The notes under the pieces are model-generated. The model did no database searches. It was not told the DNA's origin and saw only the letters and a list, made by a program, of their open reading frames with translations. This document shows, piece by piece, positions 1 to 64,000 of a DNA stretch of 64,000 nucleotides. Origin of the DNA: Yersinia alsatica (GTDB lineage: Bacteria; Pseudomonadota; Gammaproteobacteria; Enterobacterales; Enterobacteriaceae); contig NZ_CABHWW010000028.1 of the NCBI RefSeq assembly GCF_902170305.1, positions 62,001 to 126,000 of the forward strand, given 5' to 3'. Position numbers and translations under genes: made by a program. Position 1 is the first letter of the stretch. Each line of letters begins with the position of its first letter.

Positions 1-695
1 TCGTTAATAGCATGAACTAATGTACTAATGCCTTTTGCATTAAATTTAAATAATTGAAAAGAACCGACAGATTCACCGATAGTGCTCCAGTTTATCCCTA
101 TATTTTCAGTGAAATCTTTGGTGACTTCTGCAATTGTCAATTTCACATTCACCTGATTAGACTGGGATAATTTAATTTTATTGATAATTCCTGCATAGTT
201 ACTACTATCAAAGGGTTGGTTGTTGCTATTTATTTTTTTACTCCCCATAGCTTCACCAATAATGCTAGCAATGGTATCTTTAGCCTCTTCAGATTCTGCG
301 GTTCCAGTCAGAATGTAACTGTTGCCTATTTTATTAATATCTATATCGCTGCCTGGATATTCAGCCTGTATTCTTTTATGTGCTACAGTAATAATATTAT
401 TAACCATTACAACGGATTTAGTGATTGCTTTATGGTCATGATTGAACAAAGTTAACTCTGCCATCCCTTCATTTTTAGCGTATACAATAACGCTATTTTT
501 ACCAATAAGTTCATAGTCAGCGATGGTCGCGGCAGAAACAAAAACTGTATTTATTTCATCTTGCGTATTAATAATGTATGACTCACCAGCAGATAGATAC
601 ACTGGTTTAGCATTTGCTCCCTGCGTGGTTATCAAGCAAGCTATAGTGGCGAATAAAAAATGCCAACTTATATAGACTAATCTGTTTTTTTTCAT
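1..695 (-). CDS. rcpA: Flp pilus secretin RcpA/CpaC, 3' end beyond window
   Basis: The frame runs from an ATG at 693-695 off the left edge, so only the N-terminal ~231 residues are present. A signal peptide (MKKNRLVY start, ending near GANA) is followed by the pilus-secretin N-domain (GESYIIN, then VFVSAATIADYELIGKNSVIVYA) and a BON-like segment (around residues 100-140). The last visible part (VNVKLTIAEVTKDFTENIGINW) is the usual lead-in to the secretin core. The start overlaps the stop of rcpC by ATGA, so translation is probably coupled. In Tad systems this protein forms the outer-membrane channel for the Flp pilus. Base composition is AT-rich like the other tad genes here. Identity as an RcpA/CpaC family member is confident; the gene name follows the Aggregatibacter tad nomenclature. 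Confidence 0.85.
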   Translation of the reverse strand, partial: MKKNRLVYISWHFLFATIACLITTQGANAKPVYLSAGESYIINTQDEINTVFVSAATIADYELIGKNSVIVYAKNEGMAELTLFNHDHKAITKSVVMVNNIITVAHKRIQAEYPGSDIDINKIGNSYILTGTAESEEAKDTIASIIGEAMGSKKINSNNQPFDSSNYAGIINKIKLSQSNQVNVKLTIAEVTKDFTENIGINWSTIGESVGSFQLFKFNAKGISTLVHAIN

Positions 696-1522
696 CCTCT
701 TAGTTCTCTTGTTGTACGAAGTTTAGGGATAATTTCATATAAATTACTATGTTTGGTGTTATCTTCGATGTTATAGCTTGGTATTAAAAATATATCACCT
801 GATTTTTCTACTAAACGTATTAGGTCAAGATCTTTAGTTTTTATTATGACGGAAATATAACCTTTTGACGTTTCATTAGTCTTTTGATTTTTGTTGTTTT
901 TTTCTGATAATTCCTCCGCAGAGTGCTTTTTTATTCTTACTACTTTCATATTAGATATAATTTCATTTAATGAATAGTTGCTGTTATTATTCATGTTCTT
1001 TGTATTAATGGTTATTTCGCTTCTCACGCCTTTATTTTTATCAGTTTCAAGAATTCTTAATTGTAATGAAATATCATCACCAATTTTTAATGTGTTTAAC
1101 AAATATTCATCTTGCTGCCAGATACTGAATTTATAAATAACCTGATCTTTTTGTAAGCTCAAATGGATGAATTCATCACTATCAGGTGACACTAACATCT
1201 CTTTAGTAATATAAGATCCAATAACAATATTGTTTTTCAGTAAGTGACTATTAATATTGGTTGCTTCAGATATTGCATGTTTTATTAGATCGCTTGATTC
1301 CGGAACTGCTATTTTTTTTATAGTATAATCAGTTTTTTCTAATAGAGTTCCTGCAGATAAATCACGCGCTGCTTGTACTAGTGAAATGATGACTTCTTTT
1401 TCTTTCTTTTGTATGACTAACTTGCTTGTTTCTTTTTTATTATCTCCAAAATCTACCGATATACCGGTAATTCCTATGGCAATAATAAGAATTGAAAATA
1501 ATAAAAGAAATTTACGATTCAT
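692..1522 (-). CDS. rcpC: Flp pilus assembly protein RcpC/CpaB (SAF domain)
   Basis: A 276-residue protein with one N-terminal membrane helix (residues ~5-21) and then a periplasmic SAF-type domain (VQAARDLSAGTLLEKTDY, followed by an AVPESS segment), typical of CpaB/RcpC. The family is periplasmic and supports secretin assembly in the Tad pilus machine. I chose ATG at 1520-1522 over the upstream GTG at 1529-1531 because GAGAGG lies at good spacing before the ATG. It sits between tadV and rcpA, the normal tad order, and overlaps rcpA by four bases. It is Lys/Asn rich and AT-rich, consistent with transfer of the tad locus. Confidence 0.88.
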   Translation of the reverse strand: MNRKFLLLFSILIIAIGITGISVDFGDNKKETSKLVIQKKEKEVIISLVQAARDLSAGTLLEKTDYTIKKIAVPESSDLIKHAISEATNINSHLLKNNIVIGSYITKEMLVSPDSDEFIHLSLQKDQVIYKFSIWQQDEYLLNTLKIGDDISLQLRILETDKNKGVRSEITINTKNMNNNSNYSLNEIISNMKVVRIKKHSAEELSEKNNKNQKTNETSKGYISVIIKTKDLDLIRLVEKSGDIFLIPSYNIEDNTKHSNLYEIIPKLRTTRELRG

Positions 1523-1563
1523 AGTAATCACCTCTCGCTATGCTGAAATAGCTTACTTCACAA

Positions 1564-1986
1564 CTAGTTAAATAGAGATAATAAAAAACCACTGGAAATA
1601 GCAACAGCATAAGGGACACCTCTCTGTTGAATATCTTTTTTATTAATTATCATACCTATAATCATGACGACGCCACCCATAATTGCAGTATAAATAATAA
1701 AATCCAGTGATTGTCCTGGGCTGAGGGAAAATAACAAAGCGACTATGAACTTTACATCACCTCCGCCGATAAGCTTGAAATTAAAAATAACATAACCAAC
1801 CAGTAAGGCTATGAGTGGAATAATAACGCTAAATGTATTATGTAAAGCAAAACCTAAAGTTAATGTATTGATGGCTATAGCCATGTTATGTATGTTACTA
1901 ATAACTCTATAGCGAATGTCTGTATAGCAAATTAAGAGTAGTTGTAATACTAATAGTATTAATAAGAATAATTTAATTATACCCAT
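1564..1986 (-). CDS. tadV: Prepilin peptidase TadV/CpaA (A24 family)
   Basis: A small (140 aa) polytopic type IV prepilin peptidase of the short TadV/CpaA kind, lacking the N-terminal methylase part of PilD. The two catalytic aspartates are visible, one in the loop after the first helix (CYTDIRYRVI) and one in GGGDVKF. It should process the Flp prepilin encoded just upstream. The start is set at 1984-1986 because AGGA lies five bases before that ATG; an ATG at 2005-2007 would add seven residues (MFYIRKV) but has a poor ribosome-binding site. It lies about 60 bp downstream of flp and 40 bp upstream of rcpC. Confidence 0.9.
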   Translation of the reverse strand: MGIIKLFLLILLVLQLLLICYTDIRYRVISNIHNMAIAINTLTLGFALHNTFSVIIPLIALLVGYVIFNFKLIGGGDVKFIVALLFSLSPGQSLDFIIYTAIMGGVVMIIGMIINKKDIQQRGVPYAVAISSGFLLSLFN

Positions 1987-2045
1987 CACTTTCCTAATAT
2001 AAAACATGGCAACAATGAGTTGCCATGTAATAAATTATAAAAACA

Positions 2046-2240
2046 TTAAGGGAATAGAGCTACAATCTTATCGATAGTGGCAGTTACAATCTTGGTTAGT
2101 TCTGGTTTTGCTATTCCGATAAAGATACCCGCCATTGCAATAATCATCACGTATTCAATAATAGAGCCTCGTTGGTTTTTTAGAAACTCTTGAGATTTAC
2201 GTTGAACAGTTGCACAGCCTTTGGTGATTGAGAACATCAT
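2046..2240 (-). CDS. flp: Flp major pilin
   Basis: A 64-residue Flp/Fap pilin. It has a charged leader ending near QRG, then the class IVb Flp signature (SIIEYVMIIAMAG) with the conserved Glu-Tyr, a hydrophobic helix, and a short tail ending in FP. The leader is expected to be cut after the Gly of NQRG by the TadV peptidase encoded next. Only one flp copy is seen here, whereas some tad loci have two. Two consecutive ATGs (2238-2240 and 2235-2237) could both start it, with AAGGA upstream. It is the first gene of the tad operon, with about 200 bp of AT-rich DNA before it. Confidence 0.9.
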   Translation of the reverse strand: MMFSITKGCATVQRKSQEFLKNQRGSIIEYVMIIAMAGIFIGIAKPELTKIVTATIDKIVALFP

Positions 2241-2438
2241 GACTTATTTTCCTTGTTAAATATGTTGGGAATTTCCCGTTATATTAAGTTCTGATTAGGT
2301 ATGTCGCTACTACCCGAATAGATATGTTTTATATTCGCCTCGTTCGTAGTGGTAGCTATTTAACGGTTTTTTTTTACGAAATTCATTTTTATCATCATCA
2401 TTTAATCTTTTAAAATCATGCTTGTTTCAATGAGAGTA

Positions 2439-3038
2439 TTAATAATTAGGCTTATCTCCATTGAATAAGATAATAATGACTAAGACTGAGAGGAATGAGA
2501 GCCAGCAGAAAGAAAAGAGGGCGAGTAAAGAGATCAATTTTTTCCAACGATGACTTTGCAAGAAACTTTGCTTGGTGTGAGTATGAGTCGCCACTGTCAC
2601 CATACTATTTGCCGGTAGAGGAAGAGAATTTGCCTGCGGTTGTTCGGGCATAGTTGTTATTGAGCCAGGATCACCACCGTCTTGTAAGTTTTGTGGTTTT
2701 TCACCCACTGCTACCTGGCTAACAGAGCCAGTATAGCGCACACCTTTGCGTGGAATAGTATGGATAAGAGACTCTTTAAGCCCGACTTGAATAAATGCTT
2801 TACGCAGCATATAGAGTTGCCCGTAGTAGCTGCTTTCGCTAACTGCCCCACGTTGTTCTTTCCATACCTGATTAATAATTTGTTCTTTCTCAGTTACCCC
2901 ATTAAGCAATAGTTGCAAGAATCGCAGGTTATTCTCAGTCAATATGACAACTGAACCATCAGGACCATTTAAACAACGTTGTGTGGGGGAAAATAGCACC
3001 GTTCCTTCTAATTTAAACACAATCTCATTTGTCTCCAT
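2439..3038 (-). CDS. Membrane-anchored winged-helix transcriptional regulator (ToxR/CadC-like)
   Basis: A 199-residue protein with an OmpR/PhoB-type winged-helix domain (residues ~5-105; TENNLRFLQLLLNG, then the recognition region SSYYGQLYMLRKAF and the wing IHTIPRKGVRYTG). A Pro/Gln-rich linker and a single C-terminal transmembrane helix (about 168-193) follow, with almost no periplasmic domain. This is the ToxR/CadC/PsaE-like arrangement of a DNA-binding protein tethered to the inner membrane. Transcribed in the same direction as flp and ~200 bp upstream of it, it is a good candidate regulator of the tad operon. That link is inferred from position only. Confidence 0.8.
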   Translation of the reverse strand: METNEIVFKLEGTVLFSPTQRCLNGPDGSVVILTENNLRFLQLLLNGVTEKEQIINQVWKEQRGAVSESSYYGQLYMLRKAFIQVGLKESLIHTIPRKGVRYTGSVSQVAVGEKPQNLQDGGDPGSITTMPEQPQANSLPLPANSMVTVATHTHTKQSFLQSHRWKKLISLLALFSFCWLSFLSVLVIIILFNGDKPNY

Positions 3039-3565
3039 ATTGACTGCTACCTATCCTGTATAAGGTGTTTATTTATTCTTTGAGTACGTTAAGATTTTAT
3101 CTTGCCGTGGGTAAGTTAAGTTTATCCTGAATGAATATTTCTCTTTGATATTTTGTATCGGGAATTTGGTTTTTACTATGTGATAACAAGATTAAGATTA
3201 TTAATTTATTATTGATTTGTCTTTTTTAATTCTCAATCTTCTGTAATGGTAACTCGGCATATTCTGCATGATGCCATTTTAATTAACAAGATGGTATTGG
3301 TCGTAAATATAATATTTGTTATTTTTAGTTATCACTATTTCTTATTTGTATATTATATCCTTTATCATCATTGATGACTTTTTACTACTCTTCTGTATTT
3401 TTCATGTTTTTTTATATTTTTTAATTTTAATATGTTAAATATGATTTTTGTTATTAATTAAGTGGCATGGTTGGCGAATCTGTTGTTGCATATCTACCTT
3501 ATGAGCATTGAGGTAAACTGTAATAGCCTTAATTATGCAATACCTTGAATTGGAGTGGGGCCATT
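3039..3565. other. AT-rich intergenic region
   Basis: About 530 bp of strongly AT-rich DNA between the divergently transcribed regulator and alkB. I see no credible gene. It should contain the promoters of both neighbours, but no operator stands out. Confidence 0.6.
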
Positions 3566-4246
3566 ATGACTATGGATCTGTTTTCCCAGTTACCGGGCGA
3601 ACCTTGGACTGAAGAGTTGGCTCCGGGGGCAATGGTTTTGCATCATTATGCGCAGGAGCAAGCGCCGCTATTGTTAGCAGAAGTTACGGCAATTACCGAA
3701 CTTGCTGTTTTTCGGCATTTAATTACCCCCGGTGGTTATCGAATGTCGGTTGCCATGAGTAATTGCGGCTCGGTGGGCTGGGTCAGCGATGCACAGGGTT
3801 ATCGCTACAGTCCAATTGACCCATTAACAACAAATCCTTGGCCCGCTATACCACCCCGTTTTATGGCGCTAGCTATTTCTGCTGCGCGCGATGCGGGTTT
3901 TGCACATTTTCAACCCGACGCGTGCTTGATAAACCGTTACGAAGTCGGCGCTAAGTTGTCATTGCATCAAGATAAAGACGAGCTGGATTTACGCCAACCC
4001 ATTGTTTCGGTCTCGTTAGGATTACCCGCAATATTTCAGTTTGGTGGATTGTCTCGTGAGGCAAAATGCCAACGAGTTTTACTGACCGAAGGGGATGTTG
4101 TGGTGTGGGGCGGGCCGTCTCGTCTGAATTATCATGGTGTATTGCCCATAAAACCGGGTTTTTCTCCCGGGGCGGGTGCGTATCGGATTAATTTGACCTT
4201 TCGTTGTACCGGGACGCTGAGAAGTTATGAGGTTCTAAATAGATAA
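3566..4246 (+). CDS. alkB: DNA oxidative demethylase AlkB
   Basis: A 226-residue Fe(II)/2-oxoglutarate dioxygenase that repairs 1-methyladenine and 3-methylcytosine. It matches E. coli AlkB along its whole length: TPGGYxMSVAMxNCG, YSPIDP, FQPDACLINRY, the HxD iron ligands in LHQDKDE, SLGLPAIFQFGG, GDVVVWGG, the distal iron His in NYHGV and the 2-oxoglutarate-binding Arg in RINLTFR. The start is taken as the ATG at 3566, with GGAG upstream; ATG 3572 or TTG 3545 are alternatives. It is monocistronic here, without ada, and converges on the cus operon. Confidence 0.96.
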   Translation: MTMDLFSQLPGEPWTEELAPGAMVLHHYAQEQAPLLLAEVTAITELAVFRHLITPGGYRMSVAMSNCGSVGWVSDAQGYRYSPIDPLTTNPWPAIPPRFMALAISAARDAGFAHFQPDACLINRYEVGAKLSLHQDKDELDLRQPIVSVSLGLPAIFQFGGLSREAKCQRVLLTEGDVVVWGGPSRLNYHGVLPIKPGFSPGAGAYRINLTFRCTGTLRSYEVLNR

Positions 4247-4275
4247 CCCCCAGTCCTGCCTGGCAGAACTGAGGG
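4247..4275. terminator. Hairpin between convergent alkB and cusA
   Basis: An inverted repeat of about 13 bp per arm with one mismatch (CCCAGTCCTGCC paired with GGCAGAACTGAGGG) lies immediately after the alkB stop and before the cusA stop. It has no strong T-tract on either side but is well placed to end both transcripts. Confidence 0.6.
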
Positions 4276-4298
4276 CTAGATGATGCTTATTGAGATCT

Positions 4299-7200
4299 TT
4301 ACTGCTGTTGGCGGTCCTTTTTATGCAGCAACATATACACCGCCGGAATAACCAGCATCGAAAGCAGCGGTGCACTGACCATCCCGCCGATCATTGGCGC
4401 AGCAATACGTTGCATGACTTCTGAACCGGTTCCTCCTCCCCACATAATGGGAAGCAAGCCAGCCATAATAGTGGCGACAGTCATGGCTTTTGGCCGCACG
4501 CGCAGTACCGCACCTTCATGAATAGCCGCGCTCATCTCACTGGCCGTCATCGCCATTCCTGGCCGCTGATTTTTTTTCACCGCCTGATTAAGATACAGCA
4601 CCATAATCACGCCAAACTCTGCTGCGACCCCCGCCAAAGCGATAAAGCCCACCGCCGCAGCTACTGAAAAGTTATATCCCAAACCATAAAGCAGCCACAC
4701 CCCGCCAATTAAGGCAAAGGGTAGCGTTGCCATGATCAGGGCGGCATCGCGGACACTGCTGAAAGTGACATACAGCAGCACGAAAATAATCATCAGAGTC
4801 ACCGGCAGCACAATTTTCAGTTTCGCGGTGGCCCGCTCCAGATATTCAAACTGCCCAGACCAACTGAGTGACACTCCCTCTGGCAGCTTCACTTGTTGCG
4901 CGACAGCCTGTTGCATATCGGTGACGGCTGATTTCAAATCCCGCCCACGTAAATCAACATAAACCCAGTCCGATAGACGGGCATTTTCACTTTTTAGCAT
5001 TGGCGGGCCTTCAGCTACCTTGATATCTGCCAGTTCTGATAATGCCACTTGCCCACCACTGGCAGTCACGACCGGTAAATCACGTAATTTCTGTAGTGAA
5101 TCACGTATTTCTCGCGGGTAACGCAAGTTGATGGGATAACGCTCACGCCCTTCAATGGTTTCACCGATGTTTTGCCCGCCAATCACCGTTTCCACCAGTG
5201 ATTGCAACTCTTTGACTGAAACGCCATAACGGGCAGCCCGCTGGCGATCAATATCAATATCCACATAGCGCCCATCGGCCAAGCGCTCAGAGAGAGCCGA
5301 GGTTACGCCCGGTACTTTGCGCACCACTTGCTCAATTTGTTGTGCAACCTGCTCAATCTGCTGCACATTCTTACCATTGACCTTGATCCCTACCGGACTT
5401 TTAATCCCGGTAGATAGCATGTCCAATCGATTACGGATTGGCGGTACCCACAGATTAGCAATTCCGGGAATATTAACGGTTGCATCCAGTTCCTCGATCA
5501 ATTTATCCATGGTCATGCCGGGCCGCCACTGCTCTTTGGGCTTAAAACGAATGGTGGTTTCGATCATGGTGAGTGGGGCGGGATCAGTGGCTGTCTCTGC
5601 ACGCCCAGCTTTGCCAAATACCGTATCCACTTCCGGCACAGTTTTGATCAGGCGGTCGGTTTGTTGCAGTAAATGGCTAGCTTCCCGCACGGAAATCCCC
5701 GGCAAGGTCGAGGGCATATACAGCAAATCGCCTTCATCCAGCGCGGGCATAAATTCGCTACCCAGACGGCTGAGCGGATAGAGCGTCGCGAGTAACAATA
5801 TGCCCGCAATCGCCAAGGTGGTTTTTGGCCGCGCCAGCACGGCGGTTAACACCGGATGATAAAGGGCAATCAAACCACGGTTAATAGGGTTGGCATTTTC
5901 ATCAGGGATCTTTCCGCGAATAAAATAGCCCATTAACACCGGCACCAGTGTGATGGCTAAACCGGCAGAAACCGCCATGGCATAGGTTTTGGTAAAGGCC
6001 AGTGGGGAAAACATGCGCCCCTCCTGTGCCTGTAAGGTAAATACCGGAATAAATGACAAGGTAATTATCAATAAACTGCAAAATAGCGCTGGGCCAACTT
6101 CGGTTGCCGCCTGTTCTGAAATGCGCCAATAATCCTGACTGACGGGTGTTTGTCCGGGGTGATCCCGTCGCCATTGCTCCAATACTTTGTGCATGTTTTC
6201 GATCATGACGATCGCCGCATCGACCATGGCACCGATAGCAATGGCAATCCCCCCCAGGGACATGATATTGGCATTAACCCCCTGATAGTGCATCACAATA
6301 AAGGCACCGAGGATCCCCAATGGCAGGGTGATTATGGCCACCAACGCCGAGCGGAAGTGGAACAAAAACAGTGAGCAGATGACGGCGACGACTAAAAATT
6401 CTTCCAATAATTTAAACGACAAGCTATCGATGGCCTGAGTTATCAGTTGTGAGCGGTCATAAACCGGCACGATTTCTACCCCAGCGGGCAAACTGCGCTG
6501 AATCTGTTGCAGTTTCTCTTTCACGCCATTGATAGTTTCCAGTGCGTTTTTGCCATAGCGCATCACAATGATGCCGCCCGCCACTTCGCCTTCGCCATTC
6601 AGCTCTGCCACGCCGCGCCGCATCTCTGGCCCCATACGCACGCTGGCAACATCGGACAGTAAAATCGGAATACCATCACGGGCAGTTATCACAATATTCC
6701 TGAAGTCATCCAGAGTTTTCAGGTAGCCACTGGCTCGCACCATGTATTCGGCGGCCCCCATCTCTAATACTGAACCCCCAGCTTCTTGGTTGCTGTCGCT
6801 AATGGCGCTGGCTATTTGCTGATGGGAGAGATTCAGCGCTCGCATCCGTTCGGGGTCAAGCACCACCTGATACTGGCGCACCATACCGCCCACACTGGCC
6901 ACTTCAGAGACATTTGGCACGGTTTTTAGCTCAAATTTCAGTGTCCAATCCTGTAGTGCGCGCAAGTCCGCCAGACTGTGTTTGCCGGTGCGATCAATTA
7001 AGGCATATTCATAGATCCAGCCGACGCCAGTGGCATCCGGCCCCAGTGAGGCCTTGGCTTCGGCTGGTAGCGTGGATTGTACTTGGCTAAGGTATTCCAG
7101 CACTCGTGAGCGCGCCCAGTAAGGATCGGTCCCATCATCAAACAATACATAGACATAGGCGTCGCCGAACATAGAAAAGCCGCGCACCGTTTTGGCTCCG

Positions 7201-7430
7201 GGCACTGACAGCATGGTGGTGGTTAGCGGGTAAGTCACCTGATCTTCCACCACTTGTGGTGCTTTGCCGGGATAACTGACGCGAATGATCACCTGTGTAT
7301 CTGACAGATCCGGCAGGGCATCCAGCGGTGTCTGTTGCAGGGACCAAATCCCCCATGCCGCCATCATCACTGCCCCCAATAGCACCAACAGCCGGTTACG
7401 TAATGACCAGCGGATAATGGCAGCAATCAT
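4299..7430 (-). CDS. cusA: Cu(I)/Ag(I) efflux RND transporter CusA
   Basis: A 1043-residue heavy-metal-efflux RND pump. The N-terminus ([19 protein letters not shown]) and [15 protein letters not shown] and [15 protein letters not shown] segments are those of CusA/SilA. The charged TM4 segment [13 protein letters not shown] needed for proton relay is present, and several Met residues occur in the periplasmic cleft and TM8 regions. In the inner membrane it takes Cu(I) or Ag(I) from CusF/CusB and passes it to the outer-membrane channel. It overlaps cusB by four bases (ATGA) and is last in the operon. CusA is favoured over divalent-ion CzcA because of its close match to CusA and the CusF neighbours. 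Confidence 0.94.
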
Positions 7431-8950
7431 AAGTGGCTCCCATGAATATCCGTGCTGTTATTGGTTTTTACTGGCTTGATGTGGCGGATCTGTGCCCCTT
7501 CATCATTTAAGGTAAAGGTGAAATTAACCTGACTGCCAACCCTAATCTCTGGTGATAAATCGCCCGGAGGCAGGAGGAAGTCCATGGTCATCGCTCCCCA
7601 TTTCAATGCCGCAATTGGGCCATGAGATAAGGTAATGGTGGAGCCGTTAATGGCGTTGACTTCCCCTTGTACCGAATAGATATCGACGGGGGTCGCTGTG
7701 CTGTTATCCATGACCGGATCTGGGGTTTCTGGCAAGTCATCCATTTGTGGCAGAGCACTTTGCAAACTGGCTTCCGAATCAATCAAGAATTGCCCAGACG
7801 TCACCACCTGTTGGCCACTGCTCAGCCCGGATTTGATCTCAACCCAGCCATCTTGAGTTTGTCCGGCACTGACCTCCACTGGCTTAAAGTGACCATTTCC
7901 TTGCGCCAGCAACACGCGGTTGCGGTTGCCTGTCATCAGCAAAGCTTCCTGCGGAATAGCCAGCACTGACTCAAGGTTATCTGATTGTGCCGATTGCACA
8001 TTCAGGTACATACCCGGTTTCAACTTATGTTGCGGGTTCTCGAGTACGATCCTTGCTTTCAGCGTGCGGGTGGCGAGATCCATATTGGGTAATAATTCAC
8101 TGACTTTACCGTGGAAAGTTTCCCCCGGCCAACTGGCGGTGGTGGCGGAAATTTCACTGCCAATAGAGACTAAACTGGCCTGTGACTGTGGATAATCCAC
8201 GACGATCCACACCGGATCGAGACTGGCTAATTCAAACAGTGATTGGGTCGCTGTCACTTGTGCGCCTGCACGAATATCCAACTTACTCACATAACCATCG
8301 GCAGGGGAGCGCAATGTCACTCGAGTTTGTGGTTGGCCGCTTTTCTCTACACTACGAATCACCTCTTCTGGCATAAATTGCAGTTGTAGCCGTTGACGGG
8401 CGGCGGCGGTTAATGAGCTGTCGCCTAATTGCCGAATGGCCAGATATTCTTGCTGAGCGGCACTCCAATCGGGCACCCATAGCTGAGCCAATGGCTGGTT
8501 TTTCGTGACCGGTTGCTGGTCGGCTCGAACATAGAGTTGCTCGATGATACCGTTGGCCCGCGCCGCGATAACCTGCACACCACGTTCGTCCGTCGCCACT
8601 GTGCCGTAGCCAGCAAGGCGATAGTTGAGTGCGCGCATCTCTGCCGGGGCGGTTCGCACCCCCAAGTTTTGCTGCTGACGGGCGCTGATCGTCACGCCGC
8701 CATCTTCTTCGGTTTCACCGGCATAGCGCGGCACCAGTTCCATATCCATAAAGGGCGATTTTCCTGGTTTATCAAAACGTTGGCCGGGGGACATCGGATC
8801 ATACCAGTAGAGCACTTTGCGGCTGTTTTCCGCGGGGGCGTCAGTGGCAAGCGCAGATGTGGCATGGGGCGCAGGCCTGCCTAATAGATAGCCAGTGAGG
8901 CCGCTAATCACGGCAACCGCGACTAAGGTCAGACTAAATAACTTTTTCAT
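7427..8950 (-). CDS. cusB: Cu/Ag efflux periplasmic adaptor CusB with C-terminal CusF-like domain
   Basis: A 507-residue membrane-fusion protein. It has an N-terminal anchor (residues ~5-24) and a heavy-metal-binding domain ([26 protein letters not shown], ~48-78) with Met ligands. Barrel-sandwich and helical-hairpin regions follow ([27 protein letters not shown]), then a beta-barrel domain. A CusF-like OB domain ends the protein (about 420-495: [26 protein letters not shown]) with the His, Trp and two Met of the CusF Cu(I)/Ag(I) site. E. coli CusB (407 aa) lacks this last domain; SilB-type and many Gram-negative homologues have it. It overlaps cusA and cusC by ATGA. Confidence 0.93.
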
Positions 8951-10245
8951 CGCACGCTCTCCTGCGGGGTCAGATAACGGATGGCGGCCCAGGTGCGGGC
9001 CAATTCACGGGCGGCATTGCTGGTATTTAGCTGGCTGTCGAGTAGGGCGCGCCGTGCTTCCAGCACTGAGCTCAAATCGCTTTTATTGGCTTGGTACTGC
9101 GCCATCATCAAATCAACACGTTGTTTTTGCAGCGGTAAAACCTCATTAGTCTGCCGCTGCCATAGTTGTTGCGTGGCCTGATACTGCGCCAGCAGAGTGT
9201 CGAGCTGTGCCCGATGGTCGCGGGTCAGTAATGTCAGCTGGTCATTGGCTTCCATCGTGCGCGAGACATCGGCGGCATAGTCTTTATCCTGGCGCTGTGA
9301 GCGGAACAGCGGCAGATCGACAGTAATCATCACGCCAGCCATATCTTCATATTCGTCCGCACGTTTGGCGTAATAGACTTCAATGCCGACATCGGGGGTG
9401 GCGGCAATAGCCGATTGTGCCGAGCGCGCTTTGGCGACTTCGGCCTCACGGCTGGCGAGTAAGATTTCTGGATGCTGCTTGATGGCATCACGCAAGACAG
9501 TGATATCAGCCGGTAGGCGGGTGAAAGAGGGCAGTGGGCCATTGATGTGCTGGACCTCAATACCGGTCAACTGAGTCAGTTGGGTCTGCGCCAAAGCCAC
9601 ATCGCGTTGCGCGGTGGTTAGCCTGTCTTGCATGGCAGAGAGTGTCAGACGTGCATCCAACACGTTACTGGGTAAAGTACCGCCGCTGGCAACGCCGGCA
9701 CGTTGCAGCCCGACCTGTTTTTCACTCTCCTGCACCAAGATTTTGGCATCACTCACTGCTTGCTCGGTCAGCGCCAGATCCAGCCAGGCTTGCGCCGTCT
9801 CTTTTTGTAGTCGGGTACGAATGGTTTCACTGCCCGCCGCTGTTTTACGGGCTTCAGCACTCAGGGTATCGGCTTTTCTCTGGCGTTTATCACTGCTGAC
9901 ATAATCCTGCATGATACCCACCCGCTGCATCGTCATCCCCTCACGGGTAAAACGGCGGGCATTGTTGCCACCTACCGGCAGGTTTTCAATGCCAAATTTC
10001 AGTTTGGGGTCCGGTAGTTGGGTGGCAGAGCTTGCCATGTTCTCTAAGGCATTGACTTGATGCTGATTAGCCGATAATTCAGCAGAGTAGCGCTCGGCGG
10101 AAACCAGCGCCTGCTCCAGTGTGATATCGGCGGCATAGCCAATGGCGGGCAGACTAAATGCTGCCGCCATCAATAGACTGGCGAATCTCAAACGCAAGGT
10201 AGCCGAAGGCCGCACCTGCTGAGGGTGATTAAATTGAGGGTTCAT
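8947..10245 (-). CDS. cusC: Outer-membrane efflux channel CusC/CzcC (TolC family)
   Basis: A 432-residue TolC-family outer-membrane factor with two OEP repeats (LEQALVSAERYSAELSA near the N-terminus; DVGIEVYYAKRADEYEDMAGV opening the second half). It forms the outer-membrane exit for CusBA. The start was set at 10243-10245 because GGGAG lies five bases upstream; the longer frame adds 30 residues with no signal sequence. The mature N-terminus after GYA-A has no cysteine, so unlike E. coli CusC it does not look lipidated. That and its length are closer to CzcC-type channels. It overlaps cusB by four bases. Confidence 0.88.
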   Translation of the reverse strand: MNPQFNHPQQVRPSATLRLRFASLLMAAAFSLPAIGYAADITLEQALVSAERYSAELSANQHQVNALENMASSATQLPDPKLKFGIENLPVGGNNARRFTREGMTMQRVGIMQDYVSSDKRQRKADTLSAEARKTAAGSETIRTRLQKETAQAWLDLALTEQAVSDAKILVQESEKQVGLQRAGVASGGTLPSNVLDARLTLSAMQDRLTTAQRDVALAQTQLTQLTGIEVQHINGPLPSFTRLPADITVLRDAIKQHPEILLASREAEVAKARSAQSAIAATPDVGIEVYYAKRADEYEDMAGVMITVDLPLFRSQRQDKDYAADVSRTMEANDQLTLLTRDHRAQLDTLLAQYQATQQLWQRQTNEVLPLQKQRVDLMMAQYQANKSDLSSVLEARRALLDSQLNTSNAARELARTWAAIRYLTPQESVR

Positions 10246-10258
10246 TTTGGCTCCCGCC

Positions 10259-10663
10259 TTACGGTTGCTGGGCTGAAATGGCGGTGAGCTGATAGCCTTG
10301 TTCGGTCTGGCGGAAGCTGAATGTGACCTGGGCACCCACAGGAAGAGGGGCGGCCACCAGATTATCCGGCAGGTCGAAAGTCATGGTCATGGGGGGCCAG
10401 TTCAGGGCCGCAATTGCACTGTGGGCGATGGAAACACTGGCGGCATTCCAGGCTTTTATTTGCCCGCGAGAGTGGTAACTGTGGTTGTCAGTTGCAGCAT
10501 TGTTGGCAGTTGCAGTATCGGCCATCATCGCCCCGTGGTCATGGGACATTGGCATGCTGTCAGCCATAGGAGTAGAGGCTGCGAAAACAGGGGTCGAGAA
10601 CAGCGCCGCAGCGCAGAGCATAATGCCCGCAGTAGCGGAGACAGCGTGAGATAAGGTACTCAT
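10259..10663 (-). CDS. cusF: Periplasmic Cu(I)/Ag(I) chaperone CusF
   Basis: A 134-residue periplasmic protein: signal peptide ending near VFA-A, a His/Met-rich linker (MADSMPMSHDHGAMM), and a CusF OB-fold (RGQIKAWN, IAHSAIAALNWPPMTMTF). The His, Trp and two Met that bind Cu(I)/Ag(I) in E. coli CusF are all in place. ATG at 10661-10663 has GGAG eight bases upstream and begins the signal peptide, so an upstream ATG was not used. It lies 13 bp before cusC, giving gene order F-C-B-A instead of the E. coli C-F-B-A. Confidence 0.92.
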   Translation of the reverse strand: MSTLSHAVSATAGIMLCAAALFSTPVFAASTPMADSMPMSHDHGAMMADTATANNAATDNHSYHSRGQIKAWNAASVSIAHSAIAALNWPPMTMTFDLPDNLVAAPLPVGAQVTFSFRQTEQGYQLTAISAQQP

Positions 10664-10738
10664 AGGAATAGCTCCAAAACATAAAGTAAACACAACACGA
10701 CAAAATGGCGTGAATAACGTGGTTAAAAATGTCTGGAT

Positions 10739-11194
10739 CTATTCTCTAAATCGGCAGAAGGCGATTTCAGTGGGGGGGCCGACAATGGGCGGGCTGTGCC
10801 AGTCAAAATGATGAACACGTGGCGTCTGTTGTACATCCGCCAACACTAATTCGGTGTGGGTCGGCAATGCTGCCAGCACCAGCATCCCGCTATCAGATTG
10901 AATAGAATCTGGCAGGCAGTGTTTATCACACAGCGAGTTTTGCGCCTGACCATGCGACATATCCATCATTGATGGCATGGCGTGCATTGAGTGTTGCACA
11001 TTATCCGGCTGTAAATGCCCTTGATGCTGGGTAAATACCGGTGAGGCGGTCGGGGTTATATCGCATTGATGACCGGCGATGGCCAATTGTGCATTGAGGA
11101 TCAGCCAGCAGGCAACCAGCAGCATACCGCACAGGCGCATTTTACTGGCGCGCATCCGGTGCATAAGCTGTGGTATTCCCTTAAAAGCTGGCAT
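10739..11194 (-). CDS. His/Met/Cys-rich secreted protein at head of cus operon (DUF2946-like)
   Basis: A 151-residue protein with an N-terminal signal/anchor segment (MRLCGMLLVACWLILNAQLAIA, residues ~20-40) and a periplasmic tail rich in His, Met and Cys (HSMHAMPSMMDMSHGQ, then LCDKHCLPD). The composition and the CxxHC pair resemble DUF2946-type proteins that accompany copper and silver resistance genes. Exact family membership is unproven. ATG at 11192-11194 has AGGG upstream. It lies 75 bp upstream of cusF on the same strand, so it is probably the first gene of the operon and may bind Cu(I)/Ag(I) in the periplasm. Confidence 0.7.
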   Translation of the reverse strand: MPAFKGIPQLMHRMRASKMRLCGMLLVACWLILNAQLAIAGHQCDITPTASPVFTQHQGHLQPDNVQHSMHAMPSMMDMSHGQAQNSLCDKHCLPDSIQSDSGMLVLAALPTHTELVLADVQQTPRVHHFDWHSPPIVGPPTEIAFCRFRE

Positions 11195-11409
11195 GGTTAC
11201 CCTGAATAAGTGACGGCATTAAATAATGCTGTCAGCGAGTATAGGACTATCCCCCTGTTTTTAGAATGGTTTTGTCCAGTTGCACTGAATGAAATGAAAG
11301 GTTACTGAAACGTTAGTTGGCTGAATTTATTCACTTTATCATTAAACTAAGTGCCAAAAGAGAGTCGGCCAAGGGTGAAAATTTACGTATCTTTAAATAA
11401 TTTTGCAGT

Positions 11410-11438
11410 AAAAAACGCGCCAGTTTACACCGGCGCGG
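11410..11438 (-). terminator. Rho-independent terminator of the siderophore receptor gene
   Basis: On the minus strand a CGCGCC / GGCGCG stem with a 10-base loop is followed directly by six T residues. It starts about 22 bp after the receptor stop codon. Confidence 0.85.
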
Positions 11439-11459
11439 AGAGTTAAATATCCGTTAACC

Positions 11460-13676
11460 TTACCAGGAATAGCTGACTGTCGCGGTAGCTACACGGCCAC
11501 TACCGTAGAAACAGGCCGCTGTTTGTGCGCAACTGGCAACATATTCTTTGTTAAACACATTGTTGACGTTAACTTGCAAACTGGTGCCTTTCATTGCAGG
11601 CAAAGCTTGCCCCAGTTCATAGCGCATCATCCAGTCATACAGCGTTACCGCCGGGACTTTAAAGCTGTTTTTCGCATCACCCCAACTGGTGCCGATATAG
11701 CGCACGCCAACACCGGTGGATAAACCATCGACGACACCTTTATCGAAGGTATACATTCCCCATAATGAGGCGGAATGGTTAGGTGTACGGGCTGGCATTT
11801 TGCCTAATTCCGCCGGTGTCTTGGTTTCGCGAACTTTCCCTTTGGCGTAGGTATAAGCGGCAATCAGGTTGATATTGTCGTTAATCTCACTGTTTAACTG
11901 AGTTTCGATCCCCTGGGATTGCACTTCACCAATGGGGACGTTGTAGGCCAGCGCCTGATCGTATTGGCTGATATTTTTCTGGCGTAAATCATACAAGGCG
12001 GTGGTCAACAGAGTACTGCTGCCCGGTGGTTGGTATTTGAGACCAATCTCGACCTGACGTGCGGTTACTGGATCCAATGCCCCGGTACCCGGTGCGCCTT
12101 TGGCGGTGCTAGGTTCAAATGAGGTGCTGTAACTGACGTACGGAGAAATACCGGAATCAAAGGCATAGAGCACCCCAGCGCGGCCGGTGAAAGCATGGTC
12201 ATCTTGTTGATCTTGCGTGACGGTTTTGCGGCTCAGAGTTTTCAACTGCGACCAGTCATAACGCCCGGATAACAGGAAGTTCCACTTATCCAGTTCAATC
12301 TGATCTTGTAAATAGATACCCACCTGATCGAGCTTGGTCAGATCACTGCTATTAAGTGATAAATCACTGTCTTTAATATTCAGGCCATAAACCGGTGACA
12401 CCCAGTCCAGATTATATTTTGTCTGCACTGTGCCCATAAAGAATTGGCTATCAATACGAGTACGTTTGTAATCCAACCCGGTCAATACCGTGTGGTTCAA
12501 TTGGCCGGTCCAGAAATCGGCTTGCAGCTGGTTATCAACGGCAAACTCAGCCGTTGTTTGGCGCTCAATTTGTGGACGGCGAGTCATGGTGCGGTTATCG
12601 GCCAGTAAATTCATAAAGACTAAGTATTTATAGTCTTGCTTGTTGTAGCTGTAGCGCAGGTTCTGACGGAATTTAAACGTGTCATTGATGTAGTGCTCAA
12701 GTGCATAGCCGACAGAAGTTTGCTCGCGTTCAGACTGATCAAATGAAGGGTCGCTGACGTTAAAATCGTAAGGGATTTTGCCGTACGCAGTACCAAACAC
12801 GGTGCCGGTTGCTGGCAAGAAGTTACGCGAGCCGGCTTTGGGCTCTTTCTGATAACTGGTCAGTAGGGTAAAGGTTGTGTCTTCGTTCGGGATAAAAGTT
12901 AATGCCGGTGCAATAGCCAAACGCTCTTGTTTATAGCTATTAACCGCATCGTCCTGTTTTCTGCCAATCCCATTCAGGCGATAGAGAACTTTCCCTTCAT
13001 CATCCAATACACCGCCGAAGTCGAAGGCGGCTTCTGCCAGGCTATTATTACCGGCACCGACCTGTACCTTATGAATACTTTCTGCGGTCGGGCGCTTGCT
13101 GACCATATTGATCAGGCCACCTGGGTTGACCTGGCCGTACAGCACGGATGCGGGGCCACGAATGACTTCAACTCGCTCCAGCAGCCAGGGATCAATTTGA
13201 CCACCACGACGAGCGCCACCCAGAGAGTTATAACTTAAGCCATCAAGAAAGCGCGGTGCATAGCCGAAACCACGAATGATAACTTCGTCATTCATGTTAG
13301 AGCCGCCACGATATTCAGGTACCACACCTGCGGTATAGCGCAATGCCTGAGCCACTGAGGTTGCGCCCTGATCTTGCATTTGTTGGCTGGTAATAACGGC
13401 AACGGATTGCGGAGTGCGGATCAGTGGGGTATCGGTTTTGGTGCCGGTTGAACTATTTTTAGCGACGAAGCCATCATCTTGTTGTCCGCTGCCCGCTTTG
13501 GCAACAACCACTAATTTGTCTTCTTTTGCCGCTGCCGCGTCTTTGGCTGTGGTGGCAGCAAAAGCCGGGAGCGTCGGTATTAATATTAATGCTGAGGTGA
13601 ATAATAAGGTTTTTGATGTATAGCCTGCCCGGAATGGCAATGTCCTTGACATTTTCTTGCCAGAAATATCAAACAT
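11460..13676 (-). CDS. TonB-dependent ferric-siderophore receptor (FhuA/FcuA/Fct class)
   Basis: A 738-residue outer-membrane receptor. It has a signal peptide ending AFA-ATT (residue 40), a TonB-box-like stretch (DKLVVVAKAG), a plug domain (RTPQSVAVITSQQM, RGFGYAPRFLDG, RVEVIRGPASVLYGQ, NPGGLINMVSKRP) and a long beta-barrel ending in an aromatic residue (VSYSW). Two Cys (CAQTAAC) lie in the last loop. The sequence type is that of ferrichrome/ferrioxamine/ferrichrysobactin receptors, not FepA. It occupies the fepA position, divergent from fes across a Fur-like region, so it is probably the receptor for the siderophore made here. ATG 13674-13676 is preceded by AGGGA. Confidence 0.88.
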   Translation of the reverse strand: MFDISGKKMSRTLPFRAGYTSKTLLFTSALILIPTLPAFAATTAKDAAAAKEDKLVVVAKAGSGQQDDGFVAKNSSTGTKTDTPLIRTPQSVAVITSQQMQDQGATSVAQALRYTAGVVPEYRGGSNMNDEVIIRGFGYAPRFLDGLSYNSLGGARRGGQIDPWLLERVEVIRGPASVLYGQVNPGGLINMVSKRPTAESIHKVQVGAGNNSLAEAAFDFGGVLDDEGKVLYRLNGIGRKQDDAVNSYKQERLAIAPALTFIPNEDTTFTLLTSYQKEPKAGSRNFLPATGTVFGTAYGKIPYDFNVSDPSFDQSEREQTSVGYALEHYINDTFKFRQNLRYSYNKQDYKYLVFMNLLADNRTMTRRPQIERQTTAEFAVDNQLQADFWTGQLNHTVLTGLDYKRTRIDSQFFMGTVQTKYNLDWVSPVYGLNIKDSDLSLNSSDLTKLDQVGIYLQDQIELDKWNFLLSGRYDWSQLKTLSRKTVTQDQQDDHAFTGRAGVLYAFDSGISPYVSYSTSFEPSTAKGAPGTGALDPVTARQVEIGLKYQPPGSSTLLTTALYDLRQKNISQYDQALAYNVPIGEVQSQGIETQLNSEINDNINLIAAYTYAKGKVRETKTPAELGKMPARTPNHSASLWGMYTFDKGVVDGLSTGVGVRYIGTSWGDAKNSFKVPAVTLYDWMMRYELGQALPAMKGTSLQVNVNNVFNKEYVASCAQTAACFYGSGRVATATVSYSW

Positions 13677-13887
13677 GATTTATCCCTACCTAAAACATAA
13701 TAAAAATATTTAAAGCCCATAAAGTGGGGCTTTGATGCCATCCGGGTTCTGTTATTGCCCGGTATGATTTAATGACTTATAAGAAAAAGTTTATCCATTC
13801 ACTCAGTTGCGACACCACAATGCACCCATACCAATATTGCGATAATGGGGTGATACCTTAGAGAGAACGCGCACTATGTTATTGCAA

Positions 13888-13915
13888 ATAATAATAGTTC
13901 TCAATACTATTTGTA
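13888..13915. promoter_or_regulatory. Probable Fur-binding region between receptor and fes
   Basis: An AT-rich stretch with tandem hexamers (AAATAATAATAG followed by AATACTATTTG) resembles the Fur array of NAT(A/T)AT repeats. It lies between the divergent receptor and fes genes, where E. coli has the fepA-fes Fur control region. It was recognised by eye, with no matrix score. Confidence 0.55.
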
Positions 13916-14025
13916 TTCACATAAGAATCACGAATATATTTAACTTTCTATCAAGCCGCTACCGGACATGAATTTGCACGATGAGTGGTCAATAGACTCG
14001 AGCAATAAAATTAAGAGGATTGAGT

Positions 14026-15369
14026 GTGAGCAGGACAAATGAGTATCCGGATAGTCAGAGCTTGTTAGCAGACACTTTGGCTGGCAGTGATTCATGGTGG
14101 CAGCACATAGCGCAGTGGGGAACACCGTTGGTGGAGCCGGTAGCCGCTGGCAAAGTAAAACTGACTTTTCTCTGGCGCGATCGGCAGGGCAAGGCGCACG
14201 ACTCGGTTTATAGCCGGGTCTATATCGACGTCAATGGTGTGACAGACCACCATAGTGTGAATCCGGAAACCCTCCAGCGCTTGGGCCAGACTGACGTGTG
14301 GTATTGGCAAGCCGAGGTAGAGTCTGATTTTCGTGGCAGTTATTGCTTTATTCCTGTTACCGCAGAGCAGTGCTTAAATTTACCCGAGGGCACGCCACAA
14401 GAGCGGCGTCAGGCACAGCGGAATTGGTGGATTTCATTGCTGGACTTGGCCGAAAACGACCCATTGAATCATACGGCGGCGCATTGCAGCTACCGGGGGA
14501 TGCCGCTGTCTGGAGTGCACTTAGCGGATGCCTTGCCGCAAGCTGCCTGGCAGCCGATTGATGCCGGACAAAAACTGCCCATCGACCCAAAACGACTGCA
14601 ACTTATCACCTGGAGCAGCCCACTGTTAGGTAACAGCCGCAAAGTGTGGATTTACCACACCCTTGATAATCAATGCGTTAGTGCTGAGGATAAGGCCGAG
14701 CGGCCTCTGGCTATCTTGCTTGATGGTCAGTATTGGGCGCAGGGGCAGACAATCTTGGGGGTGTTGGACAATGAAACTGCCGCCGGTCGTTTGCCAGCCA
14801 GTGTTTATGTGTTGATCGATATTATTGACCAGCCGCATCGCTCGGAAGAGCTGCCCTGCAATCAAGATTTTTGGCAGGCACTGCAAACTGAATTATTGCC
14901 ACAAGTTGCCTTGCTGCAACCCTTCACTGATAAGGCCTCGCGTACTGTAGTGGCTGGGCAAAGTTTTGGGGGATTGGCTTCGTTATACGCCGGATTACAT
15001 TGGCCGCAACGTTTTGGTTGTGTGCTGAGCCAGTCTGGCTCTTTTTGGTGGCCAGATGTCGACAATTTCAAGGCGTTGACGGCGGGAACAGCCAAACGTC
15101 AGGGCTGGCTGACGGAGCAGGTTTATCAAGGTCTGGGTGCTAACCATCCATTGGATATTTTTATGGAAGCCGGTCGCCGTGAAGATGTGATTTATCAAGT
15201 CAATGAAGCCATGAGTGAGGCACTGCGCCAAGCCGGGCATCGGCTGCACTACCGCATTTATGCGGGCGGGCACGATGCCTTATGTTGGCGCGGCGGTTTG
15301 ATTGATGGACTGCAATGTTTATTAGGTTCTACTGATTCAAAACAAGGAAGTCATAACCATGAGCAATGA
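14026..15369 (+). CDS. fes: Ferric-siderophore esterase Fes
   Basis: A 447-residue cytoplasmic esterase of the enterochelin esterase family. The N-terminal domain (VKLTFLWRD, VYIDVNGVTDH, DVWYWQAEV, YCFIPV) precedes an alpha/beta-hydrolase with LLDGQYWA, the Ser nucleophile in AGQSFGGLASLYAG and the catalytic His in YAGGHDALCWRGGL. It should cleave the Ser ester bonds of the ferric siderophore to release iron, which implies an ester-linked (oligo-Ser) product. GTG 14026 is chosen because AGAGGA lies six bases upstream; TTG 14020 abuts the same motif. It overlaps the MbtH gene by 11 bp. Confidence 0.92.
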   Translation: MSRTNEYPDSQSLLADTLAGSDSWWQHIAQWGTPLVEPVAAGKVKLTFLWRDRQGKAHDSVYSRVYIDVNGVTDHHSVNPETLQRLGQTDVWYWQAEVESDFRGSYCFIPVTAEQCLNLPEGTPQERRQAQRNWWISLLDLAENDPLNHTAAHCSYRGMPLSGVHLADALPQAAWQPIDAGQKLPIDPKRLQLITWSSPLLGNSRKVWIYHTLDNQCVSAEDKAERPLAILLDGQYWAQGQTILGVLDNETAAGRLPASVYVLIDIIDQPHRSEELPCNQDFWQALQTELLPQVALLQPFTDKASRTVVAGQSFGGLASLYAGLHWPQRFGCVLSQSGSFWWPDVDNFKALTAGTAKRQGWLTEQVYQGLGANHPLDIFMEAGRREDVIYQVNEAMSEALRQAGHRLHYRIYAGGHDALCWRGGLIDGLQCLLGSTDSKQGSHNHEQ

Positions 15370-15589
15370 AACGCAAGTCAATCCGTTTGATAACGAAAAT
15401 CTGCCCTTTTTGGTACTGATCAATGAGCAGCAGCAATACAGTTTATGGCCGCAAATTACAGCGATCCCGGCCGGATGGGAACCGGTTTATGGCCCACAAA
15501 CCAGAGCCGACTGTGTGAAATATCTTGAGGCTAATTGGACCGACATGCGCCCGGCCAGCTTGATTCGAGCAGAGGCTGGCCAGCGATAA
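15359..15589 (+). CDS. ybdZ: MbtH-like NRPS partner protein (YbdZ)
   Basis: A 76-residue MbtH-family protein that binds and activates NRPS adenylation domains. The signature is complete: NPFDNEN, LVLINEQQQYSLWP, IPAGWEPVYGPQTRADC, YLEANWTDMRP, including the conserved Trp residues. It sits between fes and the NRPS as ybdZ does in E. coli, overlapping fes by 11 bp. It is probably needed for both A domains of the downstream NRPS. Confidence 0.95.
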   Translation: MSNETQVNPFDNENLPFLVLINEQQQYSLWPQITAIPAGWEPVYGPQTRADCVKYLEANWTDMRPASLIRAEAGQR

Positions 15590-15594
15590 CGCCG

Positions 15595-15632
15595 GTCGTA
15601 GGTGAAAGGAATTATCGAACTGTCGTAGGTGA
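15595..15632 (+). repeat. Short direct repeat in the mbtH-NRPS junction
   Basis: GTCGTAGGTGA occurs at 15595-15605 and again at 15622-15632, each followed by a GAATTAT-containing stretch. Each copy contains an AGGTGA that could act as a ribosome-binding or GTG start region, which makes the NRPS start ambiguous. Confidence 0.6.
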
Positions 15633-15694
15633 GAATTATTGTCGGCGCGGGTGCCGCAATAAGTCGTTTGTTGCCAAAAAAAGGAATACCCATC

Positions 15695-18600
15695 GTGTCA
15701 AAGGATTCAACCCCCATTTTCGCGGATGCTGCGGCTATTGAATTACCCCTGATTGCAGCACAACCCGGGATCTGGTTTGCCGACCAGCTAAGTCATCAAA
15801 AGAACCTGTTTACCGTGGCGCATTACATTGAACTGGCAGGTCCATTGGACCGAATACTATTTAGCGCCGCCGTCAGACAAGGATTAGCTGAGGCTGATAC
15901 CCTGCATGCCCGTTTTTATGATAGTCACGATGGCCCGATACAGCGTATCCCGCTACAGCTCGATGCAGCAGACATGCCAGAACTTACATGGCTGGATTTG
16001 AGCTCTCGCGCCGATGGGCGTTTGGTAGCACTGACACTAATGCAGGACGATACCGCGGCAGACTTACCGGCGGATAGCGAGGATCTGTTGTTTCGGCACT
16101 GGGTTATCCGGGTACCGGACGAGCAAGGAAAATCCGTCTGGTTCTGGTATCAACGTTATCATCATTTATTGCTCGATGGCTTCAGTTTCACCGCAATTAC
16201 CCGCCGTATTGCCGATATTTACACCGCGCTATTGCAACAAAAACCTATTGGGGAATCGCCGTTTACTCCATTTAGTGATGTAGTCAGTGAATATTTGGCT
16301 TATGCCGGCTCAGAAATCCAACAGCGTGATAAGCAATTTTGGCAACAACATACTGCGGATTTACCCGCTGCCATTTCGCTCTCATCAATAAATTCCCCTA
16401 TTCGAGTAGAGCAAACTGATAATCGCGTATTGCGTCAGCGCATTGCTATCGACCCGGTGTTGTTTGGCCGCTTAACACAGCAGGGTGCTGAGCAACGTTT
16501 TGTCGCTGCGGATATGACCATGGCGCTATTGCTGATTTATTTTGCCCGTATGAGTGGCGAAATGCGCCTATCAGTGGGGTGCCCGTTTATGCGGCGCATG
16601 GGATCGGCGGCGTTGTCAGCCACTGGACCGGTGGTGAATGTCCTGCCATTGCAGGTAACTTTACAACGTGAAATGCACATTCTTGATGTGGCGCGGGCGG
16701 TAGCTAACGAGCTGAAAACAGTGCGCAAGTATCAGCGCTATGAAGCGGAGCAACTACGACGTGATTTGGGGATGGTGGGCTCCCAACGGGCGCTGTATGG
16801 CCCGGTACTGAATTTTAAAATGTTCGATTTTGCCCTTAATTTTGGTGAGATAACCGGCATTACCCACACTCTTGCCTCTGGCCCAGTCGATGATTTAGAA
16901 ATTGATATTTACCTCGATAATGGTCAGTTAACGCTGGAAATACTGGCGAACGCTGAGCGCTATGACGACGCCAGCCTGCTTGAGCATGGCGCGCGCATAC
17001 AATTCTTGTTACAGCAGTTGGCGACTCAGCCCGAAATCACTGTTGGTGAGCTCATTCTGACACCAGAAAAAGAGCTGCAATTGATTGATAGTTGGGCTAA
17101 TGGCCCGGCATTAACACTGCCCGCCGGTGTGGTTTCGGTGTTGGATATCTTCCAGCAGCAAGTCAGTGCACAACAAGATGCCATCGCGGTGAGTTGTGGT
17201 GAGCAAAACCTGACTTATCGTCAGCTTTCAGCCCGTGTTGCTCAACTGGCAAGAGCACTGATTGCCAGAGGTATTGGCGCTGAAGATGTGGTGGCGATTG
17301 GTATTCCGCGAACGGTGGATTCGCTGGTTGCCATTTTGGCGGTCTTGGCCAGTGGTGCAGCTTATATGCCCCTGGATCTGGACTACCCGATGGACCGACT
17401 GATGCTGATGTGTGAAGACGCCAGTCCGTGTTTGCTCTTGGCCCATCAATCAACCGAAAACCTATTATCACCGTTGACGGCCACGAGTGGGATGCCGCTA
17501 GTCTGTCTGGATGATGATACTTTCCGGCGTGAATGCGCCGCTTTCCCAACTCAATCCATCAGTGATCCAGAACGCCGGCAGCCAATGCAGAGTGATCATC
17601 TGGCTTACATGATTTACACCTCCGGCTCTACCGGGCGACCAAAAGGGGTAATGAGCACTCACGGTGGGTTAGTCAACTTGCTCGTGGCGCATCGTACTCA
17701 TCTGTATGGCCCGGCCATGGCGGAATTTAAGCAGCATAACTCGCGGCGGATGCGTGCTGGACATACCGCGTCATTTTCCTTTGATTCCTCTTGGGAACCG
17801 CTGTTCTGGATGATGATGGGCTGCGAAATGGTCATCTTTGATGAAGAGATGCGCCGTGATGCCTACGCCTTGGTGCAGATGATGGATCAAGTGCCGATCG
17901 ACACTATGGATATTACTCCGTCATTCTTCACGCAAATGATCGACAGTGGTTTGTTGGAGCAAGTGCGTCATCGACCAGCATTCATTATGATTGGCGGCGA
18001 GGCGGCGACGCCACGGTTATGGCATCTGCTGAAACAGCATCCTGAGCTGAATGTCGTCAACTTCTACGGCCCGTCGGAATACACCATTGATACCCTTGGC
18101 GCTAACACTAAAGTATCGGAGCAACCGGTTATTGGCCGCCCAGTGGCAAACACCGAAGTCTATTTGCTCGACAGTCAACTTGCCAAAGTACCGGTTGGTG
18201 TCGTCGGTGAGCTATATATTACCGGGCCTGGCTTGGCTCGCGGTTATTTAAATCGGCCTGATTTAACGGCGGCGCGTTTTGTGGCGAACCCATTCCGTCA
18301 CGGCGAAGTGATGTATCGCAGCGGTGATTTGATGCGCTGGACTGCGCACGGGCAGTTGGATTTTGTTGGTCGCATTGACCACCAAATTAAAGTGCGTGGT
18401 TTCCGTGTTGAACTGGGCGAGATAGAAAATGCGCTGGTGGCCTTGGCAGAAGTCAGCAGCGCCGTGGTTATCGCTGAAGCTATTGGCGCGACGCACCGGT
18501 TGATTGGTTACTGTGCTGTACCAGATGCACAGCTGCGCGCCAGTGACGACCTCAACACCCGCTTGATGAGTCAACTGGCCGTGACCTTGCCGGATTATAT

Positions 18601-21600
18601 GGTGCCCGCCATCCTGATCGTATTGGATGAAATGCCCCTGACAGTGAACGGCAAGATTGATCGTCAGGCGCTACCTGCTCCACAACACCGGCACCAAGCT
18701 GGTGGCCGTCAGCCGCAAACTCCACAAGAAACACTGTTATGCGAAGCTATTGCCAGTTTGCTGCGTGTCGACAGCATCGGTGCGGAAGATGACTTTTTCC
18801 AACTCGGCGGCGACAGTATTTCAGCCATGGCACTGGGTAGCAGCTTGCGCCGCGCGGGTTTCCGATTAGCGCCACGCGAGATTTTTGCTCTGCGCACCCC
18901 AGCCCGGATGGCACCGGCGTTACAGCCATTATCTGGAATAACATCAGCCGGAATAATAACGGCTGAAATATCAACCCCATTGGCAGCGGCTTTACCTGAA
19001 GCGCTATGGCGGGCAGCCAGTGAAAAATATGGCCCAATAGTGGATATTTTACCGGTATTGCCGTTGCAACAAGGGTTGCTGTTCCATGCTCAGCTAGGGC
19101 AAGAAGCTAATAATTACAACGCCATTAGCCGATTTGATCTTCAAGGTGAGCTAGATATCGAGCGCTTGCGCGATGCATTGGAAAGTTTGCTGCAACGCTA
19201 TCCGCAACTGGGGGCGATTTTTGACAGTGAGCTGCACCATGAGCCGCTACAGATCTTGCCGCAGATCCAGAATGAGGCGCGCCGCTGGCCGTGGCAGCAA
19301 TATGATCTCAGCGCACTGACCGCTGATGAACAGAGAGCTAAAACGCAGCAAATTGAGCGCGAAGGGCTGGCGCGGGATCTGGTGAGTGACACCGCGGGAA
19401 CCTTACAACCTTTACTGATCGCCACCTTAATCCGCTACAGTGCCGAGCGCCACTCCTTGGTGATCATTGCTCATCATCTGGTGGGTGATGGCTGGTCCTC
19501 GGCGATCCTGCTACATGATTTACTGCATCTGTATGGTAACGACCAGGTATTACCGCCTCTTAGCGTCAGTTATGGTGACTTGATTCGCCGCATGACGGCG
19601 CGCGATTTGCAACCCGATAGGCAGGTTTGGCAGCACGCTATCCGTGGCGTCACACCAACAATTCTCTATCCCGAAGCTAACGCCGCTGGCCCGGTACACG
19701 AATGGGTTATTGAGCTGGACAGTGAACTGGAAGCTGCTCTCACCACCCTGCAACGGCGCGAGGGCATCACGCTCAACACCTTATTGCAAGGTGTCTGGGC
19801 CACCTTATTAGGGGTGCTAAGTGGTCGTGATGATGTGGTCTTCGGCTCGCCGGTTTCTGGGCGTTTCAGTGACCTCGACGGTATTGAACAGCATGTCGGA
19901 CTGTTCAGCAATACCATTCCGGTGCGAGTGAAATTACAGCCGCAGTTGCCACTGTTAGCGCAGTTGGCGGCCTTACAGCAACAGCAGATCCAGTTACTGG
20001 AGCACGATGGCCTTGGTTTGGGCGAGATCCAGCGCCTGGCGGGGACAAATACTTTATTTGATACCTTGCTGGTGGTCGAGAACTACCCCGAAAACAACCA
20101 ATTGCATCAGCAATCTTTCCACGGCCTGCGCTGTGATGCACTGAATAATCGTGGCTATACCCATTATCCACTGACCTTATTAGTGTTGCCGGGTGAGAAG
20201 TTACATCTGCAACTTGAATACCGTGATGCAGTCACTGATCCGCAGCGCTTAGCCCAGCGGCTGGTGATGTTGCTCGAATATCTGGTCTGGCAGCCAGAGT
20301 TGCCGTTATCTGCACTGGATTTACTGACGCCCGGTGAGAAAGCCTTGTTAGCATCAGTCAATGACACTGCCGTTGCTCTACCGGCGCTCACGTTATGTGA
20401 TTTGATGAACCAGCAGTCACAACTGACACCACAGGCTTTCGCCTTGCTTGATGTTAACGAAAGCCTGACTTATCAGCAGGTAAATCAGCGAGTTAGTGCT
20501 CTGGCAACCTGCCTGCGGCAGCAGGGGGTGCAACCCGGTGATCGGGTGGCAGTTGCATTGCCGCGCTCAGTTAACCTGAGTTTGGCTCTGATGGCTATTC
20601 TGGCGGCCGGTGCCGCCTATTTACCGCTGGATACCGGTTATCCTGACGATCGTTTGGCTTATATGATAAGTGATGCCAAACCGCGGTTGATTATCACAAT
20701 CAATTCGTTGGCTGAGCGTTTTACCGCTCAGGCCCCCCTATTGTTGCTGGATCAATTGCCATCATCGGATCAAATGGCCCAATTACCCGCAGTGGTGATC
20801 ACTCCGGATCATCCGGCTTATCTGATCTATACCTCGGGTTCTACCGGGCGGCCAAAAGGGGTTGTGGTTTCACACGCGGCTATCGTTAACCGCCTGTTAT
20901 GGATGCAAAATGAATATCCGCTGGGCAGTGATGACGTGGTGTTGCAAAAGACACCGTGCAGTTTCGATGTCTCGGTGTGGGAGTTTTTCTGGCCAATGAT
21001 AACCGGAGCCAGATTAGTGATGGCTCCGCCAGAAGCACATCGTGACCCAGATGCATTACGCGCCATTATTGAGGATTATGGCGTCACGACGGCCCACTTT
21101 GTGCCGTCAATGCTGGCAGCTTTTGTCAGTGCAATGCATGAGCAGCACCAACCTTGCCATAGCCTGCGACGGGTATTCTGTAGCGGCGAGGCATTATCAC
21201 GCGAGCTTTCGCAGCTATACCAGCATATTTTCACTGCGCCATTACATAACTTATATGGCCCCACCGAAGCGGCGGTCGATGTCACTTATCAGCCTGCGTA
21301 TGGCGATGCATTAGCGCGGGTGACCGGCAATAGCGTGCCGATCGGCAAACCGGTCTGGAATACTCAACTGCGGATTCTTGATGGCATGCTGCGCCAAGTT
21401 CCTGTCGGCATAGCGGGCGATCTCTACCTGTGTGGCGTGCAACTGGCGCACGGCTACTATGCTCGCCCAGATCTGACGGCCAGTCGTTTTGTCGCCGATC
21501 CTTATGATCGCGGGCAGCGCATGTATCGTACCGGTGATATTGCTCGCTGGTTGCCGGATGGCACGGTCGAGTATCTGGGGCGCAGCGACGATCAATTGAA

Positions 21601-22924
21601 GATTCGAGGTCAACGTATTGAATTAGGTGAAATTGAGTCTGCACTGTTGGAGTTGCCGCACGTTCAGCAAGCGGTGGTGCATGCCCGCACTTTGGTCGGA
21701 GAAGAGGGGGCTTTAGCGGGTGCTGATACTCGCCAGTTAGTGGGCTACATTGTGCCGGTGGCTGGGGCAGAAGACATGGATATGGAAACCTTGCGTAACC
21801 AGCTCAGTGAGCGTTTACCCGCACATATGGTGCCGGTCGTCATCATCAGCCTGAATGCTTTCCCGCTGAGTGCTAATGGCAAGCTGGATCGCAAGGCATT
21901 ACCCGCCCCAGTTAATCAGGCGGGCAGTGGAGGACGCGCGCCACAAGTGGGGTTGGAAAGCTTGATTGCCGGGTTATTTGCCAATTTGCTGGGAATTGAG
22001 TTAGTCAGTGCCGATGATGATTTCTTTGCACTGGGCGGGCACTCTTTGCTGGCAATGAGACTAGCGGCTGATTTGCGCCGTGAGCTGCAACAGCCCGTCG
22101 CAGTAGGGCAGGTGATGGTGGCTTCGACAGTAGCAACATTGGCGGCAGCATTGAGCTTACCGCCATCCGAGCAACCTGCGGTTAAAGCGGGTTTCAGCGA
22201 AATACTTCCCCTACGTAGCGGCAAGGGGAATCCGCTATTTTGTCTTCATCCGGCCTCAGGTTTTGCCTGGCAGTTCAGTTTATTACCACGTTATTTACCG
22301 GGTAGTTGGCCAGTATTGGGGATTCAATCACCGCGCCCACATGGGGCAATTGCTACCTGTCAGGATATGGATAGCCTGTGTGACCATCATCTGGCAACGT
22401 TACGCCAGGTACAGCCGCAAGGGCCTTACCATCTTATGGGTTATTCACTGGGCGGCACCGTGGCACAGGCCCTGGCGGTAAAATTGCAGGCGCAGGGTGA
22501 GGAAGTGGCTTTCTTGGGGTTATTGGATACCTATCCACCGGAAACGCAGGACTGGAACGCCCCGATTGAGGCCGAGGCACTGGACGAAGTTGAACGTGAG
22601 CGAGCTTTATTTATGGCGGCGGCCGGGGATGAGCTGGAAGAGAAGCGCGAGATGTTTGCACAAATCCAGGCTAACTATGACGATGCTGTTGGGTTGTTAT
22701 CGGGTGCTAAAACACCAGTTTATGACGGTGAAACCACACTGTTTGTCGCGACTCAAACCTTACCTGCCGGAGAAACCCCCGAAGAAATTTGGCGGCCTTA
22801 TGTGAAGCAGCTGCGGACTTACAATTTGGATTGCTCACATATTACGATGATGTCACCAGAGACATTAAAAGTTTTAGGGCCGATTTTGCAGCAGATATTT
22901 AGGGAGATTAAGTCGTTGTCATAG
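15695..22924 (+). CDS. Dimodular siderophore NRPS (C-A-T-C-A-T-TE)
   Basis: About 2409 residues. C1 resembles EntF (LPLIAAQPGIWFADQLS; HHLLLDGFSF near 156). A1 (YTSGSTGRPKG near 641) has pocket residues Asp, Ser, Asp(278), Met, Gly, Phe, Ile, Asp(331) by my alignment; the two acids fit a cationic substrate (Lys, Arg or Orn). T1 (LGGDS, Ser near 1041), C2 (HHLVGDGWS near 1260), A2 (near 1711) with the EntF serine code D-V-W-H-F-S-L-V-D, T2 (LGGHS, Ser near 2117) and a TE (GYSLGG, Ser near 2251; His in CSHITMM) follow. No epimerase domain is seen. It is like DhbF, VabF and Yersinia trimeric-catechol synthetases. GTG 15695 has AAGGA upstream; GTG 15629 would add 22 residues. Confidence 0.93.
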   Translation: MSKDSTPIFADAAAIELPLIAAQPGIWFADQLSHQKNLFTVAHYIELAGPLDRILFSAAVRQGLAEADTLHARFYDSHDGPIQRIPLQLDAADMPELTWLDLSSRADGRLVALTLMQDDTAADLPADSEDLLFRHWVIRVPDEQGKSVWFWYQRYHHLLLDGFSFTAITRRIADIYTALLQQKPIGESPFTPFSDVVSEYLAYAGSEIQQRDKQFWQQHTADLPAAISLSSINSPIRVEQTDNRVLRQRIAIDPVLFGRLTQQGAEQRFVAADMTMALLLIYFARMSGEMRLSVGCPFMRRMGSAALSATGPVVNVLPLQVTLQREMHILDVARAVANELKTVRKYQRYEAEQLRRDLGMVGSQRALYGPVLNFKMFDFALNFGEITGITHTLASGPVDDLEIDIYLDNGQLTLEILANAERYDDASLLEHGARIQFLLQQLATQPEITVGELILTPEKELQLIDSWANGPALTLPAGVVSVLDIFQQQVSAQQDAIAVSCGEQNLTYRQLSARVAQLARALIARGIGAEDVVAIGIPRTVDSLVAILAVLASGAAYMPLDLDYPMDRLMLMCEDASPCLLLAHQSTENLLSPLTATSGMPLVCLDDDTFRRECAAFPTQSISDPERRQPMQSDHLAYMIYTSGSTGRPKGVMSTHGGLVNLLVAHRTHLYGPAMAEFKQHNSRRMRAGHTASFSFDSSWEPLFWMMMGCEMVIFDEEMRRDAYALVQMMDQVPIDTMDITPSFFTQMIDSGLLEQVRHRPAFIMIGGEAATPRLWHLLKQHPELNVVNFYGPSEYTIDTLGANTKVSEQPVIGRPVANTEVYLLDSQLAKVPVGVVGELYITGPGLARGYLNRPDLTAARFVANPFRHGEVMYRSGDLMRWTAHGQLDFVGRIDHQIKVRGFRVELGEIENALVALAEVSSAVVIAEAIGATHRLIGYCAVPDAQLRASDDLNTRLMSQLAVTLPDYMVPAILIVLDEMPLTVNGKIDRQALPAPQHRHQAGGRQPQTPQETLLCEAIASLLRVDSIGAEDDFFQLGGDSISAMALGSSLRRAGFRLAPREIFALRTPARMAPALQPLSGITSAGIITAEISTPLAAALPEALWRAASEKYGPIVDILPVLPLQQGLLFHAQLGQEANNYNAISRFDLQGELDIERLRDALESLLQRYPQLGAIFDSELHHEPLQILPQIQNEARRWPWQQYDLSALTADEQRAKTQQIEREGLARDLVSDTAGTLQPLLIATLIRYSAERHSLVIIAHHLVGDGWSSAILLHDLLHLYGNDQVLPPLSVSYGDLIRRMTARDLQPDRQVWQHAIRGVTPTILYPEANAAGPVHEWVIELDSELEAALTTLQRREGITLNTLLQGVWATLLGVLSGRDDVVFGSPVSGRFSDLDGIEQHVGLFSNTIPVRVKLQPQLPLLAQLAALQQQQIQLLEHDGLGLGEIQRLAGTNTLFDTLLVVENYPENNQLHQQSFHGLRCDALNNRGYTHYPLTLLVLPGEKLHLQLEYRDAVTDPQRLAQRLVMLLEYLVWQPELPLSALDLLTPGEKALLASVNDTAVALPALTLCDLMNQQSQLTPQAFALLDVNESLTYQQVNQRVSALATCLRQQGVQPGDRVAVALPRSVNLSLALMAILAAGAAYLPLDTGYPDDRLAYMISDAKPRLIITINSLAERFTAQAPLLLLDQLPSSDQMAQLPAVVITPDHPAYLIYTSGSTGRPKGVVVSHAAIVNRLLWMQNEYPLGSDDVVLQKTPCSFDVSVWEFFWPMITGARLVMAPPEAHRDPDALRAIIEDYGVTTAHFVPSMLAAFVSAMHEQHQPCHSLRRVFCSGEALSRELSQLYQHIFTAPLHNLYGPTEAAVDVTYQPAYGDALARVTGNSVPIGKPVWNTQLRILDGMLRQVPVGIAGDLYLCGVQLAHGYYARPDLTASRFVADPYDRGQRMYRTGDIARWLPDGTVEYLGRSDDQLKIRGQRIELGEIESALLELPHVQQAVVHARTLVGEEGALAGADTRQLVGYIVPVAGAEDMDMETLRNQLSERLPAHMVPVVIISLNAFPLSANGKLDRKALPAPVNQAGSGGRAPQVGLESLIAGLFANLLGIELVSADDDFFALGGHSLLAMRLAADLRRELQQPVAVGQVMVASTVATLAAALSLPPSEQPAVKAGFSEILPLRSGKGNPLFCLHPASGFAWQFSLLPRYLPGSWPVLGIQSPRPHGAIATCQDMDSLCDHHLATLRQVQPQGPYHLMGYSLGGTVAQALAVKLQAQGEEVAFLGLLDTYPPETQDWNAPIEAEALDEVERERALFMAAAGDELEEKREMFAQIQANYDDAVGLLSGAKTPVYDGETTLFVATQTLPAGETPEEIWRPYVKQLRTYNLDCSHITMMSPETLKVLGPILQQIFREIKSLS

Positions 22925-23093
22925 CGGGATTATTGGCATCTCCAGTTTATATTTATTGAGTGATTGGTTCGGTTGTTAAAGTATCTGAGTTTACTTAACT
23001 TCGCGAGCCACAACCGGTTAAGGGGGGCACCCCGTTATACCCAAGAGCTTAAATTACAATCAAGTCAGATGACAAATCACCCATGCCATATAT

Positions 23094-23118
23094 AATGGAT
23101 ATAACCAATATATCCATT
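23094..23118. promoter_or_regulatory. Palindromic operator candidate upstream of the toxin-antitoxin pair
   Basis: A perfect 9-bp inverted repeat (AATGGATAT, 7-base spacer, ATATCCATT) ends 15 bp before the antitoxin ATG. Antitoxins commonly repress their own operon through such sites; binding here is inferred. Confidence 0.5.
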
Positions 23119-23133
23119 TGTGTGGCGAGGTGA

Positions 23134-23853
23134 ATGATGACGACTAGAGTGAATACCGTCAGGCGTAAAGAGCCCCCCTATGAAATCAAGACTGTGAGTG
23201 GGAACGAGCTGCATAGCTTAAATACACATGCAGATTCTGAATACTTGGTCATCGATCTGGGGAATGCTAAAGGCCGTCGTTCAGACTTCCATAAAACCAT
23301 GGAGGTAGCCATGAGTGCTGCAATGAATGCAGTGCTGGCATCGATGCCTGAGCTTGTTCCTGCAGTGAAAAAAGGTAAAGTGACTCATCCCCCTCAAGCA
23401 GTTAAACCCGCTAATGAGGCTATTGATAGTGCAGATAAGCAGGTGCGAGCGGAGCGTAATGCTCATCGCCGTGAGCAGCTGAATGCTCGTATACTCGAAG
23501 ATTCTATATGGCTGACAGCGCGTGAGTTGTCAGAAAAAGCGAGTTTCAATAATAGCAATCCAAGTGCAGGGCCGAATCGTTGGAAGTCTGCTGGGCGTAT
23601 TTTTGCGCTTCAGTTGAACGGAAAAGATAAATATCCTGAATATGCATTAGATGAAGGCTTTCGCCCTATCCCTGTGGTTAAACAAGTTATTTCCCTGTTT
23701 GGTGAGAAGAAAACACCTTGGGGATTAGCCATCTGGTTTGGCTCTGAAAACAGTTGGTTAGGTGGGAAGAAGCCGAAAGACGTGCTGGCAACAATGCCAA
23801 AGCAAGTTGTGCTAGCTGCGCAGGCTGAACTGGATGGAGGGATTCATGGTTGA
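23134..23853 (+). CDS. Antitoxin of RES-type system (Xre/MbcA/ParS C-terminal domain)
   Basis: A 239-residue protein whose C-terminal ~60 residues match the toxin-binding DUF2384 (MbcA/ParS) pattern: ISLFGEKKTPWGLAIWFGSENSWLGGKKPKDVLATM, with the conserved Trp and LGGxxP. Upstream is a basic region (residues ~100-170) that may bind DNA. The first ~75 residues are unlike short antitoxins and I do not recognise them. The RES toxin gene follows with an 8-bp overlap. GAGG lies three bases before ATG 23134. In related systems the antitoxin neutralises a NAD+-degrading RES enzyme. Confidence 0.7.
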   Translation: MMTTRVNTVRRKEPPYEIKTVSGNELHSLNTHADSEYLVIDLGNAKGRRSDFHKTMEVAMSAAMNAVLASMPELVPAVKKGKVTHPPQAVKPANEAIDSADKQVRAERNAHRREQLNARILEDSIWLTARELSEKASFNNSNPSAGPNRWKSAGRIFALQLNGKDKYPEYALDEGFRPIPVVKQVISLFGEKKTPWGLAIWFGSENSWLGGKKPKDVLATMPKQVVLAAQAELDGGIHG

Positions 23854-24310
23854 TTTAGACGACAGGGATGTTGTTGTCAGGAAATTGCCTGCACCTAAGG
23901 CCGATTTACAAGTGAACTTCACAACATGGATTGCAGGAAAACCTATCTATCGCATACATTCAGCGGAATTCGCTGCTACTCAGTTTAATCCGGGTAAAGG
24001 CGGAGCACGATTTAGCCCGATGAGTAATGGTGTACCCACTCTTTACGGTGGAGCGAGTACCAGTGTGGCGGTGATGGAGACTATCTTTCATGACTTACCC
24101 TCAAGTTCTGTCGGCACGCCCTATGATTTGGGTAAATTAGAGGGCTTGGCACATTCCGCAGTGAAACCCTACGAAGATCTTCATCTGGTGGATCTCAATC
24201 CTAAGACATTGAGAAAAATGGGCGTAAAGAGGGCTGATATCTTGGATTCATCGGCGGATCAATATGTTTTCACCCGTGAATACTTTGTGGCAATACAAAT
24301 ATGCTTTTAA
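23846..24310 (+). CDS. RES-family NAD+ phosphorylase toxin, apparently 3'-truncated
   Basis: A 154-residue RES-domain protein. The first half of the domain is intact: PIYRIH (R36), GGARFSP, PTLYGGAS (Y67) and AVMETIFHD (E78), the usual NAD+-site residues, then LHLVDLN and the TREYFVAI segment. The reading frame stops there, just where an 8-bp tandem repeat begins, so the last part of the fold with the conserved Ser (usually in an SR motif) is missing. ATG 23846 follows GGAGGG at good spacing; ATG 23834 is possible. The toxin is likely inactive or weakened. It occupies the spot where fepE lies in E. coli. Confidence 0.72.
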   Translation: MVDLDDRDVVVRKLPAPKADLQVNFTTWIAGKPIYRIHSAEFAATQFNPGKGGARFSPMSNGVPTLYGGASTSVAVMETIFHDLPSSSVGTPYDLGKLEGLAHSAVKPYEDLHLVDLNPKTLRKMGVKRADILDSSADQYVFTREYFVAIQICF

Positions 24311-24340
24311 CCTCAAAACCTCAAAACCTCAAAACCTCAA
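24309..24340 (+). repeat. Four tandem copies of an 8-bp unit at the broken toxin end
   Basis: The octamer AACCTCAA is repeated four times without interruption from 24309 to 24340. The toxin stop codon (24308-24310) overlaps the first copy. Confidence 0.85.
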
Positions 24341-24390
24341 ATCTATGGTTTTGATGTTGAATTTCTCTTTTGACGTTGAGCGCAATCAGG

Positions 24391-24572
24391 AATATTGCCG
24401 ACGAGGATAGAGGGTAGAGTGAGCGGGCATGGACGCCCGCGAAAAGCGCGCTTGAGCATGGATGCAAATCGCGCTGGCTCGTCAGCCCGAAAGACGCAGG
24501 AGGTTTACCCGTAGGGCAATATTTCGCGCAAGCCGCAGGTGCAGGAGGGCCGGCGAGCCCTCCTGCTCGGTT
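24391..24572. repeat. Structured intergenic element with nested inverted repeats
   Basis: A GC-rich island in the 370-bp gap between the toxin and fepC. An AATATTGCC near its left end pairs with GGCAATATT around 24515. Inside is a GCGGGC/GCCCGC hairpin with CATGG in its loop, and to the right a GCAGGAGGG/CCCTCCTGC hairpin. There is no coding potential. It looks like a repetitive or mobile palindromic element; the family is not identified. Confidence 0.55.
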
Positions 24573-24608
24573 GAGGTGACAGAGATAAGTTGATCACTGA
24601 ACGATTAT

Positions 24609-24685
24609 CAACCGAAACTTACTCCAGCACTCCCCTATTCAAACAACCGAAACCTACTCCAACACTCGATCAACCAAAACCTAAA
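24609..24685 (+). repeat. Degenerate ~35-bp tandem repeats at the 3' end of fepC
   Basis: CAACCGAAAC-T-TACTCCAGCACTC at 24609 recurs with two changes at 24644 (CAACCGAAACCTACTCCAAC) and partially at 24671 (CAACCAAAACCTAAA), where it reaches the last codons of fepC. Confidence 0.65.
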
Positions 24686-25493
24686 ACCGTCCCTTGGGTA
24701 TCACCAGCGGCGTATGGGAAACCGGATCATCAATGATCAAACACGGCATACCAAATACCTGTTCCACTAGATCGGCGGTGATCACCTCTCGCGGCTTGCC
24801 TTGGGTCACAATCTGTCCGTCGCGCATGGCGATAATATGGGTGGCGTAGCGGCAGGCATGGTTAAGATCATGTAGAACAGCAACCAGCGTATGATTATGC
24901 TGCTGATTGAGATCACTAAATAGCTCAAGTAAATCAATCTGATGAGCTATATCCAGATAAGTGGTTGGCTCATCCAACAGCAATAATGGCGTTTGCTGCG
25001 CCAGCACCATGGCTATCCAGACGCGCTGGCGTTGCCCGCCAGATAGTGCATCCACCGGCCTGTCAGCTAACTCACTGACTCCGGTGGCTTGCATGGCATT
25101 ACTCACGGCCAGTCTATCGGCTTGTGTCCACTGCTGTAATAATTTCTGATGCGGATAGCGGCCGCGCGCCACTAAATCCAACACGCTAATACCGTCCGGT
25201 GCTTGCGAACTTTGTGGCAATAACCCTAAATGGCGTGCTACCTGCCGGGTATCAACGCTGGCTATATTCTTGCCATCTAATATCACCTGACCCGCCTGCG
25301 GTTTTAGCAACCGGCTCAAGGCGCGCAGCAGTGTCGACTTCCCACAGGCGTTAGGGCCGACGATGACAGTAAACTCCCCATCAGGGATGGCGACACTCAA
25401 GTTCTCACTGATGATTTTGCCGTCATAGCCCAATGTCAGTGCTTCGGCTTGCAAGCGAGCAGCCGGTGTGGTGGCTGGGTTAACAATACTCAT
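24681..25493 (-). CDS. fepC: Ferric-siderophore ABC transporter ATPase FepC
   Basis: A 270-residue ABC ATPase: Walker A GPNACGKSTLLRAL, Q-loop, signature LSGGQRQRVWIAMVLAQ, Walker B LLLLDEPTTYLD and the switch His in VLHDLNHA. It powers inner-membrane import of the ferric siderophore through FepDG. The start is ATG 25491-25493, overlapping the fepG stop by ATGA; the longer upstream frame lies within fepG and has no homology. The C-terminal end runs into a degenerate tandem repeat, but the protein has normal length. Confidence 0.93.
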   Translation of the reverse strand: MSIVNPATTPAARLQAEALTLGYDGKIISENLSVAIPDGEFTVIVGPNACGKSTLLRALSRLLKPQAGQVILDGKNIASVDTRQVARHLGLLPQSSQAPDGISVLDLVARGRYPHQKLLQQWTQADRLAVSNAMQATGVSELADRPVDALSGGQRQRVWIAMVLAQQTPLLLLDEPTTYLDIAHQIDLLELFSDLNQQHNHTLVAVLHDLNHACRYATHIIAMRDGQIVTQGKPREVITADLVEQVFGMPCLIIDDPVSHTPLVIPKGRF

Positions 25494-26533
25494 GAACGTC
25501 CGGACTCCCGGATTAAAAGCCAAATAAGATACAGGCCGCCGATGCTGATGGTGACCACGCCCACCGGCAACTGATTCGGTGCGAACAGATGTTGGGAGCA
25601 TAAATCAGCAGCAATTAATAAGAATGCCCCCATCAGCGCCGAAGTGGTTAAGGTGACGGAGGAGGTGCCCGCCAGGCGCTTGGCAATCTGTGGTGCCGCT
25701 AAGGCGATAAAGGAAATTGGCCCGGCCGCCGCCGTGACCGCTGCCATCAAAATTACCCCAATAGCCATCAAGCCCAGACGTGTTTTCTCAACCGGAACAC
25801 CTAAGGCACCGGCAGCATCATCGCCCATCTCCAACAATGGCATACGCCGACTTAGCAACATGGCAGCCACGGTGGCTATCAAGATAAATATTACCGATGG
25901 CAGGCCTTTGGCCCACGTCAGCCCATTCAGCGAACCGGCACCCCAAGCGGCGGCTGTCATGGCGGCCTCCAATGATGCAGTGATGGTCAGCCAGGTATTG
26001 AATGCCGTCAGCATCGCGCCAATGGCAATACCCACAATAATCAGCCGAAAACCTTGAACCCCTTGGCGATAAGCTAACAAATAGACCGCAATTGCAGACA
26101 GCAAACCGCCGCCAAGGGCGCTACTGGCAATCTCAAAATAGTTGCCGTTAAACAAGGTGATTGCCACCAGCGCGCCGGTATAGGCTCCCGCATTAAAGCC
26201 GATGATATCGGGGCTGCCTAAAGGGTTACGCACTAATGATTGAAATATTGCGCCACTGATACCCAGAGCCGCGCCGAAAATTAGCGCCATTACCGCTCGG
26301 GGCAGTCGCCATTGGTTGACAATAATATTCGCCGCGCCACTGGTGTGGCCGAATAGAGCATCAAGTACCTGTTGAGGAGATAACGATAAAGTGCCGATCA
26401 TCAGTGCCAGTAGGGCACCCAATAAGCAGGCCAGAAGCAGCAAACTGCTCACTATCAGATTACGAGGCTGGATGCGCAGATTTATCGGGCCATCAGGGCG
26501 GCCGAATAGCCAAAGTGAAGTGGCTGGTTTCAT
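25490..26533 (-). CDS. fepG: Ferric-siderophore permease subunit FepG
   Basis: A 347-residue FecCD-family permease with about ten membrane helices. Family landmarks are WRLPRAVMALIFGAALGISGAIFQSLVRNPLGSPDIIGFNAGA, ALGVPVEKTR (the cytoplasmic loop that contacts the ATPase) and AGPISFIALAAPQIAKRL. It forms the inner-membrane channel with FepD. It overlaps fepD and fepC by four bases each, so fepDGC are translationally coupled. Confidence 0.93.
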   Translation of the reverse strand: MKPATSLWLFGRPDGPINLRIQPRNLIVSSLLLLACLLGALLALMIGTLSLSPQQVLDALFGHTSGAANIIVNQWRLPRAVMALIFGAALGISGAIFQSLVRNPLGSPDIIGFNAGAYTGALVAITLFNGNYFEIASSALGGGLLSAIAVYLLAYRQGVQGFRLIIVGIAIGAMLTAFNTWLTITASLEAAMTAAAWGAGSLNGLTWAKGLPSVIFILIATVAAMLLSRRMPLLEMGDDAAGALGVPVEKTRLGLMAIGVILMAAVTAAAGPISFIALAAPQIAKRLAGTSSVTLTTSALMGAFLLIAADLCSQHLFAPNQLPVGVVTISIGGLYLIWLLIRESGRS

Positions 26534-27576
26534 AGTGCGGTCATCCTTTGGTTACTTCGAACCAGCCAGATCAACAAAGGTGCGCCAATAAACGCGGTGA
26601 CGACGGAAACCCGTAATTCCCCGGGAACCAAAAAACGGCCCACAATATCAGAGACTAATAACAGAATAGGCGTCATTACCAGTGTGAAAGGTAGAATCCA
26701 ACATTGATTCGGCCCGACAATCCAGCGAGCAATATGCGGTACCATCAGGCCAACAAAGGCGATAGGGCCGACGGCGGCGGTAGCAGCGCCACAGAGTAAG
26801 GTCACGGTGACTACCGTCCAAAATTGGGTTTGTGCAATGCGCGCGCCAATGGCGGCGGCCAAATCTTCCCCCATATGCATGGCATTGAGTGGGCGAGCCA
26901 GCAGCAAGGCTATCACGCAGCCGATAGCAATTGCTGGTGCTACCGCCATCACCACCGACATATTGCGAATATCCAGAGAACCGGCTTGCCAGAAGCGCAC
27001 CTTGTCGTAGACCTGCGGATGAGTCAGTGAGATGCCGGTGGTAATCCCCAGTAACACCGCGGCGATAGCCACGCCAGAAAGTGTGAGGCGCAGGGGATTC
27101 ACTCGCCCACCTCCCAGGGTACCCACCCAATACACCACCAACGTGGTGACCATGGCACCGATAAACGCCGAGATCATATAGCCATGAATGGCCTGAACGC
27201 CGAACACCGTAATCCCTATCACTACGGCAAAGCTGGCTCCAGCATTAACGCCCAGAATTCCAGGATCAGCCAGCGGGTTGCGGGTCAGTGCTTGAATCAC
27301 TGCACCCGATAGCCCCAACGCGGCACCGGCAAGCACCCCAATTAGCGTGCGAGGCAGACGTGATTCTAAAATTAAAATACTGTCGGCGCTGTTGTGCTCC
27401 CCCAACAAACTCTGCCAGACCACCGAAAAAGGGATGGCTTTGGCACCGAGCATCAGGCTGGCGGCCATCACCAGTAGCAAGACAACAATGCTGAGTAACA
27501 GTAAAAACCCACGGTGGGGCGGGGCGGGTTTCAGCGATTTCAATGAAGATGGATTTGGGGAATCAGTGGCTGACAT
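26530..27576 (-). CDS. fepD: Ferric-siderophore permease subunit FepD
   Basis: A 348-residue FecCD-family permease: RLPRTLIGVLAGAALGLSGAVIQALTRNPLADPGILGVNAGA, an AIGARIAQTQ coupling loop and AVGPIAFVGLMVPHIAR, with about ten helices. It is the first gene of fepDGC, preceded by AAGAAGAG at good spacing and by the Fur-like region shared with entS. It should pair with FepG to import the ferric siderophore delivered by FepB. Confidence 0.93.
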   Translation of the reverse strand: MSATDSPNPSSLKSLKPAPPHRGFLLLLSIVVLLLVMAASLMLGAKAIPFSVVWQSLLGEHNSADSILILESRLPRTLIGVLAGAALGLSGAVIQALTRNPLADPGILGVNAGASFAVVIGITVFGVQAIHGYMISAFIGAMVTTLVVYWVGTLGGGRVNPLRLTLSGVAIAAVLLGITTGISLTHPQVYDKVRFWQAGSLDIRNMSVVMAVAPAIAIGCVIALLLARPLNAMHMGEDLAAAIGARIAQTQFWTVVTVTLLCGAATAAVGPIAFVGLMVPHIARWIVGPNQCWILPFTLVMTPILLLVSDIVGRFLVPGELRVSVVTAFIGAPLLIWLVRSNQRMTAL

Positions 27577-27594
27577 TGTAACTCTTCTTTAACA

Positions 27595-27632
27595 AATGAT
27601 TATTGTTATCGTTTTGATTATCATTATTATTT
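27595..27632. promoter_or_regulatory. Fur-box array between fepD and entS
   Basis: Two overlapping matches to the 19-bp Fur consensus are visible: AATGATTATTGTTATCGTT (10 of 19) and one starting GATTATCATTATTATTT (about 12 of 19). They lie 19 bp upstream of fepD and also serve the divergent entS. E. coli has a Fur-controlled divergent promoter at the same place. Confidence 0.7.
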
Positions 27633-27778
27633 GTTTGATGTATGTTAACACGACTTATTATGGGAATGCATCGGCAAAATCAGCTGACTTACCCTATTTC
27701 TGGCAGCAATATTTTCAACTTTCTATTTTTCATAACCATGGCAGGTAATTCTTACCAACATTAACGGATTAAACAATC

Positions 27779-29047
27779 ATGGCAAAATCGCCAATTCTTT
27801 TAGATTTCAGCCTGTTAAAGACTAACGCTAACTTTCGTGCCGTATTTTTTGCCCGCTTTATTTCGATATTAGGGCTTGGGATGCTGACGGTTGCGGTGCC
27901 GGTACAGATACAAATGATGACCGGATCTACCTTGCAGGTCGGGCTGGCAGTGACTTTAGATGGCATAGGGATGTTTATTGGCCTGCTGCTGGGAGGAGTG
28001 CTGGCAGACCGGCTTGACCGACGTAAGCTGATTTTATTCGCGCGCTTTACCTGTGGTTTAGGTTTTATTGGCTTAAGTTTCAATGCGTTTTCCGCTACCC
28101 CTTCGCTGTGGGTACTGTATGTATTAGCCGCCTGGGATGGGTTCTTTGGTGCATTGGGCATGACGGCGCTGATGGCGGCTACACCGTCATTGGTCGGACG
28201 CGAGAATCTGGCCGCCGCAGGGGGATTAAGCATGTTAACCGTGCGCTTTGGCTCGGTTATCTCTCCAGCGATTGGTGGCTTGGTTATTGTGTATGGCGGA
28301 GTGGGTTGGAACTATGGCATTGCCGCCGTGGGGACGATGTTAACCTTGTTGCCGCTATTGAGACTGCCTGCAATGAAACCGGCAACTCACCAGCATGAGC
28401 ACCCGCTACGGGCATTAGCCACCGGGATTTCGTTCGTTTTTAGCCATAAAGTGGTGGGTTCCGTGGTGTTGCTGGGGACGTTGGTCAGTATGATTGGGGC
28501 GATTCGAATTCTGTTCCCGGCACTGGCGGAAAATACCTATCATGTTGGGGCTTCACAGATTGGTTTGATGTATTCCGTCGTGCCACTCGGCGCGACGATT
28601 GGGGCTTTCACCAGTGGCTGGGTGAATCAGGTTCGACGCCCCGGAGTGGTATTGATGTACAGTTCGATTGCCGCCTTTTTAGCTATCGGCACCTTAGGAT
28701 TAACCCATAATTTCTATCTGGCGCTGCCCGGTTTATTGCTGTACGGCTATCTGGGTTCGATTAGCGGATTACTGCAATATACCTTGGTACAAACCCATAC
28801 GCCGGATGCTCTACTGGGGCGGGTAAATAGCTTGTGGAATGTGCAGTTTGTTGCCGGTGAATCATTCGGTGCCTTGGGGCTAGGTGTGCTAGCGAAAGTC
28901 ATGGCGCCGGCGCTCAGCGCTCTGACTTTTGGTGCGGCGGCAGCGGTATTGGGCGGCATAATCGCCGTCTGCGGCGGTACATTACGTAGGGCGACTATGG
29001 GGGGCGAGGGGGAAGACAATAGTGCGGATGAGGTCGTCACGGACTAG
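27779..29047 (+). CDS. entS: Siderophore exporter EntS (MFS)
   Basis: A 422-residue major-facilitator protein with about twelve helices and the EntS pattern: SPILLDFSLLKTNANFRAVFFARFIS, LTVAVPVQIQMMTGSTLQVG, motif A-like GGVLADRLDRRKLILFAR, and LGRVNSLWNVQFVAGESFGALG. It should export the newly made siderophore across the inner membrane. It is divergent from fepDGC across a Fur region, as in E. coli. ATG 27779 is the only reasonable start. Confidence 0.92.
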   Translation: MAKSPILLDFSLLKTNANFRAVFFARFISILGLGMLTVAVPVQIQMMTGSTLQVGLAVTLDGIGMFIGLLLGGVLADRLDRRKLILFARFTCGLGFIGLSFNAFSATPSLWVLYVLAAWDGFFGALGMTALMAATPSLVGRENLAAAGGLSMLTVRFGSVISPAIGGLVIVYGGVGWNYGIAAVGTMLTLLPLLRLPAMKPATHQHEHPLRALATGISFVFSHKVVGSVVLLGTLVSMIGAIRILFPALAENTYHVGASQIGLMYSVVPLGATIGAFTSGWVNQVRRPGVVLMYSSIAAFLAIGTLGLTHNFYLALPGLLLYGYLGSISGLLQYTLVQTHTPDALLGRVNSLWNVQFVAGESFGALGLGVLAKVMAPALSALTFGAAAAVLGGIIAVCGGTLRRATMGGEGEDNSADEVVTD

Positions 29048-29123
29048 CTTACAGGGTAGCGGTCTGGGCGCTATGTTAGCTGACTGAGTTAACCGCCCGC
29101 TGCATAATATTGCGGCGAAATAG

Positions 29124-29149
29124 ACTCGGGGAAGGTTCACTCCCCGAGT
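29124..29149. terminator. Hairpin between convergent entS and yfaP
   Basis: A perfect 9-bp inverted repeat (ACTCGGGGA, 8-base loop, TCCCCGAGT) lies between the two stop codons. It has no T-tract on either side; it is probably bidirectional. Confidence 0.55.
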
Positions 29150-29168
29150 GTCGGTATCGCACCGAACT

Positions 29169-29972
29169 TTACCTGCGATTTGAATAACTAAACTGTTTTA
29201 CCAACGTCAGTTCGCCGGGGTTACGCATCGGTACAATCACCATCTCCTGCTTCTCATTGCTGGTCCCTTCCTCAGTCACGATAGTGATTTGCGCCGTGGT
29301 CAGAATGTCGCTACCACGGCCACCGTAATAGTTTACGTACACTAGATATTGCCCACTATCCGGTGCTGGCGAAGAGAAAATCTCCGGGCCAAAACCAGTG
29401 GTGACATCCATATCCAGCGCCCCACCATTTTGCAACTGTCGGCCACCATACCAAGCATGCTGACCATCGGGAGTGACCACATGCAGGTCGAGATCGGTGT
29501 TATCGGTATCCCATGACAGCACAATCCGTAGGCGCGCAGGGATAGCGCCGCTGCCTCTTTTAGCATAAAACTGGGTACGATGTGCCGCAGTGCGATCAGG
29601 GCTACGAACTTCGACACTGTTACTGCCTTGGGAGAAGATATAAGGCCGTTTAAAATCGCCCTCGTCTTCAATTTTGAGCGGCATACTGACGCCATTAACA
29701 ATCAGCCTACCCGGCTCTTGTCTGGCTTCATCCTTGGGCTTTTGAAAACCTTTTATCTGACCACTGATCAGCGCTTGTGCCGACTGGTTGGCGGGCGTAT
29801 TCACTGACGCGGCCGGATAGTTAACCTGCTGGGTAAAATTGGCCCCTTCACCTGAAGTGTCATGCCACCCGGCGACCGGCGTATCAATCACCACATTTTG
29901 CGCTGCCATCGCCGATATAGCGGGCACCAGCAACACTAGCGAACACATCCTGTATAGCAAGCGAGTAATCAT
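29169..29972 (-). CDS. yfaP: Secreted DUF2135 protein YfaP
   Basis: A 267-residue protein with a signal peptide ending SAMA-A (near residue 23) and a C-terminal DUF2135 beta-domain (about 145-245: LRIVLSWDTDNTDLDLHVVTPDGQ, GGALDMDVTTGFGPE, GQYLVYVNYYGG). The family function is unknown; the Asp-rich DLDLHV strand suggests a calcium- or surface-binding Ig-like fold, which is inference. It is last in the yfaA-T-S-Q-P operon, 54 bp after yfaQ, and presumably acts in the periplasm with the macroglobulin YfaS. Confidence 0.85.
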   Translation of the reverse strand: MITRLLYRMCSLVLLVPAISAMAAQNVVIDTPVAGWHDTSGEGANFTQQVNYPAASVNTPANQSAQALISGQIKGFQKPKDEARQEPGRLIVNGVSMPLKIEDEGDFKRPYIFSQGSNSVEVRSPDRTAAHRTQFYAKRGSGAIPARLRIVLSWDTDNTDLDLHVVTPDGQHAWYGGRQLQNGGALDMDVTTGFGPEIFSSPAPDSGQYLVYVNYYGGRGSDILTTAQITIVTEEGTSNEKQEMVIVPMRNPGELTLVKQFSYSNRR

Positions 29973-30026
29973 AGTGTAATCCTGAAAAACATAGAGTCCT
30001 TTGATGACGATCCTAGCGCTATCGTC

Positions 30027-31670
30027 TTATTCCAATAAAAGGTGACGGGCAAGTTGCTCAACAAAGGCTTCATCCTGACCATTAGGATGAGCCGCAAAAG
30101 CCAAGTGTAAGTATTCATGGGCCAGATCTAACCGATCTTGCAATGAGTAAAGATCCCGTACATAGATACGGCCATACATACGATCAACATGGGGTTTACC
30201 TGAGAGTAAACGGCAGACTGTAAACTGCTGTAGTGGTGTATAGCCCGGCTCACTGTACAGTTTCTCGCGCCAACGCCGCTGCTGTGCAGCTAACCAGACT
30301 TCAGCCTCTTTCAGCGGCTGGCACAATATTTCCGGCTTATCCCAACGCCCCAAATTAGCCCTTGGAAAAGCCTGTGCGAGGATGGCGTCATAGCGCAGTC
30401 CCTGTTGGGCCTGAGAGACAGCTAATTGCCAAGACAAGCGGTTATTGCCCGCTTGATTGAGATGATAGTTGACCGGTGATCCCGCCAGCACCAGATCGGC
30501 AGTCCAGGCCGCGATGGCTAATGTTGCCGGTGAGGCGGGGGTAGGAGCCACTCGCTGGCTGGCGCTACTGTCGGTCATTAGCAAGCAATCACCGGAGCGG
30601 CTGGCATTTTGTAATAGATAACTGCGGATCGCTATCGCCAACGCTTTTGCTGCTTCGGTGGGCTGCGCTGCGGCTTCTCGTTGCAGCACGCGCGCCACAT
30701 ACTCTTCGCGATCCAGACGCGCAGTCAGGATGAAATCATCACCATTTTTTTGTAGAAAAAGTTCACCGCGGCTCTCAATGGCCAAGTGGTTGCCGTTGCG
30801 AAACTCAACGTCATACTTTCCTTGTAAAACACCCACCGAGACCGGGGATTGCTCGCTGTAGCGGCGCAGACTGGCGATGGGATAACGGTCAAACAGCTTC
30901 ACGACCACGCAGACTTTGCGGTCTGTAGGAGAGGCCAGCGGTAACACTGAATTCAATATGTCTGCATAATTTTGCACGATGGTTTTACTGGTGCCAGCTC
31001 CGCCCGCCCAAACCGGGGTGCCATCGTTCAACCAGCCAGCAAACCCACCCTGACGCTGAGTGGGGTCTTGGTCATCCAGCCAGCTCCAGGTTTTGATTCG
31101 CAGCCGGCTGCCTAGCGCACCAACCAAGTTGCCACCAGCAGCCAGTAGTACATCGAGCAACACATTACGTGCCTGCTGCTGTGCGGGCAGTGAGGCTAAT
31201 ACCGTCAGCAACTGAGTGACCGGAACTTGGGTGCTCGGCTGTAGCTGTGTTAAGTCCCGTAACCACTCAGGGCTTTGCTGCTGTTGCCAATAGTTGGACC
31301 ACTGCTGTGGCTCCAAATGCAGGCGTTGGGGGCTGAAATAAAGCCCGCAGGATTGCACCAAAGCCCGATCGCGGGTGATGGTCTGACCCACTTTACAGCA
31401 GTAAACTTCTTCCTGTGGCTGGCTCCCATTACACTGATACTCAGCTTCTTGTTGCTGAGTATCCACCAGATACGCATAAACAAATAGCTTCCAGATGCTC
31501 CCCAATGGCGTGGTCAGTTCAGCCGGTAGCGGTTGCTGTGAAAGCTGCCGGTTCTGGCTTAAGGTCAGCAGAGTATCTTGCTGACCATCGCGCAGGGCCA
31601 ACTGTAATCTCGACTCTGCGCCAAAGACCGTCACGGGTATCAACAACAACAGCCACCACCAACGGAACAT
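30027..31670 (-). CDS. yfaQ: Secreted DUF2300 protein YfaQ, PBP-like plus SpoIID-like regions
   Basis: A 547-residue protein with a signal peptide ending VFG-A. I see two enzyme-like regions. Residues ~45-260 carry PLGSIWKLFVYAYL with an SxxK (S58, K61), then SCG at 107-109 where PBPs have SxN, and a KTxS at 193-196, arranged like a penicillin-binding transpeptidase with a degraded second motif. Residues ~320-440 (YVARVLQREAAAQPTEAAKALAIAIRSYLL, with Glu near 332, and VLAGSPVNYH) resemble the SpoIID lytic transglycosylase. A final part has HEYLHLAFAAHP, resembling a metallopeptidase HExxH. Its stop lies one base before the next ATG chain. Function is unproven; peptidoglycan action is my inference. 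Confidence 0.8.
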   Translation of the reverse strand: MFRWWWLLLLIPVTVFGAESRLQLALRDGQQDTLLTLSQNRQLSQQPLPAELTTPLGSIWKLFVYAYLVDTQQQEAEYQCNGSQPQEEVYCCKVGQTITRDRALVQSCGLYFSPQRLHLEPQQWSNYWQQQQSPEWLRDLTQLQPSTQVPVTQLLTVLASLPAQQQARNVLLDVLLAAGGNLVGALGSRLRIKTWSWLDDQDPTQRQGGFAGWLNDGTPVWAGGAGTSKTIVQNYADILNSVLPLASPTDRKVCVVVKLFDRYPIASLRRYSEQSPVSVGVLQGKYDVEFRNGNHLAIESRGELFLQKNGDDFILTARLDREEYVARVLQREAAAQPTEAAKALAIAIRSYLLQNASRSGDCLLMTDSSASQRVAPTPASPATLAIAAWTADLVLAGSPVNYHLNQAGNNRLSWQLAVSQAQQGLRYDAILAQAFPRANLGRWDKPEILCQPLKEAEVWLAAQQRRWREKLYSEPGYTPLQQFTVCRLLSGKPHVDRMYGRIYVRDLYSLQDRLDLAHEYLHLAFAAHPNGQDEAFVEQLARHLLLE

Positions 31671-34600
31671 TTACTTCACCACCAGAGTATTTAAGGCGCT
31701 GCCACTTTCTGTTGCTGCGTCTTGTGGCGCATACATGCGCGAATAACGGATGGGTGGCAGCACAAACTGCCCTTTCTGTGAGAAGCGCACCAAATGCTGA
31801 TAAACCTTGGAATCTATCAATTCATCAACCGGTACCACATAAGAGAGCTGACCCATTTCATTGTGCGCTTTCTCAATCGGTACTGCGCCCTTGTCACTCA
31901 GACCCGCCACTTGTATACCCCAAGTGGTACGTTCGATATCTGCCCCCGGAGGCAAAGGCACTTCTAATAGCATGTAGCGCTGAGGTGTCGCAGACTTATT
32001 CACTAACGTCACCTCATCGAGATACAGCGCATCGCTGGAAAGTGCCTCTCCTGCAGCGACTGGTTTCACCGTAAACTCAAAGGCCTTATCCCCAGGGATC
32101 AATTGCAATAAGCGATGCTGGATCTCCACCTTTAATGGCTGTTTATGGCTATCGGCGGCGGCAGTTAGTGGCAAGTTAAAGCTCAGCGAGGCCTCAAGCG
32201 GCTCAGCCTGATCCGCGGGTAACTCAACCGCCGCTAACGTGCCTTGCCCTTGCCACTGCCAGTAACGTTCCCCCGTCGCGGCCTGTTGCAGCCGCCAGCC
32301 TTCACCCGGATTAAAATGAACCGGTGGTACGGTGGTACCGAGTGAGTTATAGATCCACGTCAAGGCCAATGCCCGCTCCGGCCCTTGCTGTGCTGGCATC
32401 AGTTGCTGCAATAACCAGGCCACTTGCGGGGCATCGGCACTGCGAGTCCGCCATATTGCGGCATAAGCAAACGGATGTTCACTGAACGAGATAAACTCTT
32501 GGCTTTGACGCAATGCTTGCAACTCTTGCTCTGACAGTGTGTAACCGGGCATCTGTTGTAATAACGAATAGGTCAGTGCCTGCGCCACGGCTAGGCCTAA
32601 TTTGGAATTAGGCGCGGTCATCACCAAGCTATCGGTTTCGGACAGTGATGCCCCTGATTCGGCTTGCGCGTGAGGGAACGAATCCGCCAATCCTTGTAGC
32701 AAGCTGCTGACTGGCAGATGCATATCATGGGCGAATGTCAGTAGCAGAGCGCGATGGAGCAGTGGCATCTCTTCAGCCTGCTTCGCATACAGCTCCAAGA
32801 TTCGCTGCCAGTGTTCTGCCGGTAATGTCATGCCCAATGCTTGGCTGGCATACCAATCGGCATAGTAGGCATAGGCGGTCAAGAAGGCATCGCCATCACC
32901 GTCCTCACCCCACCAAGTGAAAGTGGCTCCCGGCCCGGCCATCTGTACTAACCGCTGGCGGTTGTTCTGCATGATTTGTCGTAAAACATTCCCCCGCTGC
33001 GCATCTTCTTTGGCCAACATGTTGTAAGCCAAGCTGAGAGGCAACAAACGGCTGGCGGTATTAATCACTCCGCCGAAAGGCTCATTGAGCAGGTCATCCA
33101 GACTGTTACGGAACATGGATTGCGCATCGCCATTGAGGCGCAGACGAATGTCATCAGTATTGGCTGGCAGATTGAGTTTATTGCTCCCCGCCTGCAGTCG
33201 AATATCCTGCTGTTGCGGCACTGGCCAAGTGCTGTCGAGCACATTCAGGTCAACACTCAGGCTATCTTGTACCTCGCCGTTTTTCACCACTTCGGATGTC
33301 CAGCGGCCAGATTGCATCGCAGCGACCGGCTGAGATATGTAGTTCACCCCTTCATGCAGTGATACCGTTTGGCTCATGCTGCTATCACCATATTGGGTAC
33401 GCAGCTCTACCTGTTCTGCTTGTTGGTTCTGATTGAAGATAAACACGCCCGGCAGTGGATGGTCGCCTTTACGGAACTGTGTCGCGCCACTCCATTTCAG
33501 ATAAAGTGGTTTTTCCGACCGGACAAAATGCTGCTTCTGACCCACTTGCCCCTGTGCATTCTGCGCCCGCACTGTAATGCGCCAGCGAGTCAAAGAGTCT
33601 GGCATGCGGAAGCTGAATGTCGCTTTACCATTGGCATCAGTGACAATATCTGGTTGCCATGCCGCAGTATCAACATCTTCACGCCGTGGACGTTCAAGCA
33701 CTTTGACACTGCGATCGCTGCGATTTGCTGCACCGGGCGCTCGTGGCACGCCGGGTAGCGCCAAGTCGTAAGCAATAAACGACAGGCTGGTACTGGTACG
33801 CACATTGTTGCGTCGTGGGTGATAGAAGAATTGGTCGATAGTGGGCGCTATCTCTGGCTGCAAGGCATAAATCATCTCATCGACGACACTGACGGTGAGA
33901 TGAGCCGACAGAGGCTTGCCGGCAAACTGAGTATCTAAGGTGACGTTTACGTTTTCGCCGGGGCGATAAATATTTTTGTCTGTTTTAACCGTGATATCGA
34001 TACGCGGTATCTCCACCTTGATTCCGGCGTTTTGGAAACTATATTGCCCGCCTTTGCTGTACAGCACGGAGAAGGTCATATTCGGCGCAAAGCTATCCCG
34101 TACTGCGATTTGCGCTAAATATTGGGTATCGCTTAAGCGCTGCGCTTTAATCCACTCCGCGCCAGTTGAGAGCAGTGCAATGTTCTCTACTTTGTCGCGC
34201 TCCAGTGTGAGCAAAGCTTGCTCCACCGGCTCCGGGAAGGTGATCAGCGCCTGAGCCACTTCGCCTAACTGATATTGCGACTTGTCCATCACGATTTCGA
34301 CACTCCCTGGCACTGCTTTCCCACCTGGGCCGCTGACAAAGTGGCTGATGGCCCCCAAGATCATGCCTTGTTCACTTTTCAAGGTGACGGTGTAGGTGCC
34401 GGGTTGCTGGAATGTAATGGCAAACGGGTGGTTTTCGACCTGCAACTGGGCGCTTTCAACTTTACGGTCTTCCAGACGCATCCACTCAAAAATCGCCGGA
34501 TGGTCGCCTCCCGAGAGTTGATTGACATAGCTGAATGACACCTTTTCATTGACGCGGCTAAAGCGCTTTGGTGTGCTCAGGGTGTAGCGCGAAACGCCGC

Positions 34601-36239
34601 GTTCAATCAGAATTTCCCGCGTGGTTTTGACCCGATAAGCCGCTCCATCGCTGGCAAAAATAGTCAGCAGATAGCGACTCGGTTTATCCGCTGCAGGCAG
34701 ATCCAATTTGGCATGACCTTTACTGTCGGTGGTCAATTGCGCTGTTTTCAGCTCAACAGGGAATTTCCCCTGATATTGCAGATCGTTACCGACCATCGAA
34801 AGTTGCTGACTATACAAGCTCAACTCCAGATCTGCATTCGCCACCGGCCTGCCATCGGGGTAGAGCAAAACAAGTTCGCCATTCACCGGTTCATTGGTAC
34901 GAAAATCCGGTTTGGCGGTGACCAGTGAAATTTCGAAATGTGGCTTGATATAACTGGCAACACGGAATGAGCTGCTGTAAACCTGACCGTTGTAGATTGA
35001 CCGTAACTCGTAGCCACCTGCCACTGCATTCTCTGGCAGTTGAAAACGTCCTTGCGCCCCGGATTGACCATCAATAGGTAAATTCAAGGTTTGCAATGTC
35101 GCTCCATTGGCATCCAAAACGGTTAAGCTCAGCGAACCTGATTTCAGTGCGACGGAATCCAGTGCATTTTTGAATTCGCGCCCAACGAGTTTAACCTGAA
35201 CCCAATCACCCGGGCGGTAGAGTGGGCGATCGGTAAAGGCATACAGTTTGGTGTCATAAATCTCACTGTCGTAATAGAAGTTTTCAGAGACAAACACTCC
35301 ACCTTCACTATCTTCCCCCATCACATACGAACGTTCGGGTGAGATATGACGTAAACTCAGCAAGCCACTTTTATCCGTCTGGCCGCTGCTCATCACACCT
35401 AGCCCATCACTCCACAGAATTCGCGTCCCTGCGACGGCCTGCCCGTCATTGCGGCCCACCGTCCACACCAGCAGTTCGTTGCCCGAAATTTTATTCATGG
35501 CGACAGTATTGGAGACAAACACCACGGTAGTGGCCCGATGCTGGCCTATCAGTGCCTCGACTAAATATAGCCCCGGTTTTAAGGTGCCTAACGGAATGTA
35601 GACATTGCCCGGTACCGGCTCCACAAAATTGCTGGATGAGCCCTGTACGTTAGTGTGCTCAGGGGGCTGGATAGGTTTCGCTTCCCAAATGGGGTAACGG
35701 AACTGGCTGATTAATGGCAGATTTTTCAGCGGAGCGAACTGCGGTTGTACAGTGAATTTAGGCTGTGAATTCAGCACATTGCCCATTTTCAGCTCTGGTA
35801 GCGCGTCCGTAACTTCTTGCCGGGTATCAAAAGAAAAAGCGCGCTGCATGACACGGCGCGATTTGCCGTACCAGTTATCCCAAAGATAAGAGAGTGTGTT
35901 GGATAAGCCTTCTCCCTTATATTGGCTTTCGATCATAATGCGATGAAGGTTTTTCTGTTTTTTCAAAAACTCCATCGGCTTATCAATACGATATAAGCGG
36001 ATATCAGCGCCGCCATATTGCTCGGCGTCAAAGCGACGAAAATCACGCCCCGGAGCTTCCAGCCGTACTTTGGCAACTTCATCACTGGCAAAGCTGCTAT
36101 CAGAGAGCAAAAAGAAAGATTGTTGTGGAACATTATAATTGCTCGCCGGAAGTTCGCCTTCGGCGTAAGCCACAGTGAAGGGAATGAACAGCGCCATCCC
36201 CAGCAGCCATTTTTGGCACATATGCGAAAGAATTTTCAT
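31671..36239 (-). CDS. yfaS: Bacterial alpha-2-macroglobulin YfaS, thioester-less
   Basis: A 1522-residue periplasmic macroglobulin. The signal peptide ([26 protein letters not shown]) begins at ATG 36237-36239. MG domains follow ([35 protein letters not shown]), then the central A2M segment ([34 protein letters not shown]) and the thiol-ester-like alpha-helical domain. Where thioester A2Ms have a CLEQ-type motif this protein reads [13 protein letters not shown] (near residue 1053), so it cannot form the thioester, as in E. coli YfaS versus YfhM. It overlaps yfaT by ATGA and abuts yfaQ, so the operon is tightly coupled. Confidence 0.93.
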
Positions 36240-36889
36240 CGTGATAGGAAACCTAAGCGATAAATGCCAATGAAGTTGGGGTTCGATTCGTCGGGTATCC
36301 ATCGGGTATCCTTCCATTTCATCAATTGTTGCATGCTCACTGCACGCATTCCGTTATCTGTCGAAGTCGAAGAGCCAGTGTGATAGGCGATATAGCGCCC
36401 CATCCAGATCATCAAATGTTGATCATCGCCTTGATCAAAAAACAATAGATCGCCCGGCTGCGCCTGATTGAGTTCTCGGCCGATCAGTTGGCTATTAAAT
36501 TGGATCAGCTTGATGGCATCCACGTAGGGGCCTTGCTTATTGCCGCCTTGCTGCCAGCGTTGAGCAAACAGGCGCTGCTGTGGGCTGATATCCAATTCAG
36601 GGGGAAGGTAGCGGTTGGATAAACCATTCGCCCGCAGCCATTTGCTGTCATGAACTTTCAGTGACTCATTGGCCGCAAAACGTACCAGTCCGGCACAGTC
36701 CTGTTGATACCAGCGAGCGCTTGGCCCCTGGCGCAACTGCTCTTCAGCGATACGTACAAACCATGAACGAAATAGGCTGGATTGCTCAGACGTCAGTGGC
36801 GAAACCGGCTCATCAGCCAAGCTACTTCGGCTAAAAAGCATGATTCCAAGCAAACATAACAGGCCAAAAGTGGCGGGTTTGACGGTCAT
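36236..36889 (-). CDS. yfaT: DUF1175 protein YfaT, NlpC/P60-like
   Basis: A 217-residue protein with a signal peptide ending SSLA-D. The motifs look like a papain-like NlpC/P60 peptidase: [11 protein letters not shown] (Cys65), the [10 protein letters not shown] strand, QHLMIWMG (His158) and AYHTG (His170). In NlpC/P60 proteins Cys, His and a third polar residue in that order form the active site that cuts peptidoglycan stem peptides. Family DUF1175 has no assigned function that I know of. ATG 36887-36889 overlaps the yfaA stop (ATGA) and begins the signal peptide; the upstream in-frame ATG was rejected for that reason. Confidence 0.82.
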
Positions 36890-38637
36890 AGTTCCTGCCA
36901 TTTCAGTGGCAACCACTGCCAAGACTCATTGAGCTCGGTATCAGCAGGCAGAATTAAGGCATAACGTTGTTGTGCGGCTAATGCACTTAATTTGGGTAAC
37001 AACAAAGTTTGTGCGGCGTTATAAAATATGGGTTCGACATTCTTTGGCAGGCTGGCGAATACTTCCTGCTTAAATAATTCAGACAGCGCTTCGGGGGCCA
37101 TGTAAACCGGCACCACGGCTTGTTGTGGCAACACATCTGCAATGGGGGGGAAGTTTTTATCTAGCGTTTGCAACGCCTTATTCACCAGTTTGTCATCCAG
37201 AGAGAACAACAGGATTTGACCATGTCGTGCCAGACTGACACGGAAGAACTGGCTGCCCAGCAGACTGTCTTGATCTTTGGCATCACTCGCAGGGTACTGA
37301 CCATAGCGGGAACTGACTTCTCGTTGCCACAGATGTCCGTGATGATTTGCGGTAGCTTCCACGGGAATAGGCTGTTTTTCTCTGGCGCCGATCACCTTGG
37401 TAAACATGCCTGCCAAAGTTTCATCGGTTTGCGCATTGGCCGTTTGTTCTAACTGGCTGACAAATAACGGTGTATACAGATGCGAGTCAGCATACCAACA
37501 TAAGCCGCTGGCCCTATTTAATGCCAATGGGAAGTCTGCCGCGCTTTTGCTGTCGATGGCATCAATACGTTGGAACAAATACTCTGGCACACTTTGCGAT
37601 ACAGGCAGCGCCACACAGAGGCTGGCCCCCATTGGCATGGCTTGCCAAACCGGAGAGAGATCAAAACTGCTATTTTCTCCTTGTTGTTTATCATTCAGCG
37701 CCAAATAGCTTTGCCAACCTTGCGGCCCCATCTCGAAACGTACACCGGCAAATGCCGGAATAAAACGCTGGTAACCAAAGCCTAGATAGTTCGCACTGAC
37801 CGAAATTCGGTGGGCTAAAGGCGAGGTATTTTTAGTGGATTCTGATCCCGCCTCACTTGCCCCTGCACGATTTTTCAGGCCAAAACTTTCAGGCCACGGA
37901 TTCGTACCACTCAATAATATGCTGGTTATCTGAGTAGAGTCCTTGGAAGGAGAATCCTGGTCATACAGCATGTCGATATCGGAAAACAGCAAAAGGTTAT
38001 CGCCGTGGCTGGCAAAAAATAGCTGTTTATTGCCCCCATAATGCCACTGGTAAACGGGAATCGCTTCACTGCCGACTTTCAGTTGTGAAAAGTCGGTGAT
38101 TTCCAGTTGTGTATCTTCTGCTGCGGCCTTCGCCAAGGGTTCTAGCAGGCGTGTCAGGCCACCGCGCTTGATCACTGCCATAAAGTGATTCAACTTGCCA
38201 AGATCATCATGCCAAAGGGCTATATTGGCTGGCTGGTCGAGCAGCATTTCCAGGAAATTGTCACGCAGAGTTAAATCATGCTCGAAGGCAATTCTGCGCA
38301 AGCTGCCAATTAAACCTAGGCGGTCAGCATTATTCTCATAATAGAAGACAAAATCTTCTGTAAGAGTGGCTCGCAAGAAGGGAATAGTGAGTAAGTCATT
38401 GGGTAATTTACTCAGAGATTCGCTTTCGATGAGCACGTCAGGATGATGTAAATCAACTTTCAGATTATTATGCCAAACGAGTTGACTTGGCGGCTGAATA
38501 TAATGTTCAGCGAACCCAATTCGTTGAATTCCCCATGCAATAGCAGAGACAGCCAAAATAGCTCCCGCAGCCCAAAGTCCATATTTGATAAAGCTCTTCC
38601 TTGCAGCAGGCGCTGCGTTTTTATTTTCAGCAGTCAT
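36886..38637 (-). CDS. yfaA: Membrane-anchored DUF2138 protein YfaA
   Basis: A 583-residue protein with one N-terminal membrane helix ([18 protein letters not shown], ~20-37) and a large periplasmic domain ([51 protein letters not shown]). It matches the YfaA/DUF2138 family, resembling DUF3352 solute-protein-like folds, but no catalytic residues are evident. It is first in the operon, overlapping yfaT by four bases, and may anchor the YfaTSQP proteins at the inner membrane (inference). Confidence 0.82.
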
Positions 38638-39082
38638 TCAGCTGTTCCACATAAAACATTAAATTTATACCCGATGAATCCCGCAAGACGGCCTATCACA
38701 CCCCAGTGAACTGCCAAGCACTGATCCATAGCAGTGGCTGTAATCGCCAGCAATGCCGCAGTATAAAGGGCTGGGGGGTAATGTGAGGTTTTATTAGATA
38801 CGTGGCGAAGAATTAAATCAATAACTATAAGAGATAACGTGGTGGTGACGTGATCCTATACCCTGTTTTCTTTCTTTTATTTATAGCAATAAAGGCTGAT
38901 GATATTTAATTGCCATAATATAAGATATTTCTTGGTTATATTTTTCGTTGTTTATCAATTGCCAAATAAATATAAATGTCGAGTGCTATTTATATTTTGG
39001 TATTTAAATCTTTGCTTCGGTATATGTGTGGTGAGTTATGTCGATCGTTATAAAAATATTTCATGCCAGTTGCAAATAGTAA
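38638..39082. other. Intergenic region upstream of the yfa operon
   Basis: About 445 bp between the yfaA start and the end of fepB. The right half is AT-rich. It should contain the yfa operon promoter, but I see no recognisable operator and no credible gene. Confidence 0.5.
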
Positions 39083-39102
39083 GGAGGACAAATTCGTCCT
39101 CC
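39083..39102 (-). terminator. Hairpin downstream of fepB
   Basis: A perfect 7-bp inverted repeat (GGAGGAC, 6-base loop, GTCCTCC) begins 12 bp after the fepB stop. On the minus strand it is followed by TTACTATTTG, a weak T-rich tail. Confidence 0.6.
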
Positions 39103-39113
39103 CATACCCAAGA

Positions 39114-40157
39114 TTATGGCTTTGCCTTAAACATCGTCTCAATCCGCGCTAACAAATTACTCGCACTATAATAATCTAGGCGGAATGTATCATAGCCTGC
39201 AGCATAAACTCGATTGTGTTCAATTGCTGGGATATGAGCTAAAAATTTATTACTTTTCAAGGCATCTATCGCCGGTTGATCACCAGAAAACAGCAAAATA
39301 GTCTCGCCGTTAAGACCTTCGGCTAGCTTCTCTCCGCCCAGTTGGATGATATCTTTGCGGTGCCCCATACTGGTGTTGCCCTTCACTGCGTCAGGAACTT
39401 CTGCCAGTGTGAAGCCCAGCTCCTGCAACAATTTTCCCTGTGCGGAATTTTCGGTCCACAAATTGGCGGTGCTGCCCGCAGCCTGATAGACAAATGCTGA
39501 AGTCGGTTGTGGTGGCAGAGTAATATTCTGCTTTACCTCATTGAGCCGACGAGTGAAATTATCAATCACTTGCTGGGCATCAGCTTCATGCCCGGTTGCT
39601 TGTCCCAGTGCTATGGCCAACTCTTGCCAGCTTTTGTCATCGTAATTAATCACCAGAGTGGGGGCGATTGCTGACAATTGCTCATATAACTTCAATGCCG
39701 AATCTCCGCCAGTGGCAGAAATGATAATCAAATCTGGATTCATACCCGCAACAGCTTCGGCATTAGGTTCTGTCTGGTACATAGGAACGAGTTTTTTAGC
39801 TTGTGCAACATCTGACCATTGGGTAAAGAAACCTTGATGATCGGCGACTGTGGTGTCGGGCACCGTCGCCCCAGTAGCAATTACCGGCGCATTGATCGCC
39901 AGCAAAGTACCGGTGATGGTAATGCTGGTGGACACAATACGCATTGGCTGATGTGTCAGTGTCACCGGGCCTTTCGCCGTTTCCACGGTACGCGACCATG
40001 TAGATGTGTTTTCACTGTCTGATGGAGAGGCTTGCTTACCTGTTGTTTCTTCAGCCGGTTTACAGCCGGATAAGCAGAAAATAAGGCTCAAAATCCCCAA
40101 GCCAGTCAATACTGAACGGAATTTTTTGTGCTGAATATGATGGATACCAAGGGACAT
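39114..40157 (-). CDS. fepB: Ferric-siderophore binding protein FepB (predicted lipoprotein)
   Basis: A 347-residue FepB-type binding protein: VTLTHQPMRIVSTSITITGTLLAINAPVIATGATVP, FFTQWSDVAQAKKLVPMYQ, PDLIIISATGGDSAL, and the C-terminal YDTFRLDYYSASNLL. It should deliver the ferric siderophore to FepDG. The signal sequence ends in a lipobox (LSGC, Cys32), so it is predicted to be membrane-tethered, unlike soluble E. coli FepB. It sits divergent from entC as in E. coli, separated by an intergenic repeat and a Fur-like site. Confidence 0.92.
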   Translation of the reverse strand: MSLGIHHIQHKKFRSVLTGLGILSLIFCLSGCKPAEETTGKQASPSDSENTSTWSRTVETAKGPVTLTHQPMRIVSTSITITGTLLAINAPVIATGATVPDTTVADHQGFFTQWSDVAQAKKLVPMYQTEPNAEAVAGMNPDLIIISATGGDSALKLYEQLSAIAPTLVINYDDKSWQELAIALGQATGHEADAQQVIDNFTRRLNEVKQNITLPPQPTSAFVYQAAGSTANLWTENSAQGKLLQELGFTLAEVPDAVKGNTSMGHRKDIIQLGGEKLAEGLNGETILLFSGDQPAIDALKSNKFLAHIPAIEHNRVYAAGYDTFRLDYYSASNLLARIETMFKAKP

Positions 40158-40185
40158 AATGGCGTTTTCTCTTCCTATTTGTACC

Positions 40186-40290
40186 CGTCATTTTTCAAGT
40201 TGCAGGTGTGCTGGTTGCCCCTGTTGTTTGAGCCACATATTGATTCAAACTCGTCGGGATAACCCCTTTACTGCCTTCCTGCACTCTGAA
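40186..40290. repeat. Intergenic repeat, copy 1
   Basis: The stretch TTCAAGTTGCAGGTGTGCTGG through ACTCGTCGGGAT to CTTCCTGCA resembles the element at 50012-50118 (TTGAAGCTGCAGGGTTG ... GCTCATCGGGAT ... GCCTACCTGCA). It lies between the divergent fepB and entC genes. Confidence 0.55.
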
Positions 40291-40340
40291 ATCTATTAGG
40301 TACATATTAGTAATGGTTAATAATAATATCTTTACATTGA

Positions 40341-40369
40341 TTGACAATGTGAATACTTAGTCGTAATTT
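40341..40369 (+). promoter_or_regulatory. Sigma-70 promoter of entC
   Basis: A consensus -35 TTGACA (40341-40346), a 17-base spacer and a -10 TAATTT (40364-40369) lie about 70 bp before the entC start. Confidence 0.65.
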
Positions 40370-40388
40370 ATCACGCACGAAAGGGAAT

Positions 40389-40407
40389 GATAGTAATTAT
40401 TATTTAG
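40389..40407 (+). promoter_or_regulatory. Probable Fur box upstream of entC
   Basis: GATAGTAATTATTATTTAG resembles the 19-bp Fur consensus and lies 20 bp downstream of the proposed -10, where repressor would block entC transcription. Identified by eye. Confidence 0.6.
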
Positions 40408-40437
40408 ATTACTATTCACATCGCAGTGGAGGTCTCT

Positions 40438-41652
40438 GTGCGATACAGCAACTCTGAAGAACATGGCAGCTCTGAAGAAATGCCCGTTAATTCGCCGTTT
40501 TCAGCCGTACCCTCAGCATTTTTATTCACTTCAAGACACCAGAGTATCAAAACTCAGGGTATCTTCGAGCGAATTCATCAAGCAGCACAAGGTCATGCTG
40601 GTAATGATAATTCTCTGCAAAATACCTTAAAACAGGCATTTCAGCGTGCACGTCATGCCGGGCAGCAACAACCTATCATTGTTGGGGCAATTCCTTTTGA
40701 TGCCAGTCAGGCATCGTGTTTATTTGTACCAGAACATTATCAGCTTTGTGATCGACAAGCTTTGGTCGATGCAGCGCAAGTTGTACATCGCAGCCCCGTG
40801 GCTGTAGGTGCAGTGCGCAGTTTGCCGGATGAAAGTCAATTTAAACAGTGTGTTGCTGAGGCGGTTTCGGCTTGCCAGCGCGGAGCAATCCATAAAGTTG
40901 TGCTTTCGCGCATTCTGGAAATTGATACTGATAGCCCGGTTGATAGTGATCAGGTTATGAATCATTTACTGGTCCAAAACAGCGCAGCACACCACTTCCG
41001 GGTGCCTTTGGCTGATGGTGGGGTACTGCTTGGGGCTAGCCCTGAATTATTGGTACGTAAGCATCAATCTGGCGTCTATACCAATCCATTAGCTGGGTCG
41101 GCAAAACGTCAGGTTGATCCGCAGGATGATTTGGCTATCAGTCAGACGCTATTGGATTCCGCGAAAGACCAATATGAACATCGTCTGGTTATCGATGAAA
41201 TTCGCCGCTTGCTGGCACCGCATTGCCGCACTCTGAATATTCCCTCACAACCTTCATTGATTAACACTGCTGCACTATGGCACTTATCTTCCGCCATCAG
41301 TGGTGAGTTGGAAAACCCGGATATGCCGGTGTTGGAACTGGCGAATTTGTTGCATCCGACTCCCGCTTTGTGTGGTTTACCCACACAAAAAGCCCGGCAG
41401 TTAATCAACCAACTGGAGCCCTTTGATCGCGGTTTATTCAGCGGGATTGTCGGCTGGTGTGATGAGCAGGGTAATGGCGAGTGGGCGGTTATCATCCGCT
41501 GTGCCACTGTGCATCCGACTCAGGTTCGATTATTTGCCGGTGCGGGCATTGTTGCAGCTTCACAGCCCGCGCTGGAATGGGCAGAAACCGAAGCCAAATT
41601 GGGCACCATGCTCAATGCTCTGGCGATTAGACCTTCAGGAGAGCAGCCATGA
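40438..41652 (+). CDS. entC: Isochorismate synthase EntC
   Basis: A 404-residue chorismate-binding enzyme converting chorismate to isochorismate, the first step to 2,3-dihydroxybenzoate. Signatures: [13 protein letters not shown] (catalytic Lys), [66 protein letters not shown], and the C-terminal [33 protein letters not shown] 40438 has GGAGG five bases upstream, so it is preferred to the in-frame GTG at 40426 that overlaps this site. It overlaps entE by four bases. Confidence 0.94.
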
Positions 41653-43283
41653 GCATCGAATTTACCCGCTGGCCAGATGAATTTGCCCGCCGTTATCGCG
41701 AAAAAGGCTATTGGACTGATCAGCCGATGACCGAGATTTTAGCCCGTCAATGCCAGATACGGCCTGATGCGACGGCAATCATTTGTGGTGAGCGCCATAT
41801 CAGCTATGCACAATTCGAGCAGGCCGCCCAGCGGTTGGCTGTTCGCCTGACAAAGCTTGGCTTGCGGTGTGGCGATACGGCTTTGGTTCAACTGCCCAAT
41901 TGTGCCGAGTTTTATCTGGTCTATTTCGCATTATTAAAAATGGGTGTTGCGCCAGTTAATGCCCTGTTCAGCCATAACCGATTGGAATTAAATGCGTATA
42001 TTGAACAGATTCAGCCGCGACTGCTGATTGCTCATGCTGGTCATAGTCTGTTTGCTGAGGGGGATTATTGCACCCAGCTACAACAAAAAGTGCCAATGCT
42101 GGACGTGGTGATTGTGGCGGGAAATACCGATTATGCCCAATCGCTGGAAGCACTGCTGTATGCCGATGAATCAGATGATGAAGCCGCAGAGTTTCATCCA
42201 TCAGCGGCTGACTGCGTGGCTTTTTTCCAGCTTTCTGGTGGCAGCACCGGCACGCCAAAACTGATCCCCCGCACTCACAATGACTATTACTACAGTGTGC
42301 GCGCCAGTGCGGAAATCTGTCAGCTCGATGAACACACCCGCTACCTCTGTGCCTTACCGGCAGCCCATAATTATCCGCTAAGTTCACCGGGAGCCTTAGG
42401 CATTTTCTATGCGGGCGGCTGTGTAGTGTTAGCGCCTGATCCAAGTGCCATGAGCTGCTTCCCACTGATTAAACGTCATCAAATTACCTTCACTTCTTTG
42501 GTTCCGCCCGCGGTGGCCCTGTGGTTACAGGCTGCGGAGCATTTTGCTAATGACTTGGCCAGTTTGCAGGTATTGCAGGTCGGCGGTGCGAAGCTCAGTG
42601 AGTCATTGGCGCGACGTATTCCACAGATTCTGGGTTGCCAATTACAGCAGGTGCTGGGCATGGCGGAAGGGTTGGTGAATTACACCCGCTTTGATGACAG
42701 TGACCACCTGGTGTTCACCACTCAAGGCCGCCCTATCAGTGAAGATGATGAAATCAAAGTGGTTGATAGCGCCGGGGTAGCTGTCGCTGTCGGTGAAGTT
42801 GGCGCGTTGGTCACTCGTGGCCCCTATACCTTCCGTGGCTATTACCGTAGCCCAACCCACAACGCCAATGCCTTTGATAACGAAGGTTTTTACTACTCAG
42901 GCGATTTGGTACAGATGACTGAAGAAGGCTATTTACGGGTCGTCGGGCGAGAGAAAGATCAGATTAATCGGGGTGGTGAAAAGATTGCCGCGGAAGAGAT
43001 TGAAAACTTGCTGGTGGCCCATGACGGCATTATTCACGCGGCGTTGGTTTCAATGCCAGATGAAATAATGGGGGAGAAAAGCTGTGCTTTTATTGTCACC
43101 ACAGATGCCGGTCTGAAACCGGTCACATTACGCAAATATCTGCGTGAGATGGGAGTGGCTGATTTCAAATTGCCCGACCGTTTTGAAATGGTTGCCAGTC
43201 TGCCTGTTACGCCAGTCGGCAAGATAGATAAAAAGCGGCTACGTCAGGATATTCAAGACCGCCTCAGTACGCTTAGCAAATAA
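41649..43283 (+). CDS. entE: 2,3-dihydroxybenzoate-AMP ligase EntE
   Basis: A 544-residue stand-alone aryl-acid adenylating enzyme that activates DHB and loads it on the EntB carrier domain. Visible: N-terminal [16 protein letters not shown], the P-loop [48 protein letters not shown], and [23 protein letters not shown] with the catalytic Lys in the C-terminal GKIDKKRL. It overlaps entC by ATGA and lies 10 bp from entB. Confidence 0.96.
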
Positions 43284-43293
43284 GGATTTTATC

Positions 43294-44202
43294 ATGGCTA
43301 TCCCTGTTCTCCCTGCTTATGACCTCCCTAACGTGGGGCAATTTCCGGCCAATAAAGTGAATTGGCAGTTTAACCCGGCCCGAGCAGTGTTACTGATTCA
43401 CGATATGCAGGACTATTTTGTCAGCTTTTATGGTGAGAATAACCCGTTGATACAGCAGGTTATCGCTAATATTGCTGCGTTGCGAAATTATTGCAAACAG
43501 CAGGGAGTCCCAGTTATCTACACCGCCCAACCCAATCATCAAAGTGCTGAAGATCGCGCGCTGCTTAATGATATGTGGGGCGCGGGTTTAAATAATCATC
43601 CGGCGAAACAGCGAGTGGTATCAGAGCTGACCCCAGATGAAGATGACGAAGTGCTGGTCAAATGGCGATACAGTGCATTTTACCGCTCGCCATTACGCCA
43701 AATCATGACGGACAAGGGCCGTGATCAGTTGGTCATCTGCGGTATTTATGGTCATATCGGGTGCCTAACAACGGCTACAGATGCTTTTATGCAAGATATT
43801 CAGCCATTTATGGTTGCTGATGCGGTTGCTGATTTCTCGTTGGATGAGCATTTGATGGCGCTTAAGTATGTGGCAACGCGCAGTGGGCGGGTTATTTTTA
43901 CCGAGGAGATTGTGGCTCATGGGAATAAGCAAACCGCTAATTTCACTAAAGAAGAGCTCAAACAGCAGTTGTTGGCTCTAATTGATGAAAGCGCTGAAGA
44001 GTTCGATGCAGATGAAAACCTCATCGATTATGGTTTGAATTCAGTGCATATCATGGCGCTGGCTACACAATGGCGTCAGCAGGGAATTGAGCTGAGCTTT
44101 GTCGATTTAGCCAAAAATCCGAGCTTGAATGCTTGGTGGCAACTGCTGGAACAGCAGCGAGCGACCCGGACTGATAATTTGACCTTGGCAGGGGCAGAAT
44201 AA
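43294..44202 (+). CDS. entB: Isochorismatase / aryl carrier protein EntB
   Basis: A 302-residue bifunctional protein. Residues ~1-210 are the isochorismatase ([18 protein letters not shown] with catalytic Asp, [30 protein letters not shown]), giving 2,3-dihydro-DHB. Residues ~215-290 are the aryl carrier domain with the phosphopantetheine Ser at about residue 250 in [13 protein letters not shown]. The usual motif is GLDS; here the residue before Ser is Asn. It supplies DHB-thioester to the NRPS starter C domain. Its stop overlaps the entA start (TAATG). Confidence 0.95.
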
Positions 44203-45026
44203 TGGCGGCAAATCAGATTTCATCCGCTAAAAGTATGCCAGCCGCCACGTTGGTTGCGCAGCTGGATTTTACCGGTAAACGTGTTTGGGTGACTGGGGCC
44301 GGGCAGGGGATTGGCTATCAGATTGCCTGTCAGTTTTTTGCACTAGGAGCGGACGTCGTGGGGCTGGATAAAAGCTTCCATGCTGACCCTACTTCGGCTG
44401 CTCAGGGCTACCCATTTACCACTGCATTGCTGGATATCAGTCACCCGCAGCAAGTAGAATTGGTGTGCCAGCATCTTCTGAGTGAAGTTCCACGTCTCGA
44501 TATCTTGGTCAATGGTGCCGGCATCCTGCGCATGGCTGATACCGAGGAGCTGAGTCTGGAAGATTGGCAACAATGTTTTAATGTGAATGTTTCCGGTGCT
44601 TTCTATCTTTTACGTCAATTAATCCCGCAGTTCAAACAGCAGCGATATGGTGCGGTAGTCACTCTTGGCTCCAATGCGGCCCATGTACCACGTATCAAAA
44701 TGTCTGCCTATTGCGCATCTAAAGCCGCATTAACCAGCTTGAGCCACTGTGTCGGGTTAGAGTTGGCGGCGTATGGGGTGCGGTGCAATCTGGTTTCACC
44801 CGGTTCCACCGATACCCCGATGCAGCGCGGTATGTGGCACAGTGAAGATGCCCAACAACAGACGATTGCCGGTTTCCCGCTGCAATATAAGTTAGGGATC
44901 CCTCTGGGTAAAATTGCCACACCGCAAGAGATTGCCAATACCGTCGTATTTCTGGCGTCAGATTTAGCTAGCCATATCACGATGCAAGATATCGTGGTGG
45001 ATGGTGGTGCGACACTGTCGGCGTAA
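44202..45026 (+). CDS. entA: 2,3-dihydro-2,3-dihydroxybenzoate dehydrogenase EntA
   Basis: A 274-residue short-chain dehydrogenase forming DHB with NAD+. The Rossmann motif is VTGAGQGIGYQIA, then LVNGAGILR, the Ser in TLGSNAAHVPR and the YCASKAAL Tyr/Lys catalytic pair, and SPGSTDTPMQRGMW. It has a ~25-residue N-terminal extension relative to E. coli EntA (248 aa); a later start is possible, but ATG 44202 is coupled to the entB stop. Confidence 0.95.
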   Translation: MAANQISSAKSMPAATLVAQLDFTGKRVWVTGAGQGIGYQIACQFFALGADVVGLDKSFHADPTSAAQGYPFTTALLDISHPQQVELVCQHLLSEVPRLDILVNGAGILRMADTEELSLEDWQQCFNVNVSGAFYLLRQLIPQFKQQRYGAVVTLGSNAAHVPRIKMSAYCASKAALTSLSHCVGLELAAYGVRCNLVSPGSTDTPMQRGMWHSEDAQQQTIAGFPLQYKLGIPLGKIATPQEIANTVVFLASDLASHITMQDIVVDGGATLSA

Positions 45027-45088
45027 TGGGCATTATTTTCTGCTCACAGGTTATTTGACCTTAATGTATTAAAAATAATGCTTGATGG

Positions 45089-46606
45089 ATGATATTTGGA
45101 ATGAATAACCTGACAGCGCTCACTGTGACCGATTTGATCGAAGCACAGTGCTTACAGGTACCGGAGCATATTGCTGCTCAGCATTATATTAATGATGAAT
45201 ACGTCACCTATGCTCAGCTTAATCAGGATGCCAACCGTATTGCCGGTTGGCTGCATCAACAGGGCATCGGCCCGCACTCCTTGATTGGGGTGTTAACCTC
45301 GGCTGATCCCTATCTATTGGTTGCCATATTGGCAATCTGGAAAGCTGGCGCGGCCTATGTTCCTTTAGATAGCCATGCTTCATTGGCTCGCCTGACTCAC
45401 TGTATGACGGATGCTCGTTTGGCGGTCATTCTGGGCTGCGGCTCTGCTGAGCAATTGTTACTCTGGCCTAATTGCCGCTATTTCGATATTTCTGCCCTTT
45501 CTTTTCGTCGGGCAATGCATTCTTGGTCTGCCGAACAGCCGCCGGTATTCATTCGTCGCCCAGAACAGCTGGCCATGGTGGTCTATACCTCTGGTTCTAC
45601 TGGCATCCCAAAGGGCGTCATGATTGAGCACCGCGCGCTGGCGAATGTTTTACTGGATCATCAGCAGCGCCTTGGTGTTTGTGCGGAGAGTCGGGTTTAT
45701 AACACACTGTCGCTGGCATTTGATGCGGGTAATATGGCCACCTTGCTGCCACTGATTGCCGGGGCGTGTTTAATCTCTGCGCTGGCCGACGTCAGTATGA
45801 TTCATCAGGCTGAGGCTAGGTCAGCGACTCATTTATTACTACCGACCGCGTGGCTGACAGGCTTAAATCCCAATGATCTGCAAAAACTGTCGGTGATGAT
45901 AGTTGGGGGGCAAGATTGCCCTCAAACTGAGGCCGAACGCTGGGCCGGACGAGTTGAACTGTACAATATGTATGGCCCGGCTGAATGTACGGTAACCGCA
46001 CTTTGTGCCCGCTTGAAACCAAATAAGACAGTCAATATTGGTAATCCTATCAGCCAGATGCAGGCTTGGATACTTGATGAACTGGGCGCTCCGTGCCCAA
46101 CAGGCACTGCTGGCGAGCTGTGTTTAACCGGTATTGGCTTGGCTCGCGGTTATCTTAATCAGCCACAACTCACCGCCAGCCGCTTTATTGATTGGCAGCA
46201 GCCCGATGGTCAGCAAGTACGTCTTTATCGCACTGGGGATAAAGCTTGCCAATGGGCTACGGGAGAATTCCGCTTTTTGGGCCGAATCGCAGATGAAGTG
46301 CATATTAATGGTTATCTGATTGATATTAATGAGATTGAATCTCAGCTTAGTCAGGTATGTCCTTTGCTTTCACAAGTGAGGGTGATGGTACGCCAGCAGG
46401 GGAAGACGTTATTGGCTTTTGCGACGTGCTCTTGCTCACTATCATGCTCACCGGAGCCTTGCCGAATTTTGGGCGATCTGGCTTGCCGGTTACCAGACTA
46501 TCTGGTGCCACATCAATTGTATCTATTAACTGAAATGCCACTCACGGCGAATGGCAAGCTGGATGAGGCGCGGCTACTGACGCCGGAGTATTTAGCAAAC
46601 CACTGA
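45089..46606 (+). CDS. Stand-alone amino-acid adenylation protein at the entH position
   Basis: A 505-residue A domain with no carrier or condensation domain. Core motifs are present: A3 VVYTSGSTGIPKGVMIEH, A5 NMYGPAECTV, A7 LYRTGDKACQW, and A10 TANGKLDEARL with its Lys. A8 is unusual (VHINGYLIDINEIE instead of a KIRGxRIELGEIE type), and GGQ replaces the common GGE. Pocket residues by my alignment start with Asp235 and are otherwise small or hydrophobic (Ala, Met, Leu, Gly, Met, Val, Thr), unlike either module of the NRPS. It may load an alternative residue in trans, as stand-alone A proteins do in some catecholate clusters. It follows entA by 62 bp; start 45089 or 45101. Confidence 0.8.
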   Translation: MIFGMNNLTALTVTDLIEAQCLQVPEHIAAQHYINDEYVTYAQLNQDANRIAGWLHQQGIGPHSLIGVLTSADPYLLVAILAIWKAGAAYVPLDSHASLARLTHCMTDARLAVILGCGSAEQLLLWPNCRYFDISALSFRRAMHSWSAEQPPVFIRRPEQLAMVVYTSGSTGIPKGVMIEHRALANVLLDHQQRLGVCAESRVYNTLSLAFDAGNMATLLPLIAGACLISALADVSMIHQAEARSATHLLLPTAWLTGLNPNDLQKLSVMIVGGQDCPQTEAERWAGRVELYNMYGPAECTVTALCARLKPNKTVNIGNPISQMQAWILDELGAPCPTGTAGELCLTGIGLARGYLNQPQLTASRFIDWQQPDGQQVRLYRTGDKACQWATGEFRFLGRIADEVHINGYLIDINEIESQLSQVCPLLSQVRVMVRQQGKTLLAFATCSCSLSCSPEPCRILGDLACRLPDYLVPHQLYLLTEMPLTANGKLDEARLLTPEYLANH

Positions 46607-47228
46607 GCGGCAGGGCATTGCTTGTCTGCTTTACTCTCAATCTTTCTCAATGTTCCTCATTGGCCTTACAGGTATGCATCTAGTCGTCGCTCAATGCATA
46701 AAATGGTTATTCCCCCGGTTGTATTTCTTGACTTAAAAAATGGCAAAAGAATCAACATGAATAAATAGATAAATTCTGCTGTATATCGCACCTGATGGTT
46801 TGATATGAATTTTTGTTAGTTTTTTATTTATCGCGCCCAATCTTATTTAATAAGATATTTAATTCTGTTGTTGTAAAAAGAGCTAATGAGCTATCTGTAA
46901 ATAAATTAATTAATAGGCTAACTATCCCAACACTTAATAGACATTCTGGTGCTGTATTTATATTCATAATAAATACATATTCTGCGGTAAACACTGAGGG
47001 TTGCTAATCATTTTTCGATCAAAATTAGCGATCGTTATTTACATTTTAATAGATGAAATCAATCAGTTAGTTATTATTGATCGGTCATCTTGATCTTTTG
47101 TATTGGTTTTATGCTATTTTGATGCCTAATCCTGATAATAAGCCTTTTTCCTTGCGGAAATTATCAGCGATAAACACCTTGAAATCTCAAGGAAATAAAC
47201 TAAAAAAATAAAACACAGGGGTATTCCC
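46607..47228. other. AT-rich intergenic region
   Basis: 622 bp between the siderophore island and the chemoreceptor gene. No credible gene, terminator or clear flagellar-type promoter is seen. A 64-codon frame at 46813-47007 has no supporting features. It may mark the island boundary. Confidence 0.5.
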
Positions 47229-48803
47229 GTGAATTTTCTAAAACATATCACCATCAGGATGGCGTTATTATCTATTCTTGTTATATTTTTGTTACTCTGG
47301 GGGGCGGTCTCCACCTTTACATTATTTTCACTTAACCAATTGACTCACTCCTTACAGCAGAGTTCTAGCCAACAGAAAAACATTAATATTATTAATCGTG
47401 GTAATGACCAATATTTCCGCGTGGTAACACGTTTGAGTCGTGCAGCAGCTTATCGTCAAAATGGGGCGGTTGCAGATGCTGATCGTGAATTAGCGTCGGC
47501 AGGTGTCGCCTTTAAAATTACTCAAGAAGCACTGGAGAAGTTTAAGCTGCAATCTCATGAAGGTATGGACCCTCCATTGACGGATAAAACCATCGAGAGC
47601 TGGTCAATATTGTTGAGTAAAGGGATTGAGCCAATGTTTAAGGCGGTGACCGAAAATCGCGTTGAAGATTATAACAAGCTGTTTAATAACGTTTATCCGC
47701 CATTAAGTCGCGAGTTTGGTGCAGCGGTGGAGAAATATAACTCTACCGTTAATGAGGCAACAGAAGCGGCAAGTGTGCGGGTTCAGTTATTAGTCGAATG
47801 GTGCCAACGAGCACTACTGGCGGCCCTAATTGCGGGGGTGATCATTTTATTCTTAACTGACCGTTACATCGTTGCCTACTTGGTGCGCCCGCTTAATTCC
47901 ATTAAATTGCACTTTAAGCGTTTAGCTGAGGGGCAATTAGGCCGCCCAATGGCTGAGTTTGGCCGCAACTGTGTTGGGCAGTTAATCCCTTATTTGCGTG
48001 AAATGCAAAATAGCCTGGTGAATACAGTATCAACCATTCGCAATAGCACCGATGCGATTTATACCGGCGCAGGGGAAATTGCAGCAGGGAATGCCGACCT
48101 CTCTTCGCGTACAGAACAACAAGCTGCGGCGCTGGAAGAGACTGCGGCCAGCATGGAACAGCTGAATGCAACGGTAAAACAGAATGCAGAAAATGCCCAT
48201 CAGGCCAGTAAGCTGGCGGAAAATGCTTCCACTACGGCACAAAATGGCGGGCGTATTGTCAATGATGTAGTCGCCACTATGAGCAGTATTACCGACAGTT
48301 CGCGGCGTATTGCCGATATTATTGGCGTGATAAACAGCATTGCCTTTCAGACGAATATTCTGGCATTAAACGCCGCGGTTGAAGCTGCACGTGCAGGCGA
48401 GCAGGGACGTGGTTTTGCGGTGGTTGCCAGCGAAGTTCGCAATTTGGCGCAACGTAGTGCACAGGCGGCCAAAGAGATTGAGGGGCTTATTAGTGAATCG
48501 GTATCTCGGGTCAATATAGGATCTAAACAAGTCTCAGAAGCCGGAGAAACGATGAACAGTATTGTTCAGGCCGTCACCAATGTGACGGATATTATGGGCG
48601 AAATAGCCTCAGCTTCTGATGAGCAAAGCCGAGGAATAAGCCAAATTGGTCAGGCAGTGGCAGAAATGGACGGTGTGACACAGCAAAATGCCTCTCTGGT
48701 ACAGGAGTCAGCCGCCGCCGCAGCTTCACTCGAAGAACAAGCCCGTCAATTAACTGAGGCCGTTGCTGTTTTTAATCTGTCAGATAATGCTCAAGTGTCT
48801 TAA
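47229..48803 (+). CDS. Methyl-accepting chemotaxis protein
   Basis: A 524-residue transmembrane chemoreceptor of the Tar/Tsr class. TM1 (residues ~10-32), a four-helix ligand domain (~35-190), TM2 (~195-212), HAMP ([19 protein letters not shown]) and a methylation-helix/hairpin region follow. The conserved tip ([47 protein letters not shown]) lies at ~360-420. There is no C-terminal NWETF-type pentapeptide, so CheR/CheB tethering is not expected. GTG 47229 has AGGGG upstream. It may feed either the primary or the Flag-2 motility system; its ligand is unknown. Confidence 0.92.
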
Positions 48804-48864
48804 TAGTGTCAAAAATAGAGATTAAAATTAAGTAATAGAAATTACTGTCGTAATAAAGAGTATA

Positions 48865-48912
48865 AGCCACCAGATTGTGCTGATTGTTGAGCCCACACTG
48901 GTGGCTTTTTAT
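48865..48912 (+). terminator. Rho-independent terminator of the chemoreceptor gene
   Basis: A perfect 9-bp stem (AGCCACCAG / CTGGTGGCT) with a 24-base loop is followed by five T residues, 62 bp after the stop codon. Confidence 0.85.
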
Positions 48913-49015
48913 TGTCTATTAAAGATTTTTGATCATAAAAAAGATATAGTGAGCATGCTTTATGTCATCTCATAAATAATAAAAAACATACTTTTCATCA
49001 GGTTAAATAATAAAT

Positions 49016-50005
49016 ATGGCTTATTTTCGCGGTATTTTCTTTCTGTTGATGATGATTCTCTCATCATCCGCTTTTGCCATTAACTGCCAACGTGCCGCGA
49101 CACCGGTTGAGTACACTGTGTGTAGTGATGAGGATTTACATTGGCTGGATCAGACATTCAGTGACATTTATCAGGCAATGCTAGTGAAATATGATACTGA
49201 AACTGTTTACCAACAGCGGCGAGCATGGGAAAAAGCCCTAAATAGCTGTACCAGTGATAGTTGTATTCAACGCGCTTATTTTCAGGGCATTGCTTCCATG
49301 TCTGATATTGATAAAAATTTCGGCTGGAGTGGTCAATGGTGGAATATCACCAAAGGGAATGACCGTGGCGGTATTATCAAAATTAATCGAGTCACAGAGT
49401 GGGGATTCAGTATTGATAGTAGTGCCTGGTCGGGTGAAAATGCGGGTAATTTCCGAGCAGAGGCCCGTAAAGTTGAAGGGCTGGCCGTAGTTGATGTCAT
49501 TGAAAATACAACGAATTGTCGGTTACTGTTGATTCCAACAAAAGATGGCTCCATTCAGGTCCATAGCAACGGTAGCTGGGGGTGTCGTATTTCGATGCCA
49601 AAAGATGTTTTTATTGATGGTCAATATGTTAGGGCAGAGAAAGATCCCAGAGAGGCACCAAGTTTACTCTCCATTGGTATTTTTACGGATGCCGCTGTCG
49701 ATAAATCATTCCGTGATTTAGTCGGCGAGAATTATGAGCAATTTGTTGCGTCGGCAAACGTCTACATTTATAGCCATGACCTGGATAACCGAGGTGCAAA
49801 AGTACTATCGACCTGGGTGAGAGGTGCCGCAAATAAACGGGCATCGATAATTATGTACAGCCGTACGGGCCAAATATGGGCCGCCTTTGTCGCGCCAGAA
49901 AAAGATGGCAGCTTACGTGTTCACTATTTTACTAATGTGCCTGAAAATAAAGAGAAAAGACCAAAAACAATTATGGAGTGGCAGCAGACGTTTATCGATA
50001 ATTAA
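49016..50005 (+). CDS. Secreted protein with LprI-like N-terminal domain
   Basis: A 329-residue protein with a signal peptide ending SAFA-I. Residues ~24-95 match the Cys-rich LprI/DUF1311 pattern: INCQRAATPVEYTVCSDEDLHWLDQTFSDIYQAML, then QQRRAWEKALNSC and CIQRAYFQGI. This domain occurs in lysozyme inhibitors of Gram-negative and mycobacterial envelopes. I do not recognise the remaining ~230 residues, which contain a Trp-rich segment (GWSGQWWNIT) and probable beta-strands. It appears monocistronic. A role in protecting or modifying the envelope is inferred. Confidence 0.65.
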   Translation: MAYFRGIFFLLMMILSSSAFAINCQRAATPVEYTVCSDEDLHWLDQTFSDIYQAMLVKYDTETVYQQRRAWEKALNSCTSDSCIQRAYFQGIASMSDIDKNFGWSGQWWNITKGNDRGGIIKINRVTEWGFSIDSSAWSGENAGNFRAEARKVEGLAVVDVIENTTNCRLLLIPTKDGSIQVHSNGSWGCRISMPKDVFIDGQYVRAEKDPREAPSLLSIGIFTDAAVDKSFRDLVGENYEQFVASANVYIYSHDLDNRGAKVLSTWVRGAANKRASIIMYSRTGQIWAAFVAPEKDGSLRVHYFTNVPENKEKRPKTIMEWQQTFIDN

Positions 50006-50007
50006 AT

Positions 50008-50205
<198 letters not shown>

Positions 50206-50210
50206 GAAAT

Positions 50211-50240
50211 CCGAATCACTGAGTTAGGTCAGTGATTCGG
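50211..50240. terminator. Strong hairpin downstream of lfhA
   Basis: A perfect 12-bp inverted repeat (CCGAATCACTGA, 6-base loop, TCAGTGATTCGG) lies just after the lfhA stop and at the end of the repeat region. There is no T-tract; it probably acts as a bidirectional terminator or is part of the repeat. Confidence 0.6.
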
Positions 50241-50251
50241 GATGCCCAGCT

Positions 50252-52348
50252 TTATTCCAGCGTACCAATCACATTCAGTGCCATATCATCGGGCACTTCG
50301 TTATAAGACAATACATTTAACCCATTGCAGAATAACCGAGCATAACGCGCAATTACTGGCCGTAACTGCGGTGTTACTAACAAAATCGGTTGGTGATTCT
50401 CCGCTTTCATCTGTTCTTTAATGATGGGCATATTTTGCTGTAGCTGGGCCAAGATATTCGGATCGACAGGGAAATTATCCAATACGACTTTTCCTGCTTG
50501 CTGTGCCTGATTAAGCGAACCAAGTAACATATTCTCTAATTCGTTATTGATGGTATAAACCGCCAGGTTTTTATCATCGCCATTGATGCTATTGACGATC
50601 CCAGTTCGTAATGCGTAACGTACATCAGAGGTCAATAAAAGAGCATCTTTGGTTAGGGTGGCACTGTCCAATAATGCGGTGGCGATGGTAACAATATCCT
50701 TTAGCGAAACATTATCGGTTAATAACTGGCGATACACTTTCAACAGCAAACTGAAATTAAGCGCGGTGGTTAAATCTTCGGCCAATCGTGGTGATAATGA
50801 TTCAAGGCGTTGTTGTAATTGAGTTATATCATCGTAGTTAAATAACACGGGTAAATGGTCACGTACTACTTTATTAACATGGGTAGCAACCACACTGGCG
50901 CAATCTACTATCTGATAACCAAAGTTTAGGGCACTCGTTTTATCTTGCGGCTCTATCCATACTACAGCCAGGCCATAGGTTGGGTCTGTCGCCAGAATAC
51001 CATCTACTTCCCCATATTGTTCTGCGGTCGGGATTGCCATCAGTTTATCAATATGAACTTCTCCCCCTGCGACTTTGACACCATTAATATTGATACTATA
51101 TTGCGACGGTTTTAACCGAAAATTTTCCCGCACTTTAACTTCGGGTAATAAAATTCCGCAGGTTTCCGAGATAATCTGCCGCACACCACGTAGGCGTTGG
51201 GTCAGAGGCCGGCCTTTTGACTCATCGACCAGTGTTACCAATTTATAACCCAAATTTAAGCCGATGGGCTCTACAATTGGAATATTATCCCAATTGATAT
51301 TTAGTGAATTATCATCAGAAATGGCTTGGTTGAGGGCTGTAAGATCGGGTTCAACATCCGCTTGCTGTATTTTTTTACTTTGCTGCCTAGCGGCGAACAA
51401 CAGTAATCCGGTGAAACTGAGAAAGGCGAGATGGGGCATCCCCGGCACAATGGCGAGAATGAACATCACAAATGCGGCTGCATATAAAATGGTCGGTTTT
51501 GCCAGCAACTGATCTTTAATTTCATCAGTCATATCGCCACCATCACTGACGCGGGTGACAATAATGGCTGCGGCAGTGGCTAATAACAGCGAGGGAATTT
51601 GTGCGACTAAGCCATCACCAATGGTGAGTAATACATATTGCTGAAATGATTGGCTGGCACTGAGATCGTATTTAAAAATACCAATACAAATACCGCCGAT
51701 AACATTGATCACCAAGATCATAATCCCGGCAATGGCATCACCGCGAACAAACTTGGAGGCCCCGTCCATCGCACCATAGAAATCGGCTTCACTGGCGACC
51801 TCTTTACGGCGTAGACGCGCTTGTTCTTGATTAATTAACCCGGCATTAAGATCGGCATCAATAGCCATCTGTTTTCCAGGCAAGGCATCCAAAGTAAAGC
51901 GGGCGGAGACCTCGGAAATTCGTTCAGCGCCTTTGGTCACGACCACAAAATTGATGATCATTAAAATGATAAAGACGACAAAGCCGACCACAAAATTGCC
52001 GCCAATCACTACCTGACCAAATGCTTCAATCACTTTACCGGCAGCACCTGGCCCTTCGTGACCATTGAGTAACACCACGCGGGTTGAGGCTACATTCAAT
52101 GTTAAACGCATTAAGGTCGCAATTAGCAGGATGGTCGGAAATATTGCAAAATCTAGCGGCCGTTTACTGTTTACGCTGACCAATAATACCAATACAGCCA
52201 AAACAATATTAAAGGTAAATAAAATATCCAATACAATCGGGGATAGAGGCAAAATGACCATTGCCAATACACAAAGTAATAATATTGGAACAGTGATGTG
52301 TATCTCTTTCAATATATGTGCAAGATTATTTAATTTATTTTTCATCAT
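50252..52348 (-). CDS. lfhA: Flag-2 flagellar export gate protein LfhA (FlhA family)
   Basis: A ~698-residue FlhA-type export protein. The N-terminal half has about eight helices with the FlhA/InvA signature (NGHEGPGAAGKVIEAFGQVVIGGNFVVGF, KGAERISEVSARFTLDALPGKQMAIDADLNAG, RRKEVASEADFYGAMDGASKFVRGDAIAG). The C-terminal half is the cytoplasmic substrate-docking domain. It forms the nonameric ring of the flagellar type III apparatus. ATG 52346-52348 (or 52345) overlaps the lfhB end; the upstream in-frame start was rejected because it lies deeper in lfhB. It is last in lfiMNPQR-lfhBA. Confidence 0.94.
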   Translation of the reverse strand: MMKNKLNNLAHILKEIHITVPILLLCVLAMVILPLSPIVLDILFTFNIVLAVLVLLVSVNSKRPLDFAIFPTILLIATLMRLTLNVASTRVVLLNGHEGPGAAGKVIEAFGQVVIGGNFVVGFVVFIILMIINFVVVTKGAERISEVSARFTLDALPGKQMAIDADLNAGLINQEQARLRRKEVASEADFYGAMDGASKFVRGDAIAGIMILVINVIGGICIGIFKYDLSASQSFQQYVLLTIGDGLVAQIPSLLLATAAAIIVTRVSDGGDMTDEIKDQLLAKPTILYAAAFVMFILAIVPGMPHLAFLSFTGLLLFAARQQSKKIQQADVEPDLTALNQAISDDNSLNINWDNIPIVEPIGLNLGYKLVTLVDESKGRPLTQRLRGVRQIISETCGILLPEVKVRENFRLKPSQYSININGVKVAGGEVHIDKLMAIPTAEQYGEVDGILATDPTYGLAVVWIEPQDKTSALNFGYQIVDCASVVATHVNKVVRDHLPVLFNYDDITQLQQRLESLSPRLAEDLTTALNFSLLLKVYRQLLTDNVSLKDIVTIATALLDSATLTKDALLLTSDVRYALRTGIVNSINGDDKNLAVYTINNELENMLLGSLNQAQQAGKVVLDNFPVDPNILAQLQQNMPIIKEQMKAENHQPILLVTPQLRPVIARYARLFCNGLNVLSYNEVPDDMALNVIGTLE

Positions 52349-53468
52349 GGAATTTTTGCATCTCTTTGGGAATACCAAGGCGGGTATTTAATACCGGTTT
52401 ATTGGCCAGACCAGAGCGCCAAGATTTGACCTGCATAACATAAGTCAGTACTTGAGCGATGGCGCGATAGAGCTGGGCTGGAACCTGTTGGTTGACCTTG
52501 GTGGTATGGTAAATAGCCCGTGCTAAAGGTGGGAACTCAACAATTTCAATATTGTTTTTTTTAGCCACGCTCCTGATATATAAAGCAATATCATCTTTTC
52601 CTTTCGCAACAATATAGGGAGCGCTGGCCTTCTCTGGCGCGTATTTTAATGCAACAGAGAAATGTGTTGGGTTGGTAATAATAACATCGGCATTAGGCAC
52701 TGATTTATTAATCTGCCCCATTGCAAATTGCCGTTGTAATTGACGCACCCTGGCTTTAATTTCTGGATTACCATCATTACTTTTATGTTCTTGTTTGACC
52801 TCCTGTTTGGTCATCTTCATTTTCTTGGTGAAGAGATAAGTGCTTAGTGGAATATCTATGGCGGCAAATATCACAATAATAGTAATGAAATACACCAAAA
52901 TACCGTGATAGAGGCTGAAGCCTTCAGTAATAGCTTCCTGCAAGGGGAATGCTTGTAAACGCAATAAATCAGCCAGTGAGTTTCTGACCACCAGATACAG
53001 GGTGTAAAGCACAATGCTGCACTTTGCCAACATCTTCAGTACTTCAGTCCCATTGCTGGCGGAAAATATTTTTTTAATACCCGCCAACGGACTGAGCTTT
53101 TTAAAATCAGGCAGCAATTTTACTGGGGTGAAATTCCAGCCCCCAGGAATTAAGGTTGCCAATATACTGATCAATGGAATTGGGGTCAGTGTGACTAAAA
53201 ATTTACTGAAAATCAGCAGATTGACTCGTAGTAATTGTTCCAATGCGGTGGGGTCATTCATCCTGCCGGCCATGCGACTAACGGCTAGAAATGACTCTTT
53301 AATCAGCTCTTTGTAATAGGGGAGAAAGAGTGTCAGCGTGATTAGCGATGCGACTAATCCTGCCGCCATGGTCACATCTTTTGAGCGCGGAATATCCCCC
53401 TTCTTTCTGGCTTTCGTCAGTTTTCCCGTGGTGGGTTTTTCGCTTTTCTCTCCGCTAGAGGTCGACAT
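52335..53468 (-). CDS. lfhB: Flag-2 export protein LfhB (FlhB family)
   Basis: A 377-residue FlhB homologue: GEKSEKPTTGKLTKARKKGDIPRSKDV at the N-terminus, four membrane helices, and the autocleavage motif NPTH in ADVIITNPTHFSVALKY, then the C-terminal switch domain. It controls the rod/hook-to-filament substrate switch. The ATG overlaps the lfiR stop (ATGA). The typical order lfiR-lfhB-lfhA identifies it as the lateral-type paralogue. Confidence 0.94.
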   Translation of the reverse strand: MSTSSGEKSEKPTTGKLTKARKKGDIPRSKDVTMAAGLVASLITLTLFLPYYKELIKESFLAVSRMAGRMNDPTALEQLLRVNLLIFSKFLVTLTPIPLISILATLIPGGWNFTPVKLLPDFKKLSPLAGIKKIFSASNGTEVLKMLAKCSIVLYTLYLVVRNSLADLLRLQAFPLQEAITEGFSLYHGILVYFITIIVIFAAIDIPLSTYLFTKKMKMTKQEVKQEHKSNDGNPEIKARVRQLQRQFAMGQINKSVPNADVIITNPTHFSVALKYAPEKASAPYIVAKGKDDIALYIRSVAKKNNIEIVEFPPLARAIYHTTKVNQQVPAQLYRAIAQVLTYVMQVKSWRSGLANKPVLNTRLGIPKEMQKFHDEK

Positions 53469-54241
53469 CAGCGCACCTTCATTCGTTCAAGTTGGGTCAG
53501 GATCTCGTTGGTTAAATTGAGATAGTGATCCGGTACATTTATTGCCAGTAACAGCAGACAAAGCAGGCCGAATAACATGCCGATTGGAAACCCTAGTGAG
53601 AATAGGTTTAGCGTCGGTGATATACGATTCAGTAAGCCAAAAGATCCCTGAACAATCAGCATGATAAAGGTTGTTGGTAGCGCCAGCAGAGTAGCGGATG
53701 ACATGATCCAACCGAGGCTTAGCGCCAGAGAACGCAGCGAAAAGTCATTGATAGCCTCACCTATCGGCCAACTGACGAAACTTTTGTACAGGATGGTGAC
53801 AAACAGTAAATGCCCATCCAACGTAAAAAAAATGAGGGTACTAAAGACAAAAATAATCTGTGAAATCACTGTCGTAGAGGCACCGCTAGTGGGGTCATTC
53901 ATCACCGCCATACCTAAGCCCATATTCATAGATAAAATCTGCCCTGCGGCCTGTAATGCGGCAAAAACCAATTGCAACATTGAGCCAAATAACCAGCCCC
54001 ACAAAATTTGCTCACCCGCCAGCAAAAGTGAATTCATGGATAATAATTCTCTGATAATCACCGGCTGATTAAGCATCGGGGTGATCAGTACAGCGAGCAG
54101 TAAGGCGGTGCCAATTTTTGCTTTGCGGGTAAAGGCATGATGTTGAATCACTGGGCAAAAGTGCAAAAACGATAAAATCCGCACAAAAGGTAACCAGAGT
54201 GCAAATAGCGGCGTTGTTAGCGATTGAATATCAATTCCCAT
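53468..54241 (-). CDS. lfiR: Flag-2 export protein LfiR (FliR family)
   Basis: A 257-residue integral membrane FliR homologue with about six helices: LWLPFVRILSFLHFCPVIQHHAFTRKAKIGTALLLAVLI, GWLFGSMLQLVFAALQAAGQILSMNMGLGMAVMNDPTSG, LNLFSLGFPIGMLFG. It is part of the FliPQR export gate. ATG 54239-54241 is preferred; a GTG three bases upstream is also possible. It sits six bases after lfiQ. Confidence 0.93.
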   Translation of the reverse strand: MGIDIQSLTTPLFALWLPFVRILSFLHFCPVIQHHAFTRKAKIGTALLLAVLITPMLNQPVIIRELLSMNSLLLAGEQILWGWLFGSMLQLVFAALQAAGQILSMNMGLGMAVMNDPTSGASTTVISQIIFVFSTLIFFTLDGHLLFVTILYKSFVSWPIGEAINDFSLRSLALSLGWIMSSATLLALPTTFIMLIVQGSFGLLNRISPTLNLFSLGFPIGMLFGLLCLLLLAINVPDHYLNLTNEILTQLERMKVR

Positions 54242-54247
54242 CACTGT

Positions 54248-54520
54248 TTATCCCACCAACTGCGCGGCTTGATGGAAAATATTGATGGTGAAGTCACTCA
54301 GCTTGGTCAGCATCCATTTGCCAGCAAAAATCAACACCAACATGGTCATTACCAACCGCGGCAGGAAGCTGAGAGTTTGCTCATTAATCTGCGTGGTGGC
54401 CTGAAAGATGCTGACCAGCAACCCAGTTAATAGGCTGGGGATAATGGCAACCACGGAAATGATCAACACCAGATGTAACCCCGCCGCAATAATATCCCCA
54501 GCAATATCAGTGGTCATCAT
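54248..54520 (-). CDS. lfiQ: Flag-2 export protein LfiQ (FliQ family)
   Basis: A 90-residue two-helix FliQ homologue (AAGLHLVLIISVVAIIPSLLTGLLVSIFQATTQINEQTLSFLPRLVMTMLVLIFAG). It is a gate subunit that stacks on FliPR. It is one codon gap from lfiP and close to lfiR, in normal fliPQR order. Confidence 0.94.
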   Translation of the reverse strand: MMTTDIAGDIIAAGLHLVLIISVVAIIPSLLTGLLVSIFQATTQINEQTLSFLPRLVMTMLVLIFAGKWMLTKLSDFTINIFHQAAQLVG

Positions 54521-54521
54521 G

Positions 54522-55292
54522 CTACAGCCCCTGCACGCTGGCAGTCAGCGTGCCAACAATTAATGTCCAGCCATCGCATAAGACAAACAGCATCAATTTA
54601 AATGGCAAGGAGACAATTAACGGTGACAACATCATCATGCCCATTGCCATCAGAATACTGGCGACAATCAGGTCGATAACCAAAAAAGGGATATAAATCA
54701 TAAAGCCAATCTGGAAGGCGGTTTTTAGCTCGCTAAGAATATAGGCCGGAGTCACCACGGTAAGATCTTGCTGCTGAGGCTCGCCGGTGACCTGAGCGAT
54801 ATCCATCATCTGTTCCAGCGATTTAGTACTGGTTTGCGCGAGCATATAGTTTTTGAGTGGAGCTTCAGCTCGACTAATGGCTTGCGGTAAGGTGATTTCG
54901 TCATTTTGGAAAGGGATCACGGCGTCCTGATGAATTTTGGTCCATACCGGGCGCATCACTAATAAGGTTAGGGCGAGAGCAATTCCTGTCAGCACTTTAT
55001 TGGGTGGGCTTTGTTGTAATCCCAAAGCTTGGCGTAATATTGCCAAGACGATAATAAAGCGGGTGAAGCAGGTCATCATTAACATCATGATTGGCAGCAA
55101 ACCCAGCAACGTCATCAAGATCAGAATTTCAATTTTGACGTTATAATCTTGGCCCGCAGCCGTGGGAACAGTGCTGAACAGGGTAATTCCGCCCTCTTGT
55201 GCCAGAAGAAGGGGGGAATACAGTAATCCACTGATAAATATGCCACCACTCATTAGGATGGCCGTCATAACCCGTAGGCGGCTTAATATCAT
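54522..55292 (-). CDS. lfiP: Flag-2 export protein LfiP (FliP family)
   Basis: A 256-residue FliP homologue with a cleavable N-terminal hydrophobic segment, then LILMTLLGLLPIMMLMMTCFTRFIIVLAILRQALGLQQSPPNKVLTGIALALTLLVM, and YIPFLVIDLIVASILMAMGMMMLSPLIVSLPFKLMLFVLCDGW. This matches the family signature throughout. It overlaps lfiN by four bases. Confidence 0.95.
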   Translation of the reverse strand: MILSRLRVMTAILMSGGIFISGLLYSPLLLAQEGGITLFSTVPTAAGQDYNVKIEILILMTLLGLLPIMMLMMTCFTRFIIVLAILRQALGLQQSPPNKVLTGIALALTLLVMRPVWTKIHQDAVIPFQNDEITLPQAISRAEAPLKNYMLAQTSTKSLEQMMDIAQVTGEPQQQDLTVVTPAYILSELKTAFQIGFMIYIPFLVIDLIVASILMAMGMMMLSPLIVSLPFKLMLFVLCDGWTLIVGTLTASVQGL

Positions 55293-55678
55293 AACGCGAG
55301 TTCACCCAAGCCCTGATTGTTGAAACTGACAATACGCAGACCATATTTTTCATTGACCACAACCACTTCTGCCTGCCCAAACATGATGCCATTGACTTTA
55401 ATATCCAGTGGTTCGCCAGCCAATTTATCCAACTCAATGACTGAATCGTTATTCACGGTCATCAACTCTGACAGTGGGATATCTACTGAGGCAACTTCCA
55501 GCGTTAAAGTGACAGGGATGCGGCTGAACAGTGATATTTTACGTTGCTGTTCATGCAGGTGCTCATCCATTGTGGTCACCTCAACGGCTTCGGCAGTCGG
55601 GGGAATATTGGCTGCGCTTTCTTCCATTGAGAAATTAAAGTCCAGGTCATTATTGAGTTCAAGTGATTGGTCAGTCAT
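55289..55678 (-). CDS. lfiN: Flag-2 motor switch protein LfiN (FliN family)
   Basis: A 129-residue FliN homologue. The acidic N-terminal region varies; the C-terminal ~80 residues form a SpoA domain (RIPVTLTLEVASVDIPLSELMTVNNDSVIELDKLAGEPLDIKVNG and GQAEVVVVNEKYGLRIV). It forms the base of the C-ring with LfiM. It overlaps lfiM by 8 bp and lfiP by 4 bp. Confidence 0.94.
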   Translation of the reverse strand: MTDQSLELNNDLDFNFSMEESAANIPPTAEAVEVTTMDEHLHEQQRKISLFSRIPVTLTLEVASVDIPLSELMTVNNDSVIELDKLAGEPLDIKVNGIMFGQAEVVVVNEKYGLRIVSFNNQGLGELAL

Positions 55679-56549
55679 GGTTTATCTCATTAGTTTTGTC
55701 ATTAAATTCAGATAAAAATAGCTTGCCGCGACTTTCAGTCACCACGGCGCTAAATAGAGGTTCTTTACCAATAAATACCGGAAAACTTTCTGGCAGAGTG
55801 GCGGAGATAATATCCCCTTCTTGTAATGCCATTAGTTCAGAAAATGTCAGTTCACTGAGACATAATTGGCTGGTGAGGCGTATAGGTAGTTTTCTGACTA
55901 GCTGATCAAATTGTGCTACTGATAACGTTTGTGCTTTTTTCTTTTCCCCATGAGATTCACGATTCAGTGTATTGAGGAATCGTTCTACATGGGGCAGGTC
56001 AATAAGTAATGTGAAACCACATGTCTCATAGCCCTTTAACCAAAAGTCCATACGATATGACCAATGAGTGATAGGGGCGACATTATTATTTTTTATTATT
56101 AGTGGTTCACCGAAAACCGGCTGGTTAAGAATAAGCTCGGCTATCTCAAGACTGAGTTTGTTTTTTAACCTTTCCTCTGTTTGCGTTATTGGCGAGTTAT
56201 CTATGTTAGAAATAGTGTTTTTTTCTTTGGTTAAACCATAATAGTCATTAAGAATGTTAAGCAGCAGTGTCCGGTCAATATCAAATGCGACATCACCCAT
56301 TTGGCTACTGAGTGTCGTCGCATTTTTATAGCTACAGTCTGTTTCGAATTTAATATCTATTAAGGTGATATTTATGCGATATTTTTTTAAGAAATATAGG
56401 CTGATGTTATTTTCAATAACAGAAAAGTAATCACCCACTATCTTAGGTATCTTATGATAAGGACGCCCTAATTTATTAATGTCGAGTGTCATTGTTTTCA
56501 GTATGGAGTCATTTTTATGAACCCTTACTTTAGCTTTGTTTTTCTGCAT
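55671..56549 (-). CDS. lfiM: Flag-2 motor switch protein LfiM (FliM family, divergent)
   Basis: A 292-residue, AT-rich gene giving an Asn/Lys-rich protein. A FliM-like middle domain (DVAFDIDRTLLLNILNDYYG) and a C-terminal SpoA-like domain (LPIRLTSQLCLSELTFSELMALQEGDIISATLP) are visible, but similarity to canonical FliM is weak. The N-terminal CheY-binding motif of FliM (LSQDEIDALL type) is not seen, so this switch may not respond to CheY-P. Position before lfiN supports the call. Confidence 0.82.
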   Translation of the reverse strand: MQKNKAKVRVHKNDSILKTMTLDINKLGRPYHKIPKIVGDYFSVIENNISLYFLKKYRINITLIDIKFETDCSYKNATTLSSQMGDVAFDIDRTLLLNILNDYYGLTKEKNTISNIDNSPITQTEERLKNKLSLEIAELILNQPVFGEPLIIKNNNVAPITHWSYRMDFWLKGYETCGFTLLIDLPHVERFLNTLNRESHGEKKKAQTLSVAQFDQLVRKLPIRLTSQLCLSELTFSELMALQEGDIISATLPESFPVFIGKEPLFSAVVTESRGKLFLSEFNDKTNEINHD

Positions 56550-57073
56550 GGTTTATCCAGAATAATAGTCAGGCTAATTTTTATCATTACTGCCAACGGC
56601 TGCATGTAACGAGTGAGACTTATCGATGCTAGTGATTTTTATCTTGCGCAGAAAGCAAACCATACACTCGTTAACATTTGTTATTATAGAGAGTGATAAT
56701 ATGTCGTCATATCCTGCTTTATTAACTTTCCACTGAATTTAACAAGGCGATAATTAAATCAGGCATTACAATTCAGTACAATAGGAATTACTTTATTAAT
56801 TTATTTGTTTTTTATCTAAAAATTAATATAATTTCACATAACTTGTTGTTTTTATTCTATTAATGTTTTTAATTTTTATTTAATTACTTTATTTACAAAA
56901 GGGTGTCTATAGTCTCGCCTCAATGATTTCCGTCACTACTTAATGAACCGTTATTAATGCTTTTTAGTGGTCGTTATTTTTTTTGTTGTTAAACATTTAA
57001 GAGTGGCTTTTTTCATGTCGTATTATTAGTTCTTGAAAGAATTCCATTGGCTTCACTGGGGAGTAAACACATT
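56550..57073. other. AT-rich divergent intergenic region before lafK
   Basis: 524 bp between the divergent lfiM and lafK genes, very AT-rich in the right half. It must hold the promoters of both Flag-2 operons. I looked for a sigma-54 site (TGGCAC-N5-TTGC) and found no convincing match on either strand. Confidence 0.5.
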
Positions 57074-58117
57074 ATGATGAATATGACTATGGATATGTTA
57101 TCTAAGAGCGAACATGGTTTTGTTGCTAATGCGCCCTCCAGTGTGAGTGTATTTTCTCTTGCTCGTCGGGTCGCTGAATTTAATGTCCCAGTATTAATTA
57201 CTGGTGAGACGGGGACGGGTAAAGAGTGTGTGGCAAAATATATCCATCAGAAAGCTATGGGTAATAATTCGCCCTATATCGCCGTAAACTGTGCAGCGAT
57301 TCCTGAAAGCATGCTAGAAGCGATATTGTTCGGTTATGAGAAGGGGGCTTTTACCGGGGCCGTTGCGAGTGTTGCCGGTAAATTTGAACAAGCTAATGGC
57401 GGGACATTATTACTGGATGAGATCGGTGATATGCCTTTAGCTCTGCAAGTGAAATTGTTGCGAGTATTGCAAGAGCAAGAAGTTGAACGTCTTGGAAGCC
57501 ATAAACGTATCCCTCTCGATATCAGAATAATTGCTTCAACCAATAAAGATTTGAGTGTTGAGATCGCTGAAGGGCGTTTTCGTCAGGATCTCTATTATCG
57601 TTTGTCTGTCGTCCCTATTCATATTTCCCCTTTGCGGGAACGGCCAGAAGATATTATGCCGTTGGTTATGGCATTTTTTAATAAATATAAAAGCTTCTTG
57701 GATGTAAAGATAAACATTACCCCTCAGGCAATAAGTGAGTTACAGACATACCCTTGGCCGGGTAATGTGCGTGAGCTGGAAAATGTTATTCAGCGCGGGA
57801 TTATCATGAGTAATAACGGACTGATAGATATTCAAAATTTGGGTTTGACTGCAATAAATGACTCAATTTCGACAGGAAATGAATCGGTAGGAAATAAAGT
57901 AATACTTTCTGCTACCGATTTTGAACCTACCAATAATAACAGCAATATTAAGTTACGTGGGCGGCTGGCTCAGTATCAATACATCGTAGATTTACTGCAA
58001 CGACATCAGGGAAATAAATCCAAGACAGCCGCATTTTTAGGTATTACCCCCCGCGCTTTGCGATATCGACTGGCCAATATGCGTGAAGATGGTATCGACA
58101 TTGAATGTTACTCATAA
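57074..58117 (+). CDS. lafK: Sigma-54-dependent Flag-2 regulator LafK
   Basis: A 347-residue bacterial enhancer-binding protein lacking an N-terminal receiver or other input domain. The AAA+ domain shows Walker A GETGTGKE, the GAFTGA sigma-54 contact loop, Walker B GGTLLLDEIGD, the sensor region STNKDL, and RQDLYYRLSVVPIHISPLRER and WPGNVRELENVIQRG. A C-terminal Fis-type helix-turn-helix follows (GNKSKTAAFLGITPRALRYRL). It should activate the lateral flagellar operons. ATG 57074 is preferred because GGGGAG lies about ten bases upstream. It overlaps the frame before lfiE only outside the chosen lfiE start. Confidence 0.93.
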   Translation: MMNMTMDMLSKSEHGFVANAPSSVSVFSLARRVAEFNVPVLITGETGTGKECVAKYIHQKAMGNNSPYIAVNCAAIPESMLEAILFGYEKGAFTGAVASVAGKFEQANGGTLLLDEIGDMPLALQVKLLRVLQEQEVERLGSHKRIPLDIRIIASTNKDLSVEIAEGRFRQDLYYRLSVVPIHISPLRERPEDIMPLVMAFFNKYKSFLDVKINITPQAISELQTYPWPGNVRELENVIQRGIIMSNNGLIDIQNLGLTAINDSISTGNESVGNKVILSATDFEPTNNNSNIKLRGRLAQYQYIVDLLQRHQGNKSKTAAFLGITPRALRYRLANMREDGIDIECYS

Positions 58118-58128
58118 AAGGAAAAGAG

Positions 58129-58506
58129 ATGGATAAAGTCGGAGCAATCAATATGCCGCGTCTGCAATTACCGGTGATGTTGGAAATGCAGAATATGGCG
58201 GCTATGGCCGGTAGTCATATTGAGTTCAGCGCAGAGTCACCAGAACGCGCTGGGAGCCACTTATTTGTTCAGGGAAGAGAGACCAATTCTTCTTTTTCTC
58301 AGGTATTCAATCACGCGATTAACAGCGTGGATAATTTACAACATGTGGCCAGCAATCAGCAGACCGCCATGGATATGGGCATTAGTGATGATTTAACCGG
58401 CACAATGCTAGCAAGTCAGAAAGCCAGTGTGGCTTTCTCCGCGATGGTGCAGGTGCGTAATAAGCTTACCACTGCACTGGATGAAGTCATGAATATTGCG
58501 CTGTAG
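58129..58506 (+). CDS. lfiE: Flag-2 hook-basal body adapter LfiE (FliE family)
   Basis: A 125-residue FliE homologue. The C-terminal part (SFSQVFNHAINSVDNLQHVASNQQTAMDMG, LTGTMLASQKASVAFSAMVQVRNKLTTALDEVMNIAL) is typical. It joins the MS ring to the rod. ATG 58129 has AAGGAAAAG upstream; the longer frame was rejected because it overlaps the lafK end without a ribosome-binding site. It lies 10 bp before lfiF. Confidence 0.93.
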   Translation: MDKVGAINMPRLQLPVMLEMQNMAAMAGSHIEFSAESPERAGSHLFVQGRETNSSFSQVFNHAINSVDNLQHVASNQQTAMDMGISDDLTGTMLASQKASVAFSAMVQVRNKLTTALDEVMNIAL

Positions 58507-58515
58507 GGTAAATCG

Positions 58516-60141
58516 GTGTTAGAGAAAATTAAGCAAAAATTATCCTCTGTCAATTTGGGTAATAATCAAAAAAGCATTCTCGTGGGTTTGGCGGCAATTC
58601 TGGTCACTGGCGCGATTATTTTCAGCCTGTGGCGTAGCTCGCAGGGATATACCGCCTTGTTTGGCTCACAGGAGAATATTCCGATTGCCCAAATGGTCGA
58701 AGTATTAGACCAAGAGGCCATTGCCTATCGTATTAATCCAGATAATGGCCAAGTATTGGTGGCTGAGAATCAGTTAGGTAAAGCCCGTATTTTATTGGCG
58801 TCCAAAGGGATTGCTGCGACATTGCCGCTGGGTTATGAACTGATGGATAAAGAAACCATGCTGGGTAGTAGCCAGTTTATCCAAAATGTTCGTTACAAAC
58901 GCAGTCTGGAAGGCGAATTAGCGCAAAGCATTATGGCATTGAGCGTGGTGGATTATGCCCGAGTTCACTTAGGAATGAGTGAAGCCAGCTCCTTTGCTAT
59001 CAGCAACCGATCAGAAAGCAGTGCTTCTGTGGTGCTGCGGCTGAAGTATGGCCAGACTCTGAAAACAGAGCAAGTGGGTGCCATAGTCCAGTTGGTAGCC
59101 GGCAGTATTCCCGGCATGAAAGCCGCCAATGTTCGGGTCGTTGACCAGCACGGCGAGTTGCTGTCGCAAGCTTATCAGGCTGGCAGTAATGGCATGCCGA
59201 GTGTGAAAAGCGGCGCTGAGTTGGCCCATTATTTACAGAGTTCCACAGAGAAAAGTATTGCCAATCTGTTGAGCTCGGTCGTCGGCGCGAATAACTATCG
59301 TATTAGCGTGGCAACACAACTGGACTTGAGCCATGTTGAAGAAACACTCGAGCGTTTTGGCCCAGAGCCACATATTAGCGATGAAAATATTCAGCAGGAA
59401 AATGGCAACGATGACATGGCGATGGGGATCCCTGGTTCCTTAAGCAATCAACCTGCCGCTCAAATGGGCAATACGGCTCCGCCTTCAATCGTCAGCCGCA
59501 GCCAGGCGCAACGTAAATACACTTATGACCGTGATATCCGCCATGTTCGCTACCCAGGTTTTAAGCTGGAGAAGATGACGGTGGCCGTTATTCTCAATAA
59601 AGCAGCCCCAGCGCTGGAGGCATGGGCACCGGAGCAACTGAATGAATTAAAACGTTTAATTGAAGATGCTGCCGGTATTGATGTGAAACGTGGCGATTCT
59701 TTAACTCTGAACATGCTGGCATTTACTGCGCCGGGCCTGATTGAAGAGCCTGTAATCCTGTGGTGGCAAGATCCAACGACTCTCCGTTGGGCTGAAATCA
59801 TCGGCATTGGTCTGTTGTCTCTGCTGTTCTTGTTATTGGGTATTCGTCCATTGATGAAGCGGCTGGCACGTCGAGATGTGCAAGGTATTGGTGTCGCCAG
59901 CACAGAAAATAATGAGAGTCAGACGGCTATCACCAGCACAACGGAAAACACCACAATATTAGAGCGGGCATTATCAACTTCTTCATTCCAGGAAGATGAC
60001 AATTTGCCGCCGCAAGGCTCTGGTTTGGAAACCAAAATTAGTCACTTACAACAACTGGCCCAGTCAGAAACTGAACGCGTCGCCGAAGTCATCAAACAAT
60101 GGATTAATAATAATGAACGAATTAAACCCCAATCAGAGTGA
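58516..60141 (+). CDS. lfiF: Flag-2 MS-ring protein LfiF (FliF family)
   Basis: A 541-residue FliF homologue with two membrane helices (about 23-41 and 422-440). Ring-building domains follow the first helix (YTALFGSQENIPIAQMVEVLDQEAIAYRINPDNGQVLV, KRSLEGELAQSIMALSVVDYARVHLGM, ASVVLRLKYGQTL, RVVDQHGELLS). The C-terminal cytoplasmic tail that binds FliG includes QSETERVAEVIKQWI. It starts with GTG. Its end overlaps the start of lfiG. Confidence 0.95.
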   Translation: MLEKIKQKLSSVNLGNNQKSILVGLAAILVTGAIIFSLWRSSQGYTALFGSQENIPIAQMVEVLDQEAIAYRINPDNGQVLVAENQLGKARILLASKGIAATLPLGYELMDKETMLGSSQFIQNVRYKRSLEGELAQSIMALSVVDYARVHLGMSEASSFAISNRSESSASVVLRLKYGQTLKTEQVGAIVQLVAGSIPGMKAANVRVVDQHGELLSQAYQAGSNGMPSVKSGAELAHYLQSSTEKSIANLLSSVVGANNYRISVATQLDLSHVEETLERFGPEPHISDENIQQENGNDDMAMGIPGSLSNQPAAQMGNTAPPSIVSRSQAQRKYTYDRDIRHVRYPGFKLEKMTVAVILNKAAPALEAWAPEQLNELKRLIEDAAGIDVKRGDSLTLNMLAFTAPGLIEEPVILWWQDPTTLRWAEIIGIGLLSLLFLLLGIRPLMKRLARRDVQGIGVASTENNESQTAITSTTENTTILERALSTSSFQEDDNLPPQGSGLETKISHLQQLAQSETERVAEVIKQWINNNERIKPQSE

Positions 60142-61168
60142 TGACGCGATCGTCAATGATAGTCCTCAAGCGGTAGCACCAATACGTAGCCGGTTGGAGC
60201 AGGCTGGCATTTTATTACTGAGTATTGGTGAAGAAGCCGCGGCCATGGTGATGCAAAAACTGAGTCGTGAAGAGGTGATGTGCATCAGCCAGATGATGTC
60301 TCGCCTGCATGGGGTTAAGCTGAACCATGCGCGACAGGCTCTGGATGATTTCTTCGTCGATTATCGCGAACAAAGTGGGATTAATGGCGCATCACGCAGC
60401 TATCTCCAGGGGATTTTGAATAAAGCCTTGGGCAGTGATATCTCCAAAAGTGTGATTAATGGCATTTATGGTGATGAGATTCGTCATCGCATGACCCGAT
60501 TGCAATGGGTGGGAACACCGCAATTGGCTGCGCTGATTGAGCAGGAGCATCTACAGTTGCAGGCGGTATTTTTAGCCTTTCTACCGCCAGATGTCGCCGC
60601 CGAAGTCTTGGCCTATCTGGAAAAGGGACGTCAGGATGATGTGCTGTACCGTATTGCCAAGCTCGACGATGTTAACCGCGATGTGGTTGATGAGTTGGAT
60701 CGCTTGATTGAGCGCGGGGTCGCGGTGCTGTCAGAGCATGGCTCGAAAGTGGTGGGAATTAAGCAAGCCGCGAATATCGTCAACCGCATTCCCGGCAACC
60801 AGCAGCAACTGCTGGAACAGTTGGGAGAGCGTGATGAAGATGTCTTGAATGATCTCAAGGATGAAATGTATGAGTTCTTTATTCTTAGTCGTCAGAGTGA
60901 GGTGACTTTACAGCGGCTGATGGATGACATCCCGATGAGTGACTGGGCAATTGCCCTAAAAGGCACCGAGCCGGTACTGCGTCAGGCCATCTATGACGTG
61001 CTGCCAAAACGCCAGATACAGCAACTGCAAAATGCGACAAATCGTATGGGGGCGGTACCGGTTAGTCGGGTAGAGCATGTGCGTAAAGAGATTATGGCGC
61101 AGGTGCGTTTACTGGCTGAAGCCGGTGAAATCCAAGTGCAATTATTTGCTGAACAGACCATGGAGTAG
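60113..61168 (+). CDS. lfiG: Flag-2 motor switch protein LfiG (FliG family)
   Basis: A 351-residue FliG homologue: RSRLEQAGILLLSIGEEAAAMVMQKLSREEV (N domain), HLQLQAVFLAFLPPDVAAEVLAYL (middle domain with an EQEHLQ-type motif) and the C-terminal torque domain (FILSRQSEVTLQRLMDDIPMSDWAIALKGTEPVLRQAIYDVLPKR). ATG 60113 overlaps the last codons of lfiF; an upstream in-frame start lies well inside lfiF and is rejected. Confidence 0.94.
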   Translation: MNELNPNQSDDAIVNDSPQAVAPIRSRLEQAGILLLSIGEEAAAMVMQKLSREEVMCISQMMSRLHGVKLNHARQALDDFFVDYREQSGINGASRSYLQGILNKALGSDISKSVINGIYGDEIRHRMTRLQWVGTPQLAALIEQEHLQLQAVFLAFLPPDVAAEVLAYLEKGRQDDVLYRIAKLDDVNRDVVDELDRLIERGVAVLSEHGSKVVGIKQAANIVNRIPGNQQQLLEQLGERDEDVLNDLKDEMYEFFILSRQSEVTLQRLMDDIPMSDWAIALKGTEPVLRQAIYDVLPKRQIQQLQNATNRMGAVPVSRVEHVRKEIMAQVRLLAEAGEIQVQLFAEQTME

Positions 61169-61172
61169 GGCA

Positions 61173-61889
61173 ATGTTGACCAAAAATAGTTCGCGCTCCG
61201 GTGACCGCAAGGTACGGGTCCATCAGTTCCCACCTTTACGTCAACATCGTCAGCCGCTCCCTTCTGCTGATGGACTTATAATGGATCCGGCGGAATACCA
61301 AAAACAGCTAATGGACGGCTTTCAGGAAGGAGTTAACCAAGGGTTCAGTAAGGGCCTGTCTGATGGCAAAGAAGAGGGATATCAGGAAGGTATTCGCTTG
61401 GGCCATGAAGATGGGGTGCAAAAAGGGAAAACTGAAGGGCGGCACTTGGAAAGTAGCCGCTTTAATGAGGCTATCGCGCCTTTCACTGGCTATGTCGCCA
61501 AAATGCACGACTATTTGCACAGTTACGAAAATCGTCGCCGTGATGAATTACTGCAATTAGTGGAGAAAGTCACTCGTCAGGTTATCCGCTGCGAACTGGC
61601 GCTGCAACCGGCACAATTGCTGGCATTAGTGGACGAAGCACTGGCGGCTCAGCCTGCGGTACCGACACAGCTGAAAGTGTATCTCAACCCTATCGAACTG
61701 GGCCGTATTAATGATGTTGCGCCAGAAAAAGTTCAACAATGGGGTTTGGTGGCGGATGCAGAGATGGCCAGTGGCGAGTGCCGAGTGGTGACCGATACCA
61801 CTGAAATTGATGTGGGCTGTCAGCATCGTCTGGATCAATGTATTGATGCTTTAAAAAGTAGCTTACTGTCGGATCAAGACCATGGGTGA
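61173..61889 (+). CDS. lfiH: Flag-2 export regulator LfiH (FliH family)
   Basis: A 238-residue FliH homologue. Gly-spaced repeats (FQEGVNQGFSKGLSDGKEEGYQEGIRLGHEDGVQKGKTEG) form the characteristic GxxxG helix, followed by the C-terminal stator-like domain (VEKVTRQVIRCELALQPAQLLALVDEAL). It negatively regulates the LfiI ATPase. ATG 61173 has AGGG upstream and follows the lfiG stop; it overlaps lfiI by 8 bp. Confidence 0.92.
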   Translation: MLTKNSSRSGDRKVRVHQFPPLRQHRQPLPSADGLIMDPAEYQKQLMDGFQEGVNQGFSKGLSDGKEEGYQEGIRLGHEDGVQKGKTEGRHLESSRFNEAIAPFTGYVAKMHDYLHSYENRRRDELLQLVEKVTRQVIRCELALQPAQLLALVDEALAAQPAVPTQLKVYLNPIELGRINDVAPEKVQQWGLVADAEMASGECRVVTDTTEIDVGCQHRLDQCIDALKSSLLSDQDHG

Positions 61890-63204
61890 GTTAGCGGCAC
61901 TTGATAACGCACTGAAATCTATCGATAACATTAATCTGGCCAGAGTGGCTGGCCGCTTAGTGCGCGTTAACGGCATCCTACTGGAGAGTGTCGGCTGTCG
62001 TTTGGCTATCGGTCAGCGCTGTCGTATTGAAAGCACGCAAGAAACTTTTATTGATGCACAAGTTGTCGGCTTTGATAGGGAGGTCACTTACCTGATGCCC
62101 TTTAAACATCCCGATGGTCTGATGGGCGGCGCACGGGTTTTTCCTGCTGATCTGGGTGACGAATTAATGATTGGCGACAGTTGGCTTGGGCGTGTTGTGA
62201 ATGGTTTGGGCGAGCCCATTGATGGCAAGGGAGTGCTGAGTGGCGATACACCATTGCCCTCGCAGTTACCGCAAATTCACCCTTTGCAACGCCAGCCAGT
62301 CAGTGCGCCATTGGATGTGGGCGTCAAGGCCATCAATGGCCTACTCACCATCGGCAAAGGGCAGCGAGTTGGCTTGATGGCGGGCAGTGGCGTGGGTAAA
62401 AGCATGCTGCTAGGTATGATGACGCGCTATACCCAAGCCGATGTGGTGGTGGTGGGTTTAATTGGCGAACGTGGCCGCGAAGTGAAAGAATTTATCGAGC
62501 ATTCATTGCAGGCCAGTGGCATGGCAAAGTCAGTGGTCATTGCCGCACCGGCAGATGAATCTCCACTCATGCGCATCAAGGCCACAGAGCTGTGTCATTC
62601 CATCGCCACTTATTATCGTGATAAAGGCTTGGATGTGCTGCTGTTGGTGGATTCATTGACCCGCTATGCCATGGCGCAACGGGAAATAGCGCTCTCATTG
62701 GGCGAGCCGCCAGCCACCAAAGGCTACCCGCCATCCGCTTTTAGTATCATTCCCCGTCTGGCCGAAAGTGCCGGTAACAGCCACGGCAGTGGCACCATGA
62801 CCGCCATTTATACAGTATTAGCGGAAGGTGACGATCAACAGGATCCGATAGTTGACTGTGCCAGAGCGGTATTGGATGGTCACATTGTCTTGACGCGAAA
62901 GCTGGCGGAGGCCGGGCACTATCCCGCCATTGATATCGGCCAATCAATCAGTCGTTGTATGAATCAAATAACCTCGCACGATCAGATCCTCTCAGCGCGA
63001 TCATTAAAGCAATGCTATGCCGATTATATGGCGATCAAGCCCTTGATCCCGTTAGGGGGATATGTGCCGGGAGCCGATCCTGCGGTGGATTTGGCAGTGC
63101 AGACATACCCGGCGATTATCGATTTCCTGCGCCAGGAAGTGACTCAACTAGCGTCACTTGCCGCCACCCTTACACATTTAAAGGCGTTATACCCTCATAA
63201 CTAA
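61882..63204 (+). CDS. lfiI: Flag-2 export ATPase LfiI (FliI family)
   Basis: A 440-residue type III export ATPase: Walker A GLMAGSGVGKSMLLGMM, GLIGERGREVKEFIE, the Walker B region VLLLVDSLTRYAMAQREIAL, GEPPATKGYPPSAFSIIPRLAESAG and DGHIVLTRKLAEAGHYPAIDI. It energises export with LfiH and LfiJ. Its start overlaps the lfiH end. Confidence 0.96.
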   Translation: MGELAALDNALKSIDNINLARVAGRLVRVNGILLESVGCRLAIGQRCRIESTQETFIDAQVVGFDREVTYLMPFKHPDGLMGGARVFPADLGDELMIGDSWLGRVVNGLGEPIDGKGVLSGDTPLPSQLPQIHPLQRQPVSAPLDVGVKAINGLLTIGKGQRVGLMAGSGVGKSMLLGMMTRYTQADVVVVGLIGERGREVKEFIEHSLQASGMAKSVVIAAPADESPLMRIKATELCHSIATYYRDKGLDVLLLVDSLTRYAMAQREIALSLGEPPATKGYPPSAFSIIPRLAESAGNSHGSGTMTAIYTVLAEGDDQQDPIVDCARAVLDGHIVLTRKLAEAGHYPAIDIGQSISRCMNQITSHDQILSARSLKQCYADYMAIKPLIPLGGYVPGADPAVDLAVQTYPAIIDFLRQEVTQLASLAATLTHLKALYPHN

Positions 63205-63220
63205 TTAACAGGTATGCAGA

Positions 63221-63682
63221 ATGGATACCATCAACACGCTGCGACAATTGCAGCAGTTGCGTCAACAAGCATTGAATCAGGCAAGTAGTCAATTGGCACA
63301 ACAGAAGCAGTTGTGTCAGCGTTATCAGAGCAATATCAATGCATTGATTTCATTAGCTGATTTATCATTAACAGCCACGCCAGTACTGGCACCTAAAGTG
63401 GCGGCCTTACAAATGGTAAATAATGCTCATTATAAGCGCCATATTCAGCGGGTTATTGATTGGCAAAAGCAGGAGCAGGTGCTGGCAAATATTGAAGCCA
63501 GTAAGTTGCAGCTTCAGTTACAGCAGCAGGCGTGTCGGGAAAAAACGGTGGCAGTGGTGCTAGAGCAACAACAAGAACTGCATAAATTGGAATTATCGCG
63601 GGGTGAACAGAAAACTACTGATGCTCAGGCGGCACAATGTTGGCAGCGACGCGCTTTACAGCAAGGTTCACTGGCAGGCTAA
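63221..63682 (+). CDS. lfiJ: Flag-2 export chaperone LfiJ (FliJ family)
   Basis: A 153-residue, Gln-rich, wholly coiled-coil protein (LRQLQQLRQQALNQASSQLAQQKQLCQRYQSN ... WQKQEQVLANIEASKLQLQLQQQA), as FliJ is. The position after lfiI, 16 bp away, confirms it. It is last in the lafK-lfiEFGHIJ group and is followed by a terminator. Confidence 0.9.
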   Translation: MDTINTLRQLQQLRQQALNQASSQLAQQKQLCQRYQSNINALISLADLSLTATPVLAPKVAALQMVNNAHYKRHIQRVIDWQKQEQVLANIEASKLQLQLQQQACREKTVAVVLEQQQELHKLELSRGEQKTTDAQAAQCWQRRALQQGSLAG

Positions 63683-63706
63683 GCACTCAATTTGGGTGCT
63701 TTTTTT
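63683..63706 (+). terminator. Rho-independent terminator after lfiJ
   Basis: A 6-bp stem (GCACTC / GGGTGC, one G-T pair) is followed by seven T residues, directly after the lfiJ stop. Confidence 0.8.
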
Positions 63707-63733
63707 ATGTATATTATGATGAAGATTATACTG

Positions 63734-63780
63734 ATAACCCCATCGCCATAGTGTGGATTAGACTATGGCGATGGGGTTAT
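63734..63780. repeat. 19-bp perfect inverted repeat between lfiJ and lfgN
   Basis: The left arm 63734-63752 (ATAACCCCATCGCCATAGT) is an exact reverse complement of 63762-63780 with a 9-base loop. It lies between convergent genes. There is no T-tract on the plus side. Confidence 0.8.
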
Positions 63781-63844
63781 TGGTGGGGAATATCCCATAA
63801 TATCACTGCGATAAAAGTTGATTGGTAGAGCCTATATTCGGCAA

Positions 63845-64000
63845 TCAGCCGGCATATAGAAAATCAGATTGGGTTGCTGTCAATGAAGATAGGATTTCCA
63901 TCTGCATGGTTAGCAACAGACCGTTATGGTGATTTTGCTGGCGACAAGCATCGGCACGTAAGCGTAAATCTGCCCATAATGCATAAGAATGCTCACGGTA
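63845..64000 (-). CDS. lfgN: Flag-2 export chaperone LfgN (FlgN family), C-terminal end only
   Basis: An open frame enters from the right edge and ends at a TGA (63845-63847), giving the last 51 residues. They include LWADLRLRADACRQQNHHNGLLLTMQMEIL, close to the end of FlgN-type chaperones, where an Asn-Gly pair is conserved. Its opposite orientation after lfiJ matches the Flag-2 order lfiJ-lfgN-lfgM-lfgA. The start lies outside the window. Confidence 0.75.
   Translation of the reverse strand, partial: YREHSYALWADLRLRADACRQQNHHNGLLLTMQMEILSSLTATQSDFLYAG

Follow-up and report, generated by a model that had tools for sequence, protein, structure and literature searches.

YfaQ of the yfaATSQP macroglobulin operon: a predicted zinc protease core with putative added cell wall domains

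Introduction

The closest described system to the locus considered here is the Pseudomonas aeruginosa mag operon, magABCDEF (PA4492-PA4487), whose product MagD is a macroglobulin that traps protease without a thioester, holding it non-covalently after cleavage of the bait ANRSERG; type II macroglobulins as a group are stated to be without a thioester (PMC5764988). MagA, MagB and MagF bind MagD, and MagB, which has a membrane helix, anchors it (PMC5764988). The same study, from 2018, regarded MagE as a cytoplasmic protein that might act as a chaperone or help in signal peptide removal, and its available sections assign no activity to MagE (PMC5764988). Deletion of magE greatly changed the amount of MagD and added larger forms, ascribed by the authors to unprocessed MagD, and a stable MagD:MagE complex was not found in vitro; the text and a legend disagree as to which mutants are without the 100 kDa form (PMC5764988). 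Work from 2025 reported protection by MagD against two wall-targeting type VI effectors, VgrG3 and, within limits, Tae1, with no protection against TseH or Burkholderia thailandensis, and the mechanism of protection was there called unresolved (PMC12663445). Peptidoglycan binding by MagC is also already in print, in a paper that describes DUF1175 as inactive and peptidoglycan-binding (PMC10318531); one further paper links DUF1175 with a coronavirus protein and was left unused here.

In the literature that we searched, MagE appears as a Mag protein in PMC5764988 alone, to which the 2021 FEBS Lett paper on MagC and the 2013 paper on MagD may add. The same search found no publication on YfaS and YfaQ as a macroglobulin pair, and among the domain families concerned it found DUF1175 only, with no mention of DUF2300, DUF2138 or PF10062.

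Gene Content of the yfaATSQP Operon

The window, a 64,000-nucleotide stretch of the Yersinia alsatica genome, contains yfaA-T-S-Q-P as five ORFs at positions 29169-38637, all on the minus strand, as are all features below. The original prediction described a five-gene module here, and its ORFs, domains, named residues and overlapping or nearly touching genes were all found. The DUF2138 gene yfaA (36886..38637; PF09909, 1.4e-212) is by domain and position the homologue of magB, an assignment for which gene order argues, and YfaA is probably membrane-anchored, as suggested by the membrane helix and the anchoring role published for MagB. It overlaps yfaT (DUF1175, NlpC/P60-like; 36236..36922, with a likely ATG start at 36889), which also overlaps yfaS (31671..36317, likely start near 36239) when the first possible starts are taken. 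YfaS is a type II alpha-2-macroglobulin with Pfam matches to MG2, A2M_BRD and A2M, and it has PDB matches to CD109. The yfaS gene abuts yfaQ (DUF2300 plus SpoIID; 30027..31670) at 31671/31670, and 54 bases separate yfaQ from yfaP (29169..29972), whose product matches DUF2135 (PF09906, 6e-17), in agreement with the predicted nature of YfaS and YfaP.

There is no ORF of at least 100 aa between 38637 and 39114, and magA, with it the six-gene mag form, was not found beside the operon; the five-gene form without magA occurs likewise in E. coli C122. Since YfaT matches the solved structure of MagC (see below), the gene set is the known P. aeruginosa mag operon, that of a type II macroglobulin, minus magA. 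YfaA, YfaS, YfaQ and YfaP would correspond to MagB, MagD, MagE and MagF, as suggested by gene order, the bait and the Pseudomonas loci, with YfaQ and YfaP placed by position. A PADLOC search at 0.001 gave no match for any of the five operon proteins.

For comparison, 51 loci were scanned over 11 kb, of which two relics (L027, L075) and two without a hit (L028, L029) were set aside. The remaining 47 comprise five named Pseudomonas, 34 loci from the Pseudomonas set, five from the window's family, and one each from E. coli, a Citrobacter plasmid and genome G068; the 34 were chosen by descending score from 44 genomes that passed the cut-off, and so do not form a random draw. All 47 have the order A-T-S-Q-P on a single strand, and 39, all from the Pseudomonas set, have a magA-like second DUF2135 gene. 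The window's operon has no such adjoining gene, and in this it differs from that of P. aeruginosa, with which it shares the closeness of MagC to YfaT, the baits ANRSERG and ANRSDRS and, in the Pseudomonas loci tested, the gene order. The other enterobacterial macroglobulin, the type I YfhM, had been described in the original prediction as paired with penicillin-binding protein PbpC, and both genes are present in this genome. YfhM also has a wall-acting neighbor, but it carries GCLEQ and adjoins a penicillin-binding synthase, not a five-gene set.

YfaT Is a Homolog of MagC

Residues 25-227 of YfaT match PDB 7bk8 (MagC) with an E value of 1e-109, which by homology gives YfaT a papain-like fold, while its score against the Pfam NLPC_P60 profile, 21.3, lies just below the cut-off of 23. 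The proposed kinship with NlpC/P60 therefore holds through a solved relative, and the residues named for it, C65, H158 and H170 counted from the ATG (C76, H169 and H181 from the TTG start), are invariant as a Cys-His-His triad in 48/48 rows, that is, the 47 loci and the window. The two His are 12 residues apart, the spacing in active NlpC/P60 enzymes. With the triad invariant and so spaced, DUF1175, if inactive, is not so for want of a triad.

Domain Architecture of YfaQ

What is new here is the predicted three-part architecture of YfaQ together with its signal-peptide-like start; the operon, the identity of YfaT as MagC and the link to peptidoglycan were already known. Pfam finds DUF2300 plus SpoIID in YfaQ, and all 11 residues or positions named in advance were confirmed (S58, K61, S107-C-G109, K193-T-W-S196, E332 and HEYLH at 518-522). 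Across the 46 full-length rows, which include the window (two short rows were set aside), S58, K61, S107, K193, T194, S196 and E332 are invariant, as are H518, E519, H522, D533, E534 and E538, and G109 is kept in 44/46. That 10 of the 11 residues named in advance are invariant, against 132 of 547 columns overall, gives a hypergeometric value of 4.5e-6, only a guide because the rows are related. Non-conservation, which the original prediction had named as refuting, was thus seen neither in these 46 rows nor in the 48 of YfaT. All eight cysteines of the window's YfaQ are also invariant. Signal-peptide-like starts on both full and short forms of the protein were judged by eye, and the hydropathy of the start is at least 2.16 in 46/46 rows, against a median of 1.92 for the best stretch elsewhere, a weak test with poor separation. 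The three domain types discussed below are mostly ones that act beyond the cytoplasm, although this is less true of zinc proteases.

The model of full YfaQ was poor (pLDDT 48), and Foldseek gave no match to it below 0.001, the top matches being mainly ribosomal proteins. The Pfam DUF2300 profile fits residues 84-204 and 411-530 about equally; an internal duplication was considered and rejected, as the two segments do not match mutually by profile (probability 0.4), and we read the double match as a mixed Pfam model.

At the N-terminus, residues 18-251 (30918..31619) may adopt a penicillin-recognizing fold with S58xxK61, S107xG109 and K193TW, according to fold comparison of a weak model whose nearest folds are class D beta-lactamases and the BlaR1/MecR1 sensors. 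The SxxK, S58/K61 in 46/46 rows, lies at the start of a helix (57-71 in the low-confidence model), and K193-T194-W195 stands in all 46 rows in place of the KTG motif. The degenerate transpeptidase that had been predicted survives in its SxxK, SxG and KTxS residues, which are present and conserved, while its fold, as far as the weak model goes, would be penicillin-recognizing and nearest to class D beta-lactamases and BlaR1. A profile search of the PDB with this segment found nothing, and in viral contigs no relatives of the N- or C-terminal domain were found. In BlaR1, a membrane protein, a sensor with the fold proposed for this segment is coupled to a zinc protease, in the membrane and for gene control; the domain order is opposite to that of YfaQ. 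It is the nearest design to YfaQ, and both its class D beta-lactamase-like sensor fold and its zinc protease appear in the fold comparisons of YfaQ models; unlike BlaR1/MecR1, YfaQ has SpoIID between the two halves and an altered KTG.

The central domain, residues 314-372 (30555..30731), matches SpoIID in Pfam (PF08486, 29 bits, cut-off 23), as do 19/19 representative YfaQ members. With this match above the cut-off and E332 invariant in 46/46 rows, the predicted SpoIID-like block with Glu 332 was confirmed. E332 aligns with the Glu of solved SpoIID, and we take it to be the catalytic Glu of SpoIID. In the PDB, the YfaQ family profile found SpoIID only, in three entries with weak E values of 0.056-0.12, and YfaQ falls far under the NCBIfam SpoIID_LytB cut-off (17.2 vs 83.3 bits). 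The resemblance to SpoIID/LytB therefore consists of the Pfam match and the conserved Glu, whereas only about 60 residues match, the NCBIfam score is weak and the YfaQ fold is poorly modeled.

Residues 446-547 (30030..30335) form a predicted minigluzincin-like zinc-protease domain (H518, E519, H522, E534 and E538), to which both a model and conservation point. The model of this C-terminal domain (pLDDT 89.9) resembles selecase, abylysin, IrrE and the BlaR1 protease, all with Foldseek E values above 0.001 and with a VIA Z below 8, where the tool warns of a possible common arrangement. An HExxH is followed by a Glu on the next helix (HEYLH-x11-E), and the metal-binding Glu is probably 534 or 538. 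The HExxH-like motif had been noted in the original prediction; its residues are invariant, and the likeness of its fold to zinc proteases is suggested by the model. As in the minigluzincins abylysin, jannalysin and selecase, the modeled domain has about 100 residues, with an HExxH helix and then a Glu-bearing helix, and its model resembles them in fold; it differs from them in its signal-peptide-like start, its two conserved cysteines and its setting in a macroglobulin operon. A profile search of the PDB with this segment (43 sequences) found angiogenins only (best E 0.0078); they were rejected, since the region in common spans just some 28 residues without HExxH.

Short Forms of YfaQ

YfaQ is full-length in 46 of the 48 rows and short in two, L026 and L076, whose fourth gene encodes the zinc-protease domain only, with its own signal-peptide-like start. 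A DUF2300 search of these two genomes gave one match each, and the missing parts of YfaQ are therefore not elsewhere in them, within the profile's sight. A phylum-wide search with DUF1175 was positive in 11/264 genomes and yielded six operons outside the window's class, two of which (L180, L182) are truncated where the contig stops. In the remaining four (L178, L179, L181 and L183, the last with YfaA beyond the contig end) the order is A-T-S-short Q-P, and HEY[VL]H and both Glu are retained.

Most of the initial 47 loci had been picked through DUF2300 or YfaQ, so that the presence of the domain in them is by construction. In the phylum set picked by DUF1175, the fourth gene was readable in 9/11 and the zinc domain was present in 9/9 (our own, four in the class and four outside); with G068, picked by DUF1175 in the class sample (2/369), it is present in 10/10 DUF1175-picked operons. 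Altogether 53 distinct operons have a readable fourth gene, 47 full (the 46 rows and L185) and six short, four of the latter from outside the window's class, and the six keep the zinc domain only, without the wall domains. Given these six operons and the 10/10 of the DUF1175 set, we take the zinc domain to be the core of YfaQ and the wall domains to be probable additions. On a 53-row YfaS tree made by a quick method, the short form needs two changes among 52 rows (the fourth gene of L182 being unreadable): all of one side of the deepest split has it, and it turns up again in L076, the sister of the window and L073. We read this as a probable late fusion of the wall domains to the protease with one reversal, a reading that holds with the midpoint root as drawn, which is unproved.

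Bait and Thioester Site of YfaS

The bait of YfaS, ANRSDRS (residues 864-870, 33708..33728), is the counterpart of the MagD bait ANRSERG. The CxEQ thioester is lost in the window, where alignment of the 48 rows places GVIN (residues 1083-1086, 33060..33071; GGVINT) at the site, as the type II description has it. GCVEQ is present, however, in 14/48 rows of the alignment, and GC[AV]EQ in 4/5 further YfaS from outside the window's class; L185 is without CxEQ. Overall, 18/54 operon-linked macroglobulins keep CxEQ, not counting twice L184, L186 and L187, whose YfaS are identical to those of L091, L101 and L104 (L185 is new). On the 53-row tree by the quick method, the 18 thioester-bearing rows need at least five changes, and well-supported branches force three of these; the thioester therefore seems to be ancestral in the mag operon, with several losses. 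Judged from these sequences, the statement that type II lacks CxEQ is true for the window, E. coli C122 and MagD and false for the group, and absence of CxEQ thus does not define it.

The bait has a mean pairwise identity of 0.772 vs 0.571 for the whole protein among eight rows of the window's clade, and of 0.917 vs 0.757 among the 39 Pseudomonas-set rows. Bait conservation as a sign of a dedicated protease was dropped because type I baits are conserved likewise (0.784 vs 0.668 in 21 proteins).

Discussion

We consider the chances about even that yfaATSQP encodes an inner-membrane-anchored periplasmic defense complex in which the core of YfaQ is a zinc protease that processes or activates YfaS and is gated by the wall domains. 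YfaA would anchor YfaS at the inner membrane, as published for MagB and MagD, and YfaT would bind the wall, as published for MagC. YfaQ would be exported, and its SxxK and SpoIID domains, behind which the protease is mostly fused in Gammaproteobacteria, would keep the protein close to peptidoglycan and so retain or gate the protease there, beside YfaT. Its zinc domain, presumed to bind zinc and to be proteolytic, would cut YfaS as a dedicated protease, and the cut YfaS would then trap or mark intruders entering through a damaged wall. The magE deletion phenotype fits cutting of YfaS by YfaQ, and the protection by MagD against VgrG3 and Tae1 fits trapping or marking. Points against this reading are that no stable MagD:MagE complex was found, that MagE was earlier placed in the cytoplasm, that the 2018 study contradicts itself over the 100 kDa form, that the Foldseek and VIA scores of the zinc domain are weak, that the full YfaQ model is poor, that the hydropathy test separates poorly, that the bait argument failed its control and that MagD gave no protection against TseH or B. 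thailandensis. The periplasmic peptidoglycan module with its own wall-acting partners that was originally predicted is partly upheld, its proposed folds standing with unequal strength; MagC binding and MagD trapping were already in print, and the emphasis on the wall is not upheld, as the wall parts are absent in six operons that keep the other genes and the HExxH domain, which had been named last.

Among the alternatives, YfaQ could be a peptidoglycan enzyme throughout, with a SpoIID lytic transglycosylase, an SxxK peptidase and a zinc endopeptidase acting on stem peptides, that trims or clears damaged wall for the Mag complex. The invariance of the SpoIID and SxxK residues in 46/46 rows, the binding of peptidoglycan by YfaT/MagC and the importance of MagD against some wall-targeting effectors are in keeping with such a role, but the wall domains are missing in six operons in which the zinc domain stays, and KTG is KTW in every full row; we regard this possibility as unlikely, if a serious one. 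It is improbable that the zinc protease is instead cargo, held latent by YfaS and freed on intruding proteins when a foreign protease cuts the bait. Among the best fold matches, abylysin does bear the title of a zymogen and selecase has entries as monomer, dimer and tetramer, and MagD holds protease non-covalently after bait cleavage, but no stable MagD:MagE complex was found and loss of magE alters MagD itself. Very improbable is the 2018 authors' cytoplasmic chaperone or export or signal-peptide helper for MagD, which agrees with the earlier localization and with the larger band that MagD gives when magE is deleted, but not with the signal-peptide-like starts (by eye, with the weak hydropathy test), the eight invariant cysteines or the usual site of action of the three domain types.

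Building on the preferred reading of YfaQ as a protease of YfaS, Mag may work like complement and not as a broad protease trap, a tentative idea that we think rather unlikely to hold in full. A thioester-ancestral macroglobulin would be cut by its own minigluzincin, encoded beside it, upon wall damage and would attach at the damage or to the intruder, covalently where CxEQ is kept, with a BlaR1-like sensor and SpoIID fused on as a trigger in Gammaproteobacteria. The presence of CxEQ in many operon-linked macroglobulins upsets the two-type scheme and provides natural relatives for testing covalent attachment. Similarly, as YfaQ is a predicted zinc protease in every Mag operon with a readable fourth gene, there is one testable enzyme and one substrate.

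The mag operon is patchy in its distribution, a pattern in keeping with acquisition by transfer and with decay. DUF2300 scored over the cut-off in 2/369 genomes of the class sample, 1/394 of the order, 8/198 of the window's own family (of which one is broken and another matches weakly and has two stops), 2/25 of the genus (one of them a fragment that contains a stop) and 44/248 of the Pseudomonas set. A control genome from Thermotogota has DUF1175 and A2M_BRD. DNA matches to yfaQ were present in 5298/5426 E. coli genomes.

Thioesters and DUF domains of the operon

An intact CxEQ thioester was found in 18 of the 54 mag-operon macroglobulins that we compared (those of loci L026, L082, L083, L084, L088, L089, L090, L093, L096, L097, L100, L102, L107, L109, L178, L179, L181, and L182), a proportion that runs counter to the rule that type II macroglobulins are without a thioester. 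The genome of the window also encodes a type I macroglobulin, which reads GCLEQ and is followed by a gene that we named PbpC-like from a reading of its sequence (locus L117, 3868–11307, on C9 of genome G000).

The Pfam model for DUF2300, PF10062, matches two segments of YfaQ (window 30081–31421), and these were unrelated to each other in profile comparison; the model itself looks like a mixture. In the Pseudomonas set, each of the 39 loci (L008–L012 and L078–L111) has an additional, magA-like DUF2135 gene upstream of yfaA, with ~40% identity to YfaP.

Genomic setting and distribution of the operon

The window operon is situated within an enterobactin locus (26530–41652), flanked by entS (27779–29047) and fepB (39114–40157), whereas in Escherichia coli C122 the operon has gyrA on one side and atoB on the other. 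These different flanks imply that the operon was either relocated or separately acquired. A complete operon is also carried by a mobilizable plasmid of Citrobacter portucalensis (NZ_CP134684.1; locus L024, 5010–14360), with MBOAT and SGNH genes upstream of it.

Decayed copies were identified at two loci. L027 (17046–17735), in genome G774 of the same genus as the window, is the degraded operon copy of a sister species, a scar in which only fragments of YfaA, YfaQ, and YfaP are present. In the second, L075 of genome G1131, YfaS and YfaQ are broken into separate pieces and no match to YfaA or YfaT was found within the stretch 7730–11647.

Thermotoga maritima, included as a control genome, has matches to DUF1175 and A2M_BRD, domains encoded at window 31671–36922; given these matches, a relative of the operon may be present well beyond the Pseudomonadota.
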